DNA from: Nitrospirales bacterium
GTDB lineage: Bacteria > Nitrospirota > Nitrospiria > Nitrospirales > UBA8639
Direction: 5' to 3'
Assembly (NCBI GenBank): GCA_021604105.1
Contig: BQIW01000008.1
Location: forward strand, 1 to 64,000
DNA length: 64,000 nt
Shown: positions 1 through 64,000 of the stretch, piece after piece
Layout of the letters: each line of letters begins with the position of its first letter
Position numbering within the stretch: position 1 is the stretch's first letter
Position numbers and translations under genes: made by a program
Notes under the pieces: generated by a model
Database searches by the model: none
What the model was told of the DNA's origin: nothing
Seen by the model: the letters and a program-made list of their open reading frames with translations, nothing else

Positions 1-106
1 CTTGGAACCAGGGTTCTTTCCAGTTCATTTTCGATAAAAACGCTGATACAAGCTGTAATAACTGTTCGGGCTTAATCTTTTGACACGATGACAAGGAGAT
101 CCCAGG

Positions 107-1237
107 ATGGCACGTTCGCCCAAAAGGACATCTGGCTCTAAGAAAATTCGTTACGCGGTGGTGGGGCTGGGCTATATCGCTCAAGTCGCCGTCCTTCCGG
201 CTTTCGCACATGCGAAAAACAACTCGCTCTTAGCAGCATTAATTTCCGATGATCCCAAAAAATTAAAGCAATTGGGAGGAAAATACGGCATCAACGGTCT
301 CTATTCATATGACCAATATGAAGAATGTCTGGAAAAAGAAGAAATTGATGCCGTGTATATTGCGCTACCCAACCATTTGCATTGCGAATATACCGTCAGA
401 GCTGCAAAAGCTGGCGTTCATGTCTTGTGTGAAAAGCCCATGGCTTTATCAGTCAGGGAATGTGAAACCATGATTCGCACCGCGGACCATTATGGTGTCA
501 AATTGATGATCGCCTACCGGCTTCATTTTGAAGAGGCCAATCTTCGAGCAATACAAATAGTTCAGTCAGGGAAAATCGGCAACCCCCGGTACTTTCATTC
601 CACCTTTAGTCTCCCGGTCAAAAATAAACAGAATATCCGGTTACGTGAATCAACCGGTGGAGGCACGCTGTGGGATATCGGTATTTATTGTCTGAATGCT
701 GCCAGGAATCTTTTCCATGCGGAACCGCTTGAGGTTTTTGCCAGTACGGCAGGGAAAGGGAACGATCGTTTCGACGAAGTGGAAGAAACGAGCGCGGTCA
801 TGCTCCGATTCCCTGATGATCGGTTGGCGACCTTTATTTGTAGTTTCGGGGCCGACGACGTATCCGAATTTCGGATTGTGGGGACAAAGGGACAATTGCG
901 GGTGACATCGGCCTACGAATATGTCGAACCCATTTCTCATTACCTGACGGTGAACGGGAAAGAGAAAAAGCAAACCTTTTCCAAACGTGATCAATTCGCT
1001 CCCCAGCTTTTAAAATTTTCGGATAGCATTTTAAACGACACGGTTCCTGAACCGGCAGGCGATGAGGGCCTCCATGATGTCCGCATCATTGAAGCGCTGT
1101 ATCGTTCAGCCCACAAAGGGCATCCAGTTTCGGTCAAAAGAGTCGAGCGCAAACGCCGTCCAACGCTTCGGCAAAACCTTCGCCGTCCGCCAGTTAAAAA
1201 GCCCAGACTTATCCACGCTCAAAGTCCGTCAGGATGA
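107..1237 (+). CDS. Gfo/Idh/MocA family NAD(P)-dependent oxidoreductase
   Basis: A 376-aa cytosolic oxidoreductase of the glucose-fructose oxidoreductase/inositol dehydrogenase family. The N-terminal Rossmann fold has the dinucleotide loop GLG at about residues 20-22 after a VVGLGYIA strand. The family EKP motif is at 109-111 (CEKPMA), where the Lys normally binds substrate and cofactor. The C-terminal alpha/beta domain includes a GGGTLWDIGIYC stretch typical of the family. The ATG at 107 follows an AAGGAG-like site (acaaggagatcccagg), which supports the start. The C-terminal tail is Arg/Lys-rich. It is first in a run of plus-strand genes with enzymes of sugar-acid and keto-acid metabolism, so a role in sugar or sugar-acid oxidation is likely. 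The substrate cannot be told from sequence. Confidence 0.9.
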   Translation: MARSPKRTSGSKKIRYAVVGLGYIAQVAVLPAFAHAKNNSLLAALISDDPKKLKQLGGKYGINGLYSYDQYEECLEKEEIDAVYIALPNHLHCEYTVRAAKAGVHVLCEKPMALSVRECETMIRTADHYGVKLMIAYRLHFEEANLRAIQIVQSGKIGNPRYFHSTFSLPVKNKQNIRLRESTGGGTLWDIGIYCLNAARNLFHAEPLEVFASTAGKGNDRFDEVEETSAVMLRFPDDRLATFICSFGADDVSEFRIVGTKGQLRVTSAYEYVEPISHYLTVNGKEKKQTFSKRDQFAPQLLKFSDSILNDTVPEPAGDEGLHDVRIIEALYRSAHKGHPVSVKRVERKRRPTLRQNLRRPPVKKPRLIHAQSPSG

Positions 1238-1294
1238 TGTTGTGTTTGAATTATTTTCATTCATTTTTTACAGGTAAAGGAAAGGAATTTCTGT

Positions 1295-1474
1295 ATGAAT
1301 GAACAATTGAACAACATTGATTTCCAGGCGTCACCTTCCTCCGGGAATAACGATCAGCCTTTGCCTTCTTATCTTCTGGAAGCTGCATTAGATAGGGAAT
1401 GGGAACGTCGCCATCGGCAAGGACAGATTGGAAAAGCTCAAGGAACATCACCAGAAGAGGGAATGAGTTCATGA
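1295..1474 (+). CDS. 59-aa small protein translationally coupled to the ASRT-like gene
   Basis: A short open frame starting MNEQLNNID and ending EEGMSS. It is acidic to mixed, with an Arg-rich EREWERRHRQ-like centre and no membrane segment or signal peptide. Its ATG lies 8 bases after a GGAAAGGAA purine run, a good ribosome site. Its TGA stop overlaps the ATG of the next gene (sequence tcATGA), a classical coupling arrangement. I recognise no family. The coupling suggests it is co-produced with the ASRT-like protein, perhaps as a partner. It could also be a leader-type frame. Confidence 0.55.
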   Translation: MNEQLNNIDFQASPSSGNNDQPLPSYLLEAALDREWERRHRQGQIGKAQGTSPEEGMSS

Positions 1475-1851
1475 ATCAACCAATGGGGGCCAAACGGTGG
1501 GCCATTCCGGAAGGATATATCCCTGCGGAAAGCCATGGACCTGCGCCGCAGATGACGAGTCATGAAACCGCATGCCTGCTCAATGTCTCCAACGATCCGG
1601 CGCATGTGGTTGTCACCATTTTTTATGCGGACCGTGAGCCGGCGGGACCATACCATATCACCGTACCTCCTCGTCGAACGAGTCATATTCGCTTTAATGA
1701 TTTGGAAAGCCCCGAATCCATCCCCAGGGATACAGATTTCGCCAGCTTGTTCGAGTCCGATGTGCCGATTGTGGTGCAACACACCAGACTTGATTCCCGG
1801 CAGGCCGAGAATGCTCTCCTGTCTACGATCGCCTATACGGACCATTCGTAA
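1471..1851 (+). CDS. Anabaena sensory rhodopsin transducer (ASRT) family protein
   Basis: A 126-aa soluble protein matching the ASRT/sensory rhodopsin transducer family over its whole length. Diagnostic stretches are WAIPEGYIP near residue 10, SHETACLLN near 30, YADREPAGPY near 52, a VPPRRTSHIRFNDL segment near 65, DTDFASL near 90, and the near-invariant QHTRLDSRQAENALLSTIAY tail. The Anabaena protein is a tetramer that binds the sensory rhodopsin and has been reported to bind DNA. No rhodopsin gene is in this window. The start at 1471 is chosen because it gives family length and overlaps the upstream stop; longer frames add unrelated residues. Its neighbours are sugar/acid enzymes, so here it may sense a metabolite or regulate the cluster. 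That role is inference. Confidence 0.88.
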   Translation: MNQPMGAKRWAIPEGYIPAESHGPAPQMTSHETACLLNVSNDPAHVVVTIFYADREPAGPYHITVPPRRTSHIRFNDLESPESIPRDTDFASLFESDVPIVVQHTRLDSRQAENALLSTIAYTDHS

Positions 1852-1917
1852 CGCATTCAATGTCGACGTACAGATTGCGTGCTTCACACTTGAGAAAACA
1901 AGAGAGGAACCCAAAAC

Positions 1918-3669
1918 ATGACAAAAACCGCCGCGGACGTGTTGATAGAGAAACTTCAAAATTGGGGCGTAGAAGTCATATTCGGTCTTCCCGGAGATGG
2001 CATCAATGGAATAATGGAAGCCCTGCGTCAACGAAAAGATACCATACGATTCATCCAGGTTCGCCATGAAGAATCCGCAGCCTGGATGGCGTGCGGATAT
2101 GCTAAATACACAGGAAAGCTTGGCGTGTGCCTGGCCACTTCAGGGCCTGGAGGGCTTCATCTTCTGAATGGGTTGTATGATGCCAAAATGGAGAAACAAC
2201 CGGTACTGGCCGTTACCGGTCATCATTTTCACGATTTGATCGATACCCATGCCCAGCAGGACGTGAATCTTACCAGAGTCTTTGAAGATGTCGTGGTCTA
2301 TAACACACGGGTGATGAGCGCAACGCATGTGGAGAATGTGGTCGACTTGGCCTGTCGGACCGCGTTGAGTTATCGCGGGGTGGCTCACATTAATTTTCCC
2401 GTCGATCTGCAGGAAACAAAAGCAGACAAAGGCTACTCCAAACGCAATATTCCCCACCATTCGATGGAAATCTTTTCACGTAGCGCGCGGTTACCCAACC
2501 AAGCCGATTTGCAACAGGCCGCCAACGTGTTGAATGAGGGAAAACGTATTGCCATCATGGCCGGGGCTGGAGCCCTGGAAGCCACCGATGAACTGGAACA
2601 AATTGCAGAATTGCTGGGAGCGCCTATTATTAAACCGTTATTGGGAAAAGCGTCGGTACCTGACGATAGTCCTTATACGACAGGGGGTATCGGATTGTTA
2701 GGAACCGCGCCCTCTCAGGAGGCCCTGGAGGATTGCGATACCCTGTTTCTCATAGGCACGTCCTTTCCCTATATGGAATTTTATCCGAAGCCCGGACAGG
2801 CCCGGGCTATCCAGATCGATCTGGATCCGGCGCGAATCGGACTCCGGTACCCGGTGGAAGTCGGCCTGGTTGGGGACTGCCGAAGAACGCTCCAAGAGTT
2901 ATTGCCGATGTTGCAACGGAACAGGCACCGGAAATTTCTGGAACGGGCACAAACGGCAATGGCCAAATGGCGGACACTGATGGAAGAACGTGGAACGCGA
3001 AAAGACAAACCTATGAAACCCCAAGTGGTGGCCTGGGAACTCGGCAAACGTCTTTCTGACCACGCCATCGTTTCCTGTGATTCGGGAACGATCACGACCT
3101 GGTGGGCCAGGCAAATCCCGGCCAAACGAGGGCAGAAGCACACGGTATCCGGCACTCTGGCATCGATGGCCTGCGGACTACCTTATGCGATTGCCGCCCA
3201 AATCGCCTATCCGGATCGTCAATGTATCGCCTTTGTAGGAGATGGGGGATTTTCAATGCTCATGGCTGAGTTCGCCACCTGTGTCAAATATCAATTGCCC
3301 GTGAAAGTGGTCGTTATCAAAAACAATACACTTGGCCAGATTAAATGGGAACAGATGGTGTTCCTGGGAAACCCCGAATACGGTTGCGAACTGCATCCCA
3401 TCGACTTTGCCCTCGTCGCCCAGGCATGCGGAGGAACAGGGCTGACCGTGGACGACCCTGCGGATTGCGGTTCCATCATCGATCAGGCCTTCCACACGCC
3501 GGGGCCGGTATTAATCCAAGCTATTGTCGATCCGTTTGAGCCTCCAATGCCGGCCAACATTACAATGGGCCAAGCCGCCAAATTTGCAGAATCGTTGGCA
3601 AGAGGCGAACCGAACCGGGTGAAAATTGCTATGACGGCCTTATCGGATCGGGTACGGGAACTCGTATAA
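1918..3669 (+). CDS. Thiamine-diphosphate-dependent enzyme (pyruvate oxidase/acetolactate synthase type)
   Basis: A 583-aa three-domain ThDP enzyme. The N-terminal PYR domain has FGLPGDGIN near residue 25 and the activating glutamate in RHEES at about 51. The central domain (about 190-340) is the FAD/Rossmann-like TPP_enzyme_M fold, with PLLGKASVPD and IQIDLDPARIG. The C-terminal PP domain has GDGGFSML near 441 followed by the Asn of VVIKNN, the Mg-ThDP motif. Length and layout fit pyruvate:quinone oxidoreductase (PoxB-like) or pyruvate oxidase more than acetolactate synthase, but substrate choice is uncertain. The reaction would be decarboxylation of a 2-keto acid, with electrons to quinone or oxygen if FAD is redox active. 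It lies 66 bases after the ASRT gene and is probably co-transcribed. Confidence 0.9.
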   Translation: MTKTAADVLIEKLQNWGVEVIFGLPGDGINGIMEALRQRKDTIRFIQVRHEESAAWMACGYAKYTGKLGVCLATSGPGGLHLLNGLYDAKMEKQPVLAVTGHHFHDLIDTHAQQDVNLTRVFEDVVVYNTRVMSATHVENVVDLACRTALSYRGVAHINFPVDLQETKADKGYSKRNIPHHSMEIFSRSARLPNQADLQQAANVLNEGKRIAIMAGAGALEATDELEQIAELLGAPIIKPLLGKASVPDDSPYTTGGIGLLGTAPSQEALEDCDTLFLIGTSFPYMEFYPKPGQARAIQIDLDPARIGLRYPVEVGLVGDCRRTLQELLPMLQRNRHRKFLERAQTAMAKWRTLMEERGTRKDKPMKPQVVAWELGKRLSDHAIVSCDSGTITTWWARQIPAKRGQKHTVSGTLASMACGLPYAIAAQIAYPDRQCIAFVGDGGFSMLMAEFATCVKYQLPVKVVVIKNNTLGQIKWEQMVFLGNPEYGCELHPIDFALVAQACGGTGLTVDDPADCGSIIDQAFHTPGPVLIQAIVDPFEPPMPANITMGQAAKFAESLARGEPNRVKIAMTALSDRVRELV

Positions 3670-4001
3670 CGGAATACTTGGAGAAAATCCTCCACTCAAT
3701 CTGGTGATGGGGACGTTATCTGTCCATCAATCGAAGGCACCGTCATGCATAATGGCGAAGAAGATTGCGATTGTCTGCCTATCGGTTATGTATCCAGCAT
3801 TCTCATAAATATAGGACTGAGAGCATGAAAACAACGAAGGCACAAAGATCATTATCCCTCAAGCGTACGATGACGGCGGTCATTTCTCTTGCGCACGAAT
3901 ATGGTGAACGAAAAAGAGAACACCGGGTTCACTGCGGATAGGGTGAGGCCGGTGAAAAGAGAGCGTTGGATTGGTCACAATGGTGAGAAAGAAATACCGA
4001 C
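3670..4001. other. Intergenic gap without a supported gene
   Basis: 332 bases between the ThDP enzyme and the enolase-superfamily gene. Two tiny plus-strand frames (27 aa from 3745 and 38 aa from 3825) touch in an ATGA overlap, but neither has a good ribosome site or a recognisable motif. I see no strong terminator. A promoter or leader for the downstream gene may lie here. Confidence 0.4.
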
Positions 4002-5105
4002 ATGGTCGCTCTGCCGCCGGCTGATACCAGGATCGATCGCTGTGAGGTCTCGGCGTATACCATTCCCACTGATATGTCTGAATCGGATGGGACGTATACC
4101 TGGGATTCTACAACGCTGGTGGTGGTGCAGATAGGAACGCGGGCCGGAACAGGATGGGGATATACCTATGCCGACCTCGCAACGGCCATATTGATTGAGA
4201 AGACCCTGTGTTCCGTGTTGAAAGATCATGACGCCATGTCTATTCCCGAATGTTGGATGACCATGAGACGGGCCATACGGAATATGGGGAGACCCGGCAT
4301 TGTTTCCATGGCCATCGCATCTGTGGATATGGCCTTATGGGATTTAAAGGCCAGGGTGCTGGATATTCCCCTGGTCAGGTTATTCGGACGCGCTCAGGCT
4401 GGGGTTCCAATCTATGGGAGTGGAGGATTCACCTCCTATACCGACCGACAGTTGGAGGAACAGTTGGGGACGTGGAGCGAACAGGGAATCTCGCAAGTGA
4501 AAATGAAAGTTGGACATCATCCAGAGCAGGATCTTCACAGAGTTCATGTGGCACGCAACGCCCTTCAATCCCGTACCCGCCTCTTTGTCGATGCCAATGG
4601 AGCCTATTCAGTGAAACAGGCCCAATGGTTTGCCGAACGATTTGCGGAATCCGGTGTAGACTGGTTTGAAGAACCGGTGTCCTCAGATAACCTTTCCGGT
4701 CTCAACACCATTAAAGAGCATGCGCCGGCATCCATGGAGATCGCGGCAGGAGAATATGGATATGATTTGCCGTATTTTCAAAGAATGTTGGATGCGCAAT
4801 GCGTGGATGTCCTGCAGGCCGATGCGTCGCGTTGCGGTATCACCGGGTTTTTGCAGGTCGGGACATTATGTGAAGTCCGGTCTATTCCGCTTTCGGCTCA
4901 TTGTGCGCCGTCTCTTCACCTCCATCCGGCCTGTGCGCTCCATCCTTTGCGGCACATCGAATATTTTCACGATCATGTCAGAATAGAAGAAATGCTGTTC
5001 GACGGCGCCCCGACTCCGATTAACGGCAGACTCTATCCTGATATGAGTCGTCCCGGACATGGCTTGGAATTTAAACGGGCGGATGCCGCTCAATTTGCTC
5101 TCTGA
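4002..5105 (+). CDS. Enolase-superfamily enzyme, mandelate racemase/muconate lactonizing type
   Basis: A 367-aa enzyme with an N-terminal capping domain and a C-terminal (beta/alpha)7 barrel. All the superfamily catalytic positions are visible. The Lys-x-Lys motif VKMKVG is near 165-167. The three Mg ligands are Asp in FVDANG (about 197), Glu in WFEEP (about 222) and Glu in AAGE (about 247). The barrel C-terminus has His in SAHCAPS (about 300). A KxK plus His-type acid/base pair suggests racemase, epimerase or acid-sugar dehydratase activity through proton abstraction next to a carboxylate. The ribosome site before 4002 is weak, but the frame fits family length. In context it probably acts on a sugar acid whose product feeds the neighbouring oxidoreductases. 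Confidence 0.88.
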   Translation: MVALPPADTRIDRCEVSAYTIPTDMSESDGTYTWDSTTLVVVQIGTRAGTGWGYTYADLATAILIEKTLCSVLKDHDAMSIPECWMTMRRAIRNMGRPGIVSMAIASVDMALWDLKARVLDIPLVRLFGRAQAGVPIYGSGGFTSYTDRQLEEQLGTWSEQGISQVKMKVGHHPEQDLHRVHVARNALQSRTRLFVDANGAYSVKQAQWFAERFAESGVDWFEEPVSSDNLSGLNTIKEHAPASMEIAAGEYGYDLPYFQRMLDAQCVDVLQADASRCGITGFLQVGTLCEVRSIPLSAHCAPSLHLHPACALHPLRHIEYFHDHVRIEEMLFDGAPTPINGRLYPDMSRPGHGLEFKRADAAQFAL

Positions 5106-5182
5106 ACCTTGCGGTGAGTGGCTTCGGAAGAAAAATCCCTTACGGAATTTTGTAAGGTGCAACAGATAAGGACAAAAACTTC

Positions 5183-8128
5183 ATGTGGACTAAAGCACTG
5201 CCCATTCTGAATAACCCTCCGGTCAATAAGAACCGACAGGAGGATTTCGCCTATCAGGAGATTTCAGGAGAGTTGGCTTCTCATCTTCAGACCTCCATTG
5301 AAGGAGAAGTGCGTTTCGATGAAGGAAGCCGGGCGTTATATGCGACTGACGGATCGAATTACCGTCAAGTGCCCGTCGGGGTAGTCATTCCCAAAACCGT
5401 GGAAGATGTGATCACGACGATGGCCGTATGTCACCGGCATGGAGTCCCGGTTCTCTCACGCGGCGGAGGAACCAGTCTGGCCGGCCAATGCTGTAATGTG
5501 GCCGTCGTCATGGATATGTCGAAATATCTCCATTCCATTATGGAATTGGATCCCGCGTCCCGGCGTGCGCGCGTGCAACCGGGTGTCGTGCTCGATGTGC
5601 TGCGCAACAGAGCGGAACAGCATCATTTAACATTTGCGCCTGATCCGTCCACACACGATCACTGCACACTCGGTGGGATGATCGGCAACAATTCCTGCGG
5701 AGTGCATGCCCTGATGGGCGGAAAAACAGTGGATAACATCGAGGAAATGGAAATTCTCACTTATGATGGATTGCGGATGCGCGTGGGCAAAACCAGTGAA
5801 GAGGACCTCCACCACATTATCCGGCGGGGAGGCCGACGCGGTGACATCTATGCCAGGCTCCAATCCATTCGAGATCAATACGCTTCGCTCATACGATCCC
5901 GCTATCCTGACATTCCCAGGAGAGTGTCGGGATACAATCTTGACCAACTACTCCCCGAACATGATTTCAATATCGCTCGAGCGCTGGTCGGGACCGAGGG
6001 AACCTGTGTGACCGTGTTGGAGGCAACGGTCGGACTCGTCAAGAGTCCACCATGGCGGACACTCATTGTCCTTGGATATCGGGACATCTATCAAGCCGGA
6101 GACCATTTGATGGACATCCTGGCGCATCAACCGATCGGATTGGAAGGGCTGGACGATATGCTCGTGGGGGATATGACCAAAAACCATTTGCATGTTGATA
6201 ACCTGTCCTTGCTTCCGGAGGGCCGGGGATGGCTGCTTGTCGAATTTGGCGGAGACACCCAGCAAGAAGCGGATGACCGGGCAAGGGAGCTCATGGAGGA
6301 ACTTGGCAAGCAATCCCAAGCCCCGGCCATGAAACGCTATGATAATAAAGCTCAGGAACAATACGTGTGGAAGATTCGCAAATCGGGTCTCGCAGCCACG
6401 GCTCGAGTGCCGGGCGGTGATGACAGTTGGACCGGATGGGAGGATTCGGCCGTCGCACCGAAGGACGTGGGAAATTATCTCCGGGATCTTCGCGAGCTGA
6501 TGAAGGCGCACGGGTATCAGTGTGCGCTGTATGGCCATTTTGGTCAGGGATGCATTCATACCCGCATTAATTTCGACTTAAAAACGCGGGCGGGAATTGA
6601 CACATACCGCAATTTCATCGAAGAAGCCTCCGATCTGGTGATGCGGTATCACGGGTCCTTTTCAGGTGAACACGGAGATGGACAGTCCCGTGGGGAATTA
6701 CTCCCGAAGATGTTCGGCCAGGAACTCATGCATGCGTTTCGTGAATTTAAACAGGCCTGGGATCCCGATGGGAAAATGAATCCGGGAAAAGTCATTAATG
6801 CCCATCCTCTTGATCACAATCTGCGGTTGGGAACATCCTATAATCCCCCACAACTCAACACTCATTTTCAATTTACGGATGACAGGGGGAGTTTTCCACG
6901 GGCCACGTTACGCTGTGTCGGCGTGGGAGATTGCCGGAATATGGAAGGCGGAACAATGTGCCCCAGTTATCGAGTGACGCGGGAGGAGCAACATTCCACT
7001 CGCGGACGGGCACGCCTGCTGTTCGAAATGTTACAAGGCGATCCCTTGCAACATGGCTGGCGAAACGAAGCGGTCAAAGAAGCATTGGATCTGTGCCTGG
7101 CCTGCAAAGGCTGTCTTAGCGATTGCCCGGTGAATGTGGATATGGCTACCTATAAAGCGGAATTCCTCTCTCACTACTATAAAGGCCGTCCCCGGCCCCG
7201 CGCTGCTTTTTCCATGGGACTCATTTACTGGTGGTCGAGGCTCGCCTCCACCATGCCAGGGGTGGTGAATGCCGTGACCCATGCCCCGATTCTAGGGACT
7301 CTGGTGAAAAAAATTGGTGGCATTGCTCCTCAACGGGTCATGCCCCGTTATGCCATGGAATCCTTTGCGGCCTGGTTTCATAAGCGGCCTGCTTCTTATT
7401 CCAAGGGGGCCAAAGTAGTGTTATGGCCAGACACCTTTAATAATTATTTTTTCCCACACACACTGAAAGCGGCTGTAGAGGTGTTGGAGAAAATGGGTTT
7501 TGCGGTCACCATCCCCGCACGGCCTCTCTGTTGCGGACGTCCTTTATATGATTTCGGCATGTTGAAAACCGCTAAACTCCTGCTGCGTCAAATCATAGAT
7601 TCCCTGGAGAAAGATATCGCCGACGGCATCCCCATCATTGGCCTTGAACCCAGTTGTGTGGCGGTCTTTCGCGACGAACTTCTCAAATTGTTTCCCAATG
7701 ATGAACAGGCGAAACGGCTGGCCGGATTAACGTGTACGCTTGGAGAATTTCTTGATAAACAGGCAGGACCCATTGCCTGGCCGCAACTCCATGAACGAGC
7801 CATTGTGCATGGTCATTGTCATCAAAAAGCTGTCATGGGGATGAATAGTGAAATGAAAATTTTACAGAACATCGGATTAGATTGCACACTTCTTGATTCC
7901 GGATGCTGCGGCATGGCGGGGTCATTCGGCTTTAAAGAAGAGCATTACGGGATTTCACTGTCTATTGGAGAACAAATTCTTCTTCCGAAGATTCGGGAAG
8001 CGGCGGCACAACGTGAATTAGTCGTTGCCGATGGATTCAGTTGTCGCGAACAAATCGTGCAAACGACCGGCCGGGACGCGCTCCATACGGCCGAAGTCCT
8101 TCAAAGAGCGATGAACGGTGCTGAATAG
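5183..8128 (+). CDS. FAD/Fe-S oxidoreductase, D-lactate/glycolate dehydrogenase type (GlcD-GlpC fusion)
   Basis: A 981-aa fusion. An N-terminal FAD-binding (PCMH) domain holds RGGGTSLAGQ near 92-100. The FAD-linked oxidase C-terminal domain follows (about 270-540, with GHFGQGCIH and SGEHGDGQSRGE). Two ferredoxin-type Cys motifs come next (CVGVGDC...MCP near 577-593 and CLACKGCLSDCP near 638-650). Then two cysteine-rich CCG domains contain LCCGRP near 783 and SGCCGMAGSFG near 907. This is the layout of membrane-peripheral D-lactate or 2-hydroxyacid dehydrogenases that pass electrons through Fe-S centres toward quinone or cytochrome. It ends the cluster that begins with the Gfo/Idh gene. With the ThDP enzyme it could form a route in which a 2-hydroxy acid is oxidised to a keto acid and then decarboxylated. 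Confidence 0.92.
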   Translation: MWTKALPILNNPPVNKNRQEDFAYQEISGELASHLQTSIEGEVRFDEGSRALYATDGSNYRQVPVGVVIPKTVEDVITTMAVCHRHGVPVLSRGGGTSLAGQCCNVAVVMDMSKYLHSIMELDPASRRARVQPGVVLDVLRNRAEQHHLTFAPDPSTHDHCTLGGMIGNNSCGVHALMGGKTVDNIEEMEILTYDGLRMRVGKTSEEDLHHIIRRGGRRGDIYARLQSIRDQYASLIRSRYPDIPRRVSGYNLDQLLPEHDFNIARALVGTEGTCVTVLEATVGLVKSPPWRTLIVLGYRDIYQAGDHLMDILAHQPIGLEGLDDMLVGDMTKNHLHVDNLSLLPEGRGWLLVEFGGDTQQEADDRARELMEELGKQSQAPAMKRYDNKAQEQYVWKIRKSGLAATARVPGGDDSWTGWEDSAVAPKDVGNYLRDLRELMKAHGYQCALYGHFGQGCIHTRINFDLKTRAGIDTYRNFIEEASDLVMRYHGSFSGEHGDGQSRGELLPKMFGQELMHAFREFKQAWDPDGKMNPGKVINAHPLDHNLRLGTSYNPPQLNTHFQFTDDRGSFPRATLRCVGVGDCRNMEGGTMCPSYRVTREEQHSTRGRARLLFEMLQGDPLQHGWRNEAVKEALDLCLACKGCLSDCPVNVDMATYKAEFLSHYYKGRPRPRAAFSMGLIYWWSRLASTMPGVVNAVTHAPILGTLVKKIGGIAPQRVMPRYAMESFAAWFHKRPASYSKGAKVVLWPDTFNNYFFPHTLKAAVEVLEKMGFAVTIPARPLCCGRPLYDFGMLKTAKLLLRQIIDSLEKDIADGIPIIGLEPSCVAVFRDELLKLFPNDEQAKRLAGLTCTLGEFLDKQAGPIAWPQLHERAIVHGHCHQKAVMGMNSEMKILQNIGLDCTLLDSGCCGMAGSFGFKEEHYGISLSIGEQILLPKIREAAAQRELVVADGFSCREQIVQTTGRDALHTAEVLQRAMNGAE

Positions 8129-8193
8129 GGGTGCCTGACGCTTCTCCTACGAAAGGCCGGGCAGAGGAACCCGTGACGGAAGTTTTTTCATAA

Positions 8194-8212
8194 AGCCGGC
8201 TCCTTGCCGGCT
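8194..8212 (+). promoter_or_regulatory. Small hairpin in the 5' leader of the DUF1328-like gene
   Basis: A perfect 7-bp inverted repeat, AGCCGGC-TCCTT-GCCGGCT, ends 4 bases before the AAAGGAGG ribosome site of the gene at 8228. No T-run follows it. It could be a weak terminator for the large upstream gene or a structure affecting initiation. Only the repeat itself is directly seen. Confidence 0.4.
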
Positions 8213-8227
8213 AGAAAAGGAGGTCCT

Positions 8228-8431
8228 ATGCTCACCATCGGCTTTACATTACTCATCATTGCCGGAATTTGTGCGGTTATTGGATTTGGAGTCTTTTCGA
8301 CCCCTGTCGTGGGACCGGCACGTGTGGCCTTTTATTTTCTGTTCATTCTGTCCCTCGCGACGATCTTCTATGGAGTGGTTCAAACAGAAATGCATGTCGA
8401 TCCACGGGTCCCGACGCAAGAACGGAACTAA
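8228..8431 (+). CDS. Small two-helix membrane protein, DUF1328-like
   Basis: A 67-aa protein with two hydrophobic helices (about residues 3-22 and 29-50) separated by a Gly/Pro loop, then a short polar tail. The pattern MLTIGFTLLIIAG...GFGVFSTP...AFYFLFILSL resembles DUF1328/YtjA small inner-membrane proteins, which are widespread and poorly characterised. The ATG at 8228 follows an AAAGGAGGTCCT site with ideal spacing, so longer upstream starts are rejected. A clearer DUF1328 member lies at 36596-36760. The tail of about 15 residues (MHVDPRVPTQERN) is not typical of the family. Confidence 0.7.
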   Translation: MLTIGFTLLIIAGICAVIGFGVFSTPVVGPARVAFYFLFILSLATIFYGVVQTEMHVDPRVPTQERN

Positions 8432-8513
8432 TCGCACCGGAAGAAAACAGAGAATGGAAGGATCCTCATCCTGATTCATGAAAAATTCGGATGCGGGAGA
8501 ACATCGCTTCGTG

Positions 8514-8711
8514 TTAAAGAAGCTTTGACCAGAACACCACCACACTATTCCCTCCCAGCTTCGGCCCATGGCGATCACGGTATATGCCAAAGTTATAACT
8601 ATAATTAATTTCTATTTGTGAACCCCATGGAGCCCCGCTGACAATTCCACCTCCCACGGCCGGCAGCATATCTACCTGATAGCGAAGAGAACCGTTACCG
8701 TTGAAACGGGC
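8514..8711 (-). pseudogene. Detached C-terminal strands of the outer-membrane barrel gene
   Basis: On the minus strand the frame of the gene ending at 8712 stays open for 65 more codons after its TGA, to a TAA at 8514-8516. The encoded stretch begins ARFNGNGSLRYQ, has alternating hydrophobic/polar residues (QIEINYSYNFGIY), and ends VVVFWSKLL, which looks like final barrel strands. No independent start with a ribosome site is evident. This is best read as the 3' end of the interrupted barrel gene. Confidence 0.7.
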
Positions 8712-9881
8712 TCATTCGATCGCGGACCAGGTTCCTCGAATATACGGATACAAGAAAAAGAGCGCCTCATACCGGTAGGTGAAATTTGCAATCGCGTATT
8801 TCCGCGGAAACAATTCATTGAAGGCCACTCCGGGAATGAGAGGACGAGAGAGCGCTTCCCATTCGTAGCCCGTAGGGCGGCCCGGCAACCGGAAGGTGGA
8901 AAACCGGTCAAGATTCTTCCCGATTCCCCCATATACCGTCACAATCAACCGGTGCCGTTCTGTCGGCACCAATGGGACCTTACCCGCCAAGGCGGTATAG
9001 AAGCTGGCCAGCATAAATGTGTGGTCATCATGGTTATCCGGGGTCTCGAATGCCGGATCTCCCCACTGACGCCAACGGGCGCGATGTCCATAGAGGACAT
9101 CACCTCCAAAAGCGAATCCGTGATGAAGCAATTCCATAAGATTTCGTTCAAATTTATCTATCCGAAGCCTGGCATGGACCCGGCCTTCATACGTATTTTG
9201 GGGCACAATGAAATTATTGGACGTCTTGGAACTGCGATCGAACCACCGGTAACCGGGTTCATACGTTAAAGAAAATTCGGCTGCATTATCCTGCCCTCCC
9301 GGGGATAATGGCCTGCGATACCCGATACCGATTCCTGCAAAAAAATAATTCCATTCCAATTCCACCTCCTTGATAGCCTGTCCTTCGACATATTCGTATC
9401 GGCCGAATGGAATGATCACATTTTCAAATGTCATGGCGGCAAACCATGGGCTGGTCGATGACAGACCACGCTGATACTGGATGTCATTGAATACGCCTGA
9501 GAGCGTCCCCCGAAACCGCTGGTTTTCCTCTTCCCAATTGCGCCAGACAAACAGTGCGCCAAATGGGAGAAGTTCCAACCGTTTGGGTCCGTCCGGGATC
9601 CAATTCATCCCGACATTGATCGCCGTGACCTGCCGTCGATCCCGGGGAGGGATATAAATTTCCTGGCCGAAAATTTCCGTCTGATGGGGTTGTCCTGCAA
9701 GCGGGGTATCAGTTGTCTCTCCCGAAGCGGACCGACCGAAAACCGCCATCACACTTAATACCAAACCCAACAAGCATATAGAAACAGGAATAGAACCGAC
9801 ACCTTTACGCCACCATGGTCGGCTGAAAAATTTCCTGTGAGCGTGGATCGGAAGCGAGCCCGCGGGTGACAGGTCACTCAT
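8712..9881 (-). CDS. Outer-membrane beta-barrel-like protein, interrupted by an in-frame TGA
   Basis: 389 codons read before a TGA. The N-terminus has a signal-like hydrophobic segment (about residues 30-52, SICLLGLVLSVMAVFG) after a basic WWRKG stretch. The mature part is rich in aromatic and Gly residues with amphipathic alternation and segments such as GIGIGYRRPL, EFSLTYEPGYRWF and FTYRYEALFFLYPYIRG, typical of barrel strands. I recognise no named family. The reading ends abruptly in GTWSAIE, while 65 further in-frame codons continue the barrel pattern. The gene is therefore either a recent nonsense mutant, a sequencing error, or subject to read-through. It starts 16 bases after the DUF2238 gene and is probably in the same transcript. 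Confidence 0.72.
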   Translation of the reverse strand: MSDLSPAGSLPIHAHRKFFSRPWWRKGVGSIPVSICLLGLVLSVMAVFGRSASGETTDTPLAGQPHQTEIFGQEIYIPPRDRRQVTAINVGMNWIPDGPKRLELLPFGALFVWRNWEEENQRFRGTLSGVFNDIQYQRGLSSTSPWFAAMTFENVIIPFGRYEYVEGQAIKEVELEWNYFFAGIGIGYRRPLSPGGQDNAAEFSLTYEPGYRWFDRSSKTSNNFIVPQNTYEGRVHARLRIDKFERNLMELLHHGFAFGGDVLYGHRARWRQWGDPAFETPDNHDDHTFMLASFYTALAGKVPLVPTERHRLIVTVYGGIGKNLDRFSTFRLPGRPTGYEWEALSRPLIPGVAFNELFPRKYAIANFTYRYEALFFLYPYIRGTWSAIE

Positions 9882-9897
9882 AGGACAATCGGAAATG

Positions 9898-10560
9898 TTA
9901 GGGAGAATCCGGAAGAGATTTTTTGGACCCTAACTTGGAAAGCGCATAGGTCAGCATAATGGTAATACATGCCCCGAGGACCGCCACTGTCATATCCTTT
10001 TGCGCATCCCATTCGTCTCCCTGAGTACCAAGGTACGCTTCTCCCAATTCCGGACGAACGAGGAGAGCAACCCACGATTCGATAATTTCGAAGAATCCAC
10101 TGAGGGCCAATATGCCGCTGACAGGAAGGTAATAGGCCCAGAATCCACGCACACCCACACGGCGCAGAAATAATTCTCGTAATGGATAGGCCAGAAATAA
10201 ACCGAATGAAAAATGGGCGATGCGGTCAAAATGATTGCGTTCTAATCCCCACCACTCCTGCATCCAAAAGCCCAGCGGAACCTTTGAATAGGTATAATGG
10301 GCTCCGATCGCATGAAGGGTCATAAACACGGTGAGGAATACATAGGAAAGATCCGACAAAGGAAATCGTCGATAGGTCACGACAAGGACCATGACCAATC
10401 CTATCGCTAAAATATTTTCGAGAAACCAATCATGACGGTCGACGGGGTCAATGGCAAGGAAGACCCACACCACCACATACCAAGCCAAAAGCCCGTGTAA
10501 AAGGTGATGGTCGCGGAACCTTTTCCGGTTAGTGGCGGTAACTGCAGTGGTCGGTCGCAT
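9898..10560 (-). CDS. DUF2238 (YjdF-like) inner-membrane protein, copy 2
   Basis: A 220-aa polytopic protein with about six hydrophobic helices. It matches the DUF2238/YjdF family through HAIGAHYTYSKVPLG, RNHFDRIAHFSFG, FEIIESW and a GTQGDEWDAQKDM motif near residue 180. These conserved His, Asp, Glu and Trp residues sit at membrane borders and suggest a metal or small-molecule site, but the family function is unknown. The start overlaps the end of the paralogous upstream gene by 32 bases, so the two are co-translated neighbours. They share the same motif order and derive from a tandem duplication. The C-terminal tail (SKLGSKKSLPDSP) is unlike the paralogue. Confidence 0.85.
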   Translation of the reverse strand: MRPTTAVTATNRKRFRDHHLLHGLLAWYVVVWVFLAIDPVDRHDWFLENILAIGLVMVLVVTYRRFPLSDLSYVFLTVFMTLHAIGAHYTYSKVPLGFWMQEWWGLERNHFDRIAHFSFGLFLAYPLRELFLRRVGVRGFWAYYLPVSGILALSGFFEIIESWVALLVRPELGEAYLGTQGDEWDAQKDMTVAVLGACITIMLTYALSKLGSKKSLPDSP

Positions 10561-11299
10561 GTGGAAGATCTGCTGTCCGTTCCTGTGATCGAAATGAACA
10601 GGAACCTTTCAGTTTCCAGGAGCACAACATAATCGCGAACCAGAGCAGCGCACCATATAATGTGGCTGCCATATCTTTTTGGGCATCCCATATATCTCCC
10701 TGTGCCCCGAGATAGCCCAGACCTAATTCCGGGTGGACAATTCGGGTTACCCATGATTCAAGAATTTCCCACAGCCCGCCCAACCCCACGAGTGTCACCA
10801 ACACAATTCCAGCGCGGATCCACGCGGACATCCCTGGAATTCTTCCGAAAAGTTCCCATAAGGGGTGGGCAAAGAACAAGCCAAAACACAAATGAACGAT
10901 GCGATCGAAATGGTTACGGGGCAATTCAAACAGGTCTTCTAACCAGAGTCCGAAAGGCACCTGAGCATAGGTGTAGTGTGATCCAATCGTATGCAGGGTG
11001 AGAAACATCGCAAAAAGCACATAGGAGGCCACGGAAAAAGGCAGTTGCCGGTAGGAAATGGTCAGGACACCGACGAAAAGAAGAGGAAGGATATTGGAAA
11101 AGGCCCAACTCTGAGGATCAAGAGGGGCCCTTCCCATTACCAGAAAGAAGCCGACATACCACAGCAATAAACAGACCATCACCAAATTTTTCAAAGTTGA
11201 ACTCCCTGAGAGTAAAGTTCTGGGGTCATTCAAAACAGCCTTTACATTGTCTCCCAGGGAGTCCTGAATAACAAGGCACAGAAGGGAAAACTGTTCCAT
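10529..11299 (-). CDS. DUF2238 (YjdF-like) inner-membrane protein, copy 1
   Basis: Up to 256 aa, polytopic, with the DUF2238 signature: HTIGSHYTYAQVPFG, RNHFDRIVHLCFG, WEILESW and GAQGDIWDAQKDM. It is the upstream member of the tandem pair. The ATG at 11299 has no clear ribosome site. A TTG near 11194, preceded by an AGGGAG run, would give a protein starting just before the first membrane helix and aligns better with the paralogue, so the N-terminus is uncertain. Its last codons overlap the next gene. Function unknown. Confidence 0.82.
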   Translation of the reverse strand: MEQFSLLCLVIQDSLGDNVKAVLNDPRTLLSGSSTLKNLVMVCLLLWYVGFFLVMGRAPLDPQSWAFSNILPLLFVGVLTISYRQLPFSVASYVLFAMFLTLHTIGSHYTYAQVPFGLWLEDLFELPRNHFDRIVHLCFGLFFAHPLWELFGRIPGMSAWIRAGIVLVTLVGLGGLWEILESWVTRIVHPELGLGYLGAQGDIWDAQKDMAATLYGALLWFAIMLCSWKLKGSCSFRSQERTADLPHATDHCSYRH

Positions 11300-11400
11300 G
11301 TTGAAGACTTACACGCTTTGATGCACACCGAACTCCCTTCCGCCCGGTCGCAGGTATTTGCTGGGCAGAGTCGTCCGGGCTCGCTTGATATCCCGCCGCT

Positions 11401-11622
11401 TTACCGGGAGGGCGAAGCGGTCGGTGGATGGGAAGAAGATCCTTCTGCTTGAGCGGGAGGACCTTTCATGAATCGGTTGCATCCACTATTTCCGGAGACC
11501 AACAACCGATACGGTTGCAGGTTTTCATCAATACACAATCCCATTGTGGCATCTCCAATTTTTGCAGATGGTTCGATTTGCCACCATTGACATCTTTTAC
11601 AGAATCCCCATTGTTCACCCAT
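11401..11622 (-). CDS. 73-aa four-cysteine protein, unknown function
   Basis: A small soluble protein beginning MGEQWGFCKRC. Cysteines form a CxxC near the N-terminus, a third in a GLCIDE context and a fourth in SGCNRF, spaced like a zinc-ribbon or rubredoxin-type/high-potential iron-sulfur site. Trp residues (QWW) follow the first pair. The ATG at 11622 follows an AAAGGAG site. A TTG two codons upstream is less likely. The C-terminal 20 residues are Ser/Pro-rich and look disordered. I recognise no named family; metal or Fe-S binding is inferred only from the Cys pattern. It lies about 100 bases upstream of the DUF2238 pair. Confidence 0.6.
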   Translation of the reverse strand: MGEQWGFCKRCQWWQIEPSAKIGDATMGLCIDENLQPYRLLVSGNSGCNRFMKGPPAQAEGSSSHPPTASPSR

Positions 11623-11950
11623 CTTCAACTCCTTTCAAAAACGCGTCTTTCGGGTGGAATCGTTCCTGCAATGCATAACGACCCAATAAAATTAGTTTTC
11701 CATAACTACAGCACAGGTGACTGTTGGTGAGATATAGATGAATCCGACAGGCATCTTGCCTAAATGTCTATTTCCGGCACGGGAGTGGCTTTACGACAGA
11801 CCCATTAGGAAGATAATCAGCCGTAATGGAATGATGCCGGCGGTCCCGAGCAAAGATGAAGGAAGTATTCCCTCCATTCCTGTGGCTGTTCTTCCGGTAA
11901 CCTAGAACATTCAGAACCGAATCTCACATTCCCTGTTACACCAGTCAGCT
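11623..11950. other. Intergenic gap, no gene seen
   Basis: 328 bases between two minus-strand genes. It should hold the promoter of the 73-aa gene. I find no convincing open frame, strong hairpin with a T-run, or repeat here. Confidence 0.5.
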
Positions 11951-12472
11951 CTATTTCTTTTTTCTCTTCGTAGAATTTTGGCGCGTACCAGTCTTATTGG
12001 AAGACATGCCGGCCTTCATCAGAAGTTGTTCCTTCCGGTTTACGACCCGGTCGTGAAGACTTTCCCAGTCAATAGTGCGCTTTTCTGCCTTGGGCAGCAT
12101 CTCGGCCTCTTCCTCTTTGATATGATGTTTGCACAGTTCACCGAGTACGGTGAATTTGGCATCATAGCGTTCGTCACCGGGTTTCATCTTTTTCAGCTCC
12201 CCAATGACCACATGTACGACATGGTGTTCCTCCAGAGCTTCATCCATGAGATCCTCGTCCTTCAGTGTGGGACGAACGGCCGGATAGATTAATTTTTCTT
12301 CCAATTCCGCGTGTATGGTTAGCTCCGTTAAAGCTGTTTCGACGATCTGCCGCTTCTTTTGTGCATTTTTCGTCTTCGAAAATTGTTCAAACAGATCTTT
12401 AACATATTGATGGTCTTCCCGAAGCATATCGGTGACTTGTGTGGCTTGAATCTTTTGAGTTTTTGCGGCCAT
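11951..12472 (-). CDS. Hemerythrin HHE cation-binding domain protein
   Basis: A 173-aa, mostly helical soluble protein with the hemerythrin ligand pattern: His 21 (REDHQYV), His 54 with Glu 58 (IHAELEE), His 83/84 and 87 (EEHHVVH), and His 116/117 with Glu 121 (KHHIKEEE). These would hold a di-iron site that binds oxygen, peroxide or nitric oxide. The C-terminal 25 residues are Lys/Ser-rich and probably disordered. The start follows a GGAAGGAGAAGGCG ribosome site. It sits near SDR, peroxiredoxin and catalase genes, consistent with oxidative or nitrosative stress defence. Confidence 0.88.
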   Translation of the reverse strand: MAAKTQKIQATQVTDMLREDHQYVKDLFEQFSKTKNAQKKRQIVETALTELTIHAELEEKLIYPAVRPTLKDEDLMDEALEEHHVVHVVIGELKKMKPGDERYDAKFTVLGELCKHHIKEEEAEMLPKAEKRTIDWESLHDRVVNRKEQLLMKAGMSSNKTGTRQNSTKRKKK

Positions 12473-12835
12473 ATCGCCTTCTCCTTCCTTTTCCGTGTCG
12501 GAATGTGGTGAATTTATTCTCTCTGATAATTTCCCCTACCCTTCATGATTCCTCCTTCCATTTGGTCCCTCGAATAGGTGTCATGAGTGATAGCCTGATA
12601 GATCTATAGCAGGGGATTTCCATCCGGCAAAGGTATAAAAAAGAAGAGAAGTGCCCCCTTTTGTTCATGAGGTTTCAGAAGGTAGAACAATTGAAGAAGG
12701 TGAAGTTCCGTGCCAAGGGTTTTCTCCAGTTATCCGGAAATCTCCTGAACGGATATGCTGTCGGTCAACCAATGCAATGAAGAGACAGCCTGAATCAACA
12801 CATTCCTGACAATTTTCTGGAGCAGGGGGAGGACG
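12473..12835. other. Divergent intergenic region (hemerythrin / SDR)
   Basis: 363 bases separating divergently transcribed genes, so it should carry both promoters. On the minus strand a perfect ribosome site (GGAAGGAGG) precedes a 10-codon frame MKGRGNYQRE at 12514-12546, 41 bases before the hemerythrin start. That could be a leader peptide or chance. Nothing else convincing is seen. Confidence 0.4.
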
Positions 12836-13759
12836 ATGAAAAAATCCACGACAAAGAAAGTTACCCGGTCAGGGTTACAGGACGACCCGAATCCTTTTGT
12901 GGAGGAACGGACTCAAGACGGAGTGCCTTGCCAGCAACAACCATGGCCGGGACAAGAGCCGGAAATGCGTCCTCAGGCGGACCACGGGGAGGAATCCTAT
13001 CGTGGCTCGGGCAGACTAACGGGCCGCACTGCGCTTATCACCGGAGGAGACAGCGGGATTGGACGGGCCATTGCGATAGCCTTCGCACGCGAAGGGGCGG
13101 ATGTCGCCATTACCTATTACAATGAGCGGGACGACGCGGAAGAAACTCACCGGTGGGTGACACAGGCCGGACAACAAGGACGAGTGTTTCCCGGAGATTT
13201 GCGCGAACGGGATCATTGCCGGCATGTGGTCGAGCACACGGTGGGGGAATTCGGCCGGTTGAATATTCTCGTGAATAATGCGGTCTTTCACAGTGAAACC
13301 TCGGATTTTCTAGACATCATCCCTGGGCAATTGGATCAAACCTTTTACACGAATATTTATGCCTCCATCTGGATGGCACAAGCCGCCTTACCGCATATGC
13401 AGGAAGGCGATGTGATTTTGAATACAGGGTCGGTGGTGGCGCTGAAGGGGAATTCACACCTCCTGGATTATGCTGCGACGAAAGCGTCCATTCATAATTT
13501 CACGCATTCATTGGCTCAGGTGGTGGCGGAACGGGGAATTCGCGTGAATTGTGTGGCGCCCGGTCCCGTATGGACGCCCTTAATTCCTTCCACCCGCAAG
13601 GAAGACGCCGTGAAAGAATTCGGCTCGAATACCTTTTGGAAACGGCCGGCTCAACCGGCGGAGATTGCTCCAAGCTATGTGTTTTTGGCCTCCTCGGATG
13701 CGCGATATTATACGGGCGAGATTCTCGCGCCGACCGGCCTGGCATTCACCACACGTTGA
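12836..13759 (+). CDS. SDR-family oxidoreductase (YghA/YhdF-type)
   Basis: A 307-aa short-chain dehydrogenase/reductase with an N-terminal extension of about 60 residues containing the Pro/Gln-rich segment common to the YghA/YhdF group. The cofactor motif is GGDSGIGRAIA near 70-80. NNAV follows near 145, and the catalytic Tyr and Lys are in YAATKAS near 215. It would reduce a carbonyl or oxidise an alcohol with NAD(P)H in the cytosol. The family is often induced by general or osmotic stress. The start follows a GGGGGAGG-type site (agcagggggaggacgATG). It sits among stress genes. Confidence 0.88.
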   Translation: MKKSTTKKVTRSGLQDDPNPFVEERTQDGVPCQQQPWPGQEPEMRPQADHGEESYRGSGRLTGRTALITGGDSGIGRAIAIAFAREGADVAITYYNERDDAEETHRWVTQAGQQGRVFPGDLRERDHCRHVVEHTVGEFGRLNILVNNAVFHSETSDFLDIIPGQLDQTFYTNIYASIWMAQAALPHMQEGDVILNTGSVVALKGNSHLLDYAATKASIHNFTHSLAQVVAERGIRVNCVAPGPVWTPLIPSTRKEDAVKEFGSNTFWKRPAQPAEIAPSYVFLASSDARYYTGEILAPTGLAFTTR

Positions 13760-13837
13760 TCAGGGATTTGGACAAAATTGAACAAACGGAATGATGGTGC
13801 CTTTTCCTCAAGATTGCTCATGGTGTTCCTCCTCCTC

Positions 13838-13969
13838 AGGCGCAACGCGGATATTATTTGGCGCAACATCACGAACGGCGCGGTGGCGGTGTGGTTGATG
13901 AACGGGGTGACCGGGACTTCTGTAGGTTTCCCCAGCACGGCCTCGACGACGTGGGGAATTCAACCTTAG
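13838..13969 (+). pseudogene. Remnant of an FG-GAP/VCBS repeat protein
   Basis: About 43 codons in one frame read RRNADIIWRNITNGAVAV then WLMNG...GFPSTAS and TTWGIQ. This is the recurring unit (ADILWRN...GAVAVWLMNG) of secreted FG-GAP/VCBS beta-propeller repeat proteins. It begins and ends without family-appropriate flanks and stops at TAG 13967-13969. The upstream codons (MNKRNDGAFSS) are unrelated. It is a single decayed repeat unit left from a larger gene. Confidence 0.6.
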
Positions 13970-14004
13970 CTGGAGGTACCTGCCGAATTGAGGGCCTGCG
14001 TGAG

Positions 14005-14036
14005 GTGACTCTCGTTTTTTCAGAAACGAGAGTCAC
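14005..14036 (-). terminator. Perfect 13-bp hairpin downstream of the peroxiredoxin gene
   Basis: GTGACTCTCGTTT and its exact complement AAACGAGAGTCAC are separated by a TTTCAG loop. The hairpin lies 18 bases beyond the stop of the minus-strand peroxiredoxin gene and is the likely transcript end, although no long T-run follows on that strand. Confidence 0.65.
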
Positions 14037-14053
14037 TAACCAGAGCCTCGCGT

Positions 14054-14620
14054 TCAAATTTTTCCGACAAGATCCAAGCCAGGTTTTAAGGTCTTATCGC
14101 CCGGTTTCCAATTAGCGGGACAGACTTCTCCTTTTTCTTCCCTGACGTGGACTGCTGCTTGAAGTTTTCTGAGTAATTCCCGGCCATTACGTCCGATGCT
14201 ATTATCGTGAATTTCTCCCACTTTCAGGATCCCGTCCGGATCGACCAGAAAACTCCCACGCAACGAAACGCCTTCATCTTCCAGATATGTTCCGAAATCA
14301 CGGCTGAGCCGGCCTGTGGGATCGGCGACCATGGGAAACTGAATATTTTTTATGGCAGGCGAGGTATCATGCCAGGCCTTATGTACAAAGACCGAATCCG
14401 TACTGACGCTAAGGACCTCAGCCCCGAGTTTTTGAAATTCCGGATACAGCTCCCCCAATTCTTGCAATTCGGTTGGACAAATAAACGTAAAATCGCCTGG
14501 ATAAAATACCAATACCAGCCATTTACCCCGGAATTCTGACAACACGAGAGAACGAATCTGTTCCTTGTGAAACGCCTGGTATGAGGCATCCGGGATCGTC
14601 TGTCCGATTTGCATCATCAT
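14054..14620 (-). CDS. 2-Cys peroxiredoxin (AhpC/TSA family)
   Basis: A 188-aa thiol peroxidase of the AhpC/Prx1 class. The peroxidatic Cys 48 is in DFTFICPTE and the resolving Cys 167 is in GEVCPANW. The catalytic Thr and Arg surroundings are present, with VADPTGRLSRDFG near 100. It reduces hydrogen peroxide and organic hydroperoxides in the cytosol; a dedicated AhpF is not in this window, so thioredoxin is the likely donor. The start is the first of three consecutive ATG codons after an AAGGAGGTCG site. It is divergent from the catalase gene across a shared 316-bp region, suggesting joint peroxide control. Confidence 0.92.
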   Translation of the reverse strand: MMMQIGQTIPDASYQAFHKEQIRSLVLSEFRGKWLVLVFYPGDFTFICPTELQELGELYPEFQKLGAEVLSVSTDSVFVHKAWHDTSPAIKNIQFPMVADPTGRLSRDFGTYLEDEGVSLRGSFLVDPDGILKVGEIHDNSIGRNGRELLRKLQAAVHVREEKGEVCPANWKPGDKTLKPGLDLVGKI

Positions 14621-14936
14621 GCTTTTCGACCTCCTTCATGGAAACGGTTTGAAATGTTTAGCACAAGTGGTTCAGAGCAAGCTTGGTCGTCTGTATGAAC
14701 TCCCAAACTCCGATTCTCGAGTCACTTAAACAAATCTTATCCCGGAATGCAAAAAGTTGTGACTGCCATGAACCCTTGCATAAAACGCTCCTGTTACCCA
14801 TAACAGTTTTTGAAATTTCTTACCAGGGTTTCTTACAGTGTGGCCTCTTCAATTGTTTCTATATGATAACTACTTTCGCGTCATCTGTTTAGTCACCCAT
14901 TCATCACGAACTCATCAATGTTAAGGAGCGATTCGC
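14621..14936. promoter_or_regulatory. Divergent promoter region between peroxiredoxin and catalase genes
   Basis: 316 bases that must carry both promoters. A short palindrome CTGTTA-CCCA-TAACAG at 14791-14806 is followed by TTTTTG. It could be an operator or a very small terminator. No known OxyR or PerR box was recognised with certainty. Confidence 0.45.
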
Positions 14937-17063
14937 ATGGCCAAAAAACAACCCACTAAATCTTCCCCTGCTTCCACCGGTAAAACCGCGAAATATGCTG
15001 ACCCAACTGTCGAGATCGGCACTGGAGGGGAAGTGCACCAGACAAGTGGAAAAACCAATCCGGTATTAACCACTCAGCAAGGCATTCCTGTCGCGGATGA
15101 CCAAAACTCGCTTAAAGTCGGAACGCGGGGTCCAAGCGCATTGGAAGACTTTCACTTTCGGGAAAAGATTTTTCACTTTGACCATGAACGGATTCCGGAA
15201 CGGGTCGTGCATGCCCGCGGGTTTGGGGCTCATGGGTATTTTGAAAATTACGAATCTCTGGCAGATGTCACAAGAGCCGACCTCTTTCAACGACCACGTG
15301 ATAAAACTCCTGCGTTTGTCCGGTTTTCAACCGTAGCCGGTAATAAGGGCTCCTTCGACTTGGCAAGAGACGTCCGGGGATTCGCCGTGAAGCTGTATAC
15401 CAAAGAGGGGAATTGGGATCTTGTGGGCAACAATATGCCCGTGTTTTTCATACAAGACGCTATGAAATTTCCAGACCTCGTTCACGCGGCCAAAGCGGAA
15501 CCGGATCGTGGCTTCCCCCAGGCGCAAACTGCGCATGATAACTTTTGGGACTTTATCTCTCTGACCCCCGAAAGCATGCACATGGTCATGTGGATCATGT
15601 CCGACAGAGCTATCCCCCGTTCCTTTCGTTTCATGGAAGGGTTTGGCGTGCACACATTCCGCCTGATCAATGGCCAGGGGAAATCGACGTTTGTAAAATT
15701 TCACTGGAAACCGAAACTGGGTATGCAATCGGTGGTCTGGAATGAAGCCGTGAAAATCAATGGTGCGGATCCGGATTTCCATCGCCGGGATTTATGGAGT
15801 GCCATTCAGCAGGGTGATTATCCGGAATGGGAACTGGGCCTCCAGCTTTTTGATGATGAATTTGCTCAACAATTCGATTTTGATGTGCTCGATGCCACCA
15901 AACTCATTCCAGAAGAAATTTTACCAATTCGCCGCGTAGGCCGGCTCGTTCTTGATCGCTGTGTGAACAATTTCTTTGCTGAGACCGAACAGGTCGCCTT
16001 TTGTACGCAAAATATTGTACCGGGCATTGATTTTTCAAATGATCCGCTATTACAAGGACGGAACTTTTCCTACCTCGATACTCAGCTCAAACGGCTTGGC
16101 AGTCCGAATTTCACTCACATACCCATCAATGCCCCCAAGTGTCCGTTCAGCCATTTTCAACAGGATGGCCATATGGCCATGCAGAATCCGCAAGGCCGTG
16201 CCAATTATGAACCCAATTCCTGGCCAGGCGAAACTGCCGGTCCCCGTGAATCACCGGAAAAAGGATTCACGTCTTATCCTGCAGAGGACGAAGGCCCGAA
16301 AGTCCGCCTTCGCTCTGAAACCTTTGCCGATCATTACAGCCAGGCCCGACAATTTTATATCAGTCAGACCGAGGTCGAACAAACACACATCGCAAACGCC
16401 TTAGTTTTTGAATTAAGCAAAGTGGAACATCTTGAGATACGGACTCGTATGGTTTCTCATTTACTGAATATCCACCAGGATCTGGCCAAAACGGTCGCCA
16501 AAGGATTGCGCATCCAGCAGATGCCAGCGCCCGCAGATGCGGCTAAACCGACCCAGGAGGATCTCCAAAGATCCCCGGCACTCAGCATTCTTCTTAATAG
16601 TCCCAAGACCTTCAAAGGGCGAAAGCTTGGCGTGCTCATCACCGATGGAGTCGATATGAAATTATTTAAATCGCTCAAAGCCGCCGTCAAGTCGGAAGGG
16701 GCGATTATGGAGATTGTGGCCCCCGGCGTAGGCGGAGTAGAAGCCAGCGACGGGACATGGATTGAAGCCGCCCAGAAAATCGATGGCGGCCCCTCGGTTT
16801 TGTATGACGCAGTAGCTCTCCTCCTTTCCGAGGAAGGAGGCCGGGCTTTAGCCAAAGAGCCGACGGCGAGGGATTTTGTGGCAGATGCCTTTGCGCATAT
16901 GAAATTTATCGGATATGTCGAAGCCGCGACTCCCCTCTTCGCAAAGGCAGGGCTGACAGATATGGACGGAGGAATGATCGCTCTTGACGGAAATAAAGGC
17001 ACCTCCAAATTCCTGGAAATGTGCCGGCATCTCCGATTCTGGGACCGCACCGCGGCTTCATGA
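14937..17063 (+). CDS. katE: Large-subunit monofunctional heme catalase (HPII/KatE type)
   Basis: A 708-aa catalase that disproportionates hydrogen peroxide. The catalytic His is in [11 protein letters not shown] near 92. The distal Asn lies in [18 protein letters not shown] near 165. The heme-ligating Tyr is in NFSYLDTQ near 380. After the core, a C-terminal flavodoxin/DJ-1-like domain (about 560-705, [13 protein letters not shown]) marks the large-subunit clade that includes E. coli HPII (about 750 aa). The N-terminal extension is Lys/Thr/Ser-rich, as in that clade. The start follows TTAAGGAGCG. It is divergent from the 2-Cys peroxiredoxin gene. Confidence 0.95.
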
Positions 17064-17236
17064 TGTGGCAAATCGACCAATAAATCGGGTAACCATAACA
17101 GGTAAGCCAGGAGACCGGGAATTCGAGACATAAGCTGAACACGTATCAATCAGGTTCGTGCATAAATTAATATGCTTTTTTAACTGCACCGCAGAGTGTA
17201 TTTAAAGTCGTTTCATTTTTTATCAAAAAAAATTTC

Positions 17237-18985
17237 ATGAGATATTTAGCGCTGGCTACCGATTATGACGGCACTCTTGCCCTTCATGGGCGCGTCAACG
17301 AATCGACCCTTCTAGGACTGGAAAAAGTCTTAACCACCAATCGAAAGCTCCTTCTGGTCACGGGCCGGGAACTAAATGATCTCCTGAATGTATTCCCTTA
17401 TCCTCATGTATTTGAGTGGATTGTCGCGGAGAATGGACTGTTATTGTATAAACCTTCCACCAAGGAAACCATCACCCTGGCGGATATGCCGTCTAAAGAT
17501 TTCATTATGCGGCTTCGTTCACGAGGTATCCCCATTTCTGTCGGACGAAATATCGTCTCTACCGTCCGGCCACATGAAACGGCCGTATTGGAAGTAGTCC
17601 GTGATCTCGGATTGGATATCCAACTGATTTTTAACAAAGAAGCGGTCATGATGCTTCCAGCGGGATTCAGTAAAGCCACAGGACTGGGGAAAGCGTTACG
17701 CAGAATGGGCCTGTCCCCACACAATGTCGCGGGGATTGGCGATGCCGAGAATGATCTGCCATTTCTGGGAATGGTGGAGTGCTCCGCCGCAGTCGGCAAT
17801 GCTCTTCCGGCAATTAAGAAACGCGCCGATATCGTGACGGAAGGAGAGCACGGGGACGGAGTCATGGAATTGATCCGGCATCTTTTGACTGACGACTTGC
17901 AATCAATTGACTCGTCCCTTCACCGGCATTATGTGGTGCTGGGAACCACAGAGACGGACCAGGAAGTCCGGATCAGTCCGTATGGTCCGAACCTTCTCCT
18001 GGCCGGCTCATCGGGAAGCGGAAAATCCACGCTATCAACCGGCATTATTGAGCGTCTCACGGATAAACAGTATCAATGCTGCATCATCGATCCTGAAGGC
18101 GATTATGAATCGTTAGAACAGGCCGTGGTCCTGGGTGACATGAATCACACCCCCAACACAAAAGAGATCATTAATATTCTGGAAAATCCGGATACGAATC
18201 TGGTCATCAATCTGGTTGGCCTGCCGATTCAGGAACGTCCTTCTTTTTTTAAAACCGTCTTGAAGGATCTTCAGGACTTTAGAGCACAAACGGGTCGCCC
18301 TCATTGGATTGTACTCGATGAGACTCATCATCTAATGCCGGCAGAATGGGATGTCCCTTTCCCCTTGTTCAATCCATCACCACAATCTCTACTGATGATC
18401 ACCGTACATCCCGATCAAATGGCTACCGACGCCCTTGCAGCTACTGATTGTGTCGTGGTGATTGGAAAATCTCCAGGGGAGCGATTGGAGGCATTCACCA
18501 ATTCTGTTGGAGAATCTCTGCCTTTATTCCAGTATCATCATGTCCAACAGGGGGAGGCGATATTCTGGAAGCGGCACGGAGGGGCTCTGCCGATTCGATT
18601 CCGCATACATCCCAATAGGAGCGAACGGAGGCGTCATCGTCGGAAGTATGCGGAAGGAGAATTAGGACCTGATCGCAGTTTTTACTTTCAAGGTCCGGAA
18701 GGCAAGCTGAACCTTCGAGCCCAAAATCTTATGTTTTTTCTTCAACTGGCAGAAGGGCTGGATCCTGAAACGTGGATGTATCATGTCAAGCGGCATGATT
18801 ATTCTTCCTGGGTTCGGGATTGCATTAAAGATACAACGCTGGCCGGCGAAATTCGGGAAATAGAATCCACTGAATCACTAGGACCTACGCAAAGTCTTAC
18901 TCACATCAAAGCCGCCATTGAATCCCGGTATGTCCTCTCTCCTCACCCTCCTTCCTCTTCGTCGCCTTCCTCTCCATCCACTTAG
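17237..18985 (+). CDS. Fusion of HAD-superfamily phosphatase with a HerA-like P-loop ATPase domain
   Basis: 582 aa in two parts. Residues 1-220 are a Cof/sucrose-phosphatase-like HAD hydrolase: nucleophile Asp 9 and Asp 11 in DYDGTL, VTGR near 41 (motif II), Lys near 146, and GIGDAENDLPFL near 167 (motifs III/IV). Residues 235-460 are an ATPase: Walker A GSSGSGKST at 257-265, a DPEGDYE strand near 285 and Walker B WIVLDE at 357-362, with the look of HerA/VirB4-type NTPases. A C-terminal part (about 460-580) is rich in Arg/His and ends in Ser/Pro repeats. The HAD part would dephosphorylate a sugar or other small phosphate. Why it is joined to an ATPase is unknown. The ATG is preceded only by an A-rich stretch. 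Confidence 0.82.
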   Translation: MRYLALATDYDGTLALHGRVNESTLLGLEKVLTTNRKLLLVTGRELNDLLNVFPYPHVFEWIVAENGLLLYKPSTKETITLADMPSKDFIMRLRSRGIPISVGRNIVSTVRPHETAVLEVVRDLGLDIQLIFNKEAVMMLPAGFSKATGLGKALRRMGLSPHNVAGIGDAENDLPFLGMVECSAAVGNALPAIKKRADIVTEGEHGDGVMELIRHLLTDDLQSIDSSLHRHYVVLGTTETDQEVRISPYGPNLLLAGSSGSGKSTLSTGIIERLTDKQYQCCIIDPEGDYESLEQAVVLGDMNHTPNTKEIINILENPDTNLVINLVGLPIQERPSFFKTVLKDLQDFRAQTGRPHWIVLDETHHLMPAEWDVPFPLFNPSPQSLLMITVHPDQMATDALAATDCVVVIGKSPGERLEAFTNSVGESLPLFQYHHVQQGEAIFWKRHGGALPIRFRIHPNRSERRRHRRKYAEGELGPDRSFYFQGPEGKLNLRAQNLMFFLQLAEGLDPETWMYHVKRHDYSSWVRDCIKDTTLAGEIREIESTESLGPTQSLTHIKAAIESRYVLSPHPPSSSSPSSPST

Positions 18986-19081
18986 CTTGCAGATTCCGAA
19001 GAAATCCTTTTTGCGACAACGACATTTCACTCCGCAGTCAACACATTAATGATATTCACGCATGCCTCATGAGCATTGACC

Positions 19082-19275
19082 ATGGGTCTGTTGAAAAAAG
19101 CCGCCAGCGGCGTTCTCGCCATTTTCCCGTGCTCACGGATTACGCGTACGCTCCGCGCGTAAAAACGGCTGCGGCCTTGCTGGACGGACTTTTTTGAACC
19201 GACCCGGAGCCTTTGATGAGGAATCTCATCCTGCGCAAATTTGCTCTTGAACATCCTTATTATTCAACACTCCCA
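19082..19275 (+). repeat. 194-bp dispersed repeat, copy A
   Basis: This segment begins ATGGGTCTGTTGAAAAAAGC and ends CAACACTCCCA. It recurs in reverse complement at 27041-27234 with the same length and only scattered differences. The first 55 bases or so are identical in both copies. It contains GC-rich inverted motifs (GCCGCCAGCGGCG, GCGGCCTTGC) and no coding frame conserved between the copies. It resembles a non-coding dispersed repeat or miniature mobile element. Confidence 0.8.
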
Positions 19276-19522
19276 CCATCTGTGGGGTCAAAGACACATA
19301 CCGTGTCACCAGCCTAAGTTCTGAATATTCGGAGCAGGATATGAAGGAGTGTTCCCTCCATGGCTGAAAAAAGGATTCCAACGTTAGGGGGTAAATATCG
19401 CCGATTCACGGGTTTTCACCAGTTCGCGGTGAACCGAACCCTCGTCATAATTCTCATAATATGAACGATGTTCTACATTTTTTTGCGGAGTGAATGCGTC
19501 TTAAACATCAGGAGGGGGAATC
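19276..19522. other. Intergenic sequence after repeat A
   Basis: No supported gene. A 34-codon frame at 19360-19464 (MAEKRIPTLGG..., hydrophobic end VIILII) has a GGAG ten bases upstream. It is weakly supported and I do not call it a gene. Confidence 0.3.
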
Positions 19523-19618
19523 ATGAAAATGTTACACACCGTGCTAGGGGTTTTAATGGTCATCGTGCAATTGATCGATTTCATTGTTCTCGTACGCCCA
19601 TTTGTCATAGCGGTCTGA
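19523..19618 (+). CDS. 31-aa single-helix membrane peptide
   Basis: The frame MKMLHTVLGVLMVIVQLIDF continues IVLVRPFVIAV and stops at TGA. Nearly the whole peptide is one hydrophobic helix with a single Asp and Arg. An excellent ribosome site (AGGAGGGGG) sits 4-5 bases before the ATG, which is unusual for a chance frame. Composition and size recall small membrane proteins such as KdpF-like peptides or type I toxins. No antisense RNA or partner was recognised, so function is unknown. Confidence 0.5.
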   Translation: MKMLHTVLGVLMVIVQLIDFIVLVRPFVIAV

Positions 19619-19840
19619 AGTTAAGCCTTCGCTCAACACAACCCTCTGGTGTGGGAGAGCTGGTAGAAATCAAAGAACAGATGACATTTCCGAAAGGGTG
19701 GAGGGGAATATTCACAGCTACGTTTCCTTCCACCTGCCGACCTTCAGGCCGTGAACGCTATTTATTCAGTGTTATCGGATTTACGGGAAATTTCGAAGAA
19801 ACAGGAACCAAATAATTGCTTGCGCTTAAAAGGAGAACAT

Positions 19841-20710
19841 ATGTCACTTTTCATTCAATCCGACTCAGGCTGGAAAACGACCGTGCTTTTTGGAACGTGT
19901 GTGTATCTTTTTGTGGGGATAACGGCTGTATCAGGAGGGGAAAACACCTCTACAGAGACATCCAAACCCCAGTCCACAATGGAACAAGAAAAAAAGGATG
20001 GTAATCAGCACCAACAGTTCACATTGCTTCCCGGCCATCGGGTTATTAAGGGAGTGGTGGAAAGCGTGAAAGCAGATCAGGCAAAGGTCGATTCTGGTGA
20101 CACAGGAGAAATCACCCCCCGCTATCTGTCACTGGAAAGGGCAAAAGAAAAGGGATTTACTCTGAAACAGGGTGATAAGGTCACCATCATGGTGAATGAC
20201 AAAAATCACGTCGTGGATTACCATCTCACCAGCGGCGAAGGCCATAGTCATCATCACATAATCAAAGGCAAACTTGCGCATCCGCTCAAGGTTGGGCAGG
20301 AACAAGCCATAATTAAAACGAAAAAGGGAAAAGAACAGTCCTTTGCAGTCCGTCCGCTTGCAAGGAGCGAAGTCGCGGCCATTCCTTTCGACACCGAGGG
20401 CCTGTTCCTTATCGATGAAACCAATAAAATTGCGAGTGCCACATTAACCAAGGATGTCATCTCCGAGGACGATTGGGCTCGTTCAACTGCCTATAACGTC
20501 TATCGTCATATTGAGGGAGTCATCCAGGAAAAACCAGATAAGGAATCCCTGACGATCCAAACCAAAAATAAGGAATCCTTGACATTACCGGTCTGGAATT
20601 ATTTACAGAAAGACATGACAGAACTTTCGAAAGGCATGCCGGTGACCCTCCTGGTGGATAAGGATGATAAAGTGGCTGATATTGCCTATATTCCTAAGGA
20701 AGAAAAATAA
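19841..20710 (+). CDS. Exported protein with repeated small beta domains, unknown function
   Basis: 289 aa. The N-terminus is basic then hydrophobic (about residues 11-32, TTVLFGTCVYLFVGITAVSG), a signal peptide or anchor. The mature part has a domain with HRVIKGVVESVKADQ and a GEITPRYLSL motif near 75-105. A second repeat near 130-160 begins IIKGKLAHPL, and a third near 225-285 begins HIEGVIQEKP and ends VTLLVDKDDKVADIAY. Each looks like a small OB/SH3-like beta barrel of the kind found in heavy-metal or Cu-binding periplasmic proteins. The first domain is closely shared with the gene at 36885. The ATG at 19841 follows AAAAGGAG. The His cluster HSHHH near 132 could bind metal. Confidence 0.65.
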   Translation: MSLFIQSDSGWKTTVLFGTCVYLFVGITAVSGGENTSTETSKPQSTMEQEKKDGNQHQQFTLLPGHRVIKGVVESVKADQAKVDSGDTGEITPRYLSLERAKEKGFTLKQGDKVTIMVNDKNHVVDYHLTSGEGHSHHHIIKGKLAHPLKVGQEQAIIKTKKGKEQSFAVRPLARSEVAAIPFDTEGLFLIDETNKIASATLTKDVISEDDWARSTAYNVYRHIEGVIQEKPDKESLTIQTKNKESLTLPVWNYLQKDMTELSKGMPVTLLVDKDDKVADIAYIPKEEK

Positions 20711-21203
20711 TCTCATAAGAAGAAAGCAAGTGTGAGCCTCGCCATGGAAGAGGTCATTTGAGGCTCGTTGTTCAGAGCCAGATTCTCTGATTGAAATCTT
20801 AGAGAGGGACGAGGACCCGCTCTTCTGATCGAATTTGATCCACAGACCCCGCCACCTTCGTAGGAGGGGGCTCAAAGTTGATCACAAATAGGGTTCAGAC
20901 TGAATGACGCGTTTTTGACTGGGAAATTTCAGGAAGTCGGATAATCAATCCTACGAGGCATTCAAAAACATGAAGGGAGGCCACACTCCCATCCGGCATG
21001 TCTTATCCAAACTCCCGGTTGAGAGTGGAAGCCTTCGTTTCCTCATCCTCACCACGACCGTCAGGTCCCCCCTTCCGGACCATGGCATCGGCATCTTGAT
21101 GGCGAAAAGCAATGGACGTGCAAGCAGTCGGTGGTTGTTACCATTACACATGAAGAAATTGGGCATGGTCACAGCGAAAAATGATGTCTTGTGAACTGAC
21201 AGG
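20711..21203. other. Convergent intergenic region, no gene seen
   Basis: 493 bases between convergent genes. A 7-bp inverted repeat (GAGCCTC...GAGGCTC, about 20733-20765) follows the upstream stop and may help termination. A 74-codon plus-strand frame at 20970 lacks a ribosome site and family resemblance and is not called. Confidence 0.4.
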
Positions 21204-21542
21204 TCATTTGACTTGAATATTATTAATAACAGAATCCACTCCGGGTACCCGGGCGACGGCCTTTTCCGCCGCCTGTCGTTGTGGTTCTTTTTCAACGAAT
21301 CCTCCCAAGGTCACCACACCATTTCGGACTGTGATGTTAATGGGAGCGGCGTCCAACCCTGCTTCCCGCATAAGAGCGACTTTTACCCTGGCGGCGACAT
21401 ATTCGTTCTTATCCGCCACCTCTGCATCATGACCAAGTGGCGTGCTACATCCGAAGGCCGCCACGACAAAGGCCATAATGAACAACGCGGTAAAAATAGG
21501 ATGCCTCACATAGGAAAAGGTGTAGGAGAAAAACCGGTTCAT
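21204..21542 (-). CDS. BON-domain lipoprotein
   Basis: 112 aa. The N-terminal hydrophobic segment ends in the lipobox VAAFGC with lipidation Cys 31. One BON domain follows (about 46-112): the VAARVKVALMRE helix, ITVRNGVVTLGGFV strand and the AVARVPGVDSVINNIQV closing unit, which is the classical pattern. BON proteins (such as OsmY) act in the periplasm or at the outer membrane and stabilise the envelope under osmotic stress. The start at 21542 follows CAAGGAT; longer upstream readings are rejected because they place the signal internally. It is divergent from the AsmA-like gene. Confidence 0.85.
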   Translation of the reverse strand: MNRFFSYTFSYVRHPIFTALFIMAFVVAAFGCSTPLGHDAEVADKNEYVAARVKVALMREAGLDAAPINITVRNGVVTLGGFVEKEPQRQAAEKAVARVPGVDSVINNIQVK

Positions 21543-21671
21543 ATAAATCCTTGAAAAGGAAATTCTGACTGGGATAGGAAACGATAACAGATACCGTGTG
21601 CCGAATGGTAATCCCAAGAACATATTCTTTTCATTGCCCAACACTGCCTGAATGAATCCGTGTGATATCAC

Positions 21672-24600
21672 ATGAAGAAACCAAAGAAACAGCAAGGGTG
21701 GATTGGGAGACTTCTCATCTCGATGGTCATCGTGGCATGCGTGATCGCCATCCTTGTTCCAATGGGAATCACCGTGCTGAACTCCCAATGGTTTCTCCGA
21801 TTCGCTGAATCCAAGTTGACGGAAACTCTCGGTCAACAGGTAAAGATTGGGACATTGAAGGTAGACGTAGGCCGTATCTCCCGATTACGGGTTGAAAAGT
21901 TATGGGTAGCGAATCCATCCTGGGCAGCAGATTCCTCTCTTGCGTCCGTGGACGTTCTGGAGGTGGGGATCGACCTCATGAAGCTCATGGGGGGAGATCT
22001 GCTCATCACCGACCTGCAAGCAACGGCACCAATTGTTCATCTGGAACGGTCTGGTGAAGGCACGGCCAATTGGGCCCAAACGAATGGCGGAGATTCTCCC
22101 CCGGAAAATCAACATACCAAGCCCCCACAAGACCATGAGGCTCGTGATCTCCCCCGGATTAAATCCGTGACGATTATAGGAGGGAGAATGACGTATCTTG
22201 ACCCTCGCAAGGATATCTTTCTTGCCCTGTCGTTTCATGCCGGAAAGAAAGAAGCCGGCACGGCCCAAAACGGTCTGATGGCAAATGGTGGCGGACACCT
22301 CGGTGGAGAACCTGTGACAATTGAACTGTCGGCAAAGCCTGCATTACCGGCGACACTTACACATGACAATCCTATTCAGTTGGCGCTACTCATCAACGTC
22401 GTTCAAACGAAATTGCATGTCGAAGGAGAGATTGATGCATTGATCTCTCCTGAAAGGGCCGGGCTACAAGTCCGGGTAGAAGGCAAAAATCTCTCCCGAT
22501 GGAAGAAGGTAATCGACACCTCGTTCCCGGCATTTCCCACGTATCAATTGGCCGGACATCTCATGCTGGCTGATGAAGTATGGACGGTTAATGACCTGAA
22601 AGTCATGGTCAAGGATAGCGATGTGAGGGGGACATTACACATAATTCCCGAGGCCAATCCCGCCCGGATTGAAGGACATCTCTTCTCCACACGGCTGGAT
22701 GTGGCGCAACTGCAGAAATATCTACCTCAACAGGAAAACTCGGAACCACTGGCAGTGAAAGTTGTAAACGTGCTCAATAGTATCGCTCATGCCCCGTGGC
22801 AAACCCGTCTCACATATCGGGCCGATATGATTGAAACAGGAATCATGCCGGTACACCATACCGATATCGCGATGAGACTGGAAGAGCACGGGCTCATCAT
22901 CGAGACATTATCGGCGGAAGTCTCCGGCATGCAGATCAACGTCCAGTCACAGATATCCGTGGAGGAAAAGCTGGCGGAAGGTCGGGTCCATCTACAAGCT
23001 GAAAACCTAAGGGATCCACAAATGGCCAATATCGAGAACGCATCAACATCTCGAACGAACGCGACGCAAGGACTTCCCGGCAATCTTGAAATGAACCTTG
23101 CCATGAACATACACACAGTGCCTCCACCAGATCAAAAAAAAGGCTCCCCGGTGGAATCCAGGCCACATGAACCAATCCATGCCGTTAAACTCAACACGCT
23201 GGGCATCGAACATTTTGATATGCGCTATACAGATCCTTCCACCAACACCCACATCCAGGCGCACATGGATACCAACAATTCGGATGGTCTGGTCCTCAAG
23301 GCCAAGGGGGATTTTCGTAACGAACCACTTACACTGACCGTGACGGGTCCTACCATCGAATCCATACTTACTTCTTCTCCCGATCACGCCACACAAATAT
23401 TTCTCGCTACGGATCTACAACTACTCGACACGACGGCTTCGCTTTCTGCCATGCTTGAGCCCGCCTGGCCGCTCATGTGGATGGATTTGTCGGTCTCCCT
23501 TCACAGCGAATCCCCGTCCACAGTCGCGTCCATGTTTGACATGGAAATGCCGACGTTGGGACCGGTCGCAATAAAGGGAAAACTGTATAAGAGATCACAG
23601 ACCTGGAAACTGGAGAACCTGTCGGGCGTGGTAGACCACAGCGATTTTTCCGCAAGGGCGACCGTTGACACGAGTGAAACGAGCCGTTTTACCGCAACGG
23701 TGCATTCTGAAACATTGGATCTGGTTTCGCTCGTTCCCACGTCCGGCAAAGAAGAATCTTCGACCCGACAACCCGGAACTCAGGAGACGGGAGGTATCCA
23801 AGCCCCCGACTGGCTGACGCATCTGAGCGGCATCCTCGAGATTTCCGTCGGGAACCTGGTGGTCCCGAACGTCACGTTAGAGGATGTTTCCATGGTGACA
23901 AAGATCGAGAATGGCCTGGTTCGCATCTCCCCGCTGACAGTGGAAATTGGTGAAGGCATGATCACGACATCTGCACTGCTGGACTTGCGCGATCCATCGC
24001 TGCCCTCCCGTCTTCAGACCGATATCGAACGTGTGGATCTGGATAAGGCCATGCAATCGCTGGGGAAAGAATCCGGTACCTTGGGAACGGTGAGCGGCCG
24101 CCTCGCCTTGAGTTTTCCTTCTGCAGAGCCCAACGTGAACAATCCGCTTGAGGTCGAGGCCCTGCTTGATCGCTTGCGCATCGATGAAGTGCGGATACGC
24201 TATGATGATCCCGACTTACAGGCCAAGTCGGATTTACAGGTCCGGGCGGAAAGCGTCGTCTCCGGCATTCAGGTAAATGGAACCTTGGAATATCGTGAAA
24301 ATCCTGTTGATGTGCGCCTGACCACGGGTTCCATTCAGAAAGTCTGGAGTGACTATCAGTCGATGCCGGTGGAAGCGATCGTTTCCGTCAACGACACCAC
24401 CATCCGACTGGACGCCACGATAGGAAATGTGTTGCCTCTCTCAGCCTTTAGGGGACGAGTGTGGGTAGAAGGACCGGACCCGGCTCGTTTAGGTGAGGCC
24501 TTAGGTATTCCCTTGCCGCACCTTCCCCCTTATAAGCTGGAAGCGCTGGTACACCGGAAACAAGGGCCGGAAGATCAACAGACGGTCTCTCTGCAAAACC

Positions 24601-25637
24601 TGAGCGGCGCTGTGGGAGACAGCGATGTGGCCGGCATCCTGCATGTCATGACGGGCGGAGAACGTCCCATGGTCTCGGCTCGCCTGCACTCACGCAAACT
24701 GGATTTCGATGATCTGGCCGGTCTGATCGGTGCACCGCCGGATCCCGAAGAAACCGCTTCGAAGGCACAGGAAGCCCGCGCCGAAAAAACCGAAGATCGA
24801 CAAACGGTGTTGCCGGATAAGCCCATGGATTTCACCCAGCTTAGAAAACTGGATGCAGAAGTGGAATATACCGCGACCGACGTGCTGGCACCGGACCTTC
24901 CTCTCAATGATTTCGCCCTGAATGTGACGATTGAAGACGGACATCTACAGATGGATAGACTGGATTTCGGCGTGGCCACCGGAACTGTGTCCATGCAACT
25001 TGAGATGAATGCCCGCAAAGATCCCATCCGGGCGAAATTGCATACGAATGTTGATCATGTGAACCTCAGTCGATTGCTTGCACGCTTCGACGTGGCTGAT
25101 GACTCGTTTGGTGACATCGGCGGGCGGGCGAAATTGTGGATGCAGGGACAATCGTTGGCGGAATGGTTCGGGTCCGCAGACGGTGGTCTTTTTTTAACCA
25201 TGACAGGAGGGAAAATCGATGCCCTGCTCGTGGAGTTGGCCGGATTGGACTTCACGGAATCAGCGGCGATATTCCTGAGCACGGATACGCGTGTCAAAAT
25301 AGAATGTGGGTATACGGACTTGCAGGCCCGCAGTGGTATCGTGACCATCCACCCCTTCTTACTGGATACCAAAGACACCAAGTTCAAAGGTCACGGTTCG
25401 ATTGATCTTCGTCAAGAAAAGATGAATCTGACCGTAGAGCCCTACCCCCAGGATTTTACTATTCTGAGTTCACGCGGCCCCTTGCACGTCAACGGCACAT
25501 TTTCGGATCCTGAATTTTCTGTCGAACCCACGTTCCCCTCTCCTGAGTTTGGAATGGCTGACGATAGCGCCCGCTGTACGGGGATGTTGGACGCGCTTCG
25601 AAACGCCCGAAAGGAGCAACTGGCAGACAAAAATTGA
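21672..25637 (+). CDS. AsmA-family protein, very large
   Basis: 1321 aa. An N-terminal membrane anchor (about residues 10-35) leads into the AsmA N-terminal domain with LNSQWFLRFAESKLTETLG and VGIDLMKLMGGDLLITDLQ. A long periplasmic region of repeated beta-groove units follows, for example LRIDEVRIRYDDP. The conserved AsmA C-terminal block ends it (about 1140-1290), with FGSADGGLFLTMTGGKIDALL and GHGSIDLRQEKMNLTVEP. The family bridges inner and outer membrane and is implicated in phospholipid transport and outer-membrane homeostasis. At 1321 aa it is far longer than E. coli AsmA (about 617) and nearer YhdP/TamB size. The start has no strong ribosome site but gives the expected anchor. Confidence 0.85.
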   Translation: MKKPKKQQGWIGRLLISMVIVACVIAILVPMGITVLNSQWFLRFAESKLTETLGQQVKIGTLKVDVGRISRLRVEKLWVANPSWAADSSLASVDVLEVGIDLMKLMGGDLLITDLQATAPIVHLERSGEGTANWAQTNGGDSPPENQHTKPPQDHEARDLPRIKSVTIIGGRMTYLDPRKDIFLALSFHAGKKEAGTAQNGLMANGGGHLGGEPVTIELSAKPALPATLTHDNPIQLALLINVVQTKLHVEGEIDALISPERAGLQVRVEGKNLSRWKKVIDTSFPAFPTYQLAGHLMLADEVWTVNDLKVMVKDSDVRGTLHIIPEANPARIEGHLFSTRLDVAQLQKYLPQQENSEPLAVKVVNVLNSIAHAPWQTRLTYRADMIETGIMPVHHTDIAMRLEEHGLIIETLSAEVSGMQINVQSQISVEEKLAEGRVHLQAENLRDPQMANIENASTSRTNATQGLPGNLEMNLAMNIHTVPPPDQKKGSPVESRPHEPIHAVKLNTLGIEHFDMRYTDPSTNTHIQAHMDTNNSDGLVLKAKGDFRNEPLTLTVTGPTIESILTSSPDHATQIFLATDLQLLDTTASLSAMLEPAWPLMWMDLSVSLHSESPSTVASMFDMEMPTLGPVAIKGKLYKRSQTWKLENLSGVVDHSDFSARATVDTSETSRFTATVHSETLDLVSLVPTSGKEESSTRQPGTQETGGIQAPDWLTHLSGILEISVGNLVVPNVTLEDVSMVTKIENGLVRISPLTVEIGEGMITTSALLDLRDPSLPSRLQTDIERVDLDKAMQSLGKESGTLGTVSGRLALSFPSAEPNVNNPLEVEALLDRLRIDEVRIRYDDPDLQAKSDLQVRAESVVSGIQVNGTLEYRENPVDVRLTTGSIQKVWSDYQSMPVEAIVSVNDTTIRLDATIGNVLPLSAFRGRVWVEGPDPARLGEALGIPLPHLPPYKLEALVHRKQGPEDQQTVSLQNLSGAVGDSDVAGILHVMTGGERPMVSARLHSRKLDFDDLAGLIGAPPDPEETASKAQEARAEKTEDRQTVLPDKPMDFTQLRKLDAEVEYTATDVLAPDLPLNDFALNVTIEDGHLQMDRLDFGVATGTVSMQLEMNARKDPIRAKLHTNVDHVNLSRLLARFDVADDSFGDIGGRAKLWMQGQSLAEWFGSADGGLFLTMTGGKIDALLVELAGLDFTESAAIFLSTDTRVKIECGYTDLQARSGIVTIHPFLLDTKDTKFKGHGSIDLRQEKMNLTVEPYPQDFTILSSRGPLHVNGTFSDPEFSVEPTFPSPEFGMADDSARCTGMLDALRNARKEQLADKN

Positions 25638-25831
25638 TTCCTTCCGTGATCTTCTCCAGCTGCCATGCCTGCCAGTAAAGCGTGAAATCCAAACATACCC
25701 CATACACCTCAGTGTCAGGTGATGAAGAGAAACGATTTCAGGGAAATTAACAGGTTTCTATGCAATTTTTCCGTGTTAGGTTGAAAAGTAAATAATGCAG
25801 CCGCCATCCCTGAGCCATCGAAAGGATCATC

Positions 25832-26980
25832 ATGTCTATCACAAGAAATGATCTAGAGGATCTCCTTGAACAGAAAGAAAGTCCATGTGTGTCCTTATAC
25901 ATGCCGACTCATTCCGCAGGACCGGAAATCCGACAGGACCCGATACGCTTGAAGAATCTTCTCAAAGAGACTGAACAGCAATTGACGGAACAGGGCATGA
26001 GGAGCGTAGACGCTCGAATCTGGCTGGAACCTCTCACGAAACTCCTTGAGGATGAGCAATTCTGGCGGCATCAGGATCAGGGGCTGGCCATGTACGTGGC
26101 GAAGGGATGGCATCGGGTCTTTCGTCTGCCTCTCAGCCTTCCCGAGCTCACGATGGTGGAACCCCGATTTTATCTGAAACCCATCCTGCCCGTGTTCATG
26201 TATGGAGGAACGTTTTATCTTCTCGCGCTCAGTCAGAACCATATCCGGTTCTTTCAGGGTTCACAGGATGGCCTGCAGGAATTGCGCATACCGGATATTC
26301 CCCTCAGTATGGAGGAAGCCGATCAAACGGCCGGCGGCGAGCAATCGTTGCAATGGCATACCAAAGCCCCCAATGCAGGCGACCAGCGGGCCGCCATGTT
26401 TCATGGACAGGGCGGTGGGGATGACGAAGCGAAATCCCGCATTTCCCAATTTTTCCAACAGGTGGCAAAAGGTCTTCACGAGTTCCTGCACGAAGCGCAG
26501 GTACCGTTATATCTGACGGGCGTGGAATATTTGATTCCGATTTACAAAGACGTCAATACCTACCCTCATACCATGGGAAAAGGGGTCACAGGCAATGCTG
26601 ATGAAAAAAGCCTTCATGAATTGCACCGGCAGATCTGGCCGGTCGTAAAAGAGGATGCCGATCGCGGAATAGAAATGGCCAAGGCCAATTGTAAAGAGCT
26701 CTTGGGCTTGTCCAAAGCTTCCAATGATCTCAAAACCGTGGTTCTGGCAGCCCATGAGGGAAAAGTCGATACCTTGTTTGTCGCCCGGGACATTCAACAA
26801 TGGGGGCGTATCGATGTTATGCGAAACCGAGTGGAAACGGAACCGGCAAAGTCCTCAAAATCATTGGAAATTTTAGATTTTGCGGTGGTGCAGACGTTAC
26901 TCAACAAAGGCATAGTTTATGCTCTCCCCCAGGAAGAGATGCCGGATAGGACCTCGTTAGCAGCCCTATTCCGTTATTAA
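25832..26980 (+). CDS. baeRF-family protein (bacterial archaeo-eukaryotic release-factor-like)
   Basis: A 382-aa soluble protein. It opens with DLEDLLEQKESPCVSLYMPTH, the typical start of bacterial aeRF1-like (baeRF) proteins, and continues with LPELTMVEPRFYLKPILP, LLALSQNHIRFFQG and a C-terminal Rossmann/pelota-like part (about 270-375, KTVVLAAHEGKVDTLFVA). Family 3 or 7 seems likely. The family is proposed to act on ribosomes or in stress-linked translation control, but it is little tested. The start follows AAGGATCATC. It lies just before repeat copy B. Confidence 0.78.
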   Translation: MSITRNDLEDLLEQKESPCVSLYMPTHSAGPEIRQDPIRLKNLLKETEQQLTEQGMRSVDARIWLEPLTKLLEDEQFWRHQDQGLAMYVAKGWHRVFRLPLSLPELTMVEPRFYLKPILPVFMYGGTFYLLALSQNHIRFFQGSQDGLQELRIPDIPLSMEEADQTAGGEQSLQWHTKAPNAGDQRAAMFHGQGGGDDEAKSRISQFFQQVAKGLHEFLHEAQVPLYLTGVEYLIPIYKDVNTYPHTMGKGVTGNADEKSLHELHRQIWPVVKEDADRGIEMAKANCKELLGLSKASNDLKTVVLAAHEGKVDTLFVARDIQQWGRIDVMRNRVETEPAKSSKSLEILDFAVVQTLLNKGIVYALPQEEMPDRTSLAALFRY

Positions 26981-27040
26981 TGACCTTCGCTGTTTCATCC
27001 CCTCCATTAGGGCCGCGCCTCAAGATTGCCACAGGAATTA

Positions 27041-27234
27041 TGGGAGTGTTGAATACTAAGGATGTTCAAGGGCAAATTTGCGCAGGATAAGATTACTCCT
27101 CAAAGGCTCCGGGTCGGTTCAAAACAGTCCGTCCAGCAAGGCCGCAGCCGGTTGTACGCGCGGAGCGTACGCTGAGTACGTGAGCACGGGAAAATGGCGA
27201 GAACGCCGCTGGCGGCTTTTTTCAACAGACCCAT
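27041..27234 (-). repeat. 194-bp dispersed repeat, copy B (inverted)
   Basis: Reverse complement of the segment at 19082-19275. Matching landmarks are GGGAGTGTTGAATA, GGCAAATTTGCGCAGGAT, GGCTCCGGGTCGGTTC, GTCCAGCAAGGCCGCAGC, GCGCGGAGCGTACGC and AACGCCGCTGGCGGC. The two copies bracket about 7.8 kb. The remaining 27235-27565 sequence up to the next gene holds no supported gene and probably contains the promoter of the stress cluster. Confidence 0.8.
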
Positions 27235-27565
27235 TATGGGAAAGAATAGCAGGTTGGTCTTTCATGACTGGCGGGCCATCTGTTCCGGAGACCCATCCGG
27301 CAAAGGCCCTGGAACGTTGGCCTTATAGTCGTCTGCTCGCTCAATCGGCAAGAACCTCAATTTTCCTCCTCCGGGAGATCATGGAACGGCCCGCATGATC
27401 CACCCTCATACCCTGGTGTGGGTGCCCTCGATATTTCGCGATAATTAAGGGTTGTTGACAGTTCACGACTCCCTACATTGGGGGTATAAGTAACCTGCAC
27501 AGCTGCAGATGCCAGCTGGAATATATGGTTCAAGAGAATTAACTATCCAAGGGAAGGAGACCGGA

Positions 27566-28081
27566 ATGGCCAATGACATGAAGGAAAAAGCGAAAGAAAT
27601 CGGCAAACAAGTGCAGGAAAAAGCCGGTCAGGTCGGTGAGCAGGTTCGTGAGCAGACCACTGAACTGGCGAACCAGGCACAAGGCAAAGTAAAGAGCACA
27701 CTCGAAAGCCAAAAACAAAAAGGTGTCGGGGAACTCAGCGGGCTGGCGGAAGCCGTGCGCCAAACCAGTCACACCCTTCGGGAGCAGCAGAAAGAGGGCA
27801 TCGCCCAATATACCGAGCGAGCGGCGGAACACATGGACCGGATGGCGGAATATTTCGAGTCCCGTGAAGTCGGTGAATTGCTGAACGAGGCGGAAATGTT
27901 TGCCCGCCGTCATCCGGAAGCGTTTTTAGGGGGAGCCTTTATGCTGGGGCTTATCGCCGGAAGGTTTTTAAAGAGTTCAAGTGACCGAAGGATAGACGAA
28001 TCCTCTTTCTATTGGCGGCAGGAATCGTTCCGGAGGGAGGAACCCATGGTGTCGGCTACGCCTGCCGCGCCAACCATGTAA
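27566..28081 (+). CDS. Helical stress-type membrane-associated protein (first gene of the DUF3618 cluster)
   Basis: 171 aa. Residues 1-60 are an amphipathic, Lys/Glu/Gln-rich helix with late-embryogenesis-abundant-like periodicity (KEKAKEIGKQVQEKAGQVGEQ). A helical middle part with SHTLREQQKEG and YTERAAEHMDRM leads to one membrane-like helix, FLGGAFMLGLIAGRFLKSS, near 130-148. The tail is Arg/Glu/Pro-rich. This matches small envelope-stress proteins found beside phage-holin-like DUF1469 and DUF3618 genes. The ATG follows GGGAAGGAGACCGG. Function unknown; a role in membrane stability under desiccation or osmotic stress is inferred. Confidence 0.7.
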   Translation: MANDMKEKAKEIGKQVQEKAGQVGEQVREQTTELANQAQGKVKSTLESQKQKGVGELSGLAEAVRQTSHTLREQQKEGIAQYTERAAEHMDRMAEYFESREVGELLNEAEMFARRHPEAFLGGAFMLGLIAGRFLKSSSDRRIDESSFYWRQESFRREEPMVSATPAAPTM

Positions 28082-28131
28082 TCGGGAAGGGCCATTAATC
28101 ATTTTTGAAAAAAAGATACAAGGAGGATGTT

Positions 28132-28524
28132 ATGGGTTTATATCAGGAAGAACGACCACTCAGTGATCTCTTCCGTGACCTGAGGACTGAAACAAAAATC
28201 CTCATTCAACAGGAAATGCAGCTTTTGAAAGTTGAAATGTCCCAAAAAGTCCATCAGGCAGGGAAAGATGTGGGATTCATTGCGGTAGGTGGCGCGCTGG
28301 CCTATGCAGGATTGCTGGTTCTTTTATGTGCGGCCACTCTCGCCCTGGCATTAATCATCCCCGGCTGGGCTTCTGCGCTGATTGTGGGACTCGCCGTTGT
28401 GGGGATCGGCTACGCCATGATTCAAAAAGGTATCAGCCATCTGAAAAACATGGATCCCGCTCCGCAAAAAACCATTGATAGTGTAAAGGAGACCAAACAG
28501 TGGACGACCAACGCACTCAATTAA
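28132..28524 (+). CDS. DUF1469 / phage-holin superfamily III-like membrane protein
   Basis: 130 aa. An N-terminal cytosolic helix contains the family start PLSDLFRDLRTETKILIQQEMQ. Two membrane helices follow at about 50-72 and 78-98 (GGALAYAGLLVLLCAATLAL and a GWASALIVGLAVVGIGYAMI segment), then a charged tail. This is the PF07332-type arrangement. The ATG follows AAGGAGGATGTT. The stop lies 25 bases inside the next gene, so the two are translationally coupled. The cluster of this family with DUF3618 recurs in many bacteria. Confidence 0.85.
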   Translation: MGLYQEERPLSDLFRDLRTETKILIQQEMQLLKVEMSQKVHQAGKDVGFIAVGGALAYAGLLVLLCAATLALALIIPGWASALIVGLAVVGIGYAMIQKGISHLKNMDPAPQKTIDSVKETKQWTTNALN

Positions 28525-29378
28525 ATACGACAGAATCGAAAAAGATAGAAGATCCTGACCGGCTTCGCGAACAAATCCGAAAAACCAGAGCGGAACTGGA
28601 TGAAACGGTTCATACACTTCAACAACGTTTGTCTCCGGAGACCATCAAAGAACAGGTCAAAACCGCAGCAATGGATAAAGTGGAAACGGCCAAAGAAAAT
28701 GCCCGGGTGAAGGTGAACAAGTGGCAATCCATCCTGACCGAACGGGTCCTGAACAAACCCGTACCTGCCGCTCTCATTGGCGTGGGTTTCATATGGATGA
28801 TGAAACTCGCCGCCGATTCCTCATCGCAAAGACAAAGGTTTGGAAGAAACCGTTATGGCTATGGCTATTCCCTTGATCCCTATGAAGAGTGGCCAGAGTA
28901 TGCTCCCGAAATTGAAGCCGGACGCATTCCCCGTCAACCATCCCGCCGGGGAAGCTCTCTGGACGCCATGAAAGCAAGAGCACAGGCCTCGGGCCAACAG
29001 GCACGGGAACAGATATCGGAATGGACAAACCAGGCACAGGAATCATTGGAAGACTGGCAAGTAAAGGCGTCACACCGTTCTGATGAAATCCGGGAGCGCA
29101 CACGCGAGCGGAGCGAACGCATGAAGGGTGAAGTGTACCGGTATATGCAGGAGAGCCCTCTGACGATCGGGGCCATGGTATTTGCCCTTGGAACGGCTAT
29201 CGGCCTATCCCTACCTCGATCGGAAAAAGAAGATCAATGGATGGGTGAAACACGCGACCGGCTGCTCAAGGAAGCCAAGGCGACCGCCAAGGAGATCATG
29301 CCCATGGCCAAAGAAGCCGCTGCTGATGCACAGCGGGTAGCCGGTGAGGCGATAAAAGAACAGGTCGGCATGAGATGA
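28500..29378 (+). CDS. DUF3618 domain protein
   Basis: 292 aa. The DUF3618 signature RLREQIRKTRAELDETVHTLQQRL is near 22-45. A membrane helix follows in PVPAALIGVGFIWMMKLA near 85-102. A Tyr/Gly/Arg-rich linker leads to a second coiled region and a second hydrophobic segment near 225-240 (IGAMVFALGTAIGLSLP) followed by KEDQWMGETRDR. The GTG start at 28500 follows AAAGGAG, overlaps the DUF1469 stop and gives the full domain. A shorter paralogue lacking the first domain is at 37982. Confidence 0.82.
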   Translation: MDDQRTQLNTTESKKIEDPDRLREQIRKTRAELDETVHTLQQRLSPETIKEQVKTAAMDKVETAKENARVKVNKWQSILTERVLNKPVPAALIGVGFIWMMKLAADSSSQRQRFGRNRYGYGYSLDPYEEWPEYAPEIEAGRIPRQPSRRGSSLDAMKARAQASGQQAREQISEWTNQAQESLEDWQVKASHRSDEIRERTRERSERMKGEVYRYMQESPLTIGAMVFALGTAIGLSLPRSEKEDQWMGETRDRLLKEAKATAKEIMPMAKEAAADAQRVAGEAIKEQVGMR

Positions 29379-29560
29379 AGAGCGAAGCCGCATAAACGGT
29401 TGCATAAGCCGGTTCGCCAAATGGTCAGTGTGTATGACTTCGTGTTGACAAGTGAAAGGAATAAGTGAAAGGAATGCCTGGCTGAGAATCCTGTTCCGGT
29501 CCGTTCTCATCAATAAAGTTTTTTCATTTGGACCAAAATTTTGCAACAAGAGGATGGAAT

Positions 29561-30562
29561 ATGTCCCGAGACAACATCACTGAAAAGGAGACCGGCCCAA
29601 GAGGCCGGAATGCCACCCAACCCAGCCAAATCACAAATGCGGGGTGGTGGGACATCCTCCTCCGCGTAAAGGATCAGATCTCACACGATAATGTCTCGAT
29701 TGTGGCCGCGGGAGTGGCGTTTTATGCCGTCCTCGCGCTCTTTCCGGCGCTGGCTGCCATGGTCTCGCTGTATGGATTGTTTACCGAGGTCTCTGATGTC
29801 CAGCAACAAATTACTTCTCTCAGCTCATTTCTCCCGCAAGACGCCCAAACGTTGATCGAAGAGCAGCTGACAACCATTTCCACCAGCGGCCAATCAGCTT
29901 TAAGTTTTGGAGCGATTGGAGGATTGCTCTTTGCGATTTGGAGCGCATCCAAAGGCATGTCTGCAATGATCACATCCTTGAACATTGCCTACAATGAAGA
30001 AGAAGAACGGAGTCTCATCAAAGTTACCGCGCTAGCGGTAGGATTGACGGTTGGAAGTCTTGTGTTTGTCATCCTGACTCTCTTTCTCATTGCCCTCCTT
30101 CCAACGGTATTGGAAGCGCTGGGATTCGGCCGGACCATACAAACGGTTCTCTCTCTCAGTCGTTGGCCGCTCTTGGCGGTGATCGTCATGGGTGGATTGG
30201 CCATCCTGTACCGGTATGCGCCCTGTCGGAACTATCCGAGATGGCAATGGGTGTCATGGGGTGCCGGAATCGCTACCCTGTTGTGGATGGTGGGATCGTC
30301 GGCTTTTGCAATCTATGCGAATGATTACAGTAGTTACAATCAGACGTACGGGTCACTCGGCGCGGCGGTCATTCTGCTGATGTGGTTCTGGCTCACCGCT
30401 TTCATCGTCATGGTCGGAGCGGAAATCAATTCGGAAATGGAACGACAGACCCGAGTGGACACCACGGCGGGTGAACCCGAACCGATGGGCCAACGCGAAG
30501 CCTACTCGGCGGATACACTGGGCCGGACAGCTGAAAGGCAACCTCATTCCACACGTTCCTAA
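29561..30562 (+). CDS. YihY/BrkB family inner-membrane protein
   Basis: 333 aa with about six membrane helices. Family markers are DNVSIVAAGVAFYAVLALFP near 45-65, IWSASKGMSAMITSLNIAYN near 130-150, RYAPCRNYPRWQWVSWGAG near 215, and YGSLGAAVILLMWFWLTAFI near 260-285. The family was once annotated as ribonuclease BN, but that activity belongs to another gene; these are polytopic proteins of unclear transport role. The ATG at 29561 follows AAGAGGATGG; a TTG 11 codons upstream is less likely. The C-terminus is polar and about 45 residues long. Confidence 0.88.
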   Translation: MSRDNITEKETGPRGRNATQPSQITNAGWWDILLRVKDQISHDNVSIVAAGVAFYAVLALFPALAAMVSLYGLFTEVSDVQQQITSLSSFLPQDAQTLIEEQLTTISTSGQSALSFGAIGGLLFAIWSASKGMSAMITSLNIAYNEEEERSLIKVTALAVGLTVGSLVFVILTLFLIALLPTVLEALGFGRTIQTVLSLSRWPLLAVIVMGGLAILYRYAPCRNYPRWQWVSWGAGIATLLWMVGSSAFAIYANDYSSYNQTYGSLGAAVILLMWFWLTAFIVMVGAEINSEMERQTRVDTTAGEPEPMGQREAYSADTLGRTAERQPHSTRS

Positions 30563-30670
30563 GCCTGCTTTCGTCAATGAGGGTTTTTGACAGTTGTTCG
30601 TATCCTGTTTTCATTTTATCTTGACGACTCACTTCAACTTTATGGTTTTCACACACAAGGAGGTAGTGTT

Positions 30671-31282
30671 ATGAATTCTGTTTGGAAATTTGCCGCACCG
30701 ACTTTTGCCCTTACTCTGGGTTTCGTCGGTACCCTTCACGCTGCCGGCGATCAGATGTCACAACAATCACAAGGAACCAGTCAGGAACAGAACCGGATGG
30801 TAACGGTGAAAGGCACCGTGGATAAAATCGAAGGCGAAGTGTTCACCATCAGAAATGATAAAGGTGAAACGATCCGTCTTCACCTTGCCGAGAAGGCTTT
30901 TCAAGGCAAACAACCCAAAGAAGGTGACAAAATACAAGCCAAGATCCCTCAAGGGGAAGAGACGTATGATGTGGTTTCCGTGAAAAAGGAGGGAGGTTCT
31001 TCTGCAGCTTCCACACAACAAGGGGGAAAATCTATGCAGGCGCAATCTTCTTCGCAATCATCATCCTCACAGGGCGAAACATTCACAAGAACCATCAAAG
31101 GAGAAATTTCCAAAGTCGATGGAAATGTGTATTACGTCCGGGATACTTCCGGTAAAGAAATCCGTCTTCGCTTGGACCAATCCACCGAACAATCAGGCGA
31201 ATTGAAGAAGGGCGATACCGTTGAAGCGTTGGTGACACAGAAAAAAGAATTTCACGTCATCTCGGCTGAATCCGTCCAATAA
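30671..31282 (+). CDS. Exported two-domain protein related to the 19841 and 36885 family
   Basis: 203 aa with a signal peptide (MNSVWKFAAPTFALTLGFVG, cleavage likely after LHAAG). Two copies of a small beta domain follow. The first is near 38-95, VTVKGTVDKIEGEVFTIRND then KEGDKIQAKI. The second is near 140-200, TIKGEISKVDGNVYYVRDTS then KKGDTVEALV. A Gln/Ser-rich linker near 105-135 joins them. Each repeat holds the pattern of a beta strand, KIEG or KVDG turn and GxxIRLRL/GETIRLHL strand. The ATG follows AAGGAGGTAG. Function unknown; a periplasmic adaptor or binding role is inferred. Confidence 0.7.
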   Translation: MNSVWKFAAPTFALTLGFVGTLHAAGDQMSQQSQGTSQEQNRMVTVKGTVDKIEGEVFTIRNDKGETIRLHLAEKAFQGKQPKEGDKIQAKIPQGEETYDVVSVKKEGGSSAASTQQGGKSMQAQSSSQSSSSQGETFTRTIKGEISKVDGNVYYVRDTSGKEIRLRLDQSTEQSGELKKGDTVEALVTQKKEFHVISAESVQ

Positions 31283-31298
31283 CCTGGTCGGCGCGTCT

Positions 31299-31336
31299 TC
31301 CGGACGTGGACTTCCGCTAAAGAGTCCTCGTCCGGA
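31299..31336 (+). terminator. Hairpin terminator after the exported protein gene
   Basis: TCCGGACGTGGACT pairs with AGTCCTCGTCCGGA (14 bp, one mismatch) around a 10-base loop, 16 bases after the stop codon. A modest T-stretch (GGGTTTTTG) follows about 15 bases later. The position and stem strength suggest a transcription end. Confidence 0.55.
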
Positions 31337-31886
31337 TAAACGCGTTAAGGGTTTTTGTGGACCACCAGATAGCAGGTATACCTAAGAAAGATTCGCCGTC
31401 TGCCACTGGTGTCAGACTGAAGCATGATTCAGTAAATATGGGGATCTGCTTACTGACCTAGAAAGAAACTTCTCCGTTTCAAGTTAAAGGACAGGTTCCG
31501 AAGATTCATTGCGAAACACGAGATATTTGTAATCGCCGGAGAATCGAATCCACGTTTTGACGACCATAATTCACAATATTAACAGTGCAGGGTTACGGGC
31601 CGAATTACGATTGATCTTGGAATTTAACGGATAGACGATTTCCTAAAAATGCTTCGTTTACCTGACGACACCCCTGCTTCCCCTTTACTTGATCCCTTCT
31701 ATGGTTCTCCGCCGAGCATCATGGACATGACCGTCCCTTTCCGACAAATCTCAATTTCCCATAAATATATTTGTACATGTCATTTTTTGGAAAACACTTA
31801 TTTTTTATCACGCATTCTCAGCTGCGAGCATACACATGATTGAAAATTGACATTCTTTTCGGACTTGTCACATAAAGGAGGTCCTC
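31337..31886. other. Long intergenic region, no gene seen
   Basis: About 550 AT-richer bases. A 64-codon frame at 31649 lacks a ribosome site and family resemblance. Just before the next gene TTGACA occurs at about 31848, close to a strong AAAGGAGG ribosome site, too near to be its promoter unless the leader is very short. Confidence 0.4.
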
Positions 31887-32192
31887 ATGCCAAGAGGAGA
31901 CAAATCCAAATACACCGAAAAACAAAAACGTCAGGCGGAAAAAATTGAAAAAGGATATGAACAGCGAGGCGTCTCGGAGGACGAAGCGGAACGACGTGCC
32001 TGGGCGACCGTAAACAAAATGACCGGTGGCGGAAAAAAGAAGGGTGGGTCCGGACGCGGAAAAGCCACCAATACCGCTCCAGCGAAGAAAGGCGGAAAGT
32101 TAGGCAGCAAAGCTTCAGCTTCACGATCATCAGCCGCGAAATCCGCTTCCGCCAAAAAAGCGGCACAAACACGCGCCCGCAAGAAAAAGTAA
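31887..32192 (+). CDS. Lysine-rich small protein with conserved PRGDKSKYT domain and histone-H1-like tail
   Basis: 101 aa. Residues 1-50 carry a domain widely annotated as plasmid-stabilisation-like: PRGDKSKYTEKQKRQAEKIE then YEQRGVSEDEAERRAWATVN. Residues 51-101 are Lys/Ala/Ser/Gly-rich (KKGGSGRGKAT, SAAKSASAKKAA, ending RKKK) like a bacterial histone-H1-type DNA-binding tail. DNA binding is inferred from charge. The ATG follows AAAGGAGGTCCTC. It runs convergently into the ligD gene, 64 bases apart, next to Ku, so a role in DNA compaction or repair is plausible. Confidence 0.75.
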   Translation: MPRGDKSKYTEKQKRQAEKIEKGYEQRGVSEDEAERRAWATVNKMTGGGKKKGGSGRGKATNTAPAKKGGKLGSKASASRSSAAKSASAKKAAQTRARKKK

Positions 32193-32256
32193 CGTGTGGG
32201 AATGTCGTAAAACGATGCGTTCCCGGGAATCGCGGGACGTTTACCGGACCGGTTGG

Positions 32257-34881
32257 CTACGCATTCAGCGCGGCCCGGGAAATGGATTGACGCAGTTGAA
32301 AGAATTCCTCCCAGGGATCACGTTTGAGGGCCTCCAGCCGATCCGGAAGCGTCTTGAGCGTATAGGCCTGCGGCCCGGATAGGGAGGGTAATTCCTTCCA
32401 GCTGATCGGAGTCGAAACAGGCGCTCCGGACAAGGCTCGGACGCCAAAGGTCGCAACGGACGTTGAGCCAAATCCGTTTCTGAGGTAATCGATAAAAATT
32501 TTTCCCTTCCGCGTGGCCTTACTCATATTGGCCACAAAGGCGGAAGGCTGTCGCTCTGCCGTTTCTGTCGCCAGCTTGCGGGTATACTGTTTCAGCTCAT
32601 CCCAGCCGGCCCGGCGGACAAGAGGCGCCACCACGTGCAAACCCTTCCCCCCGGACGTTTTGACAAAACTGACGATTCCATCCTCATCCAGTCTCCGGCG
32701 CAAGAGTTCCGCCCCCTCGATCACCTGTTCCCACTTGACCCCTGGTCCGGGATCCAGATCGAACACCAACCGGTCAGGCCGGTCCACTCGATCCTCCAGG
32801 CATCCCCAGGGATGCATCTCCAGCACGCCCATCTGCACAAGCGCAATCAGTCCCCGGACATCTTCGATCACTAAATAGGAATTTTCCTCTTTACTGCCCT
32901 TTTCTTCTATGAGAATTTTTTTGATGCTTTCCGACAAAGAGCCGGAGGCATGCTTTTGATAAAAACATTTTTTCTGATGTCCTTGCGGGCAGCGCACCAG
33001 CGTGAGCGGCCGTCCCGCCACATGCGGCAACACCCAAGCCGCGATGCGCTGGTAGAAATCTGCCAGATCCCCTTTGGTAATGCCCTGTTGGGGATAAAGA
33101 ATCTTATCCGGATGCGTGAGTACCATTTCCACCCGCGGAGGGGAATGATCCCGCCTGGAATTTTTCCGACCGCGTGAGGATGTGGAAGGTTCGGGAACGA
33201 TCTCGTTCAAGGGTGTCGGAATTTCTTTTCTGATGTCTTTGACTGATTTGTCCTCGCGAAGACCGAGAAAAGAGGGATGGCGCAGAACGCCTTCCCGTGT
33301 CCATTCCAAAAATTCAACTTCCACTACCAAATCCGGGCGTACCCAATGCGCAGTTTTGAGCCCGCGGTCGTTGGGCAACCGGACAAAGGGGGAACTCCCT
33401 TGATGACGTTTGGACAAGAGGGCATGAATGCGTGCAAGGCGTTGTTGCGTAAACCCCGTTCCCACCCGTCCGGCGTACTGTAATTGCCCTTCCTGATCGT
33501 AATATCCCAGCAGCAGGGCTCCAAAAAATTTTCTGGAGCCCGAAGGATTGGTATACCCCCCAATTACCAATTCCTGCCGGTGATGACATTTGACCTTGAC
33601 CCACTGCTTCGAGCGGGTTTGACGATACGGGCTCATCCCATGCTTGGAAATAATCCCCTCGAGAGCCTTTCGACAGGCATGCTCGAACGACCGCTCCCCC
33701 TGACCCTGGATATGGTCGCTGTATCGCAGATGGAACGCGGCCTCCTCGGGCAGGCACTTAATCAATTCCCATAGCAGTTTCTTGCGGTTGAGAAGGGGCG
33801 TTCCGCAGAGGTTATACCCTTCGCAATAGGGAAGATCAAACACGAAATACACAAGAGGATCGGAAGCTTCCCCTTTCAGTACGGTTTGCAAAGCCTGGAA
33901 ATCGGAAATGCCGTCAGGGCGAAGGACCACCAATTCCCCATCTAGAATCGCCTTCCGCACCGGCAATTGGGCCAAGGCGTCCGCGATACCAGGGAATTTC
34001 TTGGTCCAGTCCTTTCCATTTCGGGTATACAGGTGAATCCGGGCGTCTTTCACCACACTGACAAGACGATATCCATCAAATTTTATTTCATGAAACCAAT
34101 CGTCTCCCGTCGGGATTGACTTGACCAGTGTTGCCAATTGAGGACGAAAGGTGGACGGTTGGGATACGGCCACAGCGGAGGGAAGCTTGGATGGGTTAAA
34201 GATGCGGGATGGGCCGGTGGTATTCTTGCGTGAGACGGTGCGGGAGGAACGGCTATTGGCGGTTTTGTTGCCTGACTTCCTTAGGGAGAGTTGTTTTTTT
34301 CTGCTGTTTCCCTCGGTCCCCCCGGCGATGTCCTCCAATGTTCGCTTGGTGGCTACGCTCCGGGGAGCCGTGTCAATGATATCGGGCTGTGTCCCTTGGA
34401 GAGCTTCCCTATCCTTTTCTTTGATCAATAACCAGTTTGGTTCATCCTTGGCTTTGGCTTTTCCCATCCGAACCAGGCTCCATCCTCCCTTCAGCTTTTT
34501 TCCTTGTAATTGAAATTTCAATCGTCCCCGGTCATACGCGTGTCGCGGATTTTCCTGTGGCACCCATTGGCCACGATCCCACACCATCACCGTTCCTCCT
34601 CCGTACTCCTCCTTGGGGATGGTTCCTTCGAAGGATCCATATTCGAGGGGGTGATCCTCAACATGAACGGCCAGACGCTTGAGGGAGGGATTTAAACTGG
34701 GACCTTTCGGAACCGCCCAACTTTTCAACACACCGCCCAGTTCAAGCCTGAAATCGTAATGCAAGCGGCTTGCCGCATGCTTATGGACCACAAACGAAGA
34801 CCTGTGTTTCCGGGATGTCGTCCCACGAGGTTCCGGGGTTTGTTGAAACTGCCGTTTACTCTGATATTCTTGTAATCCCAT
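32257..34881 (-). CDS. ligD: NHEJ DNA ligase D (phosphoesterase-ligase-polymerase)
   Basis: About 874 aa in the Pseudomonas-type order. An N-terminal 3'-phosphoesterase domain (about 20-170) has VVHKHAASRLHYDFRLE and LKSWAVPKGPS. The ATP-dependent ligase domain (about 250-560) has the adenylated Lys in EIKFDGYR. The C-terminal archaeo-eukaryotic-primase polymerase domain (about 590-860) has VFDLDPGPG and TSGGKGLHVV. It trims, fills and seals double-strand breaks with Ku. The ATG at 34881 is the first good start; a TTG at 34956 would add 25 residues. Ku lies directly upstream on the same strand, 102 bases away, so the two form an NHEJ unit. Confidence 0.95.
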   Translation of the reverse strand: MGLQEYQSKRQFQQTPEPRGTTSRKHRSSFVVHKHAASRLHYDFRLELGGVLKSWAVPKGPSLNPSLKRLAVHVEDHPLEYGSFEGTIPKEEYGGGTVMVWDRGQWVPQENPRHAYDRGRLKFQLQGKKLKGGWSLVRMGKAKAKDEPNWLLIKEKDREALQGTQPDIIDTAPRSVATKRTLEDIAGGTEGNSRKKQLSLRKSGNKTANSRSSRTVSRKNTTGPSRIFNPSKLPSAVAVSQPSTFRPQLATLVKSIPTGDDWFHEIKFDGYRLVSVVKDARIHLYTRNGKDWTKKFPGIADALAQLPVRKAILDGELVVLRPDGISDFQALQTVLKGEASDPLVYFVFDLPYCEGYNLCGTPLLNRKKLLWELIKCLPEEAAFHLRYSDHIQGQGERSFEHACRKALEGIISKHGMSPYRQTRSKQWVKVKCHHRQELVIGGYTNPSGSRKFFGALLLGYYDQEGQLQYAGRVGTGFTQQRLARIHALLSKRHQGSSPFVRLPNDRGLKTAHWVRPDLVVEVEFLEWTREGVLRHPSFLGLREDKSVKDIRKEIPTPLNEIVPEPSTSSRGRKNSRRDHSPPRVEMVLTHPDKILYPQQGITKGDLADFYQRIAAWVLPHVAGRPLTLVRCPQGHQKKCFYQKHASGSLSESIKKILIEEKGSKEENSYLVIEDVRGLIALVQMGVLEMHPWGCLEDRVDRPDRLVFDLDPGPGVKWEQVIEGAELLRRRLDEDGIVSFVKTSGGKGLHVVAPLVRRAGWDELKQYTRKLATETAERQPSAFVANMSKATRKGKIFIDYLRNGFGSTSVATFGVRALSGAPVSTPISWKELPSLSGPQAYTLKTLPDRLEALKRDPWEEFFQLRQSISRAALNA

Positions 34882-34983
34882 GGATGTACCCTGAGGGTAG
34901 CCTTTTTGCGCCTCAGTTTTGAATAGACTGAGCAAGAGACCACTCTGCTCGGCCAAGCCGGCATTTTCCCGGTAAAGATTATC

Positions 34984-35844
34984 TTAACTGGCCTTACGGG
35001 ATTTTCGAGGGGAGGCGGATTTGCGTTTTTTTGCTCGGCCGGAGGGTTGAGTCTTTTGAACGCTTTTCTTCAATAAGGCCATAATATCGATAACTTTTCC
35101 TGACCCAGTTTGCTTTTCTTTGGCGACCGTGGGGACGGATGTCCGTGATTGGGCACGTTTCGATTTTTTGTCGATCCATTTCAATAAGGCATCACGGTAG
35201 TCATCATGATAGCGTTGGGGTTCCCACCTGGTACTCATGGATTCCACCAACCTTTGTGCCAGAGTCAACTCCTTTTCAGAAATTTTATAGGATTTCACAC
35301 TCGCCCCCGGCACATCCAATTCTTGCACGTTGCGAATTTCTTGATGAAACCGCAGAAGCTCCAGCACCAGCACATGCCCTTGAGGAATGAGCGCGGCTAA
35401 ATACTGGCGTGTTCGAATAACGACTTTGGCAATTCCGATTTTGCCGCTCCGACGAAGCACTTCCCGTAACAGCACATAGACTTTTTCACCCTTGTTATCA
35501 GGAACTAGATAATAGGGCTTATCAAAGTACTCATAGCCGATATCTTTTGCATTGACAAAATTTTCGATTTCAACTGATTTATTCACTTCAACGGCAACTT
35601 TCTCAAAATCTGCATCATGTAACAGCACATACCGACCCTCTTCATATTCAAACCCTTTAACAATGTCCTGCCATGGAACTTCTTCACCCGTCTCCTCGTT
35701 CACGCGTTCATACCGGACTCGTGCATGGTTTCGGCTATCCAACAACCGGAAATGCAAGTCAAATTGCTTTTCCGCGGAATGAACGACAACAGGAATGGTG
35801 ACTAGACCAAAGGTAATATGCCCTCTCCAAATTGGTCTGGTCAT
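34984..35844 (-). CDS. ku: Ku, NHEJ end-binding protein
   Basis: 286 aa with the bacterial Ku core: TRPIWRGHITFGLVTIPV at the N-terminus, HDADFEKVAVEVNKSVEIENF near 95-115, YYLVPDNKGEKVYVLLREVL near 130-150, and LELLRFHQEIR near 185. The C-terminal 60 residues are Lys/Arg/Ser-rich, as in bacterial Ku tails that bind DNA and recruit LigD. It forms a ring-shaped homodimer on broken DNA ends. It is the first gene of the minus-strand ku-ligD unit. Confidence 0.95.
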   Translation of the reverse strand: MTRPIWRGHITFGLVTIPVVVHSAEKQFDLHFRLLDSRNHARVRYERVNEETGEEVPWQDIVKGFEYEEGRYVLLHDADFEKVAVEVNKSVEIENFVNAKDIGYEYFDKPYYLVPDNKGEKVYVLLREVLRRSGKIGIAKVVIRTRQYLAALIPQGHVLVLELLRFHQEIRNVQELDVPGASVKSYKISEKELTLAQRLVESMSTRWEPQRYHDDYRDALLKWIDKKSKRAQSRTSVPTVAKEKQTGSGKVIDIMALLKKSVQKTQPSGRAKKRKSASPRKSRKAS

Positions 35845-36045
35845 TTCACTGATTCCTTCCCGTCATGTCATTGGCAGCGGAAACACCCCGCAGGAGTATT
35901 GCCTCTTACCCGACACACCTATCTCTTATGATTGTTCCGTCGATAAATGGGAGAACGGGCCGTTGATTCTTGGTATGCTTCTTTTTCCGCTGTAAAACAG
36001 TCCTCCCAGTCTTCTCCATGTCGACCAACCCGCTTACCATAAGGC

Positions 36046-36438
36046 TCATAAGCTTTTTTGGGCTGTTTCTTCACGGAGCATCACGCGGATAAGACTTTCC
36101 AGCTGATCGATAAAAGGGCCGAGAGAATCAGATGGAGTTTTCCTGATGACTTGATCGATCTTCTGAAGATGCATGTTGACCATTAAGGGTCGATTGGAGG
36201 GTCCACTGATCACGATAATTTTCCCTCCATACCCTGTGGCACGCAGATCTTTCAGAACGGTTGGTCCATTGGGATCGGCAATTGATATATCCAAGACAAT
36301 GACTTCAGGAGCATGTTTCTCCACCAGTGAAGTCACCTCCTGTCGATGTTCAGGTATAGAAAGGGCATAGTCCTTTTCACGAAAGTGGAGAACCATGGCA
36401 CTTCGAAAGACTTCGTCAGGGGTAATGATCATGATCAT
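36046..36438 (-). CDS. Single-domain response-regulator-like (REC) protein, degenerate
   Basis: 130 aa, a lone REC-like fold without output domain. The phospho-acceptor position is Asp 50 at the end of VIVLD. The N-terminal acidic pair is reduced to one Asp (TPDE), and the Thr/Ser position reads IIVISGPS. A Lys in IRKTP can be the conserved Lys. It may be phosphorylated or be a pseudo-receiver. The start at 36438 (ATG ATC ATG) gives family length; the upstream extension is rejected. A paralogue with the same GY..G.TIV layout is at 44615. Confidence 0.7.
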   Translation of the reverse strand: MIMIITPDEVFRSAMVLHFREKDYALSIPEHRQEVTSLVEKHAPEVIVLDISIADPNGPTVLKDLRATGYGGKIIVISGPSNRPLMVNMHLQKIDQVIRKTPSDSLGPFIDQLESLIRVMLREETAQKSL

Positions 36439-36595
36439 GATGAAAACCACAAATTCCCTGGCTTGTATGGTGATGTTTCTTTTATAGGATTTTCCTGCAG
36501 CCGGATTCAACCGCTTCTCAGGAACACATCCTCCATTCACCTTATGATGAACCGTTTCTGATCAATGACGGGGTTGGTGCCCTTCAGTCCCACTG

Positions 36596-36760
36596 TTAGG
36601 CCGGAGGTCTTTTCCCCGTAAAAAAACTCAAGGCAAAAATGATCAAAAATACGACAAATAACACCCAGGCAATGTTGGTCGCTGTACCGGCTACGCCGGT
36701 TAAGCCGACCACTCCTGCAATGAGAGCAATAACTAGAAATGTAATGGCCCAACTTAACAT
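36596..36760 (-). CDS. DUF1328 small membrane protein
   Basis: 54 aa, an almost textbook DUF1328 member: [19 protein letters not shown] first helix, [11 protein letters not shown] loop, and a second helix [14 protein letters not shown], then a short GKRPPA tail. Family function is unknown; members are commonly stress-induced inner-membrane peptides. The ATG at 36760 follows AAAGGAG, which rules out the longer upstream reading. Confidence 0.88.
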
Positions 36761-36884
36761 TGGTAATTCTCCTTTGTTCCCTTCCCCAAAGGGTTGGGAT
36801 GGTTTGTTCATTGGGAATGACTTTTTTGCCATATTGATGGTGAGTACATTCCCCATCTTCGAGCTCCAGATCCATCGGTGCTAC

Positions 36885-37277
36885 TTACTGCTTCGCTCCA
36901 TCTTGATGAACTGGGTGAAAATTCACCACCTTATTTTGGGCGTTCACTTCGATCTGAACCATGTCTCCGATTTTGAAATCTTCTTTCTCCTGGGAATTAC
37001 TCAAATTCAAGTACCGAGGGGTGACCTCACCAGCCTCTCCCGCATCAACCCGTATGGTATTTTCGTTCACTTCCTCAACCACTCCTTCAATTAAACGATG
37101 ACCTTTATCTAAATGATGATCGTTTTGTATTTGCGTGGTTGCCGAACGGTCATCAGCAGGAGCGTGGCCTGCGAGATCACTACTCCAAGCGAATCCCGGA
37201 ATCCCCACTAGAAAAGCAAATGTCATGAAAATTTTCCAATTCACAAGCCACTGCCTATTGTGTTGGGTTGTCGTCAT
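36885..37277 (-). CDS. Exported small protein, first-domain paralogue of the 19841 protein
   Basis: 130 aa. A signal peptide (hydrophobic residues 16-31, IFMTFAFLVGIPGFAWS) precedes one domain with HRLIEGVVEEVNENTIRVDA, the motif GEVTPRYLNL and a KIGDMVQIEV closing strand. This is the same domain as residues 70-125 of the protein at 19841 (HRVIKGVVES, GEITPRYLSL). The ATG at 37277 follows the excellent AAAGGAGGCG site. A periplasmic location is likely. Function unknown. Confidence 0.75.
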   Translation of the reverse strand: MTTTQHNRQWLVNWKIFMTFAFLVGIPGFAWSSDLAGHAPADDRSATTQIQNDHHLDKGHRLIEGVVEEVNENTIRVDAGEAGEVTPRYLNLSNSQEKEDFKIGDMVQIEVNAQNKVVNFHPVHQDGAKQ

Positions 37278-37407
37278 AGTCGCCTCCTTTACATTTGAAA
37301 TTCCCACTCATCCAAAATACAACTGCCAGCCCGGTCACCGACACCGATTTGACCTCATTCGGGTTGGTTGATTGAAGCCGGAATTGGTATTCTGAACATT
37401 CGCACGG

Positions 37408-37563
37408 CTAACCATCATGCCCACATCCGGAATGTCCGCACTGACATTTTCCACCCTTGGAAGGTTGGGGAGATGAGCAATTTTCTGAACAAAACTCTTT
37501 TCCTGGAGGAGCTTCACATGTACAAGAAGGATGTGCACATTTTTTGGCGTTTGCTGTGGGCAT
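37408..37563 (-). CDS. Prokaryotic metallothionein (SmtA/BmtA-like)
   Basis: A 51-aa protein, small enough to be missed by length filters. It has eight cysteines (positions 9, 14, 16, 25, 29, 40, 42, 47) and metal-capable His at 11, 44 and 49. The sequence starts MPTANAKKCAHPSCTCE, has FCSENC in the middle and ends KCQCGHSGCGHDG, the bacterial metallothionein pattern (PF02069-type). It would bind about four Zn, Cd or Cu ions in the cytosol. The ATG at 37563 follows AAAGGAGAAG. It lies among stress genes, consistent with metal detoxification or zinc buffering. Confidence 0.85.
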   Translation of the reverse strand: MPTANAKKCAHPSCTCEAPPGKEFCSENCSSPQPSKGGKCQCGHSGCGHDG

Positions 37564-37751
37564 AACTTCTCCTTTCCATCAGAGTTATATGAAAACCTAT
37601 TCCTCAACTGCGATCCAGGTCCTCACTCGTAAAATCCTTCCACATTCGATTCTCATATTCAGTGTGGAATTTTCTAGACAAACTCTACAATGGACAAAAC
37701 TTCTTACAAATGAGGAAAAATGGAAACAACAATTCCCTCAATCGGAGATCT

Positions 37752-37934
37752 CTAATCAGCCGAATCCTGTATATTTTCTCCGGCCTGTTCGATCCTTTCT
37801 CCCGTGTTCTCCATTGATTCATCTACCCGTTCTCCTGCTCGTTCAGCAGGACCCTCCTGTTCACAACCCACAACAAAAAACAGAGATCCGGTAAAACATA
37901 CAAGCAGCAACATTCTGTTGATATAAAATTTCAT
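37752..37934 (-). CDS. Small lipoprotein, entericidin-like
   Basis: 60 aa. The signal peptide ends in a lipobox, LFFVVGC, with Cys 24. The mature 36 residues are Glu/Arg-rich with repeated GERV/GERI/GENI units (AERAGERVDE, NTGERIEQAGENIQDSAD), a short amphipathic helix. This resembles small entericidin/YtxH-type lipoproteins of unknown precise role. It probably sits in the inner or outer membrane facing the periplasm. The start is an ATG with moderate ribosome site support (GAAAGGACG). Confidence 0.7.
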   Translation of the reverse strand: MKFYINRMLLLVCFTGSLFFVVGCEQEGPAERAGERVDESMENTGERIEQAGENIQDSAD

Positions 37935-37981
37935 GTACGTCCTTTCTTCATGATGGCATGAATACCTTGAGTGTTTGGGTA

Positions 37982-38569
37982 TCAGGAACCTGAATGTTCT
38001 GTATTCTTCAAAACCTTCTCCGCGATCTTTCCGGCTTTCTGTGTCACATCTTCGGCCGTCGTCCCAACCTTGGTTTTGACGGATTTGACCATTTTTTCAC
38101 GGAATGGTCCCATCCATTGGTCTTCTTTTCGACTGACGGGGATCGCCGCCGCAACAGCGATGCCGAATGCGACCATACCCGCACCGACAGCAAGAGGATG
38201 GTCATCCAAAAGCTGCCTGAATTCTCCTCGTGCAATCGTTCCTTTCTCGTTAATGTATCCCTTGACATTTTCCATCGTTTGCTCAGTCCCTTTTTTCCAT
38301 TCGTAGGCCTGTTGCCTCGCCTGCCCCTTCCACTCCGCCAAATGGCCTTCAACAGTATCCTTCGCATGTTGTAATTTCTCTTTGACCGGTTCTTCCTGGT
38401 GATTATTGTCATCTTCCTGTTTTCGCCATCGGGGAGATTCATGTCCACAGGGTCTTAGGGCTCCATGTGAACTTTCCGTTGAATCCTTAAATAACCAGTA
38501 CAAACCCAATCCAACGAGAGCGGTGGGAATAGGAATGTTCATAAAGGTATTTCGCATTGACGGCTCCAT
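37982..38569 (-). CDS. DUF3618-related membrane protein lacking the N-terminal domain
   Basis: 195 aa. It starts with a membrane helix PIPTALVGLGLYWLFKDS, equivalent to residues 85-102 of the DUF3618 protein at 28500. A charged linker, an amphipathic helix (KEKLQHAKDTVEGHLAEW) and a second hydrophobic segment near 125-145 (AVGAGMVAFGIAVAAAIPV) follow, then RKEDQWMGPFREK, parallel to KEDQWMGETRDR of the paralogue. A TAA lies just upstream in frame, so the DUF3618 signature is absent, by truncation or lineage difference. It follows the PRC-barrel gene by 33 bases on the same strand. Confidence 0.72.
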   Translation of the reverse strand: MEPSMRNTFMNIPIPTALVGLGLYWLFKDSTESSHGALRPCGHESPRWRKQEDDNNHQEEPVKEKLQHAKDTVEGHLAEWKGQARQQAYEWKKGTEQTMENVKGYINEKGTIARGEFRQLLDDHPLAVGAGMVAFGIAVAAAIPVSRKEDQWMGPFREKMVKSVKTKVGTTAEDVTQKAGKIAEKVLKNTEHSGS

Positions 38570-38602
38570 TTGTTAAAGGTCTTCAGATCTCCTGGCTTGC
38601 AT

Positions 38603-39370
38603 TCATTCCCAATCGTGGGGCTTTCCGTAAAAGTCATACATCCTGACTTCATATTCTCTATTGATGGGTTTATTCGGATCATACTCAGGACTCCGTTCAA
38701 TGGTCTCCCGATTCATCGCTACATCCACCATATGGTCGCTCCAATTTATAGAATGCACCCATTGGGGAGCGATGAGGACCTTTTTCCCCGGCAGCCAATT
38801 TTGGGTATCCACGACGATATATCGGATTTTCCATGAGGAATCATCCACAATGAAATCGTCCACATGGCCGATCTCTCCGTCTTTGGCTCCGATATAATAT
38901 CCTTGAACCTCGCTAGCGGATCGCAAATATGGATTCCTATCCGATGTCCCAGACGAATTCGTTCCCTCGTTCGGTGCCGGTTCGATGGCTTCCCCGCCAG
39001 GCACACTCATCGGAGTGAAGCCGGCAGGCTGAAGAAACACATCATCGGTCCAGTAATCTCGCCATTTGAAAAACAGGCGTAATTCCTTCTCTTTTTGGAG
39101 CGAAAATGGCAGATTCGTTTCTATCCCCGGGCTGTTTTCGATTTCTGTGGAAGTCAGCGTCAGGGGAAAGACTTTATCCTCCCAATCAGATGGTTCAAGA
39201 GCCTCTTTTCCGATAAGCACATTCCTTCCTGGAAGCCAATTGCCTGTATCGGCCACGAGATACCGTATTTCCCACAACCGGTCGTCAAAATAAAAATCAT
39301 CGACGCTTCCAAGGTCTTTATCGATGGCTCGCAACCGGTAGCCTCGCATTTCCATTAAAGTTTTCAGCAT
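38603..39370 (-). CDS. PRC-barrel protein with two PRC domains
   Basis: 255 aa. Two PRC-barrel units have the same order of motifs. The first (about 8-80) has GYRLRAIDKDLGSVDDFYFD, IRYLVADTGNWLPGR and VLIGKEAL. The second (about 155-225) has GYYIGAKDGEIGHVDDFIVD, IRYIVVDTQNWLPGK and VLIAPQWV. No signal peptide is seen, so it is likely cytosolic. Stand-alone PRC barrels are common in stress loci and may bind membranes, RNA or proteins; function is unknown. It is the first of two adjacent minus-strand genes. Confidence 0.88.
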   Translation of the reverse strand: MLKTLMEMRGYRLRAIDKDLGSVDDFYFDDRLWEIRYLVADTGNWLPGRNVLIGKEALEPSDWEDKVFPLTLTSTEIENSPGIETNLPFSLQKEKELRLFFKWRDYWTDDVFLQPAGFTPMSVPGGEAIEPAPNEGTNSSGTSDRNPYLRSASEVQGYYIGAKDGEIGHVDDFIVDDSSWKIRYIVVDTQNWLPGKKVLIAPQWVHSINWSDHMVDVAMNRETIERSPEYDPNKPINREYEVRMYDFYGKPHDWE

Positions 39371-39582
39371 AATTTTCCTTTAATGCCCATTGAATAAAAT
39401 GAATCTCCCCAGCATGAAACCAAGAAGAGTCGGTTCATTTAATTCATTAACCACTTTCCAAGGTTTCATTCGCAATGTACAAAAATTTTTCCGGCCAACT
39501 TGAAAAGTCGAAACCGTGCTGAAAAGCTCATGGAAGGGGACCAAATAATAACGGCCCGGGCACAGGGGATGGAAAACAGAAT

Positions 39583-40959
39583 TCAGGGAAGGATATTGGT
39601 GATTTTGTCCATCAAAAGAACACTCCGGTTTTCTCCGTTATTTAACAACGACATGACCTGACGGGACCGATCCTCCACTGCCTCCAAATCATGTTCTTGC
39701 TGGATGGAGTCCCGGCTTGCCTTTTGGACCATTTCGACATGACGAAGGATTGCCTCACGATCCTCATGTCGCTCCACATTTTCTCCTATACGTCCCAAGC
39801 CGTCCAACAGACAGATGATCACCGCCACATTCCCTTTTCCATGTTGTCGGATCTGATGAAAAGCGGCGTTCAACACGCCTTCAAAAGTGATAGGAGGAGT
39901 AATTACCCGAAGAACTCCTTCCCGATCGTACCGGAAAGGGGAAGGAATTTTTCGTTGACAAAGCTGGGATAAAATCGCGCTGAGATGATCAATACAGTTT
40001 ATGCAAGTGAACGGGTCATTTATTCCAGGCGAGAGTGCCCTGACGGCCACTTCCACAAGTTGAAGCACGGAAAACTCGATATCTTGTTCCTGGGTGCGGT
40101 TGGTTCCACAGATCATTTGCTTATTGATATCTTGGGATACGATATCTGCCATCGGCCCCAGTGCCAGTATTTTGGCCAAAGTTGCTCCCTTGGTGATAAA
40201 ATGCCCCGGTCGATAAAGGAGAAATATCACTACGTTCTGTTCACGAGCGATTTCCATCAGTGCATTATTTTCAATGGCTTGAAGATACCCACCTATTTCG
40301 GCCTTAATATCCATTCCTTCTGTTTCTATTTTGGCCATAATAGGCGGAATTATGGTTGTATTCGCTTCATTCCCCTCCCCCATTCCTAAACGCTCTGGAA
40401 AAAGTCTGGTCAGGTCTTCTTCCAATTCCCCATAGACCGCCGCGATCAAATTCGGGGCCTGAATGGAAATCGCAATATGATGCATGAAATAAATCAATAC
40501 CCCTAGGCTACACACGGCCAGAATGAGGCCCACCAAGGTTCCCCAATATGGGGTATACCCATCGGGATCCATATGGATAGTGCGCAAGACAAGCAAACAA
40601 AAGAGAAACGTCGCCACAAACGTTCCCAACACAACTTGATTACCCCGGTCCCGCAAAAAATTTCCAAGCAACCGCGGGCCGAATTGCGCCGAAGCCAGGG
40701 TGAGGGCCACAATGGTGATGGAAAACACGACACCGGCTATGGTAATCATGGAACCGGCAATGGTCGAAAGCAGCGTCATCGCTCCTTCCGGTCCCATATT
40801 GCTCAGCCACTGGAGGGAGTCAATTTTCTTAGGAGAAAAGAATGCGTCGAGATACGGCACGGCAAACGAGAGGAAAATCGCGGCAATGGCCATGCATGTA
40901 GGTATGAGCCAGAGACTCGATCGAAGTTTAGTCAGCCAATTTACTATCCAAGCCGGCAT
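39583..40959 (-). CDS. DUF2254 family membrane protein
   Basis: 458 aa with four N-terminal membrane helices (about 15-35, 60-85, 105-125, 135-160) and a cytosolic C-terminal part. The family block LSTIAGSMITIAGVVFSITI then LTLASAQFGPRLLGNFLRD near 65-105 identifies DUF2254. The latter half has SPGINDPFTCINCIDHL near 310. No transport activity is established for the family. The start ATG at 40959 follows CTTAGGAAAG, with only moderate ribosome site support. Confidence 0.85.
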   Translation of the reverse strand: MPAWIVNWLTKLRSSLWLIPTCMAIAAIFLSFAVPYLDAFFSPKKIDSLQWLSNMGPEGAMTLLSTIAGSMITIAGVVFSITIVALTLASAQFGPRLLGNFLRDRGNQVVLGTFVATFLFCLLVLRTIHMDPDGYTPYWGTLVGLILAVCSLGVLIYFMHHIAISIQAPNLIAAVYGELEEDLTRLFPERLGMGEGNEANTTIIPPIMAKIETEGMDIKAEIGGYLQAIENNALMEIAREQNVVIFLLYRPGHFITKGATLAKILALGPMADIVSQDINKQMICGTNRTQEQDIEFSVLQLVEVAVRALSPGINDPFTCINCIDHLSAILSQLCQRKIPSPFRYDREGVLRVITPPITFEGVLNAAFHQIRQHGKGNVAVIICLLDGLGRIGENVERHEDREAILRHVEMVQKASRDSIQQEHDLEAVEDRSRQVMSLLNNGENRSVLLMDKITNILP

Positions 40960-41047
40960 GAGTCACTCTTTCCTAAGGGATAAGGAGAATTTTTTACCCG
41001 CCTTATTATTCCAATTGGAAGGGAAAATGATTCCCACCATTGTAAGC

Positions 41048-42196
41048 TTAACGACTTAAAAATTCTCCAATGGAATTGAGCGGCTCAATTTGATCGCAAA
41101 TCATTTTAAGGGACGCGACAAATGGCACCGCAAGGAGCGCTCCGACGGCTCCCCATAACCAACCCCAGAACAAGACACTGACCAATATTATCACGGGGTT
41201 TAATGTCAGGTTACGTCCTAATAAATGGGGTGTGATCACACTTCCTTCAATGGCGGTCAGAAATAAATACGTCCCGGACACCACAGCCACGATGTTCATA
41301 TGTTCAAATGTGAGGGTCGCGGCCAACGTCACTGCTCCTAAACCAATAATGCTTCCAACGTAAGGAATGAAATTCAGAATACCCGCCATGGCTCCCCATA
41401 AATACGGATTAGGCATGCCGAGTAGATACATGGCGAGACTTGTCACCAGCGCGAGACCAACATTGACACTCGTCACCGTGACAAGATAACTGGAAATATT
41501 TCCCTCTATTCCTCGGACAATTTCCACTGCACGTCGTTTATCCGAAAATCGTGGAAGAACTTTCACGAGTTTTTCCAGAAATAAATCACCGGAAGCAAGG
41601 AAAAAATACAGTAAAATCATGGTTGAAACCAGCCCCAGAATAAATTCCGTGGTCCAATCGATCAATTGACCTCCCAAACTTTCGGTGTTCACTTGAATCT
41701 TTTGCGCTTTCCGGGATTCCGAAAGACCCGCCATATGTTCCAGTGCTTTGGTCGCCTCTCCCATTTCCAGGACCGAACTTTTGATGGTCCGAATTTTATG
41801 CTCTACCTGTTGTAAGGCATCCGGGGCACGGTCTAGCCAGAGAGAAGCGGGAGAAGACAGCTGAACCATTCCAAACATCAGGGTGCTGATTAAAACGAGA
41901 AGAATTCCCCCAGCCGCAAATGGTGCGGGAATATGTATTTTTTCAAACCCCCGCACAAGAGGAGCTAACAAAAGATTCAGGAATAAGGCCACGAACACAG
42001 GAAGCATGATGGCCTTGGCCACATACATCACCATGAGTGAGGCATAGACAAACAGTCCTGTGAGGGCGATGGACCGGATATTGATCGGTCCCTGGAATAA
42101 TTGGGATAAATTGCCAGCTTCGAATGTGGATGAAAGGGATGGAGAGGAATCCTCTTGTTCGATTCCCGGAGTTTCTTTTCGGTTGATTTCAAGCAT
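41048..42196 (-). CDS. AI-2E family transporter (PerM/YdiK-like)
   Basis: 382 aa with about eight membrane helices in the PF01594 arrangement: two helices, a periplasmic/cytosolic helical loop (about 110-190), then a helix-rich C-terminal half. Markers are LLLAPLVRGFEKIHIPAP near 75, NPYLWGAMAGILNFIPYVG near 260, and LGRNLTLNPVIILVSVLFWG near 320. The family is named after the AI-2 exporter TqsA, but most members export other substrates or have ion-antiport roles. The N-terminal 30 residues are polar. Confidence 0.85.
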   Translation of the reverse strand: MLEINRKETPGIEQEDSSPSLSSTFEAGNLSQLFQGPINIRSIALTGLFVYASLMVMYVAKAIMLPVFVALFLNLLLAPLVRGFEKIHIPAPFAAGGILLVLISTLMFGMVQLSSPASLWLDRAPDALQQVEHKIRTIKSSVLEMGEATKALEHMAGLSESRKAQKIQVNTESLGGQLIDWTTEFILGLVSTMILLYFFLASGDLFLEKLVKVLPRFSDKRRAVEIVRGIEGNISSYLVTVTSVNVGLALVTSLAMYLLGMPNPYLWGAMAGILNFIPYVGSIIGLGAVTLAATLTFEHMNIVAVVSGTYLFLTAIEGSVITPHLLGRNLTLNPVIILVSVLFWGWLWGAVGALLAVPFVASLKMICDQIEPLNSIGEFLSR

Positions 42197-42346
42197 CGGA
42201 GGGAGCCAATTCTGGCCAACGAGGTGGGGGCACCATGATTATAACTGTGTCCCTGGTCCCATCAACAAACCTCCTGATCTCTTTGATCTTCAGGATTGAA
42301 TGACTATTCATTGACATGAACCACCTCTGAACAATTTCCTTCACCA

Positions 42347-42985
42347 TTACCGGACCGGTTGGAGAATGGCCCTGGCTGGGGTACCGTATCCGTTTAGAAT
42401 TTTTAGGGGCAAACAGATAAGCATATACTCACCCGGTTTTACTCGAGAAAATTCAAGTCCCTCAATAATGACAATGCCGGCTTGGATAAGGATTCGAGCG
42501 ATCTCTTTTCCATTTTCGTGTTTCCCTCCAATAAACAGAGCATCAATTCCGACGGTGCTCACCCGCCGTTCGGCAAGCCATGCCGCGGCAGTTCGGTCAA
42601 GCACGATGGTATTTTCATGGGGGTGGTCGGAGAAACAGTCAGAGGCGGAATTCCGAGTTTTCAGGAGAATCCTATCGTGAGAATAGATCCGGTGTTTCTT
42701 TAGCTCTTCCGCGTTCACCGAATGCTTATCCTGGATTTCAATCACTTTTGCCAGACCGATTGTCGCTGAAAATTCTGTTTGTTCATTATCCGGGAACGAA
42801 CTCCCACATTTCACTGGCGCACCTATGTGCGTTCCGGCATGAGAACTCATTGATATTCTGGAAACATGAACCTTATCCCCATTGATCCTGTCCGTTACCG
42901 GCTCTATCTGAAATGGTGGGTCTTCGGCTCTTTGAACCATTCCCGGATACAATGGCAGTGAAATGTCAATCCAATTGGAAATCAT
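42347..42985 (-). CDS. Cyclase-family metal-dependent hydrolase (kynurenine-formamidase-like) with altered metal motif
   Basis: About 212 aa of the PF04199 cyclase family, starting ISNWIDISLPLYPGM. The signature normally reads H-x-G-T-H-x-D-x-P. Here it is HAGTHIGAP near 57-65, so the first two His are kept but the metal-ligating Asp is Gly. Later motifs include VGIDAL near 157 and IVIIEGLEF near 185, equivalent to the region that supplies the second-site His/Glu. The ATG at 42985 follows GGGGAGAAGGGC; an ATG 9 codons upstream is possible. The loss of the Asp questions the usual hydrolysis of formyl-kynurenine or amides. Confidence 0.78.
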   Translation of the reverse strand: MISNWIDISLPLYPGMVQRAEDPPFQIEPVTDRINGDKVHVSRISMSSHAGTHIGAPVKCGSSFPDNEQTEFSATIGLAKVIEIQDKHSVNAEELKKHRIYSHDRILLKTRNSASDCFSDHPHENTIVLDRTAAAWLAERRVSTVGIDALFIGGKHENGKEIARILIQAGIVIIEGLEFSRVKPGEYMLICLPLKILNGYGTPARAILQPVR

Positions 42986-43300
42986 GCCCTTCTCCCCATG
43001 GCGATTTTTCAATCGATTCTCTTTTCACACCGGAAAGTCGGCCAGGACCAGCTCTTTCCATGACGACTTTTCTCCGGAACCCGGCATTGTGATAACATGA
43101 GGGCAGATTATGGTTGGGTCATCCCGTCACTCAATAGATCTTTTGTAAAAGCACATGGGAGATTTGTCCACAGCCTACGGCCCAACAACGGTTTATACTG
43201 CCGACAATACTGGTCATTCCTTTGGGAGAATATGGCACTGTTCTCCATACCTAGAGTGTGATCATTCGGTGAAATCCGTCCGATTAGAAGTATCTTCTCC
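42986..43300. other. Divergent intergenic gap, no gene seen
   Basis: 315 bases between the cyclase-family gene and the FMN reductase gene, which diverge. It should contain two promoters. No convincing box, hairpin or open frame was recognised. Confidence 0.45.
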
Positions 43301-43906
43301 ATGTCACTGAATTTGGCTATATTGTATGGGTCGGTGAGAACCGAACGGCAGGGTATTAAGGCCGCTCGTTTTATGCTGAATACCTCCCAGGCACGGGGCC
43401 ACACCGCAACTCTCATCGATCCTCTTCTCTACCCTCTTCCGCTGTTGGATAAAATGTATAAGGAATTCAAGCCGGGTCAGGCACCTCGACCTCTCCAACG
43501 GGTGGCTGATCTGATTATTCCGGCGGACGGGTATATCATTGTGTCAGGGGAATACAATCATACCATTCCTCCTGCCCTCTCGAACGTTTTAGACCATTTT
43601 CTTGAGGAATACTTTCGAAAACCTTCCGCCATCGTATGCTATTCAGCAGGGGCGTTCGGCGGAGTCCGTGCCGCTATGACCCTCAGGGCCATGTTAGCCG
43701 AACTGGGAATGTCGAGTATTCCGTCTCTGTTCCCCATTCCCCATGTCCAGGACGCCTTTCAGGAAGATGGCACGCCCGCTGATCAAAAATTTCATCAAAA
43801 GGTTCGGGAGTTTTTTGAAGAACTGGAATGGTATGGTTATGCCCTCAAACATGCCAGGACCCATCATTGTCCCCGAAGTGAGAGTTCAACACAATCACTT
43901 ACCTGA
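43301..43906 (+). CDS. NADPH-dependent FMN reductase family protein
   Basis: 201 aa with the flavodoxin-like fold of the PF03358 family. NLAILYGSVRTERQG at the N-terminus binds FMN phosphate, SGEYNHTIPPALSNVLDH near 85-105 binds the isoalloxazine, and YSAGAFGGVRAAMTLRAML near 120 follows. The enzyme would reduce flavin, quinones or azo/chromate compounds using NAD(P)H. The C-terminus has a His-rich ARTHHCPRS stretch. The ATG at 43301 gives full family length, but its ribosome site is weak. Confidence 0.88.
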   Translation: MSLNLAILYGSVRTERQGIKAARFMLNTSQARGHTATLIDPLLYPLPLLDKMYKEFKPGQAPRPLQRVADLIIPADGYIIVSGEYNHTIPPALSNVLDHFLEEYFRKPSAIVCYSAGAFGGVRAAMTLRAMLAELGMSSIPSLFPIPHVQDAFQEDGTPADQKFHQKVREFFEELEWYGYALKHARTHHCPRSESSTQSLT

Positions 43907-44192
43907 GAGGCGCCAGGCGTGACCGATCATGCCGCTTCCAAAATTCCCTGAAGAAAGGGGATTGAGAGACGCTCCCGTGAGTCTGTAATGATGGAATGCC
44001 TTCTGTTCACCGGGCGAGTTAACCGGGATTTACATTTGTATGACCGCAGCGGGTATGGCGATGCCCTTCATGATGAATGGTGCAGAGCTGCCCGGTATTA
44101 ACAGCGGAATTTTCTCAACAAAAGAAGGCTTTATACCGGTAAAGGCAGGAATCGATCAGGCGAGTTTCCCCCTCAGACCAGGTTTTTATGAT

Positions 44193-44582
44193 CTATCCCA
44201 TTAGCGGTGGATCTTCATGATCCTCTCCGGTCAGAACTTCCGCTTCAGTTTCTTCCAGGTTTTCCATTTCACTAACCAACCCCAGTAACACCTGTCGTCT
44301 TTGCTGCAAGGACTTTTGTAACAAGTCACGGGAGGTCGGTTCTTGAGCAGATTCAGGAAGATTGACCAAGGCTTCAGCTTCTGCCATGGTGGCAAAATTA
44401 TAGGCCGCCATTTTGGTTTCCCTTCCGTCTACCCGTTTCAATATCTCCTCAGTCTCACGATCAAACTGGTCCAACACTTTGGTATTAACCTGGGAATGAC
44501 TCAAGCTCTCCAGCTTTTCCAGTTGCTGTTTCAATTGATCTACCCGAGAAAATGCAGAAAATGATGCGTTGGTGTTCGGCAT
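44193..44582 (-). CDS. Small coiled-coil protein, unknown
   Basis: 129 aa, predicted mostly helical: DQLKQQLEKLESLSHSQ near 18-34, FDRETEEILKRVDGRET near 43-60, and a LLQKSLQQRRQVLLGLVSEMENLEETEAEV helix near 88-118 by position. No Cys, no signal peptide, no membrane segment; acidic C-terminus. I recognise no family. The ATG at 44582 is preferred over the GTG two codons upstream because of spacing to GGGAG. It precedes nothing on its strand, and the REC-like gene lies directly upstream, so the two may be co-transcribed. Confidence 0.6.
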   Translation of the reverse strand: MPNTNASFSAFSRVDQLKQQLEKLESLSHSQVNTKVLDQFDRETEEILKRVDGRETKMAAYNFATMAEAEALVNLPESAQEPTSRDLLQKSLQQRRQVLLGLVSEMENLEETEAEVLTGEDHEDPPLMG

Positions 44583-44614
44583 AACCACAGGCTCCCTTCA
44601 GTCAATGCTGTTTT

Positions 44615-45073
44615 TCAACAATAATTCCATGTCCTCGCACTCAAGTCTTGCGTTTCAAATTTTCGGGATGACCAGGCCTCCTCCTGCCCGTTTGCCAGGT
44701 CATGACACAGATCCGTATTCAAATGCTCCTGGGCAATTCGGATAGCACCCATTACCCTATTGACTGCCAGAGGACGACCGGCCGTTTGAATCGCACCAAA
44801 ACGGGACACCTCAGGAACGAATGGGGCAGAAGTTCCGCCTCCTAACACAATCGTTTGGCCCTTGTACCCTTCGGCCTTCAATTCCTTTAGCGTTTGGAGC
44901 GCATCAACATTGGAACAATTACCATCCAGAATGATGATATCTGGAGGAGTTTGTCGAAGGCGCATCCATAAATTTTGAGTAGTGGTAATTCCCATCGCCC
45001 CTTTTCCCATTTTTCGTAACCGCCCTGTCATCATCTCTAAAAATTTTTGATCCTCTGTCACAAGCAAAATCAT
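44615..45073 (-). CDS. Single-domain response-regulator-like (REC) protein, Lys replaced by Arg
   Basis: 152 aa with REC-fold layout: MILLVTEDQKF (acidic pair Glu 7/Asp 8), phospho-acceptor Asp 50 at the end of DIIILD, TIVLGGG where the Thr/Ser sits, and AGRPL where KP is normal, so the conserved Lys is Arg. It has no output domain; a Glu/Ser-rich tail follows. The start at 45073 follows an AGGAGGCG site. It is a paralogue of the 36046 protein and may be a pseudo-receiver or an adaptor. The neighbouring coiled-coil gene could encode its partner. Confidence 0.72.
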   Translation of the reverse strand: MILLVTEDQKFLEMMTGRLRKMGKGAMGITTTQNLWMRLRQTPPDIIILDGNCSNVDALQTLKELKAEGYKGQTIVLGGGTSAPFVPEVSRFGAIQTAGRPLAVNRVMGAIRIAQEHLNTDLCHDLANGQEEAWSSRKFETQDLSARTWNYC

Positions 45074-45376
45074 CTGCGCCTCCTTCCTCCATTCATGTTC
45101 CAAAAACCGCCTTCTGCTTTCTAGCGAATTTCGATGGAATCCACCACTATCAAAAACCCTTGAATGGGCAAACCCGGATTTCGTCTGACTCTAATCTGCC
45201 TGGATAGAGAGCGAAATGGATCGCAGCAGAGAGAATAGACAAAGTGGTATTGGACCTCCCTAATTTATCTATTTTAGTGAATGGGCTAGAAAACTACATT
45301 GAAGAAATCAACCGGTTTCATACGTGAATGTGAGTAAGAAGTTCATATGAATCAGCCGGAAACATGGAGAAACCAT
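45074..45376. other. Divergent intergenic gap, no gene seen
   Basis: 303 bases between the REC-like gene and a PRC-barrel gene. It should hold divergent promoters. No hairpin or frame of note. Confidence 0.4.
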
Positions 45377-45820
45377 ATGCCAACGACCTTTCAAATGTTT
45401 TTCTTCGTTTTCATTTTCTTCTTCACGCCCTTTGCCCAATCTGGAGCCTTTACTCAGGCCCAGGGCTCCTATAAAGCCAGTGAGCTTGTTGGAAAATCCG
45501 TTAAGAATCTGCAAGGCGAAGATATCGGGCAGATTGAAGAACTGGTCATAGGAAGCAATGGAGAAGTCGGGTATGCCGTTTTATCCTTTGGAGGATTTTT
45601 AGGTATGGGGGATAAGCTCTTTGCTGTACCGTGGGATTCGCTTGCCCACCAGCCGGATCAGGAGTATGTGACGCTGGATATTCAAACGAAAAAATTAGAA
45701 AAAGCACCAGGTTTTAATAAAAATGATTGGCCGGATATGAAAGATGAAAAGTGGAAAATTCTCATACGGGAATTCTACGCCACGCCCGATCCCATCCCTC
45801 ATAATTTCAATGCCCGGTAA
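45377..45820 (+). CDS. Exported PRC-barrel protein
   Basis: About 147 aa. A signal peptide (FFFVFIFFFTPFAQSGA, cleavage near residue 24) is followed by one PRC barrel, with LVGKSVKNLQGEDIGQIEEL near 37-56, a GEVGYAVLSFGGF strand near 62, and KLFAVPWDSL near 78. Periplasmic PRC barrels of this type occur in envelope-stress loci; function unknown. The ATG at 45377 follows TGGAGAAACC; an ATG at 45347 adds 10 polar residues and is possible. It precedes the respiratory operon by about 80 bases and need not be part of it. Confidence 0.78.
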   Translation: MPTTFQMFFFVFIFFFTPFAQSGAFTQAQGSYKASELVGKSVKNLQGEDIGQIEELVIGSNGEVGYAVLSFGGFLGMGDKLFAVPWDSLAHQPDQEYVTLDIQTKKLEKAPGFNKNDWPDMKDEKWKILIREFYATPDPIPHNFNAR

Positions 45821-45899
45821 GCCTGTGTTGGCCACAGTCCGAAGAACGTGAAGGGATTCCAGAAATACATTACTCGAAAATATTCACACATGTACGGGA

Positions 45900-46418
45900 A
45901 TGATGTTTGGAAAATTTAAGGGAGTCATCTTGGCCTTGTTAGCCGGAACTGTTGCCACGGGGATCGGGGCACTGTATTCCATCGGCAGTGCCGATCTGCC
46001 TGTTCAAGACAGACAACCTTTACGTTTTAGCCATCGACTGCATGCGGGAATATTGAACATACATTGTCAATTTTGTCATCGGTATGCCACGCACTCTCCA
46101 GTGGCGGGTGTGCCATCCGTGGCTCTGTGCCAGACGTGTCATGAGTCTCTTTCTGAAGCAACACCGGATATGAACATGTTACAGATTTATTGGAACGACA
46201 AACGACCGATTCCGTGGATCAGGCTTCAGCGTCTTCCGGATCATGTGTACTTCACGCATGAAATGCATCTGTTCGCGGGCCTGTCATGTGTCTCATGCCA
46301 TGGAAAGGTTGACCGCATGTCGGGCACCCCCAGAGCACCCACCTATGAAATGGGCTGGTGTTTGACCTGCCATGAACAACAGGGAGCCTCTCGGGATTGT
46401 TGGACCTGTCACAAGTAA
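45900..46418 (+). CDS. actA: ActA-like pentaheme cytochrome c of an alternative-complex-III-type operon
   Basis: 172 aa with an N-terminal anchor helix (about 7-27) and exactly five CxxCH heme motifs at residues 56-60, 77-81, 130-134, 154-158 and 167-171, plus extra His (HRLH near 45-48, HEMH near 120-123) that can be distal ligands. Heme number, size and first position in the operon match ActA of alternative complex III. It would be exported and carry electrons at the periplasmic face. The next gene starts 12 bases after its stop. Start codon: two adjacent ATGs at 45900/45903; the ribosome site is weak (ACGGGAATG). Confidence 0.88.
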   Translation: MMFGKFKGVILALLAGTVATGIGALYSIGSADLPVQDRQPLRFSHRLHAGILNIHCQFCHRYATHSPVAGVPSVALCQTCHESLSEATPDMNMLQIYWNDKRPIPWIRLQRLPDHVYFTHEMHLFAGLSCVSCHGKVDRMSGTPRAPTYEMGWCLTCHEQQGASRDCWTCHK

Positions 46419-46430
46419 AAGGACACACCA

Positions 46431-48626
46431 ATGGACCTATATCGACGGACCCTCTTTAAGATTCTTGGACTGACAGCAGCCGGTTCATCCCTGCCGGGCT
46501 GTGAGCGAGAAGTGCATAACCTTGTACCCTATCTGTTACCGGACGGGGATATCGTTCCCGGAGTGGCAAATTGGTATGCCACCACCTGCCAGGAATGCGA
46601 AGCCGGTTGCGGAACCATGGTTCGTGTCATGGAAGGACGCGCGAAAAAAATTGAAGGCAATCCCACGCATCCGGTCAACGAAGGGAAACTCTGTGCCCGT
46701 GGACAAGCCGCTCTTCAGGGGCTGTATAATCCCGACCGCCTTCAAGGCCCTCTAAGGCGTGAAGGCAAAAGAGGTCAAGGTCCATTCCGGCCGGTTACCT
46801 GGGAAGAAGGCCTATCAGAATGGGTGGAGCAAATACGCATACATGCCGGAAAGTCCGCCATGGTGACCCGTCCGGTGACCGGTACGTTAGCCAGCCTGTT
46901 GACAACGATGATGGATTCCCTATCCGGTCGTCTCGTGATGTACGAATCCACGGGGGAACAGACGCTCAGAACAGCCAACCATCTCAGCTTTGGAACCCAG
47001 GCCCTTCCCCATTATGACCTGGCGAATGCAGATTACCTTCTGTCATTCGGTACGCCATTCCTTGAACACTGGCTCTCACCGGTATCGTTTGGTGTGGCGT
47101 ATGGAAAATTCCGTCAGGGACGCCCCATGGTTCGAGGCCGCTTCATTCAGGTGGAGCCACGCCTGTCTCTCACCGCTTCAAATGCGGATCGATGGATTCC
47201 ACTCAGACCGGGCACCGAAGGCTTACTCGCAATGGGCATTGGACAGGTCTTATTACGGGATGGACTGACAAATCTTTCTTCTTCTCACCAGGCATCCTTT
47301 CACCGAACTTTTTCTGCTATCTCATTGCAAGCGATTTCGGCCGACACGGAAGTCCCGCAAGAGGTGATCACTCAAATGGCCCATGAACTGTCATCGGCAA
47401 ATGCTCCGCTTATTATGGGCGGGGGACCGGCCGCTGCCCAGACCAATGGCACCACAACGCTTATCCTCATTAATGCACTAAACGTAATGATCGGCGCTAT
47501 TGGACGGCGCGGGGGACTGCAGTGGATGGAACCTCAAGACCCGCCGGTGGATCTTGCCAACGCCGGGTTGGCCGGCGAACGCACGCTCATGGATTTGGCG
47601 ATGGAATTTGAACAAGGATCCCGCACATTGCTTCATTTGTATCGCGCCGATCCTCTCTTCACACTTCCACCGTCACTGAAGTTTGAGGGGGTGTTTGACC
47701 ATGCGCAGTTCATCGTCAGTTTCAGTCCCTTTCTTGATGACTCGACTTCGATGGCTGATCTGATTCTGCCGGATCATGACCCGCTGGAATCGTGGGGGGA
47801 TCATGTTCGACAGGATACGATCCCCGTGCCGGCCTGGAGTGTATCCCAACCTGTGGTGCGTCCACTCTATGACACTAAACCCATCGGTGATGTGTGGCTG
47901 GATGCCGCTCACCGATTGGGCGGATCTCTGGGTGAACGGGTCCCCTGGCATACCTTTCACGATCTGCTGAAAAGCCGGTGGCAGGCTGTCTTGACCAAGC
48001 ATGATTCACCACGCTCGTTTGAAACCCGCTGGAAAGAGACGCTGCAGGAAGGCGGCTTGTGGCCCTCTACCATTCCCCATCATCAGATTTCCCCGGCCAT
48101 TCCCTCCATCACCTATAAACCGCCGCAATTCCTGGGGAACTCCTCCGACTACCCTCTGTATTGTTATCCCTATCCCTCCCTGGGGTTGCATGATGGGCGA
48201 GGTGCCAATCGTCCCTGGCTTCAAGAATTGCCGGATCCTCTGACCACCGGTATATGGGGGAGTTGGATTGAACTTAATCCAACCACCGCACAGTCGTTAG
48301 GAATACATCCTGGCGACCGAGTCCGAGTCACGTCGGATTATGGATCGATCGAAGCATCCGTCATGATGTTTCCAGGCCTACATCCCGACATGATTGCCAT
48401 TCCCATGGGACAGGGACATCGTGCTTACGGACGATATGCCAAGGGGCGCGGCGTGAATCCCGTGGTACTACTTGGCCCAAACTATGATGAGCAATCAGGT
48501 TCTTTGGCCACTGGGGGGACGCGGGTCCGTGTTGAGCGTATCAAAGGGGGATCGCAATTGCCGATGTTGGAGCAATCCGGGAAAAACCCTGTCTTCGGGA
48601 ATTTACAGGAAACGGGAGGTTTGTAA
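46431..48626 (+). CDS. actB: ActB1-like molybdopterin-oxidoreductase-fold protein (separate from the Fe-S part)
   Basis: 731 aa. The N-terminus has twin Arg (RRTLFKILGL, residues 5-6) and a lipobox-like SLPGC at Cys 24, so Tat export and lipid anchoring are likely. Cys 53, 56, 60 and 88 form the C-x2-C-x3-C-x27-C pattern of a [4Fe-4S] cluster in this superfamily. The catalytic-fold region follows, with LLSFGTPFLEHWLSPVSFG near 205 and the C-terminal beta-barrel domain near 620-720 (LGIHPGDRVRVTSDYGSIEA). Motifs are those of ActB rather than a formate or nitrate enzyme; loss of the Mo site is inferred by family. In many complexes ActB is fused to the Fe-S protein, but here they are separate. 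Confidence 0.85.
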   Translation: MDLYRRTLFKILGLTAAGSSLPGCEREVHNLVPYLLPDGDIVPGVANWYATTCQECEAGCGTMVRVMEGRAKKIEGNPTHPVNEGKLCARGQAALQGLYNPDRLQGPLRREGKRGQGPFRPVTWEEGLSEWVEQIRIHAGKSAMVTRPVTGTLASLLTTMMDSLSGRLVMYESTGEQTLRTANHLSFGTQALPHYDLANADYLLSFGTPFLEHWLSPVSFGVAYGKFRQGRPMVRGRFIQVEPRLSLTASNADRWIPLRPGTEGLLAMGIGQVLLRDGLTNLSSSHQASFHRTFSAISLQAISADTEVPQEVITQMAHELSSANAPLIMGGGPAAAQTNGTTTLILINALNVMIGAIGRRGGLQWMEPQDPPVDLANAGLAGERTLMDLAMEFEQGSRTLLHLYRADPLFTLPPSLKFEGVFDHAQFIVSFSPFLDDSTSMADLILPDHDPLESWGDHVRQDTIPVPAWSVSQPVVRPLYDTKPIGDVWLDAAHRLGGSLGERVPWHTFHDLLKSRWQAVLTKHDSPRSFETRWKETLQEGGLWPSTIPHHQISPAIPSITYKPPQFLGNSSDYPLYCYPYPSLGLHDGRGANRPWLQELPDPLTTGIWGSWIELNPTTAQSLGIHPGDRVRVTSDYGSIEASVMMFPGLHPDMIAIPMGQGHRAYGRYAKGRGVNPVVLLGPNYDEQSGSLATGGTRVRVERIKGGSQLPMLEQSGKNPVFGNLQETGGL

Positions 48627-49363
48627 TGAGTCAAGATCTTCAAGCAACGAAAGAGTATTCAACAAAGGCGGCATCATCCTATAAATGGGAAATGGTCGTC
48701 GATCTGGACCGGTGTTCCGGTTGTGAAGCCTGTGTCGTCGCGTGCCATGCCGAAAACAATATTCGCATTTCCGGGGAGAAGGAAGCGTCCGAAGGGCGGG
48801 CGATCAATTGGATTCGCATTGAGCGGTATTGGGAAGGAGACTATCCCGACGTGAAAGTCAAATTCCTTCCGGTGATGTGCCAACATTGTGACGATGCCCC
48901 CTGTGAACCAGTCTGTCCCGTTTATGCATCGTATCACACCCCTGAAGGGTTGAATGCCCAAGTCTATAATCGTTGTATCGGCGTTCGTTACTGCGGAAAT
49001 AACTGTCCCTATGTCGCCCGTCAATTTAATTGGTTTGATCCCCATTGGGATGAGCCCTTGGCGGATCAGTTAAATCCGGATGTGTCGGTCCGATCCGGCG
49101 GTGTGATGGAAAAATGCACCTTTTGCGTGCAACGAATTCGAAGTGGAAAGGAAGTGGCTCACAAAGAAGGACGCCGGGTCAGGGATGGAGAAATCACACC
49201 CGCCTGTGTGCAATCCTGTCCAACAGCCGCCCTGATTTTTGGGGACCGGAATGATCCCGACAGCCGGGTATCTCATTTAACGAAGAGCCGGAGGGGATTT
49301 CATCTGATGGAATCTCTGGGTACGCACCCGGCCGTCACGTATTTGCGGAGGCTGTCGGAATGA
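48626..49363 (+). CDS. actB: ActB2-like four-cluster Fe-S protein
   Basis: 245 aa with four Cys groups as in DmsB/NrfC/ActB2: C30-x2-C-x2-C-x3-C40 (DRCSGCEACVVAC), C85-x2-C-x4-C-x3-C97 (CQHCDDAPCEPVC), the CIGVRYCGNNCPY group at 117-127, and C164, C167, C194 and C198 (CTFC...CVQSC). The third group has only three Cys visible, fitting the [3Fe-4S] centre of ACIII. It conducts electrons between cytochrome and membrane parts. The start overlaps the previous stop (TAATG), a tight coupling. Confidence 0.9.
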   Translation: MSQDLQATKEYSTKAASSYKWEMVVDLDRCSGCEACVVACHAENNIRISGEKEASEGRAINWIRIERYWEGDYPDVKVKFLPVMCQHCDDAPCEPVCPVYASYHTPEGLNAQVYNRCIGVRYCGNNCPYVARQFNWFDPHWDEPLADQLNPDVSVRSGGVMEKCTFCVQRIRSGKEVAHKEGRRVRDGEITPACVQSCPTAALIFGDRNDPDSRVSHLTKSRRGFHLMESLGTHPAVTYLRRLSE

Positions 49364-50688
49364 CCGACCGGCCAACGGTTTGGGAGGAAATGCCCAAGAT
49401 CAATCGGGACCTTCTCGCGCCCCTCCAGACGACCACCTGGACCTATTTTCTCTGGGTAGGAGTGTTGTCCTGCTTGGTCGCAGCAGGCGCCGGAGCATGG
49501 ACTTTCCAAATTCAAACCGGGATCGGACAAACCGATCTGCATCACCCCATTTTCTGGGGATCCTATATTGCCTCCTTCGTCTTTTGGATCGGCGTCAGCC
49601 ATTCCGGAACGTTTATTTCCGGTGTCTTGCGATTAACGAATGCGGAATGGCGTCGACCCGTCACACGACTGGCTGAGCTCATGACCGTCGTGGCTCTTCT
49701 TGTCACCGCGTTATTCGTCTTTTATCACCTTGGTCGGGTCTGGCGGTTTTATTACCTGATTCCATACCCCAATCAACGGGAACTCTGGCCGAACTTTCGA
49801 TCTCCGCTCATGTGGGATGCAACAGCCATTTTTACGTATGCAACCGCAAGCACCATTTATATATATCTACCCTTAATTCCCGATTTTGCGCTCGCCCGGG
49901 ATCGAATTCACGGATGGAGAAAAACCGTGTATCGCTGGTTGGCAATCGGATGGCATGGATCTCAGGCCCAATGGCGCACATTGGAAATGGCCATACGCAT
50001 TATCACGCCCTTGATCGTGATGGTCATGATTTCGGTGCATTCCATTGTCGGATTTGATTTCGGCATGGCTCTCGTGCCGGCATGGCATTCGACTATTTTC
50101 GCACCCTATTTTGTGGTCGGCGCGGTGCATTCAGGTCTCGGTATGGTGATGATTGGTCTCTACGTTCTGCGGAAGGTATATCACTTGCACAATTATGTTC
50201 GAACCGAACATTTTGAGAAACTCGGGAAGTTGTTGCTCGTCACGACCCTGCTCCTGGCCTATATGTATTTTGCGGAACAGTTAACTGTCTGGTATGGCAA
50301 GGTGCCCGACCATATTGCCGTGCAGCATTCTCTCCTCTACGGAGCGTATGCCGTGCCGTTCTGGTTTATGGTGAGTTGTATTTATGTCATTCCCCTGCTG
50401 ACGCTGGTATGGCCTCGTTTTCGACAATGGCCGGTAGGACTCATGATAGTAGGCCTGATCATCAATATCGGCATGTATATCGAGCGCATGCTGATCATTG
50501 TCCCTCCCCTTGCCCATCCAAGGCTGTCATTTCAGTGGGATGAATATTTCCCTTCGCTGATTGAGTTCGTCATTCTAGTCGGAACGTTGGCCCTGGCTCT
50601 CTTGTTGTACTCCCTTGCCGTGAAATTCGTACCGGTCATTTCAATTTGGGAAGAAAAACTGGGGAAAAAACATGCCCCAAAACGCTGA
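49360..50688 (+). CDS. actC: ActC-like NrfD-family membrane subunit
   Basis: 442 aa with about ten membrane helices, NrfD/PsrC type, the putative quinone-binding subunit. Recognisable parts are the SHSGTFISGVLRL segment near 85-97, YHLGRVWRFYYLIPYPN near 122, and HSIVGFDFGMALVPAWHSTI near 227-246 with conserved His. ACIII has two such subunits, ActC and ActF; only this one is present here. The start ATG overlaps the preceding stop (ATGA), and its 3' end overlaps the next gene by 17 bases. Confidence 0.92.
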   Translation: MTDRPTVWEEMPKINRDLLAPLQTTTWTYFLWVGVLSCLVAAGAGAWTFQIQTGIGQTDLHHPIFWGSYIASFVFWIGVSHSGTFISGVLRLTNAEWRRPVTRLAELMTVVALLVTALFVFYHLGRVWRFYYLIPYPNQRELWPNFRSPLMWDATAIFTYATASTIYIYLPLIPDFALARDRIHGWRKTVYRWLAIGWHGSQAQWRTLEMAIRIITPLIVMVMISVHSIVGFDFGMALVPAWHSTIFAPYFVVGAVHSGLGMVMIGLYVLRKVYHLHNYVRTEHFEKLGKLLLVTTLLLAYMYFAEQLTVWYGKVPDHIAVQHSLLYGAYAVPFWFMVSCIYVIPLLTLVWPRFRQWPVGLMIVGLIINIGMYIERMLIIVPPLAHPRLSFQWDEYFPSLIEFVILVGTLALALLLYSLAVKFVPVISIWEEKLGKKHAPKR

Positions 50689-51220
50689 CACGGCGGAGAG
50701 ACACGTGGTGCTGGGATTCTTCGATCCAACGACTTCTCTCCCTCCTGTGCTTGATCAAATACGAAACCAGGGTATTCCCGATATTTTTATGGAAATTCTC
50801 TCCCCTCTTCCACTGGAAACCGCGTTGCTTAATAAACCGGTTCGCATTCCCCTTTATCGCCTGACCATTATCGGAGGGATCGTCGGAATTGGAGTCGGAA
50901 TATTTTTTGCCGCAGGAACCGCACTCTTGTTTCCCTTAGTGACCGGAGGGAAACCTATTGTGAGTATTCCGGTGGTGGGGATTATTTCCTATGAAACCAT
51001 GATGCTGATGGCGATTGCCGTGACCTTTGTAGCGACAGCGATCAACATTGCCTTCGTGCAACAGTCGGGCCTTCGCAATGACCCGCGCATTGATGAGGGA
51101 TCGGTAGGTTTGTCGATTCAGGTTGGGAACGACACGGCCAAGGCCCACTCCATTTCCCGTCTGCTTCAACAAGCCGGAGCTTCTGAAGTGGAAATACGGA
51201 CCATAGCCAGTGACTCATGA
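50672..51220 (+). CDS. actD: ActD-like DUF3341 subunit
   Basis: 182 aa with a soluble N-terminal alpha/beta domain (VVLGFFDPTTSLPPVLDQIR) and two membrane helices near 70-92 and 105-130 (IGGIVGIGVGIFFAAGTALL, IISYETMMLMAIAV). This is the DUF3341 protein found in all ACIII operons as ActD, a cytoplasmic-side accessory subunit. It starts 17 bases inside actC. The next gene begins 12 bases after its stop. Confidence 0.9.
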   Translation: MPQNADTAERHVVLGFFDPTTSLPPVLDQIRNQGIPDIFMEILSPLPLETALLNKPVRIPLYRLTIIGGIVGIGVGIFFAAGTALLFPLVTGGKPIVSIPVVGIISYETMMLMAIAVTFVATAINIAFVQQSGLRNDPRIDEGSVGLSIQVGNDTAKAHSISRLLQQAGASEVEIRTIASDS

Positions 51221-51232
51221 GGGTCGAGGAAG

Positions 51233-51748
51233 ATGCTGAACCATTTTGCGTTGAACCGCTCCTACCGTTCCATGGGTTGGATCATAGTGGCAGGACTGTT
51301 TCTGTGGGGATGTTCGAACGAGATGGAAGAACAACCTTCGTATTCGTATCAAGAAGCTCCCCGCGTGCATTCGCCGCCGGAAAGCACGCCGCATATGACG
51401 CCATTTTCCTTTGCGACATCTCCGCTGGAACACACTAAAAATCCAATCGATGGCGCATGGCTCTTTGCTATTAATTGCACGCATTGTCATGGACGGGAGG
51501 GAATGGGGGACGGACCGGTGGCCGGGTATTTGCCGGACCTGCCTCCCAATCTTCACGCTTCGGCGGTACAACAAAAACCGGATAAAGTGCTGTATACCAT
51601 TATAACCCATGGCGAAAACGTCATGCCCGCGTTTGAACCATTTCTCTCTCAGGAAGAAAGATGGGCCTTGGTGAAATTTCTTCGGACCTTTCCCGATCAG
51701 GCGCCATCCTCCATTCCCTTGACGCAGAAACCGAATCCGCCAGGTTAA
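51233..51748 (+). CDS. actE: ActE-like monoheme cytochrome c lipoprotein
   Basis: 171 aa. The N-terminal helix ends in a lipobox (LFLWGC, Cys 27). One heme motif is CTHCH at 82-86, and the axial Met is in VMPAF at about 131. The pattern is that of a class I cytochrome c anchored at the outer face of the membrane. In ACIII the ActE subunit transfers electrons to a terminal oxidase or soluble carrier. It starts 12 bases after actD. Confidence 0.88.
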   Translation: MLNHFALNRSYRSMGWIIVAGLFLWGCSNEMEEQPSYSYQEAPRVHSPPESTPHMTPFSFATSPLEHTKNPIDGAWLFAINCTHCHGREGMGDGPVAGYLPDLPPNLHASAVQQKPDKVLYTIITHGENVMPAFEPFLSQEERWALVKFLRTFPDQAPSSIPLTQKPNPPG

Positions 51749-51776
51749 TTGACGCATCTCTGGAAATGTGGTGAGC

Positions 51777-52952
51777 ATGATGACGAGTTCCAGTTTTTGG
51801 ATCGGCTTTTTCAGTTTGGCCCATATCACCCTGGCGAGCCTTGGGGTGGGATTCATGGTTCTGGCTCCCATCGCGGAAGGACTGGGGCGCCGTCACCCCT
51901 ATTTTACGGATTTTGCGTATTTGGTCACACGATTTACATTGGTGACGTATACCACCAGCATCGTGTTGGCTGTCTTTATGCTGGAATTATTCATCGGGCT
52001 TTTCCCTCTCACGAATAGCTACCTCTTTAACCACTTTCGCTATCCTTTGCATCTGGCCTTGATCGTGTTTTTCATTCAAGTGTTGTGTCTGTATCCCTAT
52101 TATCACTTTTGGGATCGGCTTCGTTCGAAAAGTGTCACGTGGCATATGACGTTGGGAACGGTAGCCGCCGTATTCATTCTGATATGGGGAGGAATTCTTG
52201 ACGGGATCGGCTCATTCATGATGACTCCTGTGGAAGGCGATAATGGATGGGCAAGGCTTTGGAACCCCACATGGGTACCCCTGATGGTCCATCGTTTCTT
52301 TGGAAACCTGGTCATCGCCGGATACGTCATGGCGACGTATGCCGGATGGCGTCTTTGGAATCAATCAGGTCAAAAGAAGGATGAGGACTATTACCTCACG
52401 CTCCTGAAAACAGGCATCGCCATCGGCATTGTGAGCCTGATGATTCAGCCGGTTTCCGGTTTCGTATTCGCGCAACACATACAGAATGCACAACCGGATG
52501 TCCTGCAGGAACTCTATGAAGGCCCAACGGTCCTGTTAGTGATATGGCAATTCACCCTCTTGGCCCTGCTCCTGTTGGGCAGTCATCTCATTTTTCGCCC
52601 GGTGCATCTCGAACGGGGCCATTCGTATTGGGCAGAGGGATTTTATGTGCTGATGGTCGTGTTGATGGTCGTGCTGGCGCCATATCCGTTCTACCGTCGT
52701 CTCGTGAATGGTATCGTGCTTCTTCAGACGGGTTGGTATCTTTTGCATGTGTTTCCTGTGTGGATGCATGGCTCAACGCCCTCACTCAACAAGCCGTTCA
52801 TTCATGGTATCGCCATGACCCTAGGTCTGGCCGCGCTGGTACTCTATTTGACAATGGGAACCATCCGGGAAGTGGCGAGAGGGCCTGATACCATTCATGG
52901 AATGATCAACAGTCAGACGGAAGCCGCGTTTAGAGGTGAAACCTTCCCATGA
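51777..52952 (+). CDS. Cytochrome-bd-like oxidase subunit I homologue, copy 1 (lacks the paired Glu)
   Basis: 391 aa, nine or so helices, clearly shorter than canonical CydA because the quinol-binding Q-loop is missing. His 16 (SLAHITLA) matches CydA His 19. His 172 (MVHRFFGNL) matches CydA His 186. The segment corresponding to the CydA Glu 99/Glu 107 helix reads HLALIVFFIQV, so both glutamates are absent. The C-terminal MGTIREVARGP resembles a motif of this lineage. The GTG nine bases upstream is a weaker alternative start. It follows actE by 28 bases and overlaps the next gene (ATGA). Confidence 0.82.
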   Translation: MMTSSSFWIGFFSLAHITLASLGVGFMVLAPIAEGLGRRHPYFTDFAYLVTRFTLVTYTTSIVLAVFMLELFIGLFPLTNSYLFNHFRYPLHLALIVFFIQVLCLYPYYHFWDRLRSKSVTWHMTLGTVAAVFILIWGGILDGIGSFMMTPVEGDNGWARLWNPTWVPLMVHRFFGNLVIAGYVMATYAGWRLWNQSGQKKDEDYYLTLLKTGIAIGIVSLMIQPVSGFVFAQHIQNAQPDVLQELYEGPTVLLVIWQFTLLALLLLGSHLIFRPVHLERGHSYWAEGFYVLMVVLMVVLAPYPFYRRLVNGIVLLQTGWYLLHVFPVWMHGSTPSLNKPFIHGIAMTLGLAALVLYLTMGTIREVARGPDTIHGMINSQTEAAFRGETFP

Positions 52953-54313
52953 CTCTTGAACCCCTTGAAACTTCTATGTCCGTCGGGCGGGTGGCGATTG
53001 CCGCCTCTGCCCTGACGCATAGCCTCTTTGCCACGTTCATTGTGGGATCCTCCCTAATCGGTGCGGTGACAGCGACCTGGAGCTATATAACGGGAAAGGC
53101 CTGGCTACTCAGGTTGGCCAAGTTGATTGCGTTTGCCTTGGTGCTTTCCACTGCAACCGTGTCATTTTTTGGCGTCGTGCTCGTGGTTGCTCTGAACATC
53201 TATTGGCCTCAATTTTGGCATCGCCTGTTTCATGTGATGTTCTGGCCGTTTTTAGGAGAGGCGGCGTTATTTTTGGGGGAGGCGATATTTGCGTATGCCT
53301 GGTATTACCTTTGGGAATGGGGTCGGCATGGATGGAGACAAAAAGTGCATTTGGCATTTGTGTGGCTTGCCGCAGGCTGTGCCTTAAGTGCCATGCTTTT
53401 GATCGATATCACCGCTTCCTATATGTTGACGCCCCATCCGGTTTATGCCGCATGGGAAAACGTTTTCAATCCCACCATGATTCATCTTGATCTTCACCGG
53501 TGGTTTGGCAATCTGACCTGGGCGGGTTTTGCCCTGGCGGGCATCTGTGCCGTAGGTTATTTGAAATCGACAACCGAGACCGATCGAAATTTTTTCCAAA
53601 AAGCAGGAAGTTTCTGTTTTTTGATTGGTTACGGAGCCTTGCTGGTCATGCCGGTGGTGGGATATCAATATTTGCTTCATTTGCGTTATGGGCAACCCCA
53701 GGCGTTTTATACCGTGATGTTAGGAGAACGCTCGTGGCTTTTTGATGTCGTTGCGTTGTTGTACGGATTATTAATGCTGGTCGGTTCTTTATATGTTATT
53801 CAGATGGTTCGGTCGCTATCAAAACCACCTCCCTCTTTCACCGGATTTATTCCCCTTTCATTCACTGTCACCGTAATCGCTGCGATGATGTTGGCGATGC
53901 CCTATCAATTGCAGCATATCCCTCTTCTCAATGATTTAACCGATCAGGAAATTAATCCGTTAGGAAAGATGCAGCCGTATAAATATTTTGCGCTTTCGGG
54001 ACTTGTTATTTTTGGTGTAGGACATTGGATCTATTCCGTGCGTGTCTTTGGTCGAATGCCCCCTGCCACCGCCTCGAGTATCGACACCGGAACTCCACGA
54101 AGACGGATGGCGGGTTTGTTGATGACGTTGGCAGGTTTGACGGTGATCATTCTGTTAGCCATGGGATGGGTCCGCGAATCTGCCAGAGCGGTCAACGGGT
54201 ACCTTATTTATGATGTGATGCGGTTGGAGGACGAGAAATCGACGTATCAAGCCTCTCCCTCCGATAATGGTATCCTTTCGCAGGAGATTCCTTACGACCC
54301 CTTTGAACGATAA
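52949..54313 (+). CDS. Cytochrome-bd-like oxidase subunit I homologue, copy 2 (keeps Glu residues)
   Basis: 454 aa with about ten to eleven helices, no Q-loop. His 24 (ALTHSLFA) matches CydA His 19; His 183 (DLHRWFGNL) matches CydA His 186. Glu 104 and Glu 111 (FLGEAALFLGEAIF) lie where CydA has its functional glutamates, unlike copy 1. The C-terminal MGWVRESARAVNG matches the motif of copy 1. This copy is the better candidate for an oxygen-reducing heme site. The start overlaps the stop of copy 1 (ATGA), so the whole series from actA is one transcript. Confidence 0.82.
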   Translation: MTLEPLETSMSVGRVAIAASALTHSLFATFIVGSSLIGAVTATWSYITGKAWLLRLAKLIAFALVLSTATVSFFGVVLVVALNIYWPQFWHRLFHVMFWPFLGEAALFLGEAIFAYAWYYLWEWGRHGWRQKVHLAFVWLAAGCALSAMLLIDITASYMLTPHPVYAAWENVFNPTMIHLDLHRWFGNLTWAGFALAGICAVGYLKSTTETDRNFFQKAGSFCFLIGYGALLVMPVVGYQYLLHLRYGQPQAFYTVMLGERSWLFDVVALLYGLLMLVGSLYVIQMVRSLSKPPPSFTGFIPLSFTVTVIAAMMLAMPYQLQHIPLLNDLTDQEINPLGKMQPYKYFALSGLVIFGVGHWIYSVRVFGRMPPATASSIDTGTPRRRMAGLLMTLAGLTVIILLAMGWVRESARAVNGYLIYDVMRLEDEKSTYQASPSDNGILSQEIPYDPFER

Positions 54314-54837
54314 TCCCTTCTTTCATGTTCCACGTAAGGGCAGAGTCTTCGCCGGTGGCAAGTCCGGCATTGGCGGTCAAGAGATGTCATAGTCTAACAA
54401 GATAAAGATGTGACCTGGTGAAAGACGATAGATTTCCTAACCGCGTCATAACGGAAGCGGATGTTGTGAGAGAAAAATCATAACCAACCTGTTTTTTATC
54501 TCTCTACCCACTGAGGAAGAATGACTGACACAGAGGTCATACTATCCTTGACGATCATGTTGCCCTCCTTTGTATTTTTCAAGGGGGCTTTCTTTTACCC
54601 AATCCTTCTCTTAATCAACCTGCACCGATGGTGTCTTCCCACGCAAACGTCACGGGACGAACCTTTTACAAACCCTGGTCTTTACGTTGTTGTCTATCAT
54701 CACAAACCAGACTGACCATAATTTTTTCGTATCCTGGTGACTGACCGTGGGGTTTCTGGAAGAATGGTGTTTTTTAATTTTCCAAGACAGTCGAATACAT
54801 TACGCTTGTCCGTCATACCGGGTGGGAGGAGTCGCAC
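54314..54837. other. Intergenic region before mgtE
   Basis: 524 bases after the respiratory operon. Apart from the hairpin listed at 54562 no gene is supported; a 64-codon frame at 54521 spans that hairpin. I looked for an M-box-like Mg riboswitch before mgtE and cannot recognise one. Confidence 0.4.
54562..54596 (+). terminator. Possible rho-independent terminator
   Basis: GCCCTCCTTTG pairs imperfectly with CAAGGGGGC across TATTTTT, followed by TTTCTTTT. The T-rich tail on the plus strand suits termination of the upstream transcript about 250 bases after the operon or attenuation ahead of mgtE. Confidence 0.45.
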
Positions 54838-56187
54838 ATGGAGACATCTACGGTAAAGGAGTTGATTGCACAAGAAAAGTGGTCGGCATTGGGAGAATTA
54901 TTGAACGACCTTCCGCTTCCCGAAGCAGCTGAGGCCCTGGCGCATATCCCCAAATCCGCGCGCGTCCCCATATTCAATTCTCTGTCTCGCCATGATTACG
55001 GGGAACTGTTTTCATACCTGACGCCCGAAATTCAAGCTTCGTTATGGGCCGAACTCACCGACAGGGAAGCGGGTGAATTGTTGGCAAAACTGAGGCCTGA
55101 CGACCGGACGGGAATATTAGAGGAATTGCCCACCCCCACAATTAGCCGGTTACTCAACCTTTTAGGTCCTGAAGACCGGCAGGAAGCACAACAGCTCTTA
55201 GGATATCCCGATGAAAGTGTCGGTCGATTAATGACTCCTGACTACGTGGCTGTGCTTCCCGGCTGGACCATCCAACGAGCTCTTACCCATATACGTTGGA
55301 AAGGTCGTGAATGCGAGACCATTTCGACCATTTATATCACAGATGAGAATGGGAAATTATTGGATGCATTAGAGATACAACGATTTGTATTAGCTGAGCC
55401 CTTGGAGACGGTCGATCGCATCATGGACCAATCCTTCATCGCACTCTCGGCCTGGGACGATCGGGAGGAAGCCGTCCGCATGATGCAAAAATATGATCTT
55501 TTTGCACTTCCTGTCCTTGACATTACAGGCATCTTACTCGGAATTGTGACAGCCGATGATGTGTTGGATGTGGCCGAAGAAGAAGCGACGGAAGACATTC
55601 AAAAAGGTGCAGCGGTCGAACCATTGAAAACCAGTTATCGGGAAACGGGTATCTGGATGTTATATCGCAAACGTATTCCCTGGCTTATGGCCTTAATCCT
55701 GGTGAATCTGACTGCTTCCAGTGTCATCGCCGTGTATGAAGAAACGCTAGCTTCCGCACTTGTCTTAACATTTTTTATCCCCATATTAATGGGAAGCGGA
55801 GGGAACACCGGTGCACAAGCCGCCATGCTGATGGTTCGAGCCCTCGCCATTGAGGACGTGAAAGCCTCACAGTGGCTGAACACAGCCTGGAAAGAGCTGG
55901 CCGTAGGGAGTTCCCTGGGCTTAACAATGGGAATTGGCGCCGGTTGTATCGGTTATGCATGGGGAGGGATAGTTGTCGGCGTGGGTGTTGGATTAGCAAT
56001 GGTTGCAGTCGTTGTGGTCTCCAATCTCCTCGGCGTCATATTTCCTGTCTTATTAGCAAAACTAGGTATAGACCCTGCTGTCGCTAGTAGCCCCATGGTC
56101 ACATCGACTACGGATGTCACAAGCCTTATCCTGTATTTTTCTATTGTCAGAGTGGTAATCGATAATCTGCAAGGAGGAGGCTTGTAA
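54838..56187 (+). CDS. mgtE: Magnesium transporter MgtE
   Basis: 449 aa: an N-terminal superhelical MgtE_N domain (about 5-125, with LSRHDYGELFSYLTPE), a CBS pair (about 130-255, GRLMTPDYVAVLPGWT and VTADDVLDVAEEEA), a connecting helix, then a five-helix pore domain. The pore half has NTGAQAAMLMVRALAI near 323 and ends with ASSPMVTSTTDVTSLILYF, the Mg-binding signature. It imports Mg2+ along the gradient, gated by cytosolic Mg bound to the CBS domains. The start is an ATG after GTGGGAGGAG. Full family length. Confidence 0.95.
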   Translation: METSTVKELIAQEKWSALGELLNDLPLPEAAEALAHIPKSARVPIFNSLSRHDYGELFSYLTPEIQASLWAELTDREAGELLAKLRPDDRTGILEELPTPTISRLLNLLGPEDRQEAQQLLGYPDESVGRLMTPDYVAVLPGWTIQRALTHIRWKGRECETISTIYITDENGKLLDALEIQRFVLAEPLETVDRIMDQSFIALSAWDDREEAVRMMQKYDLFALPVLDITGILLGIVTADDVLDVAEEEATEDIQKGAAVEPLKTSYRETGIWMLYRKRIPWLMALILVNLTASSVIAVYEETLASALVLTFFIPILMGSGGNTGAQAAMLMVRALAIEDVKASQWLNTAWKELAVGSSLGLTMGIGAGCIGYAWGGIVVGVGVGLAMVAVVVVSNLLGVIFPVLLAKLGIDPAVASSPMVTSTTDVTSLILYFSIVRVVIDNLQGGGL

Positions 56188-56372
56188 TGGTCCAGCGGCC
56201 GGGCAGAGAATAAGAACATGGTGTAACCCTCGAGCGTCTTGCTCTGGACGTTCTTGATGAAGGGGTTCCGAATTTGTCTAGTGGTGAGTCATACGTGCTA
56301 TGGAATAAAGTACAACCCGGCGATTTTTTTCATCTTGAACAGGGTAAACCACCGGTTAGAGGAGAATGCGTA

Positions 56373-56846
56373 ATGCTGACACTATTCTTGAAGGTTCTGT
56401 TCTTTTCCGCTCTGATCATTTCTTCGAGTCATGCAGAGGAAATTGGAAGTGTGGATACGAAATTCAATTTTCTTGGCCCTGATCACAAAATTGTGATTGA
56501 AGCGTTTGATGATCCCAAAATTGAAGGAGTCACTTGCCACCTGAGTCGATCGAAGACAGGAGGACTCAAAGGCATGGTTGGAGTGGCTGAAGATACTTCT
56601 GATGCGTCAATTGCCTGCCGCCAGGTCGGCCCCATCCGAATTATCGCTGAGCTTGAAGAAGGTGAAAAGGTATTTCATGAGAGTCGTTCGTTCATCTTTA
56701 AAAAATTACAAGTGGTTCGTTTTTTCGACAAGAAACGTCAGACATTCATTTATCTGGTCTACAGCGATAAAGTGATCGAGGGTTCACCCAAAAATTCGAT
56801 CTCAACGGTGCCGATCAGATCGTGGTCAAATGCACCACACCAATAA
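56373..56846 (+). CDS. creA: CreA family periplasmic protein
   Basis: 157 aa. The signal peptide [21 protein letters not shown] is followed by a conserved core: [20 protein letters not shown] near 32-52, a Cys in [12 protein letters not shown] near 55 and a second in [10 protein letters not shown] near 80, which probably form a disulfide. This matches E. coli CreA (PF05981). Its function is unknown despite its position beside creBCD in enterobacteria. The ATG at 56373 follows AGAGGAG. No creBCD genes are present here. Confidence 0.88.
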
Positions 56847-57344
56847 AAAAATTCAGGGAGATTAGCATCCACGTTACTTTATCGTAATTTCGTCAACCCT
56901 CTCTCGGCATGCACTGTTGTTTGTAAACAGAAAAGGTCCGGATGGGGCCTGGAAAGATGGACTCAAGGTCTTCGAGACCGCCGGGTTATTACTGATCAAA
57001 GTCTTCGTCCTTGATCCTGGGAAGAAAATATTGAAGGACCGTTATATGGATGTGCACTCCCAAAATACGTCACAATGAGAAGTAGCCGAACTTCCATAAA
57101 TCCCTCCAACATCAGGCACTTCGCCTCACACACCCATCGCCTCCCGGGGTATCCAGGGTTTTGGACAGGACCATTTTTCTCCGATTTCGTTTAAAACAGA
57201 CAAATAAGCAACGCTTTTTTCGTCATACCAACGGATCGATTCCAGGTAATAGATTCTCTCTTGAGTGGGTTCACTCTGACCTGACACACCGAACAGGGTC
57301 GTTTTTTCCTAAGAGAGAAATCGAAATATAAGGAACCTCGGATA
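56847..57344. other. Intergenic region with an unassigned open frame
   Basis: 498 bases. One frame from about 56868 to the TGA at 57076-57078 stays open for about 70 codons (ALLFVNRKGPDGAWKDGL, LLLIKVFVLDPGKK) but has no ATG or GTG near its beginning and no family I recognise. It may be a decayed gene or chance. No hairpin of note. Confidence 0.3.
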
Positions 57345-58811
57345 ATGCAGATGGAAAACTTTGTTCTACAAGGCCGCATACGGCTTCTGTTATGGATAAT
57401 GTTCGTGATGCTCACCCTGCCATCCGTTGGTTTGGGCAAAGTGGACCAAAATGTCATTACGGACAAGGATATTACCGTCGCAATTGAAAGCCGTTTCCTC
57501 GTCGATCCGACTGTCCCCTCAGATGGTATTGATGTCCATACGGATAATGGAGTCGTCATGTTGTCGGGAGAGGTCCCTACGCTGCTGGCCAGAGAGCGTG
57601 CAGGAAAAATCGTAGCCAGCATTCGAGGGGTTCAAGCCCTTATAAATATCATCGGGGTGAACCCTACCAGCCGGATTGGCGATAAAGAACTACGATCCAA
57701 GGTATTCGCGGCATTAGCCGCAGATCCGGCATCCGACTCGTATGAAATCACCGTACAAGTTGATCAGGGTCGAGTCATGCTGACTGGAACAGTAGAAAGT
57801 TGGCAGGAAAAGCAACTGACTGAGGAAGTGGTCAAATCAGTGAAAGGGGTTCAGTCTCTCAAGAGCCGGATCACCGTTAACCCGATGACTTCTCGTCCCG
57901 ACTCCGAAATCGAGGCGGAAATTTTCCGTCGCCTTCAATCCGACGTATGGGTCCATGAAAGCCTTATCGGCATCATGGTCGACCAGGGGCATGTCACATT
58001 AACCGGTACGGTGGGGAGTCTGGCTGAAAAGAATAGCGCGTATACAGATGCCTGGGTGGGCGGAGTCAAGGAGGTAAACGTGGCCCCACTCAAAGTTAAA
58101 TGGTGGGCACGGGACCGCATGCTTCGTCATCGCAAAGAAGCGTTGACATCAAACACCCATACAGCAGAGGCCATACGAACCGCCTTCCGATATGAGCCTC
58201 GCCTTCAGGAGGTTGAAATCGCCGTTCGTGTGGTCGACGGAACCGCTTTCCTTGTCGGGATTGTGAATAACCTGGCGGCTAAATACGCTGCGGAAAAGAT
58301 AACACGGAATACGGAAGGTATTTGGCGGGTACGCAGCTTCATTAAAGTTCGTCCTCCCGTGCGACTTGCTGATCGCGAACTGGAAAAACAAGTCCGTGAA
58401 GCCTTCAATCAGCATCCTCTCATTGACAGCTACGAAATTAAGGTTTCAGCCAATAGTGGAAACGTGTCTCTCGAGGGATACCTCAACTCTCCAACCGAAA
58501 TTTCCCAAACCGTTCGAACCGCGGCAAGAGTCAAGGGTGTCATCGATATCACGAATTACCTCCAAATCCAATCGCCGGGAAAATTGGATGAAGATATTTG
58601 GGAAGAGATCAGACGTGCGTTGTGGTGGGATCCTGATCTGTATGACCAGGATATTACGGTTACCGTATCCAATGGCATCGTCACCCTGAAGGGAACGGTT
58701 CCCTCCCTCGTGGAATGGAGACGAGCCAGAGACGTCGGGCGGAATTCCGGAGCCGAACGGGTTCGTAATCGTTTAACCGTGCGGTATGGTCCGGATTTTC
58801 ATTCAACCTGA
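57345..58811 (+). CDS. Exported protein with six BON domains, copy 1
   Basis: 488 aa. A signal peptide (about residues 10-32, IRLLLWIMFVMLTLPSVGLG) is followed by six BON domains of about 68 residues each. Each has a DxxI helix, a strand like VHTDNGVVMLSGEV, VQVDQGRVMLTGTV or VTVSNGIVTLKGTV, then a helix and a (V/G)xGVxxxxxx closing strand. Domain 2 has ESWQEKQ and domain 6 LWWDPDLYDQDITV. Multi-BON proteins likely bind membranes or outer-membrane components during osmotic stress. The gene at 59447 has the same architecture. The start has two nearby ATGs (57345, 57351). Confidence 0.85.
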   Translation: MQMENFVLQGRIRLLLWIMFVMLTLPSVGLGKVDQNVITDKDITVAIESRFLVDPTVPSDGIDVHTDNGVVMLSGEVPTLLARERAGKIVASIRGVQALINIIGVNPTSRIGDKELRSKVFAALAADPASDSYEITVQVDQGRVMLTGTVESWQEKQLTEEVVKSVKGVQSLKSRITVNPMTSRPDSEIEAEIFRRLQSDVWVHESLIGIMVDQGHVTLTGTVGSLAEKNSAYTDAWVGGVKEVNVAPLKVKWWARDRMLRHRKEALTSNTHTAEAIRTAFRYEPRLQEVEIAVRVVDGTAFLVGIVNNLAAKYAAEKITRNTEGIWRVRSFIKVRPPVRLADRELEKQVREAFNQHPLIDSYEIKVSANSGNVSLEGYLNSPTEISQTVRTAARVKGVIDITNYLQIQSPGKLDEDIWEEIRRALWWDPDLYDQDITVTVSNGIVTLKGTVPSLVEWRRARDVGRNSGAERVRNRLTVRYGPDFHST

Positions 58812-58866
58812 GATGAAATATTGTTTTCTAAACCCACTCCAAGAGTGTTGAGAAAGGAGAGTAGGT

Positions 58867-59220
58867 ATGCGACAGATCTTTTCACCACAATCAATCATCT
58901 ACCTCATCAGCATAATCCTCTGCATGTTCTCATTTTTGAATCTATCATTCGGGAAAACCTGGAATTTCGAACAGACTCCTATTCTACCCATTACATTAGT
59001 CAAGGATGTTCAGCCAAATCGCGATGCCTACATTAAAGATGTCCGCCAACAACTACAAAAATCCCGAGCGCTCCTTACTGATCTTAAAATGATGCAAACA
59101 CAGGCTTCCAGTCAAGAGAAGCAAGCGGATTTAAATGCCCCCATCATGAAACTCACGAAGGAACTGGAACATGCGGAACGTATCGCCAAAAATCTTGATG
59201 TCATTGATCCCCAACCCTGA
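58867..59220 (+). CDS. Small exported protein, unknown
   Basis: 117 aa. The N-terminal hydrophobic segment (IIYLISIILCMFSFLNLSFG, about 9-28) is a signal peptide. The mature part is a helix-rich region with a Lys/Gln/Glu coiled coil (DVRQQLQKSRALLTDLKMMQ) and ends NLDVIDPQP. No family recognised. The start follows AGAAAGGAGAG. It sits between the two six-BON genes on the same strand, so an accessory role to them is possible. Confidence 0.65.
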   Translation: MRQIFSPQSIIYLISIILCMFSFLNLSFGKTWNFEQTPILPITLVKDVQPNRDAYIKDVRQQLQKSRALLTDLKMMQTQASSQEKQADLNAPIMKLTKELEHAERIAKNLDVIDPQP

Positions 59221-59446
59221 TTGAGGAATAAGACTGAAATGGATGCAGTGTTAGCAGACCTGGAAGTCACCTATGCCGAAACATTCCCCCTCCTCCAGGA
59301 CAGACGTCGATCTGAAAAATTTGCAACGGAATAGGGGAAAAAGGTCGAAAGGATTGATTTTTAAAAAACACATTGGCCGCAAAAAAAGCCCATCACTTAC
59401 AAACCAGAAAGGGGTTGACTCCAACCTTGTGAGGGAATTACACCTG

Positions 59447-60934
59447 ATGCCACCACTCCTTTTCAACAGCCCTACAATCACACAAGCCTCGATGGTGAGT
59501 GTCGTTGTCCTGACCGGCATTTTCCTTTTGTGGCCTCTCGCAAGAGGCGCAGAACAAGAACGGCTTATGATGATGGAAGGAGAAATGATCCTGGCCATCG
59601 AAGACCGGCTGGCCCGAGACGAACTTGTACAGGAAAATCTGATTGATGTTGTCAGCGAACAAGGCATTGTCACGCTGCTGGGCGAGGTGGACAACATCCT
59701 GGCCAAGGAACGGGCAGCAGCCCTGACAGGAACCATCAAGGGGGTGCGCGGTGTCATTAATCAAATACTCGTGAATCCATCGAATACTCATAAGGATCAG
59801 GAAATTGAAGAACAGGTGAAATCGGCCTTATTAGAAAACCCCGCGACGGAACTGTATGACATGAATGTAAGAGTCACAGACGGTCGTGTGACCCTAACCG
59901 GCACCGTTCAATCCTGGCAGGAAAAACAATTGGCCTTTCAGGTGGCGAAAGGAGTCGAAGGAATCATAGACATTCAGGATAAGCTGGCGGTCCTCACCGT
60001 CAGGAATCGTTCTGATAACGCCGTTAAACAAGAAATTTTGCAACGCCTGCATCATGATGTGTGGATTAACCCATCATCCGTGATGATAACCGTTCGGGAT
60101 GGACAGGTCACAGTTTCCGGTGCCGTGAGAAGTGTTGATGAGAAATCCAGGATTATCTCGCTGTCCTGGGTGCATGGCGTCACGTCCGTCAATGGAGAAC
60201 ACCTGAAGGTAGAATGGTCGGACCGTAAACCCATGCGGCGTTCAGGCTTTCACATACCATCCGATGAGACCATCCAAAATGCCATCTATGATGCGCTTTC
60301 CTATGACCCCAGGATAACCAATGCGGATATCACGATTGAAGTGGAGGAGGGACTCGTCACACTTACCGGTATCGTCGATAACCTCCAAGCCAAGACCACT
60401 GCCGAAGAAGATACCTGGAATACTACCGGCGTCTACAATGTCATTAACCTCTTAAAAGTACGCATGAACCCAAATTATTCCGATGAAAATATTGCCGCAC
60501 GCGTCAAGGAGGTATTTCTCCATGATCCCTTGCTTGATCATAAGGACATCATGGTCCGTGTCAATAATCAGGCTATCTCCCTGAAGGGTACGGTAAAGTC
60601 ACGATCTCAGAAATCACGGGCAGAGTTACTCGCCTCCCGTGTTAAAGGTGCGACAACTGTGAATAACCGTCTGAAATATGCGGTTGAGTGGCAGGATAAG
60701 TCCGATCCTGAACTTCGACAGAATATCAAAGACCAACTATGGTGGAGTCCTTTTTTATCTGATCACTCCATCTCTGTCCAGGTTGAAAATGGGGTCGCGA
60801 CGCTGATGGGTTTTGTTCAGAGTTGGCAACAACGTTCCCTCGCAGAAGAACATGCCTTTGTCGCAGGAGCCAGATTTGTTCACAATCGATTACAAGTGGA
60901 CCCTTCAAGTCAGATTCCCCATTTAACGCAGTAA
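59447..60934 (+). CDS. Exported protein with six BON domains, copy 2
   Basis: About 495 aa from this start (553 aa from an ATG at 59273). The chosen start puts a signal peptide (MVSVVVLTGIFLLWPLARGA) at the N-terminus. The longer form would bury it behind 58 basic residues. Six BON domains follow in the same order as copy 1: domain 1 VVSEQGIVTLLGEV, domain 2 VRVTDGRVTLTGTVQSWQEK, domain 3 ITVRDGQVTVSGAV, domain 4 IEVEEGLVTLTGIV, domain 5 VRVNNQAISLKGTV, domain 6 VQVENGVATLMGFV. Shared local motifs (QSWQEKQ, DQLWWSPFLSDHSISV) show duplication of the entire gene. Confidence 0.82.
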   Translation: MPPLLFNSPTITQASMVSVVVLTGIFLLWPLARGAEQERLMMMEGEMILAIEDRLARDELVQENLIDVVSEQGIVTLLGEVDNILAKERAAALTGTIKGVRGVINQILVNPSNTHKDQEIEEQVKSALLENPATELYDMNVRVTDGRVTLTGTVQSWQEKQLAFQVAKGVEGIIDIQDKLAVLTVRNRSDNAVKQEILQRLHHDVWINPSSVMITVRDGQVTVSGAVRSVDEKSRIISLSWVHGVTSVNGEHLKVEWSDRKPMRRSGFHIPSDETIQNAIYDALSYDPRITNADITIEVEEGLVTLTGIVDNLQAKTTAEEDTWNTTGVYNVINLLKVRMNPNYSDENIAARVKEVFLHDPLLDHKDIMVRVNNQAISLKGTVKSRSQKSRAELLASRVKGATTVNNRLKYAVEWQDKSDPELRQNIKDQLWWSPFLSDHSISVQVENGVATLMGFVQSWQQRSLAEEHAFVAGARFVHNRLQVDPSSQIPHLTQ

Positions 60935-60997
60935 AAAAATTCCGTGGCCAACTTCTCTACCTTTCGACCAGAGACATCTCAAGCAAGGTTTAAAAAT

Positions 60998-61978
60998 TCA
61001 GACAAGGAAAAGAATGGTGATGCCACCCAAATAGACAAGTAAAATAAAGAAACTTTCGAATCCGATATTGGCGATGCCATGTTCCTCCCGACGCAGCAAC
61101 CCAAGCAGTAATATCCCGTTCATGAGCATCGTTAAGGCGATCAGATAGACTTGCTGATTCGTGGTAGCATGGTAAATTGAACCTTCTTGATAGGCGAAAT
61201 CTGAAAATGCGACCAGAAGGGTGTCAAAGGTATTACCTCCTATAATTCCTCCTACGGCAAGCGTCAGCGCCCCCCTACGTACTGCCGCCAGTGAGGTGAT
61301 CAATTCAGGCAAAGATGTACTCATGGTCGTGAAGACTCCCCCCACAAGCGTTTCAGAAAGTCCGGTATGAGTCACGAGAGAGACGGCTGAACCGGCAAGA
61401 ATCCACCCGGCCGTTCCAATGAGCAAGGCCGAGGCCGTGAACGCTATTAATAATTTCGGAAGATTTTCATGCCGGTTGCCCGCCTCCGGTTCATCGGGTT
61501 TCGTGTGGGGCGTTAACTTGGGACTCCATAGTGGGTCAACATGGGAATGATGAACCAGCCGAAGACCAAACATGTATATGGCGACGACACACGGAGTAAC
61601 CGGATGCACATTCAATATGCTGAATTCAGGCCCCACGATGGCGAGCAAAATGAGCGAAAGCATGCTCATGAGGAGCACCCCGTTCATGAGATTCGCGGAG
61701 GACGCCGCGGCATGCTCCAAATTGGCATGCCGATAGGTCATATCGGCAATGGCAAGAAAAGCCGTTTGTATGGCAATGCCACCCAGGGCATGGCTCACTG
61801 CAAATTCAGCATGACCGCCCCATGCGGTTGTCACGGAAGTTACAATGCCCGGCAAGGAGGTACTGGCCCCCAGGAACACAGCACCCGCAAGGGCCTCCCC
61901 AATCCCTGTTCGATCAGCCAGCCGGTCTACCAATTGGGTAAGTTTCCACCCAACCAGTCCAATGACCGCTGTGGACAT
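60998..61978 (-). CDS. Sodium/calcium exchanger-family membrane protein, N-terminus probably lost
   Basis: 326 aa from the first ATG, with about ten membrane helices in two halves. The second alpha-repeat is normal (STSLPELITS with GGIIGGNTFD). In the first the motif is ASTSLPGIVTS, Gly for Glu, followed by HALGGIAIQTAFLAIADM, a form shared by a recognised subgroup. The frame remains open for 22 codons upstream (SLDSERWSLTLSVVLFF), continuing the first membrane helix, to a TAA at 62045-62047 at the edge of transposase debris; no ATG, GTG or TTG lies there. The original start was therefore likely removed by insertion. Cation exchange is inferred from family. Confidence 0.75.
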   Translation of the reverse strand: MSTAVIGLVGWKLTQLVDRLADRTGIGEALAGAVFLGASTSLPGIVTSVTTAWGGHAEFAVSHALGGIAIQTAFLAIADMTYRHANLEHAAASSANLMNGVLLMSMLSLILLAIVGPEFSILNVHPVTPCVVAIYMFGLRLVHHSHVDPLWSPKLTPHTKPDEPEAGNRHENLPKLLIAFTASALLIGTAGWILAGSAVSLVTHTGLSETLVGGVFTTMSTSLPELITSLAAVRRGALTLAVGGIIGGNTFDTLLVAFSDFAYQEGSIYHATTNQQVYLIALTMLMNGILLLGLLRREEHGIANIGFESFFILLVYLGGITILFLV

Positions 61979-62044
61979 GAAAAAAAGAACAACGCTAAGA
62001 GTGAGAGACCACCGCTCGGAATCCAGTGAATAGATCCTTTTGGG

Positions 62045-62377
62045 TTAGAAGTTTGGGATTGAGATCAATACCGCTTCCATTGATCTCATGCTCTTCCGAA
62101 CGACGTTGATAGCTGAGATATGTCTAATGGTATACGAGGAGCATTTGTAATCCAAACGGTTCCGCCGGATTTTTTGACTGATGGTGGCTTTATGTACTTC
62201 GATGACCTTCGCCATTTGGGTTTGATTCTGGCCCGTTTGCACGAGGGCATGAATTGGTATCGTTGTTCGCGGGTCAGCTGCGCATAGGAACTTATGTGTA
62301 CTCCTCTTACGTGGGTCGGTGAGACAAGGCCACGATGTTATCGCAGCTGCTCCCGCAACCAAGAGGTCAAGTTGCAA
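62045..62377 (-). pseudogene. IS30-like transposase N-terminal fragment
   Basis: The frame contains TTIPIHALVQTGQNQTQMAK then VIEVHKATISQKIRRNR, which is the helix-turn-helix of IS30 transposases (QIYALLKAGHSQTEIAKVL... pattern). After RRNR the sequence runs into unrelated codons and a stop, so the catalytic domain is missing. The first 25 residues are also unlike IS30. It is a broken remnant, 66 bases from the exchanger gene. Confidence 0.65.
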
Positions 62378-62396
62378 TTATGAGTGGTATCCAAGA

Positions 62397-62550
62397 AATC
62401 CCCTGTGGTTCCAAAATGCATCGGATTTGGACCGGAAGTTAGATGCGTTCAAGGAGTATTGCAATAACGTTCGGATTCATCAGAGGGTAAGTCGGAAAAC
62501 GCCGGAAGAAACAGTTCCATTTTACATACCTGACGCCTTTTCGGACGCCC
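62397..62550 (+). pseudogene. Integrase-core transposase C-terminal fragment
   Basis: On the plus strand the codons NPLWFQNASDLDRKLDAFKEY then CNNVRIHQRVSRKTPEE match the C-terminal end of an integrase-core (rve) transposase of IS3/IS481 type (the W-N-x-x-DLxRKLxxFxxYYNxxRxHxxL...TP pattern). Only about 40 codons are present. It abuts the end of the BCCT gene and belongs to a different element from the IS30 fragment beside it. Confidence 0.65.
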
Positions 62551-64000
62551 TTATTGCCTCAGAGTTTCTTGCCGGAATACCTTTACCAACCCTACGCAGG
62601 CAAAGATCAGTAAAAGACTTTGTGGCAAACCGGCGGAAATCGAGGCCGCTTGAAGAGCCTTGAGCCCGCCGGCTAGGAGCAGAACTGCCGCGGCCGCACC
62701 CTCTGAAACGCCCCAAAATATTCGATTGGCGACGGGTGGATTCGGATTGCCTCCCGATGTCACCATGTCGTCGACAAAGGATCCTGAATCCGAGGAGGTG
62801 ATAAAGAAAATGATAACCAAGGCCAATCCCATCCATTGCATCAGCTCCGTCCAGGGAAGATGTTCCAATAAAAGATGCAAGGACATGGCGACATTTTGGA
62901 GAACCGCTTGGGTCAATCCACCTTCACCATACCGTTCCACATATAAGGCGGTCCCCCCAAAAACCGCAAACCAGAGGAAGTTGATCAGCGTCGGCACCAC
63001 CAGGACAAAGAACACGAATTCCCGGACCGTGCGTCCCCGAGAAATCCGCGCCACAAAGATCCCCACAAACGGACTCCAGGAAATCCACCATCCCCAAAAA
63101 AACAGGGTCCAGTTCTCTTGCCAGTCCGATTGTGCCCGACTATCGACCCAGACGCTGATCTGTGCCAAATGTTGCACATAATCACCAAGCCCCCCAATAA
63201 GCGTGTGGAGTTGATACTCGGTGGGCCCGGTCAGGAAGACAAACCCCAAGACCAGCCACATAAAGGCCACATTGGTGATACTTAAATATTTGATCCCACG
63301 TGACACTCCACTGACCGTGGATGTGGTCGCGACCATTGTGATTAATGTAATAATCCAAATCTGATTTGCCGTGGCATACCCGATGTCGGTTAAACGGCTT
63401 AATCCCGCGTTGATTTGCATGGCTCCCAATCCAAGGGACGTGGCTACTCCCAATAAGGTACCTACCGTGCAAAAGGCATCAGTTCCATGACCTAACCAGC
63501 CATCTACGCGTTTCCCAAATAACGGATAAAGGAGGGAGCGAGGGGCAAGCGGCAAGTCATATCGAAAATGTAGGAGCGCAATTCCTAGGCCAAAAATGAC
63601 ATACACCGCCCAGGGATGCAGTCCCCAATGAAAATAACTGAAATAGATCGCCTCGCGGGCTGCGTCATCGGTTCTGGGGCTGGCAGTCGGTGGAATATAA
63701 AAGTGGTTCAGGGGTTCGGCCACGCCCCAAAACACCAAGCCCATCCCCATTCCTGCCGCAAACAACATAGCCAGCCAGGCGAACCGGCTATATTCCGGCC
63801 TTTCATCAGGTTTGCCAAGCCTGATCTTTCCATACCGGCTACTCACGAGCCACAAAACAAACACCAGGAATCCTGCGGTCGTCAGGATGTAATACCAACC
63901 AAAGGTCTGCGTAACAAACTTTAGCGTGGTCTGAAACACCTCCCTGGCAGTGTCGGTCCAGACTCCGGCAAACACGATGAGGGCGATATTGAAGGCGGCC
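62551..64000 (-). CDS. BCCT-family osmolyte transporter, 5' end outside the window
   Basis: At least 483 aa; the frame stays open through the window end (codons before 63975 read AFNIALIVFAG), so the start lies beyond it. About eleven membrane helices follow the BCCT pattern: AGMGMGLVFWGVAEPLNHF near the start, FHWGLHPWAVYVIFG, the aromatic substrate-box WTLFFWGWWISWSPFVGIFVARIS, and ITSSDSGSFVDDMV. It takes up betaine, choline or carnitine-like compounds with Na+ or H+, an osmoprotection role. The C-terminus ends at RQETLRQ next to transposase remnants and may have lost some tail residues. Confidence 0.93.
   Translation of the reverse strand, partial: AAFNIALIVFAGVWTDTAREVFQTTLKFVTQTFGWYYILTTAGFLVFVLWLVSSRYGKIRLGKPDERPEYSRFAWLAMLFAAGMGMGLVFWGVAEPLNHFYIPPTASPRTDDAAREAIYFSYFHWGLHPWAVYVIFGLGIALLHFRYDLPLAPRSLLYPLFGKRVDGWLGHGTDAFCTVGTLLGVATSLGLGAMQINAGLSRLTDIGYATANQIWIITLITMVATTSTVSGVSRGIKYLSITNVAFMWLVLGFVFLTGPTEYQLHTLIGGLGDYVQHLAQISVWVDSRAQSDWQENWTLFFWGWWISWSPFVGIFVARISRGRTVREFVFFVLVVPTLINFLWFAVFGGTALYVERYGEGGLTQAVLQNVAMSLHLLLEHLPWTELMQWMGLALVIIFFITSSDSGSFVDDMVTSGGNPNPPVANRIFWGVSEGAAAAVLLLAGGLKALQAASISAGLPQSLLLIFACVGLVKVFRQETLRQ

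Follow-up and report, generated by a model that had tools for sequence, protein, structure and literature searches.

What might a bacterium do with a protein that joins a HAD phosphatase to an ATPase resembling HerA? The question is posed by a gene in a 64,000-nucleotide stretch of a Nitrospirales genome (contig BQIW01000008.1, positions 1 to 64,000; hereafter the window). A preliminary description of this locus knew of no characterised protein with such a pairing, and in the literature that we could search we found neither a characterised protein combining HAD and HerA domains nor any direct study of a HAD with HerA, of DUF5752 or of OrfY, the last two being related to a third domain that is detailed below.

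Table 1. Position of the fused gene, of its domains and motifs, and of the gene directly upstream, in window coordinates.
Feature	Coordinates	Strand	Remarks
Whole fused gene, 582 aa + stop	17237..18985	+	Single ORF, ATG start; kept in relatives
HAD-IIB phosphatase domain, aa 1-218	17237..17890	+	Hydrolase_3, TIGR01484, Foldseek 1wr8
HAD motif I TDYDGTL, aa 8-14	17258..17278	+	D9, D11 invariant
HAD motif IV GDAEND, aa 168-173	17738..17755	+	G168, D169, N172, D173 invariant
HerA-like P-loop ATPase core, aa 229-456	17921..18604	+	DUF87 6.4e-9; Foldseek SIR2/HerA 8woc
Walker A GSSGSGKST, aa 257-265	18005..18031	+	G257, G262, K263 invariant
Walker B WIVLDE, aa 357-362	18305..18322	+	D361, E362 invariant
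OrfY/DUF5752-like C-terminal domain, aa 458-567	18608..18937	+	PDB 4CSO 3.5e-11; PF19027
Large catalase gene, directly upstream	14937..17063	+	Catalase 6.1e-178; upstream in several genus relatives too

The fused gene, its relatives and its splits

The HAD domain and the P-loop ATPase named in the preliminary description are indeed carried by a single frame of 582 codons, both with Pfam matches above the curated cut-offs, and all four motifs quoted there were located (Table 1). That account was nonetheless incomplete, as it overlooked a third conserved domain at aa ~458-567. D9, D11, T42, K146, G168, D169, N172 and D173 of the phosphatase show no variation across the 32 rows of the alignment (A2), and neither do G262, K263, D285, D361 and E362 of the ATPase. 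For the full-length protein, AlphaFold2 gives a model with a mean pLDDT of 87.6 and a disordered Ser/Pro tail (pLDDT <50) at aa 568-582.

The first concern with such a frame, already raised in the preliminary description, is that a sequencing or assembly error has merged two genes. Two relatives (G180 and G154) do encode the two parts in separate frames. Against this, 17237-18985 (+) contains no internal stop, the gene is uniform in GC content, and its three parts, compared with one congener, each give a dN/dS of 0.06-0.13, which indicates purifying selection across all of them. The same fusion, at 81-89% identity, is found in five further genomes of the genus, closed as well as draft, two of them one-contig genomes. 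At ~38-54% identity it occurs in other Nitrospirota, Planctomycetota, Desulfobacterota and one gammaproteobacterium, with plasmid records adding a cyanobacterium, rhizobia, Burkholderiales and an actinomycete under protein labels such as "HAD-IIB family hydrolase"; a second, deeper clade at ~30% identity, with identical domain order, comprises Nitrospira relatives and Planctomycetota. Full-length fusions are therefore on record in many genomes and plasmid records, several of these complete, from at least six phyla (Nitrospirota, Planctomycetota, Pseudomonadota, Desulfobacterota, Cyanobacteriota and Actinomycetota), and with such recurrence, even GC and selection over all parts, we regard a frameshift or assembly join as refuted and scarcely conceivable. 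The gene is better described as a member of a conserved and widespread HAD-ATPase-DUF5752 family. An origin in phage was also considered and set aside, as PHROGs gave generic matches only.

Within the genus the fused gene is accessory, being missing from many genomes, and its parts have had different fates. In G180, a closed, one-contig Nitrospira genome, the HAD (233 aa) is encoded next to the ATPase with its tail (345 aa), as two genes 25 bp apart. Another relative (L028:6001-7290) retains an intact HAD, with an intact catalase upstream, but has lost the ATPase by deletion and keeps a decayed tail that contains stops; this is gene decay caught in progress. Stand-alone HADs occur in two genomes that we term rhizobial from their gene content and tree position (G670 and G673), and on one Nostoc plasmid. 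The HAD-only state requires at least three changes on the HAD tree, where the rhizobial stand-alone HADs are sister to an Aminobacter fused protein (100/98) inside the alphaproteobacterial fused clade. The HAD, being retained where the ATPase was split off or lost, is accordingly the persisting part of the protein. In one planctomycete (L019:4407-4556) a short second copy of the C-terminal end of the tail domain, with 43% identity to aa 521-571, lies ~1.4 kb upstream of the fused gene.

The phosphatase and ATPase domains

With respect to the N-terminal domain, membership of the HAD-IIB phosphatases is supported by matches to Hydrolase_3 (PF08282; 1.9e-22, 80.7 bits against a cut-off of 20.9) and TIGR01484 (61.5 bits against 41.8), and by the presence of all four HAD-IIB motifs (DxDx(T), T/S, K and GDxxND) at D9/D11, T42, K146 and G168-D169 with N172-D173. 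The cap is of the C2B type, the small-molecule class. In Foldseek, HAD-IIB structures rank highest (1wr8, TMt 0.84); trehalose-6-phosphatase, sucrose-phosphatase and mannosyl-3-phosphoglycerate phosphatase (MpgP) follow lower among the matches. The domain is thus like the PH1421/SPP/TPP/MpgP group (PDB 1wr8, 1s2o, 6upb, 3ztw) in fold, motifs I-IV and length, but it lies below the equivalog cut-offs, and the entries of that group are phosphatases alone, none of them showing a HerA-like ATPase or a DUF5752-like tail. A search for the second part of the fusion among known accessory domains of sugar phosphatases, an identity that the preliminary description had accepted would overturn its view, found no such domain. 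The best NCBIfam matches are archaeal phosphoglycolate phosphatases and Cof-type enzymes, with the phosphoglycolate phosphatase equivalog (TIGR01487; 86 versus 122.75 bits) and the Cof family (TIGR00099; 80.2 versus 137 bits) both short of their cut-offs. The OtsB-type family PF02358 (Trehalose_PPase) is not among the best 25 of the 27 Pfam matches of the fused protein, and has no match across the whole of genome G000.

The second domain resembles HerA, as the preliminary description had proposed. DUF87/HerA is matched at 6.4e-9 (36.7 bits against a Pfam cut-off of 23.2), and a model of the ATPase with its tail (pLDDT 86.3) finds its best Foldseek matches in SIR2/HerA complexes (8woc, 6.4e-12), SsoHerA and the minimal packaging ATPase B204. 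Walker A and B motifs in a RecA-like core are common to this protein and to the HerA/FtsK group (SIR2-HerA, SsoHerA 4d2i, STIV2 B204). Unlike the members of that group, the fused protein has a small core without several of their hallmarks. A sensor-1 Gln at the end of strand 4 is one criterion for HerA/FtsK (PMC10853773); the corresponding position, aligned to the Q in the STQRPS segment of E. coli HerA, is Val390 throughout the main clade (27 of 27 rows) and Tyr or Trp in the remaining five rows. In the alignment, no Arg is conserved at aa 363-386, just upstream of strand 4, where the arginine finger would be sought. The HAS barrel of HerA proper is missing, the N-terminus being occupied by the HAD with only ~10 residues before the P-loop domain. 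On these sequence features, the ATPase should not be counted as a standard HerA/FtsK pump despite its HerA-like fold and, with Walker A and B kept but the pump residues missing, it is probably not a pump of DNA or protein.

These losses bear directly on the proposal, made in the preliminary description, that the phosphatase could be coupled to an ATP-driven machine, with a leaning towards DNA-end repair or defence. A HerA-type motor would here travel on DNA while the HAD removed end phosphates or destroyed a nucleotide signal. The closest ATPase fold is HerA, the PADLOC mad8 profile matches all 33 ATPase rows, and Ku and LigD are encoded ~13-18 kb away in the window. However, the lack of all three hallmarks (sensor-1 Gln, arginine finger, HAS barrel) argues against a motor, the C2B-cap HAD is suited by class to small molecules, and the LigD encoded here already holds a 3'-phosphoesterase domain of its own. 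Moreover, PADLOC found no defence-system match among ten neighbouring window proteins, and no linked nuclease was recognised among the annotated neighbours; what surrounds the gene is oxidative-stress and carbohydrate genes. Neither the coupled machine nor the repair and defence link is therefore favoured, and a DNA-repair or defence motor is unlikely. The MADS defence system specifically was rejected, as the mad8 profile matches (5.6e-12) but none of the system's genes lie near, among the same ten proteins.

Loss of the pump residues with retention of Walker A and B might alternatively point to a bifunctional kinase/phosphatase, in which the P-loop domain would phosphorylate, and the HAD dephosphorylate, the same or linked small molecules. 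Weak profile matches to APS kinases (4e-4) speak in its favour, but these span only ~80 residues around the P-loop, and fold and sequence are both nearer to HerA than to any kinase; we judge this very unlikely.

The C-terminal domain and gene neighbourhoods

The third domain (aa 458-567) is as conserved as the rest of the protein, with RHxxKY and H-x4-D-x-S-x-W motifs. Its profile is homologous to OrfY, crystallised and deposited as a transcription factor (PDB 4CSO, 3.5e-11), and aligns with both OrfY repeats, whereas the fused protein has one such unit, joined to HAD and ATPase. We take the OrfY of 4CSO to be from Thermoproteus tenax. PF19027 (DUF5752) is matched by 22 of 32 members (best 2e-5), the window protein itself being below the Pfam cut-off (12.9 versus 23 bits), and no canonical DUF5752 protein is encoded elsewhere in the window's genome. 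In a Nitrospira relative (L109:4785-10499), an operon opens with a full DUF5752 protein (7.3e-66) and continues with TreS (4.9e-280), a TreT-type trehalose synthase, a 440-aa protein without Pfam or NCBIfam match and a mechanosensitive-channel-like (MscS) protein; a second Nitrospira relative has the same layout (L110:4724-10394, assigned by reading). The T. tenax trehalose operon likewise holds a glycosyltransferase and a mechanosensitive channel (PMC3634074). Relationship of the third domain to proteins of trehalose operons makes a stress-metabolism enzyme more likely than a DNA motor.

In the window, the gene is surrounded by genes for a large catalase, a peroxiredoxin, a hemerythrin, a short-chain dehydrogenase, Ku and LigD; at other loci its neighbours include hemerythrin, BON, Dps, PRC-barrel and universal-stress genes. 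Where a locus was unannotated, genes were called with a simple ORF picker. No sigma-70-like promoter was found in a scan, a pattern that says little in this organism. Most neighbourhoods contain general stress genes only. Sugar genes are linked in only ~3 lineages, as a raw count. The rhizobial stand-alone HADs head an operon of HAD, GT4, debranching enzyme and GT20/OtsA-like genes, the fused gene of Aminobacter is transcribed divergently from genes for the same three partners (GT4, debranching enzyme, TPS), and one Nitrospira group has TreZ- and debranching-type genes nearby (by cluster and by reading).

Several other features of the window were recorded. LigD (899 aa, 32257-35844, minus strand), with 3'-phosphoesterase, ligase and polymerase domains, stands beside Ku, so that the stress island of the fused gene also holds a bacterial NHEJ pair. 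By reading, 45900-54313 (+) holds an alternative complex III-like cluster (multihaem cytochrome, molybdopterin/Fe-S proteins, NrfD-like) followed by two cytochrome-bd-like membrane proteins, and 57345-60934 (+) holds two nearby exported proteins of about six BON-like repeats each, an apparent duplication.

The prevalence of general stress genes, together with the NCBIfam matches given above, is what favours a phosphatase for some other small metabolite, such as phosphoglycolate, flavin, pyridoxal or a damaged sugar phosphate, with the ATPase as regulator or chaperone and the sugar links incidental to stress islands. The equivalog and Cof cut-offs are missed, however, and this explanation accounts neither for the GT4/GT20 operon nor for the OrfY/DUF5752 tail; we consider it rather improbable, if the most credible of the rivals.

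A stress-associated sugar-phosphate phosphatase as a tentative reading

The explanation that we prefer, while holding it to be somewhat short of probable, is a sugar-phosphate phosphatase that is associated with stress and has its own ATP-responsive regulator built in. The N-terminal HAD-IIB domain would dephosphorylate a small sugar phosphate, the most plausible substrates being glycosyl phosphates, for example trehalose-6-phosphate or an allied intermediate on the way to a protective sugar; the HerA-like P-loop domain would serve as an ATP-dependent switch or scaffold that controls the phosphatase; and the OrfY/DUF5752-like tail would dock the enzyme on a partner in the sugar-stress pathway. 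We infer the sugar class of the substrate, while trehalose-6-phosphate itself as the substrate in the window's organism, the ATPase as switch and the tail as docking domain are speculative. Sugar-phosphatase activity is supported by the invariant HAD motifs and the trehalose-6-phosphate phosphatase, sucrose-phosphatase and MpgP structural neighbours, and further by the rhizobial GT4/GT20 operons, in genomes (G670 and G673) that each have one GT20 and no Trehalose_PPase (OtsB) match, the Aminobacter sister gene, the OrfY/DUF5752-like tail with the DUF5752-TreS-TreT operon, and retention of the HAD without the ATPase. A functional precedent may be found in Sulfolobus acidocaldarius, where a non-canonical HAD, Saci_0016, acts on trehalose-6-phosphate made by a GT4 enzyme (PMC7688234); the likeness drawn here is one of function, the TPS/TPP pathway is archaeal, and the excerpted text of that report mentions no ATPase fusion.

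The distribution of trehalose genes speaks against the more specific form of this reading, as does the position of PF02358 outside the Pfam matches listed for the fused protein. GT20 and OtsB are both missing, and TreZ is present, in the window's genome and in three relatives with the fused gene, so no phosphorylated trehalose intermediate is evident in these four. TPS and OtsB are both present in 10 of the 23 genomes checked; the fused protein is therefore not simply the missing TPP, and a general stand-in for missing OtsB was rejected on this count and on the lack of both in the window's genus. Sucrose-phosphate synthase as the partner was also rejected, with only sub-threshold glycosyltransferase matches in six genomes of the genus.

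As to how the fusion might have come about, a HerA-type core that lost its pumping residues may have been recruited as an ATP-sensing regulator, such that the ATP state of the cell would gate the last step of protective-sugar synthesis and the HerA fold would have a role that is neither DNA-related nor one of transport, a scenario that we consider unlikely, although not strongly so. What can be said of the family is that a three-domain architecture in at least six phyla has been hidden under labels such as that quoted above. Should the sugar-phosphatase reading hold, it would provide the first functional lead for DUF5752/OrfY, and a candidate for the missing trehalose-6-phosphate phosphatase of those rhizobia in which GT20 is present and OtsB has no match. 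It would also represent the use of a HerA-like ATPase for metabolic control.

Follow-up and report, generated by a model that had tools for sequence, protein, structure and literature searches.

The window analysed here is a stretch of 64,000 nucleotides from a Nitrospirales bacterium (contig BQIW01000008.1, assembly GCA_021604105.1). Positions 45900–54313 carry eight genes which, judged by their sequences, form an alternative complex III (ACIII)-type module (ActA, B1, B2, C, D and E) followed by two CydA-like proteins. The features are as follows.

45347–45820, plus strand: PRC-barrel protein, 157 aa (PF05239, E 4e-12), 79 nt upstream of ActA
45900–46418, plus strand: ActA, pentahaem cytochrome c, 172 aa (5 CxxCH; matches ACIII subunit A)
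46431–48626, plus strand: ActB1, molybdopterin-fold protein, 731 aa (PF04879, PF00384, PF01568)
48626–49363, plus strand: ActB2, four-cluster Fe-S protein, 245 aa (15 Cys)
49360–50688, plus strand: ActC, NrfD-fold membrane subunit with quinone site, 442 aa (PF03916, E 2e-25)
50672–51220, plus strand: ActD, 182 aa (PF11821, E 1.9e-21)
51233–51748, plus strand: ActE, monohaem cytochrome c, 171 aa (1 CxxCH; lipoprotein-like N terminus)
51768–52952, plus strand: CydA1 (CydA'-like), 394 aa (PF01654; GTG start as listed)
52949–54313, plus strand: CydA2 (CydA-like, presumed catalytic), 454 aa (PF01654)
54565–54587, plus strand: terminator-like stem, weak (8 pairs, followed by a T-rich tail)

The earlier note described eight closely packed genes on one strand, and all eight reading frames were recovered as such. 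Four junctions overlap (ActB1/ActB2 by 1 nt, ActB2/ActC by 4 nt, ActC/ActD by 17 nt, CydA1/CydA2 by 4 nt), and the other three (ActA/ActB1, ActD/ActE, ActE/CydA1) have gaps of 12–19 nt. The spacing, together with the conservation of the cluster, suggests a single transcript. Neither promoter-like sites (11 versus 12.3 in shuffles) nor terminator-like sites (14 versus 13.2) are in excess in the region. For CydA1, several relatives have starts that agree with an ATG at 51780, and in 8 relatives the ActE reading frame runs on continuously from ActD. The PRC-barrel gene lies upstream of ActA in the related loci L023–L026 and 1.4 kb off in L028, and it was unmatched in the compared loci L029, L036 and L070–L079. 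Its product is probably outside the complex.

ActA matches subunit A of solved ACIII structures (8k9e_A, 6f0k_A (among the best), 6btm_A and 6lod_A), and its five CxxCH motifs are kept in 18/18 sequences. Contig ends remove ActA and part of ActB1 from L022 and L027, and L023 is without ActE onward. The single CxxCH of ActE is found in 20/20 sequences; the first match of ActE is 6h5l_B and the second 6f0k_E, and 6lod_E was also matched. ActD matches the solved chain 6lod_D at E 0.16 only. Each of the 15 Cys of ActB2 occurs in 19 or 20 of 20 sequences, and position 120 is Val in 19 of them and Ser in one. Based on the cluster-motif list of PMC8076601 (Table 1), ActB2 is expected to hold three 4Fe-4S clusters and one 3Fe-4S cluster.

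ActB1 keeps Cys 24, 53, 56, 60 and 88 in 18/18 sequences, that is, a four-Cys cluster motif plus Cys24. Its N-terminal RR motif is possibly a Tat signal, and Cys24 possibly a lipid anchor. By phmmer the arsenate reductase ArrA (6cz7_A, E 1.6e-52) comes ahead of the ACIII subunit (6f0k_B, E 2.3e-36). A Gly of ActB1 is aligned to the ArrA Cys which we take to be the Mo ligand, and no conserved residue stands at that expected position. In alignments the four-Cys motif is absent from the ActB of Rhodothermus marinus and Flavobacterium johnsoniae. It is not special to the present cluster, as it is also found in ActB1 of other Nitrospirota act loci.

ActC is close to the corresponding chain of a solved ACIII (6f0k_C, E 1.3e-85). 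Compared with the published lists (PMC8076601, Table 2), it keeps 4/4 quinone-site residues and 18/19 ion-channel residues (13/13 on the N-side and 5/6 on the P-side), and a His occupies the position of R. marinus Glu338. The absence of ActF, to which a second set of proton half-channels is ascribed in the available text of PMC5928083, had been claimed from the locus, and it holds for the genome as assembled. PF03916 and an ActC profile (E<=1e-3) found one NrfD gene and no second one, so an ActF elsewhere in the assembled genome was rejected. As a control, a similar ActC profile finds ActF in three other Nitrospirota loci. L029, L036 and L070, whose ActC frames are interrupted, were left out of the control profile, and ActC profile A5 took 10 of the 20 ActC sequences. 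Because the genome is incomplete (96.44% complete, 217 contigs), an ActF could lie inside a gap. By its gene content, the Act module is the published ActF-less variant of ACIII rather than the canonical six-subunit complex.

CydA1 and CydA2 match PF01654 with E-values of 1.4e-13 and 1.6e-16, in both cases only over about positions 3–243 of the 418-position model. Their predicted folds are nearest to CydA chains, with Z 29.3–32.8 for CydA1 and Z 24.1–27.2 for CydA2. The CydA2 values come from VIA alignments, used in place of Foldseek superpositions with rmsd near 20 or more, and the CydA2 model is of moderate quality (pLDDT 74.6). In CydA1, H19, H175 and E368 are present in 19/19 sequences and both residues of the acidic pair are lost; L075, whose extracted CydA1 ran into CydA2 over a stop, was left out of these counts. 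In CydA2, H24, E104, E111, H183, M341 and E410 are present in 20/20 sequences, and H24, E104, E111 and H183 are aligned with identical residues in the two canonical CydA proteins of the genome. E410 and M341 may be haem ligands. With the acidic pair kept in CydA2 only, the two subunits appear non-equivalent.

The earlier note also had two short bd-like proteins lacking the Q-loop in the place of the oxidase. Consistently, QPxK....E was found in 0/20 CydA2 and 0/20 CydA1 sequences, compared with 2/2 canonical CydA. No CxxCH motif exists in CydA1 or CydA2, and thus ActA and ActE are the nearest encoded c-haem donors. No CydB is to spare, since both CydB genes of the genome adjoin canonical CydA genes on other contigs; a pairing of CydA1 and CydA2 with an unlinked CydB was rejected on the same ground. 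Two adjacent CydA-like subunits without a quinol site are a feature of OR-N CydAA'. The pair is a candidate member of OR-N5 by the synteny that it shares with the cluster of PMC12342949.

The residues of CydA2 also bear on its substrate. NO and peroxide can serve as substrates of bd-type enzymes. With such activity in the family, CydA2 could reduce one of these instead of O2, or only carry electrons, so that the pair would be a detoxifying outlet for quinol electrons; the OR-N family is called yet uncharacterized in the available text of PMC10839748 (2024). We regard this as very unlikely, because CydA2 retains the two acidic residues and the two His of canonical CydA, in contrast to five long bd-like proteins encoded in this genome, which have Tyr at the first acidic residue and keep the second.

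The gene order was the same in relatives wherever the contig extends far enough, as the synteny check proposed for this locus called for, and a chance arrangement is excluded because of this conservation. The CydA2 clade was found in 16 of 395 sampled genomes of the phylum (E 1.9e-164 or better; next match 1.6e-35), and 15 of these 16, but no other of the 395, have the near ActC clade (E 2.6e-200 or better); for both counts, no more than four candidates were scored in each genome. In the sixteenth genome (G364) the contig begins inside ActE. L031 begins inside CydA1 and is of no use for act-gene linkage. A Candidatus Manganitrophus genome (L036, with interrupted frames) also carries all eight genes, arranged identically. 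The contig scan for relatives relied on two short peptide patterns, by which distant ones may be missed, and we do not claim that the cluster is restricted to Nitrospirota. Among 15 genomes (2 of them with interrupted ActC frames), the distances of one subunit correlate with those of another at 0.669 to 0.955, but genome relatedness alone would account for much of this. Within the genus, ActD is found in 7/20 genomes, some of them incomplete, and the operon is accessory.

Taken together, the operon probably encodes a quinol:oxygen path in which an ActF-less ACIII is combined with a CydAA'-type bd-like oxygen reductase. The quinol-to-O2 link put forward in the earlier note is thus likely, judging from the intact quinone site of ActC and the retained His and Glu of CydA2. 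Quinol would be oxidised at the periplasmic site of ActC, where the residues are present. Electrons would then pass by way of one ActB2 cluster to the five ActA haems and the ActE haem, as modelled on solved ACIII. From ActE or ActA they would reach the CydA2 haem that lies beside the quinol loop in canonical bd, with a c-type haem docking where the quinol-binding Lys/Glu motif is gone. This donor step is uncertain, because ActE is dispensable for electron transfer to aa3 in F. johnsoniae (as given in PMC8552683). CydA2 would reduce O2 through its conserved His and Glu residues. CydA1 would be a structural partner in the place of CydB, and may bind haem since both His are kept. Energy could be conserved through ion movement in ActC together with the uptake of protons where oxygen is reduced. 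With an NxrA-like protein in its genome (match to 7b04_B, 1549.6 bits), the organism probably oxidises nitrite; the electrons served would be those entering at quinone level, from formate, hydrogen or stored carbon, and not those of nitrite itself. Counted against this path are the missing ActF, the His for Glu338 in ActC, the greater nearness of ActB1 to ArrA, the moderate CydA2 model and the accessory nature of the operon.

Whether the two parts are joined is a separate matter. By analogy to the ACIII–caa3 supercomplexes (reported in PMC5928083), it is plausible that the Act proteins and CydA1/CydA2 form one physical complex. Two separate complexes on one transcript are a possible but doubtful alternative: ActABCDE would reduce a soluble cytochrome c and CydA1A2 would oxidise any cytochrome c, including that of nitrite oxidation, with regulation shared and not a physical complex. 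ACIII is able to reduce soluble carriers according to PMC5928083, the dispensable ActE of F. johnsoniae speaks for flexible partners, and the Nitrospinota OR-N bd-like oxidases are thought in PMC10839748 to take cytochrome c. However, CydA2 always occurs with act genes where the contig reaches, and a free cytochrome c oxidase needs no such linkage.

A more specific form of the one-complex arrangement is unlikely, namely that CydA1 takes the seat of ActF by ActC, that both CydA-like subunits bind haem, and that the eight proteins are one quinol:O2 oxidoreductase. If true, an ion-moving NrfD subunit would be coupled to a bd-type oxygen site without free cytochrome c. The CydA1 model does align to ActF chains (Z 18.5–19.5 over 287–290 residues), but this likeness is generic, because the similarity of CydA/CydB to PsrC is already in print (PMC4602095). 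The replacement of ActF is further weakened by other act loci, since 5 of the 8 that can be judged show neither an ActF nearby nor a CydA-like pair (L094, L095, L096, L098 and L099; L100 ends just past ActC and is outside this judgement). In L095, haem-copper oxidase genes stand in the place of the CydA pair next to an ActF-less act cluster.

Reverse electron flow, also raised in the earlier note, found no specific support and is quite unlikely. Here ActC would pass electrons from cytochrome c to quinone and spend the ion gradient for CO2 fixation. A probable nitrite oxidiser would need such a step, the ion-channel residues of ActC are conserved, and PMC3578206 suggested a role of this kind for bd-like proteins. 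But a minority of the genomes sampled from the family and the phylum carry the cluster, a Candidatus Manganitrophus genome carries it too, bc1 is reported (main text of PMC12342949) from almost every Nitrospirales genome, and reverse flow needs no oxygen-reducing unit with an intact acidic pair.

The quinol:oxygen path matters for two questions, namely whether cytochrome c can feed a bd-type enzyme and whether a working ACIII can do without ActF. OR-N-type enzymes are proposed as the main terminal oxidases of nitrite oxidisers, and the present cluster is a clean test case, with the likely donor (ActA/ActE) encoded alongside and the quinol-binding motif gone.

The gene arrangement itself is already known. 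The main text of PMC12342949 (ISME J 2025) describes Nitrospirales actABCDE clusters in which B is divided into B1 and B2 and both ActF and ActG are lacking; directly downstream follows a bd-like oxygen reductase of the CydAA' 'OR-N5' type. ACIII is given there for 47 genomes, with the oxidase downstream in 'almost all' of them, and that text shows no difference from the present cluster. Among cultured Nitrospira, the ACIII is reported for N. marina (PMC8115632). The residue tests, the co-occurrence counts and the ActF-less L095 cluster with haem-copper oxidase genes are added by the present analysis. PMC9040806, in its available text, describes bd-like complexes of Manganitrophus (TO_3 / TO_4) that include complex III or ACIII-like parts, and L036 agrees with the present cluster in all eight genes and their order. 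The ActA–ActE anatomy and the ActC quinone site are shared with the ACIII of R. marinus and F. johnsoniae, which, as described in PMC5928083 and PMC8552683, transfers electrons directly to an aa3-type oxidase; in R. marinus the oxidase genes lie downstream, and electrons go straight to caa3 with no soluble carrier (PMC5928083). Unlike these, the present cluster has no ActF, a split ActB and a bd-like pair replacing the haem-copper oxidase. Canonical cytochrome bd (CydAB) shares the CydA fold and the His and Glu conserved in CydA2, whereas the quinol-binding Lys/Glu motif and CydB are absent here and a second CydA-like subunit is found instead. The menaquinone reductase Qrc (QrcABCD) has the same building blocks and its NCBIfam models match, but with scores under the cut-offs (92.2/180, 315.4/440, 251.8/400, 43.9/570), so a Qrc complex was rejected; compared with Qrc, the present cluster has ActD, ActE and the oxidase pair in addition.

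The eight-gene set described in the earlier note was recovered at 45900-54313 of the window, with all genes on the + strand: ActA, ActB1, ActB2, ActC, ActD and ActE of alternative complex III (ACIII), followed by two CydA-like proteins, CydA1 and CydA2 (the pair is also written CydAA'). ActA has five c-haem motifs and ActE has one, and no CxxCH motif was found in CydA1 or CydA2. In eight relatives (L070-L072 and L075-L079), one uninterrupted ORF spans ActD and ActE, which reads as a natural fusion of both subunits. A PRC-barrel gene (45347-45820) lies directly upstream of ActA; it is kept in several same-family relatives and has no match in the more distant ones compared. Two nearby proteins (57345-58811 and 59273-60934) contain six BON-domain stretches apiece.

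ActD is present in 9 of the 48 genomes of the family, the window's own counted. In seven of the other eight, the act genes are followed by CydA1-CydA2 in order, and the contig of the remaining one (L023) stops at ActD. The phylum sample provided the CydA1-CydA2 pair in eleven further genomes, ten of which have all eight genes in order; the contig of the eleventh (G364) begins in ActE. The eight genes also keep this order, with interrupted frames, in a Candidatus Manganitrophus genome (L036). L031, whose contig begins inside CydA1, was left out of the order comparison. When 395 Nitrospirota genomes were sampled for the CydA2 and ActC clades, with at most four first-look candidates scored per genome, the CydA2 clade was found in 16 (E 1.9e-164 or better; next match 1.6e-35) and the near ActC clade in 15 (E 2.6e-200 or better), every one among the 16. 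More distant ActC (E 5.5e-148 to 1.3e-114) was found in nine more genomes, none among the 16.

The absence of ActF, the second NrfD subunit of canonical ACIII, also held, since PF03916 gives a single NrfD gene in the genome (96.44% complete). The 16 genomes carrying CydA2 were searched with an ActC profile (E<=1e-3), and exactly one ActC was found in 14 of them. The two matches in G019 are pieces of one interrupted ActC, and no match was obtained for G364, the genome whose contig begins inside ActE. No CydB was spare, as both CydB genes adjoin canonical CydA (contigs C11 and C105).

The pair had further been proposed to lack the Q-loop. Consistently, the canonical motif QPxK....E was found in 0/20 CydA2, 0/20 CydA1 and 2/2 canonical CydA. 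A Lys and a Glu of the Q-loop are reported to be required for quinol binding or to be involved in it (PMC8951039, PMC9846854). CydA2 His24, Glu104, Glu111, His183, Met341 and Glu410 are each present in 20/20 sequences, and the first four align with identical residues in both canonical CydA of the genome. In CydA1, His19, His175 and Glu368 are kept in 19/19 sequences, the first acidic position is Ala or Gly, and the second is Gln, Leu or Met. H19 and H186 are named as haem ligands of E. coli CydA (PMC4602095) and by alignment would correspond to the two conserved His of the CydA-like proteins. The best fits of the structure models (pLDDT 74.6 for CydA2 and 83.2 for CydA1) were canonical CydA chains (Z 24.1-27.2 and 29.3-32.8, respectively), and the next-best were NrfD-fold ACIII chains (Z 17.7-19.5, 287-291 residues, rmsd 3.6-4.1). 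CydA and CydB had earlier been reported to resemble PsrC (PMC4602095), so the likeness to the NrfD fold is generic.

Scored with the residue list of PMC8076601, the window ActC keeps 4/4 quinone-site residues, 13/13 N-side and 5/6 P-side channel residues. It has His in place of R. marinus Glu338, and across 20 ActC rows, some partial, this position is His in 16, Glu in 3 and a gap in 1. ActB2 has 15 Cys, and the sixteenth position is Val (19) or Ser (1) in 20 sequences. This pattern fits the three 4Fe-4S clusters and the single 3Fe-4S cluster that are tabulated for ACIII in PMC8076601. The four-Cys motif of ActB1 (Cys 53, 56, 60 and 88) is kept in 18/18 sequences and is missing from the ACIII of R. 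marinus and F. johnsoniae in the alignments. In phmmer searches, ActB1 was nearer to the arsenate reductase ArrA (6cz7_A, E 1.6e-52) than to ACIII ActB (2.3e-36). No conserved residue of ActB1 aligns with the ArrA Cys that we take to be the Mo ligand.

The window's genome comprises 4.9 Mb in 217 contigs (completeness 96.44%). UBA8639 is treated as the family of lineage IV Nitrospirales in PMC12342949; therefore the organism most likely belongs to this lineage. It is likely a nitrite oxidiser, because contig C25 encodes a 1146-aa protein matching nitrite oxidoreductase subunit A (7b04_B, 1549.6 bits). On the same contig, the NxrA-like gene adjoins a long bd-like protein (724-aa ORF; L103:703-6694), one of five in the genome with Tyr at CydA2's first-Glu position.

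In the simplest reading, quinol would be oxidised at ActC, electrons would go to ActA and ActE, and oxygen would be reduced at CydA2. ActE is dispensable in F. johnsoniae (PMC8552683), so ActA may alternatively serve as the donor. Without the quinol loop, the haem that is reached from quinol in canonical enzymes might lie exposed. In R. marinus, direct ACIII-to-caa3 transfer and a supercomplex were reported (PMC5928083).

The arrangement of the cluster has already been described in Nitrospirales (PMC12342949), and TO_3 and TO_4 of Candidatus Manganitrophus are described as bd-like complexes that contain complex III or ACIII-like components (PMC9040806). To this, the present analysis adds a test of individual residues, counts of co-occurrence and a haem-copper counterpart. 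As a positive control for the ActF search, a similar ActC profile was run on nine other Nitrospirota act loci, those of the genomes with more distant ActC, and ActF was detected in three (L097, L101 and L102; E 5.1e-16 to 8.1e-30). Profile search of the neighbourhoods found no nearby ActF at L094, L095, L096, L098 and L099; L100 ends just past ActC and is outside the tally. Therefore, clusters with CydAA' are not alone in lacking ActF. L098 also has another molybdopterin/Fe-S pair (12023-14977) a few kb away from its act genes and on the other strand; this pair is divergent and matches ActB1 (E 3e-45) and ActB2 (E 2.3e-13). The act genes of L095 (genome G394, 2324-12865), where B is split and no ActF was found within 18 kb, run from ActA through B1, B2, C and D to E and are followed by SCO1, COX1 and COX2-cytochrome c genes. 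Such an act module can also adjoin a haem-copper oxidase, whose genes occupy at L095 the place that CydAA' has in the window.
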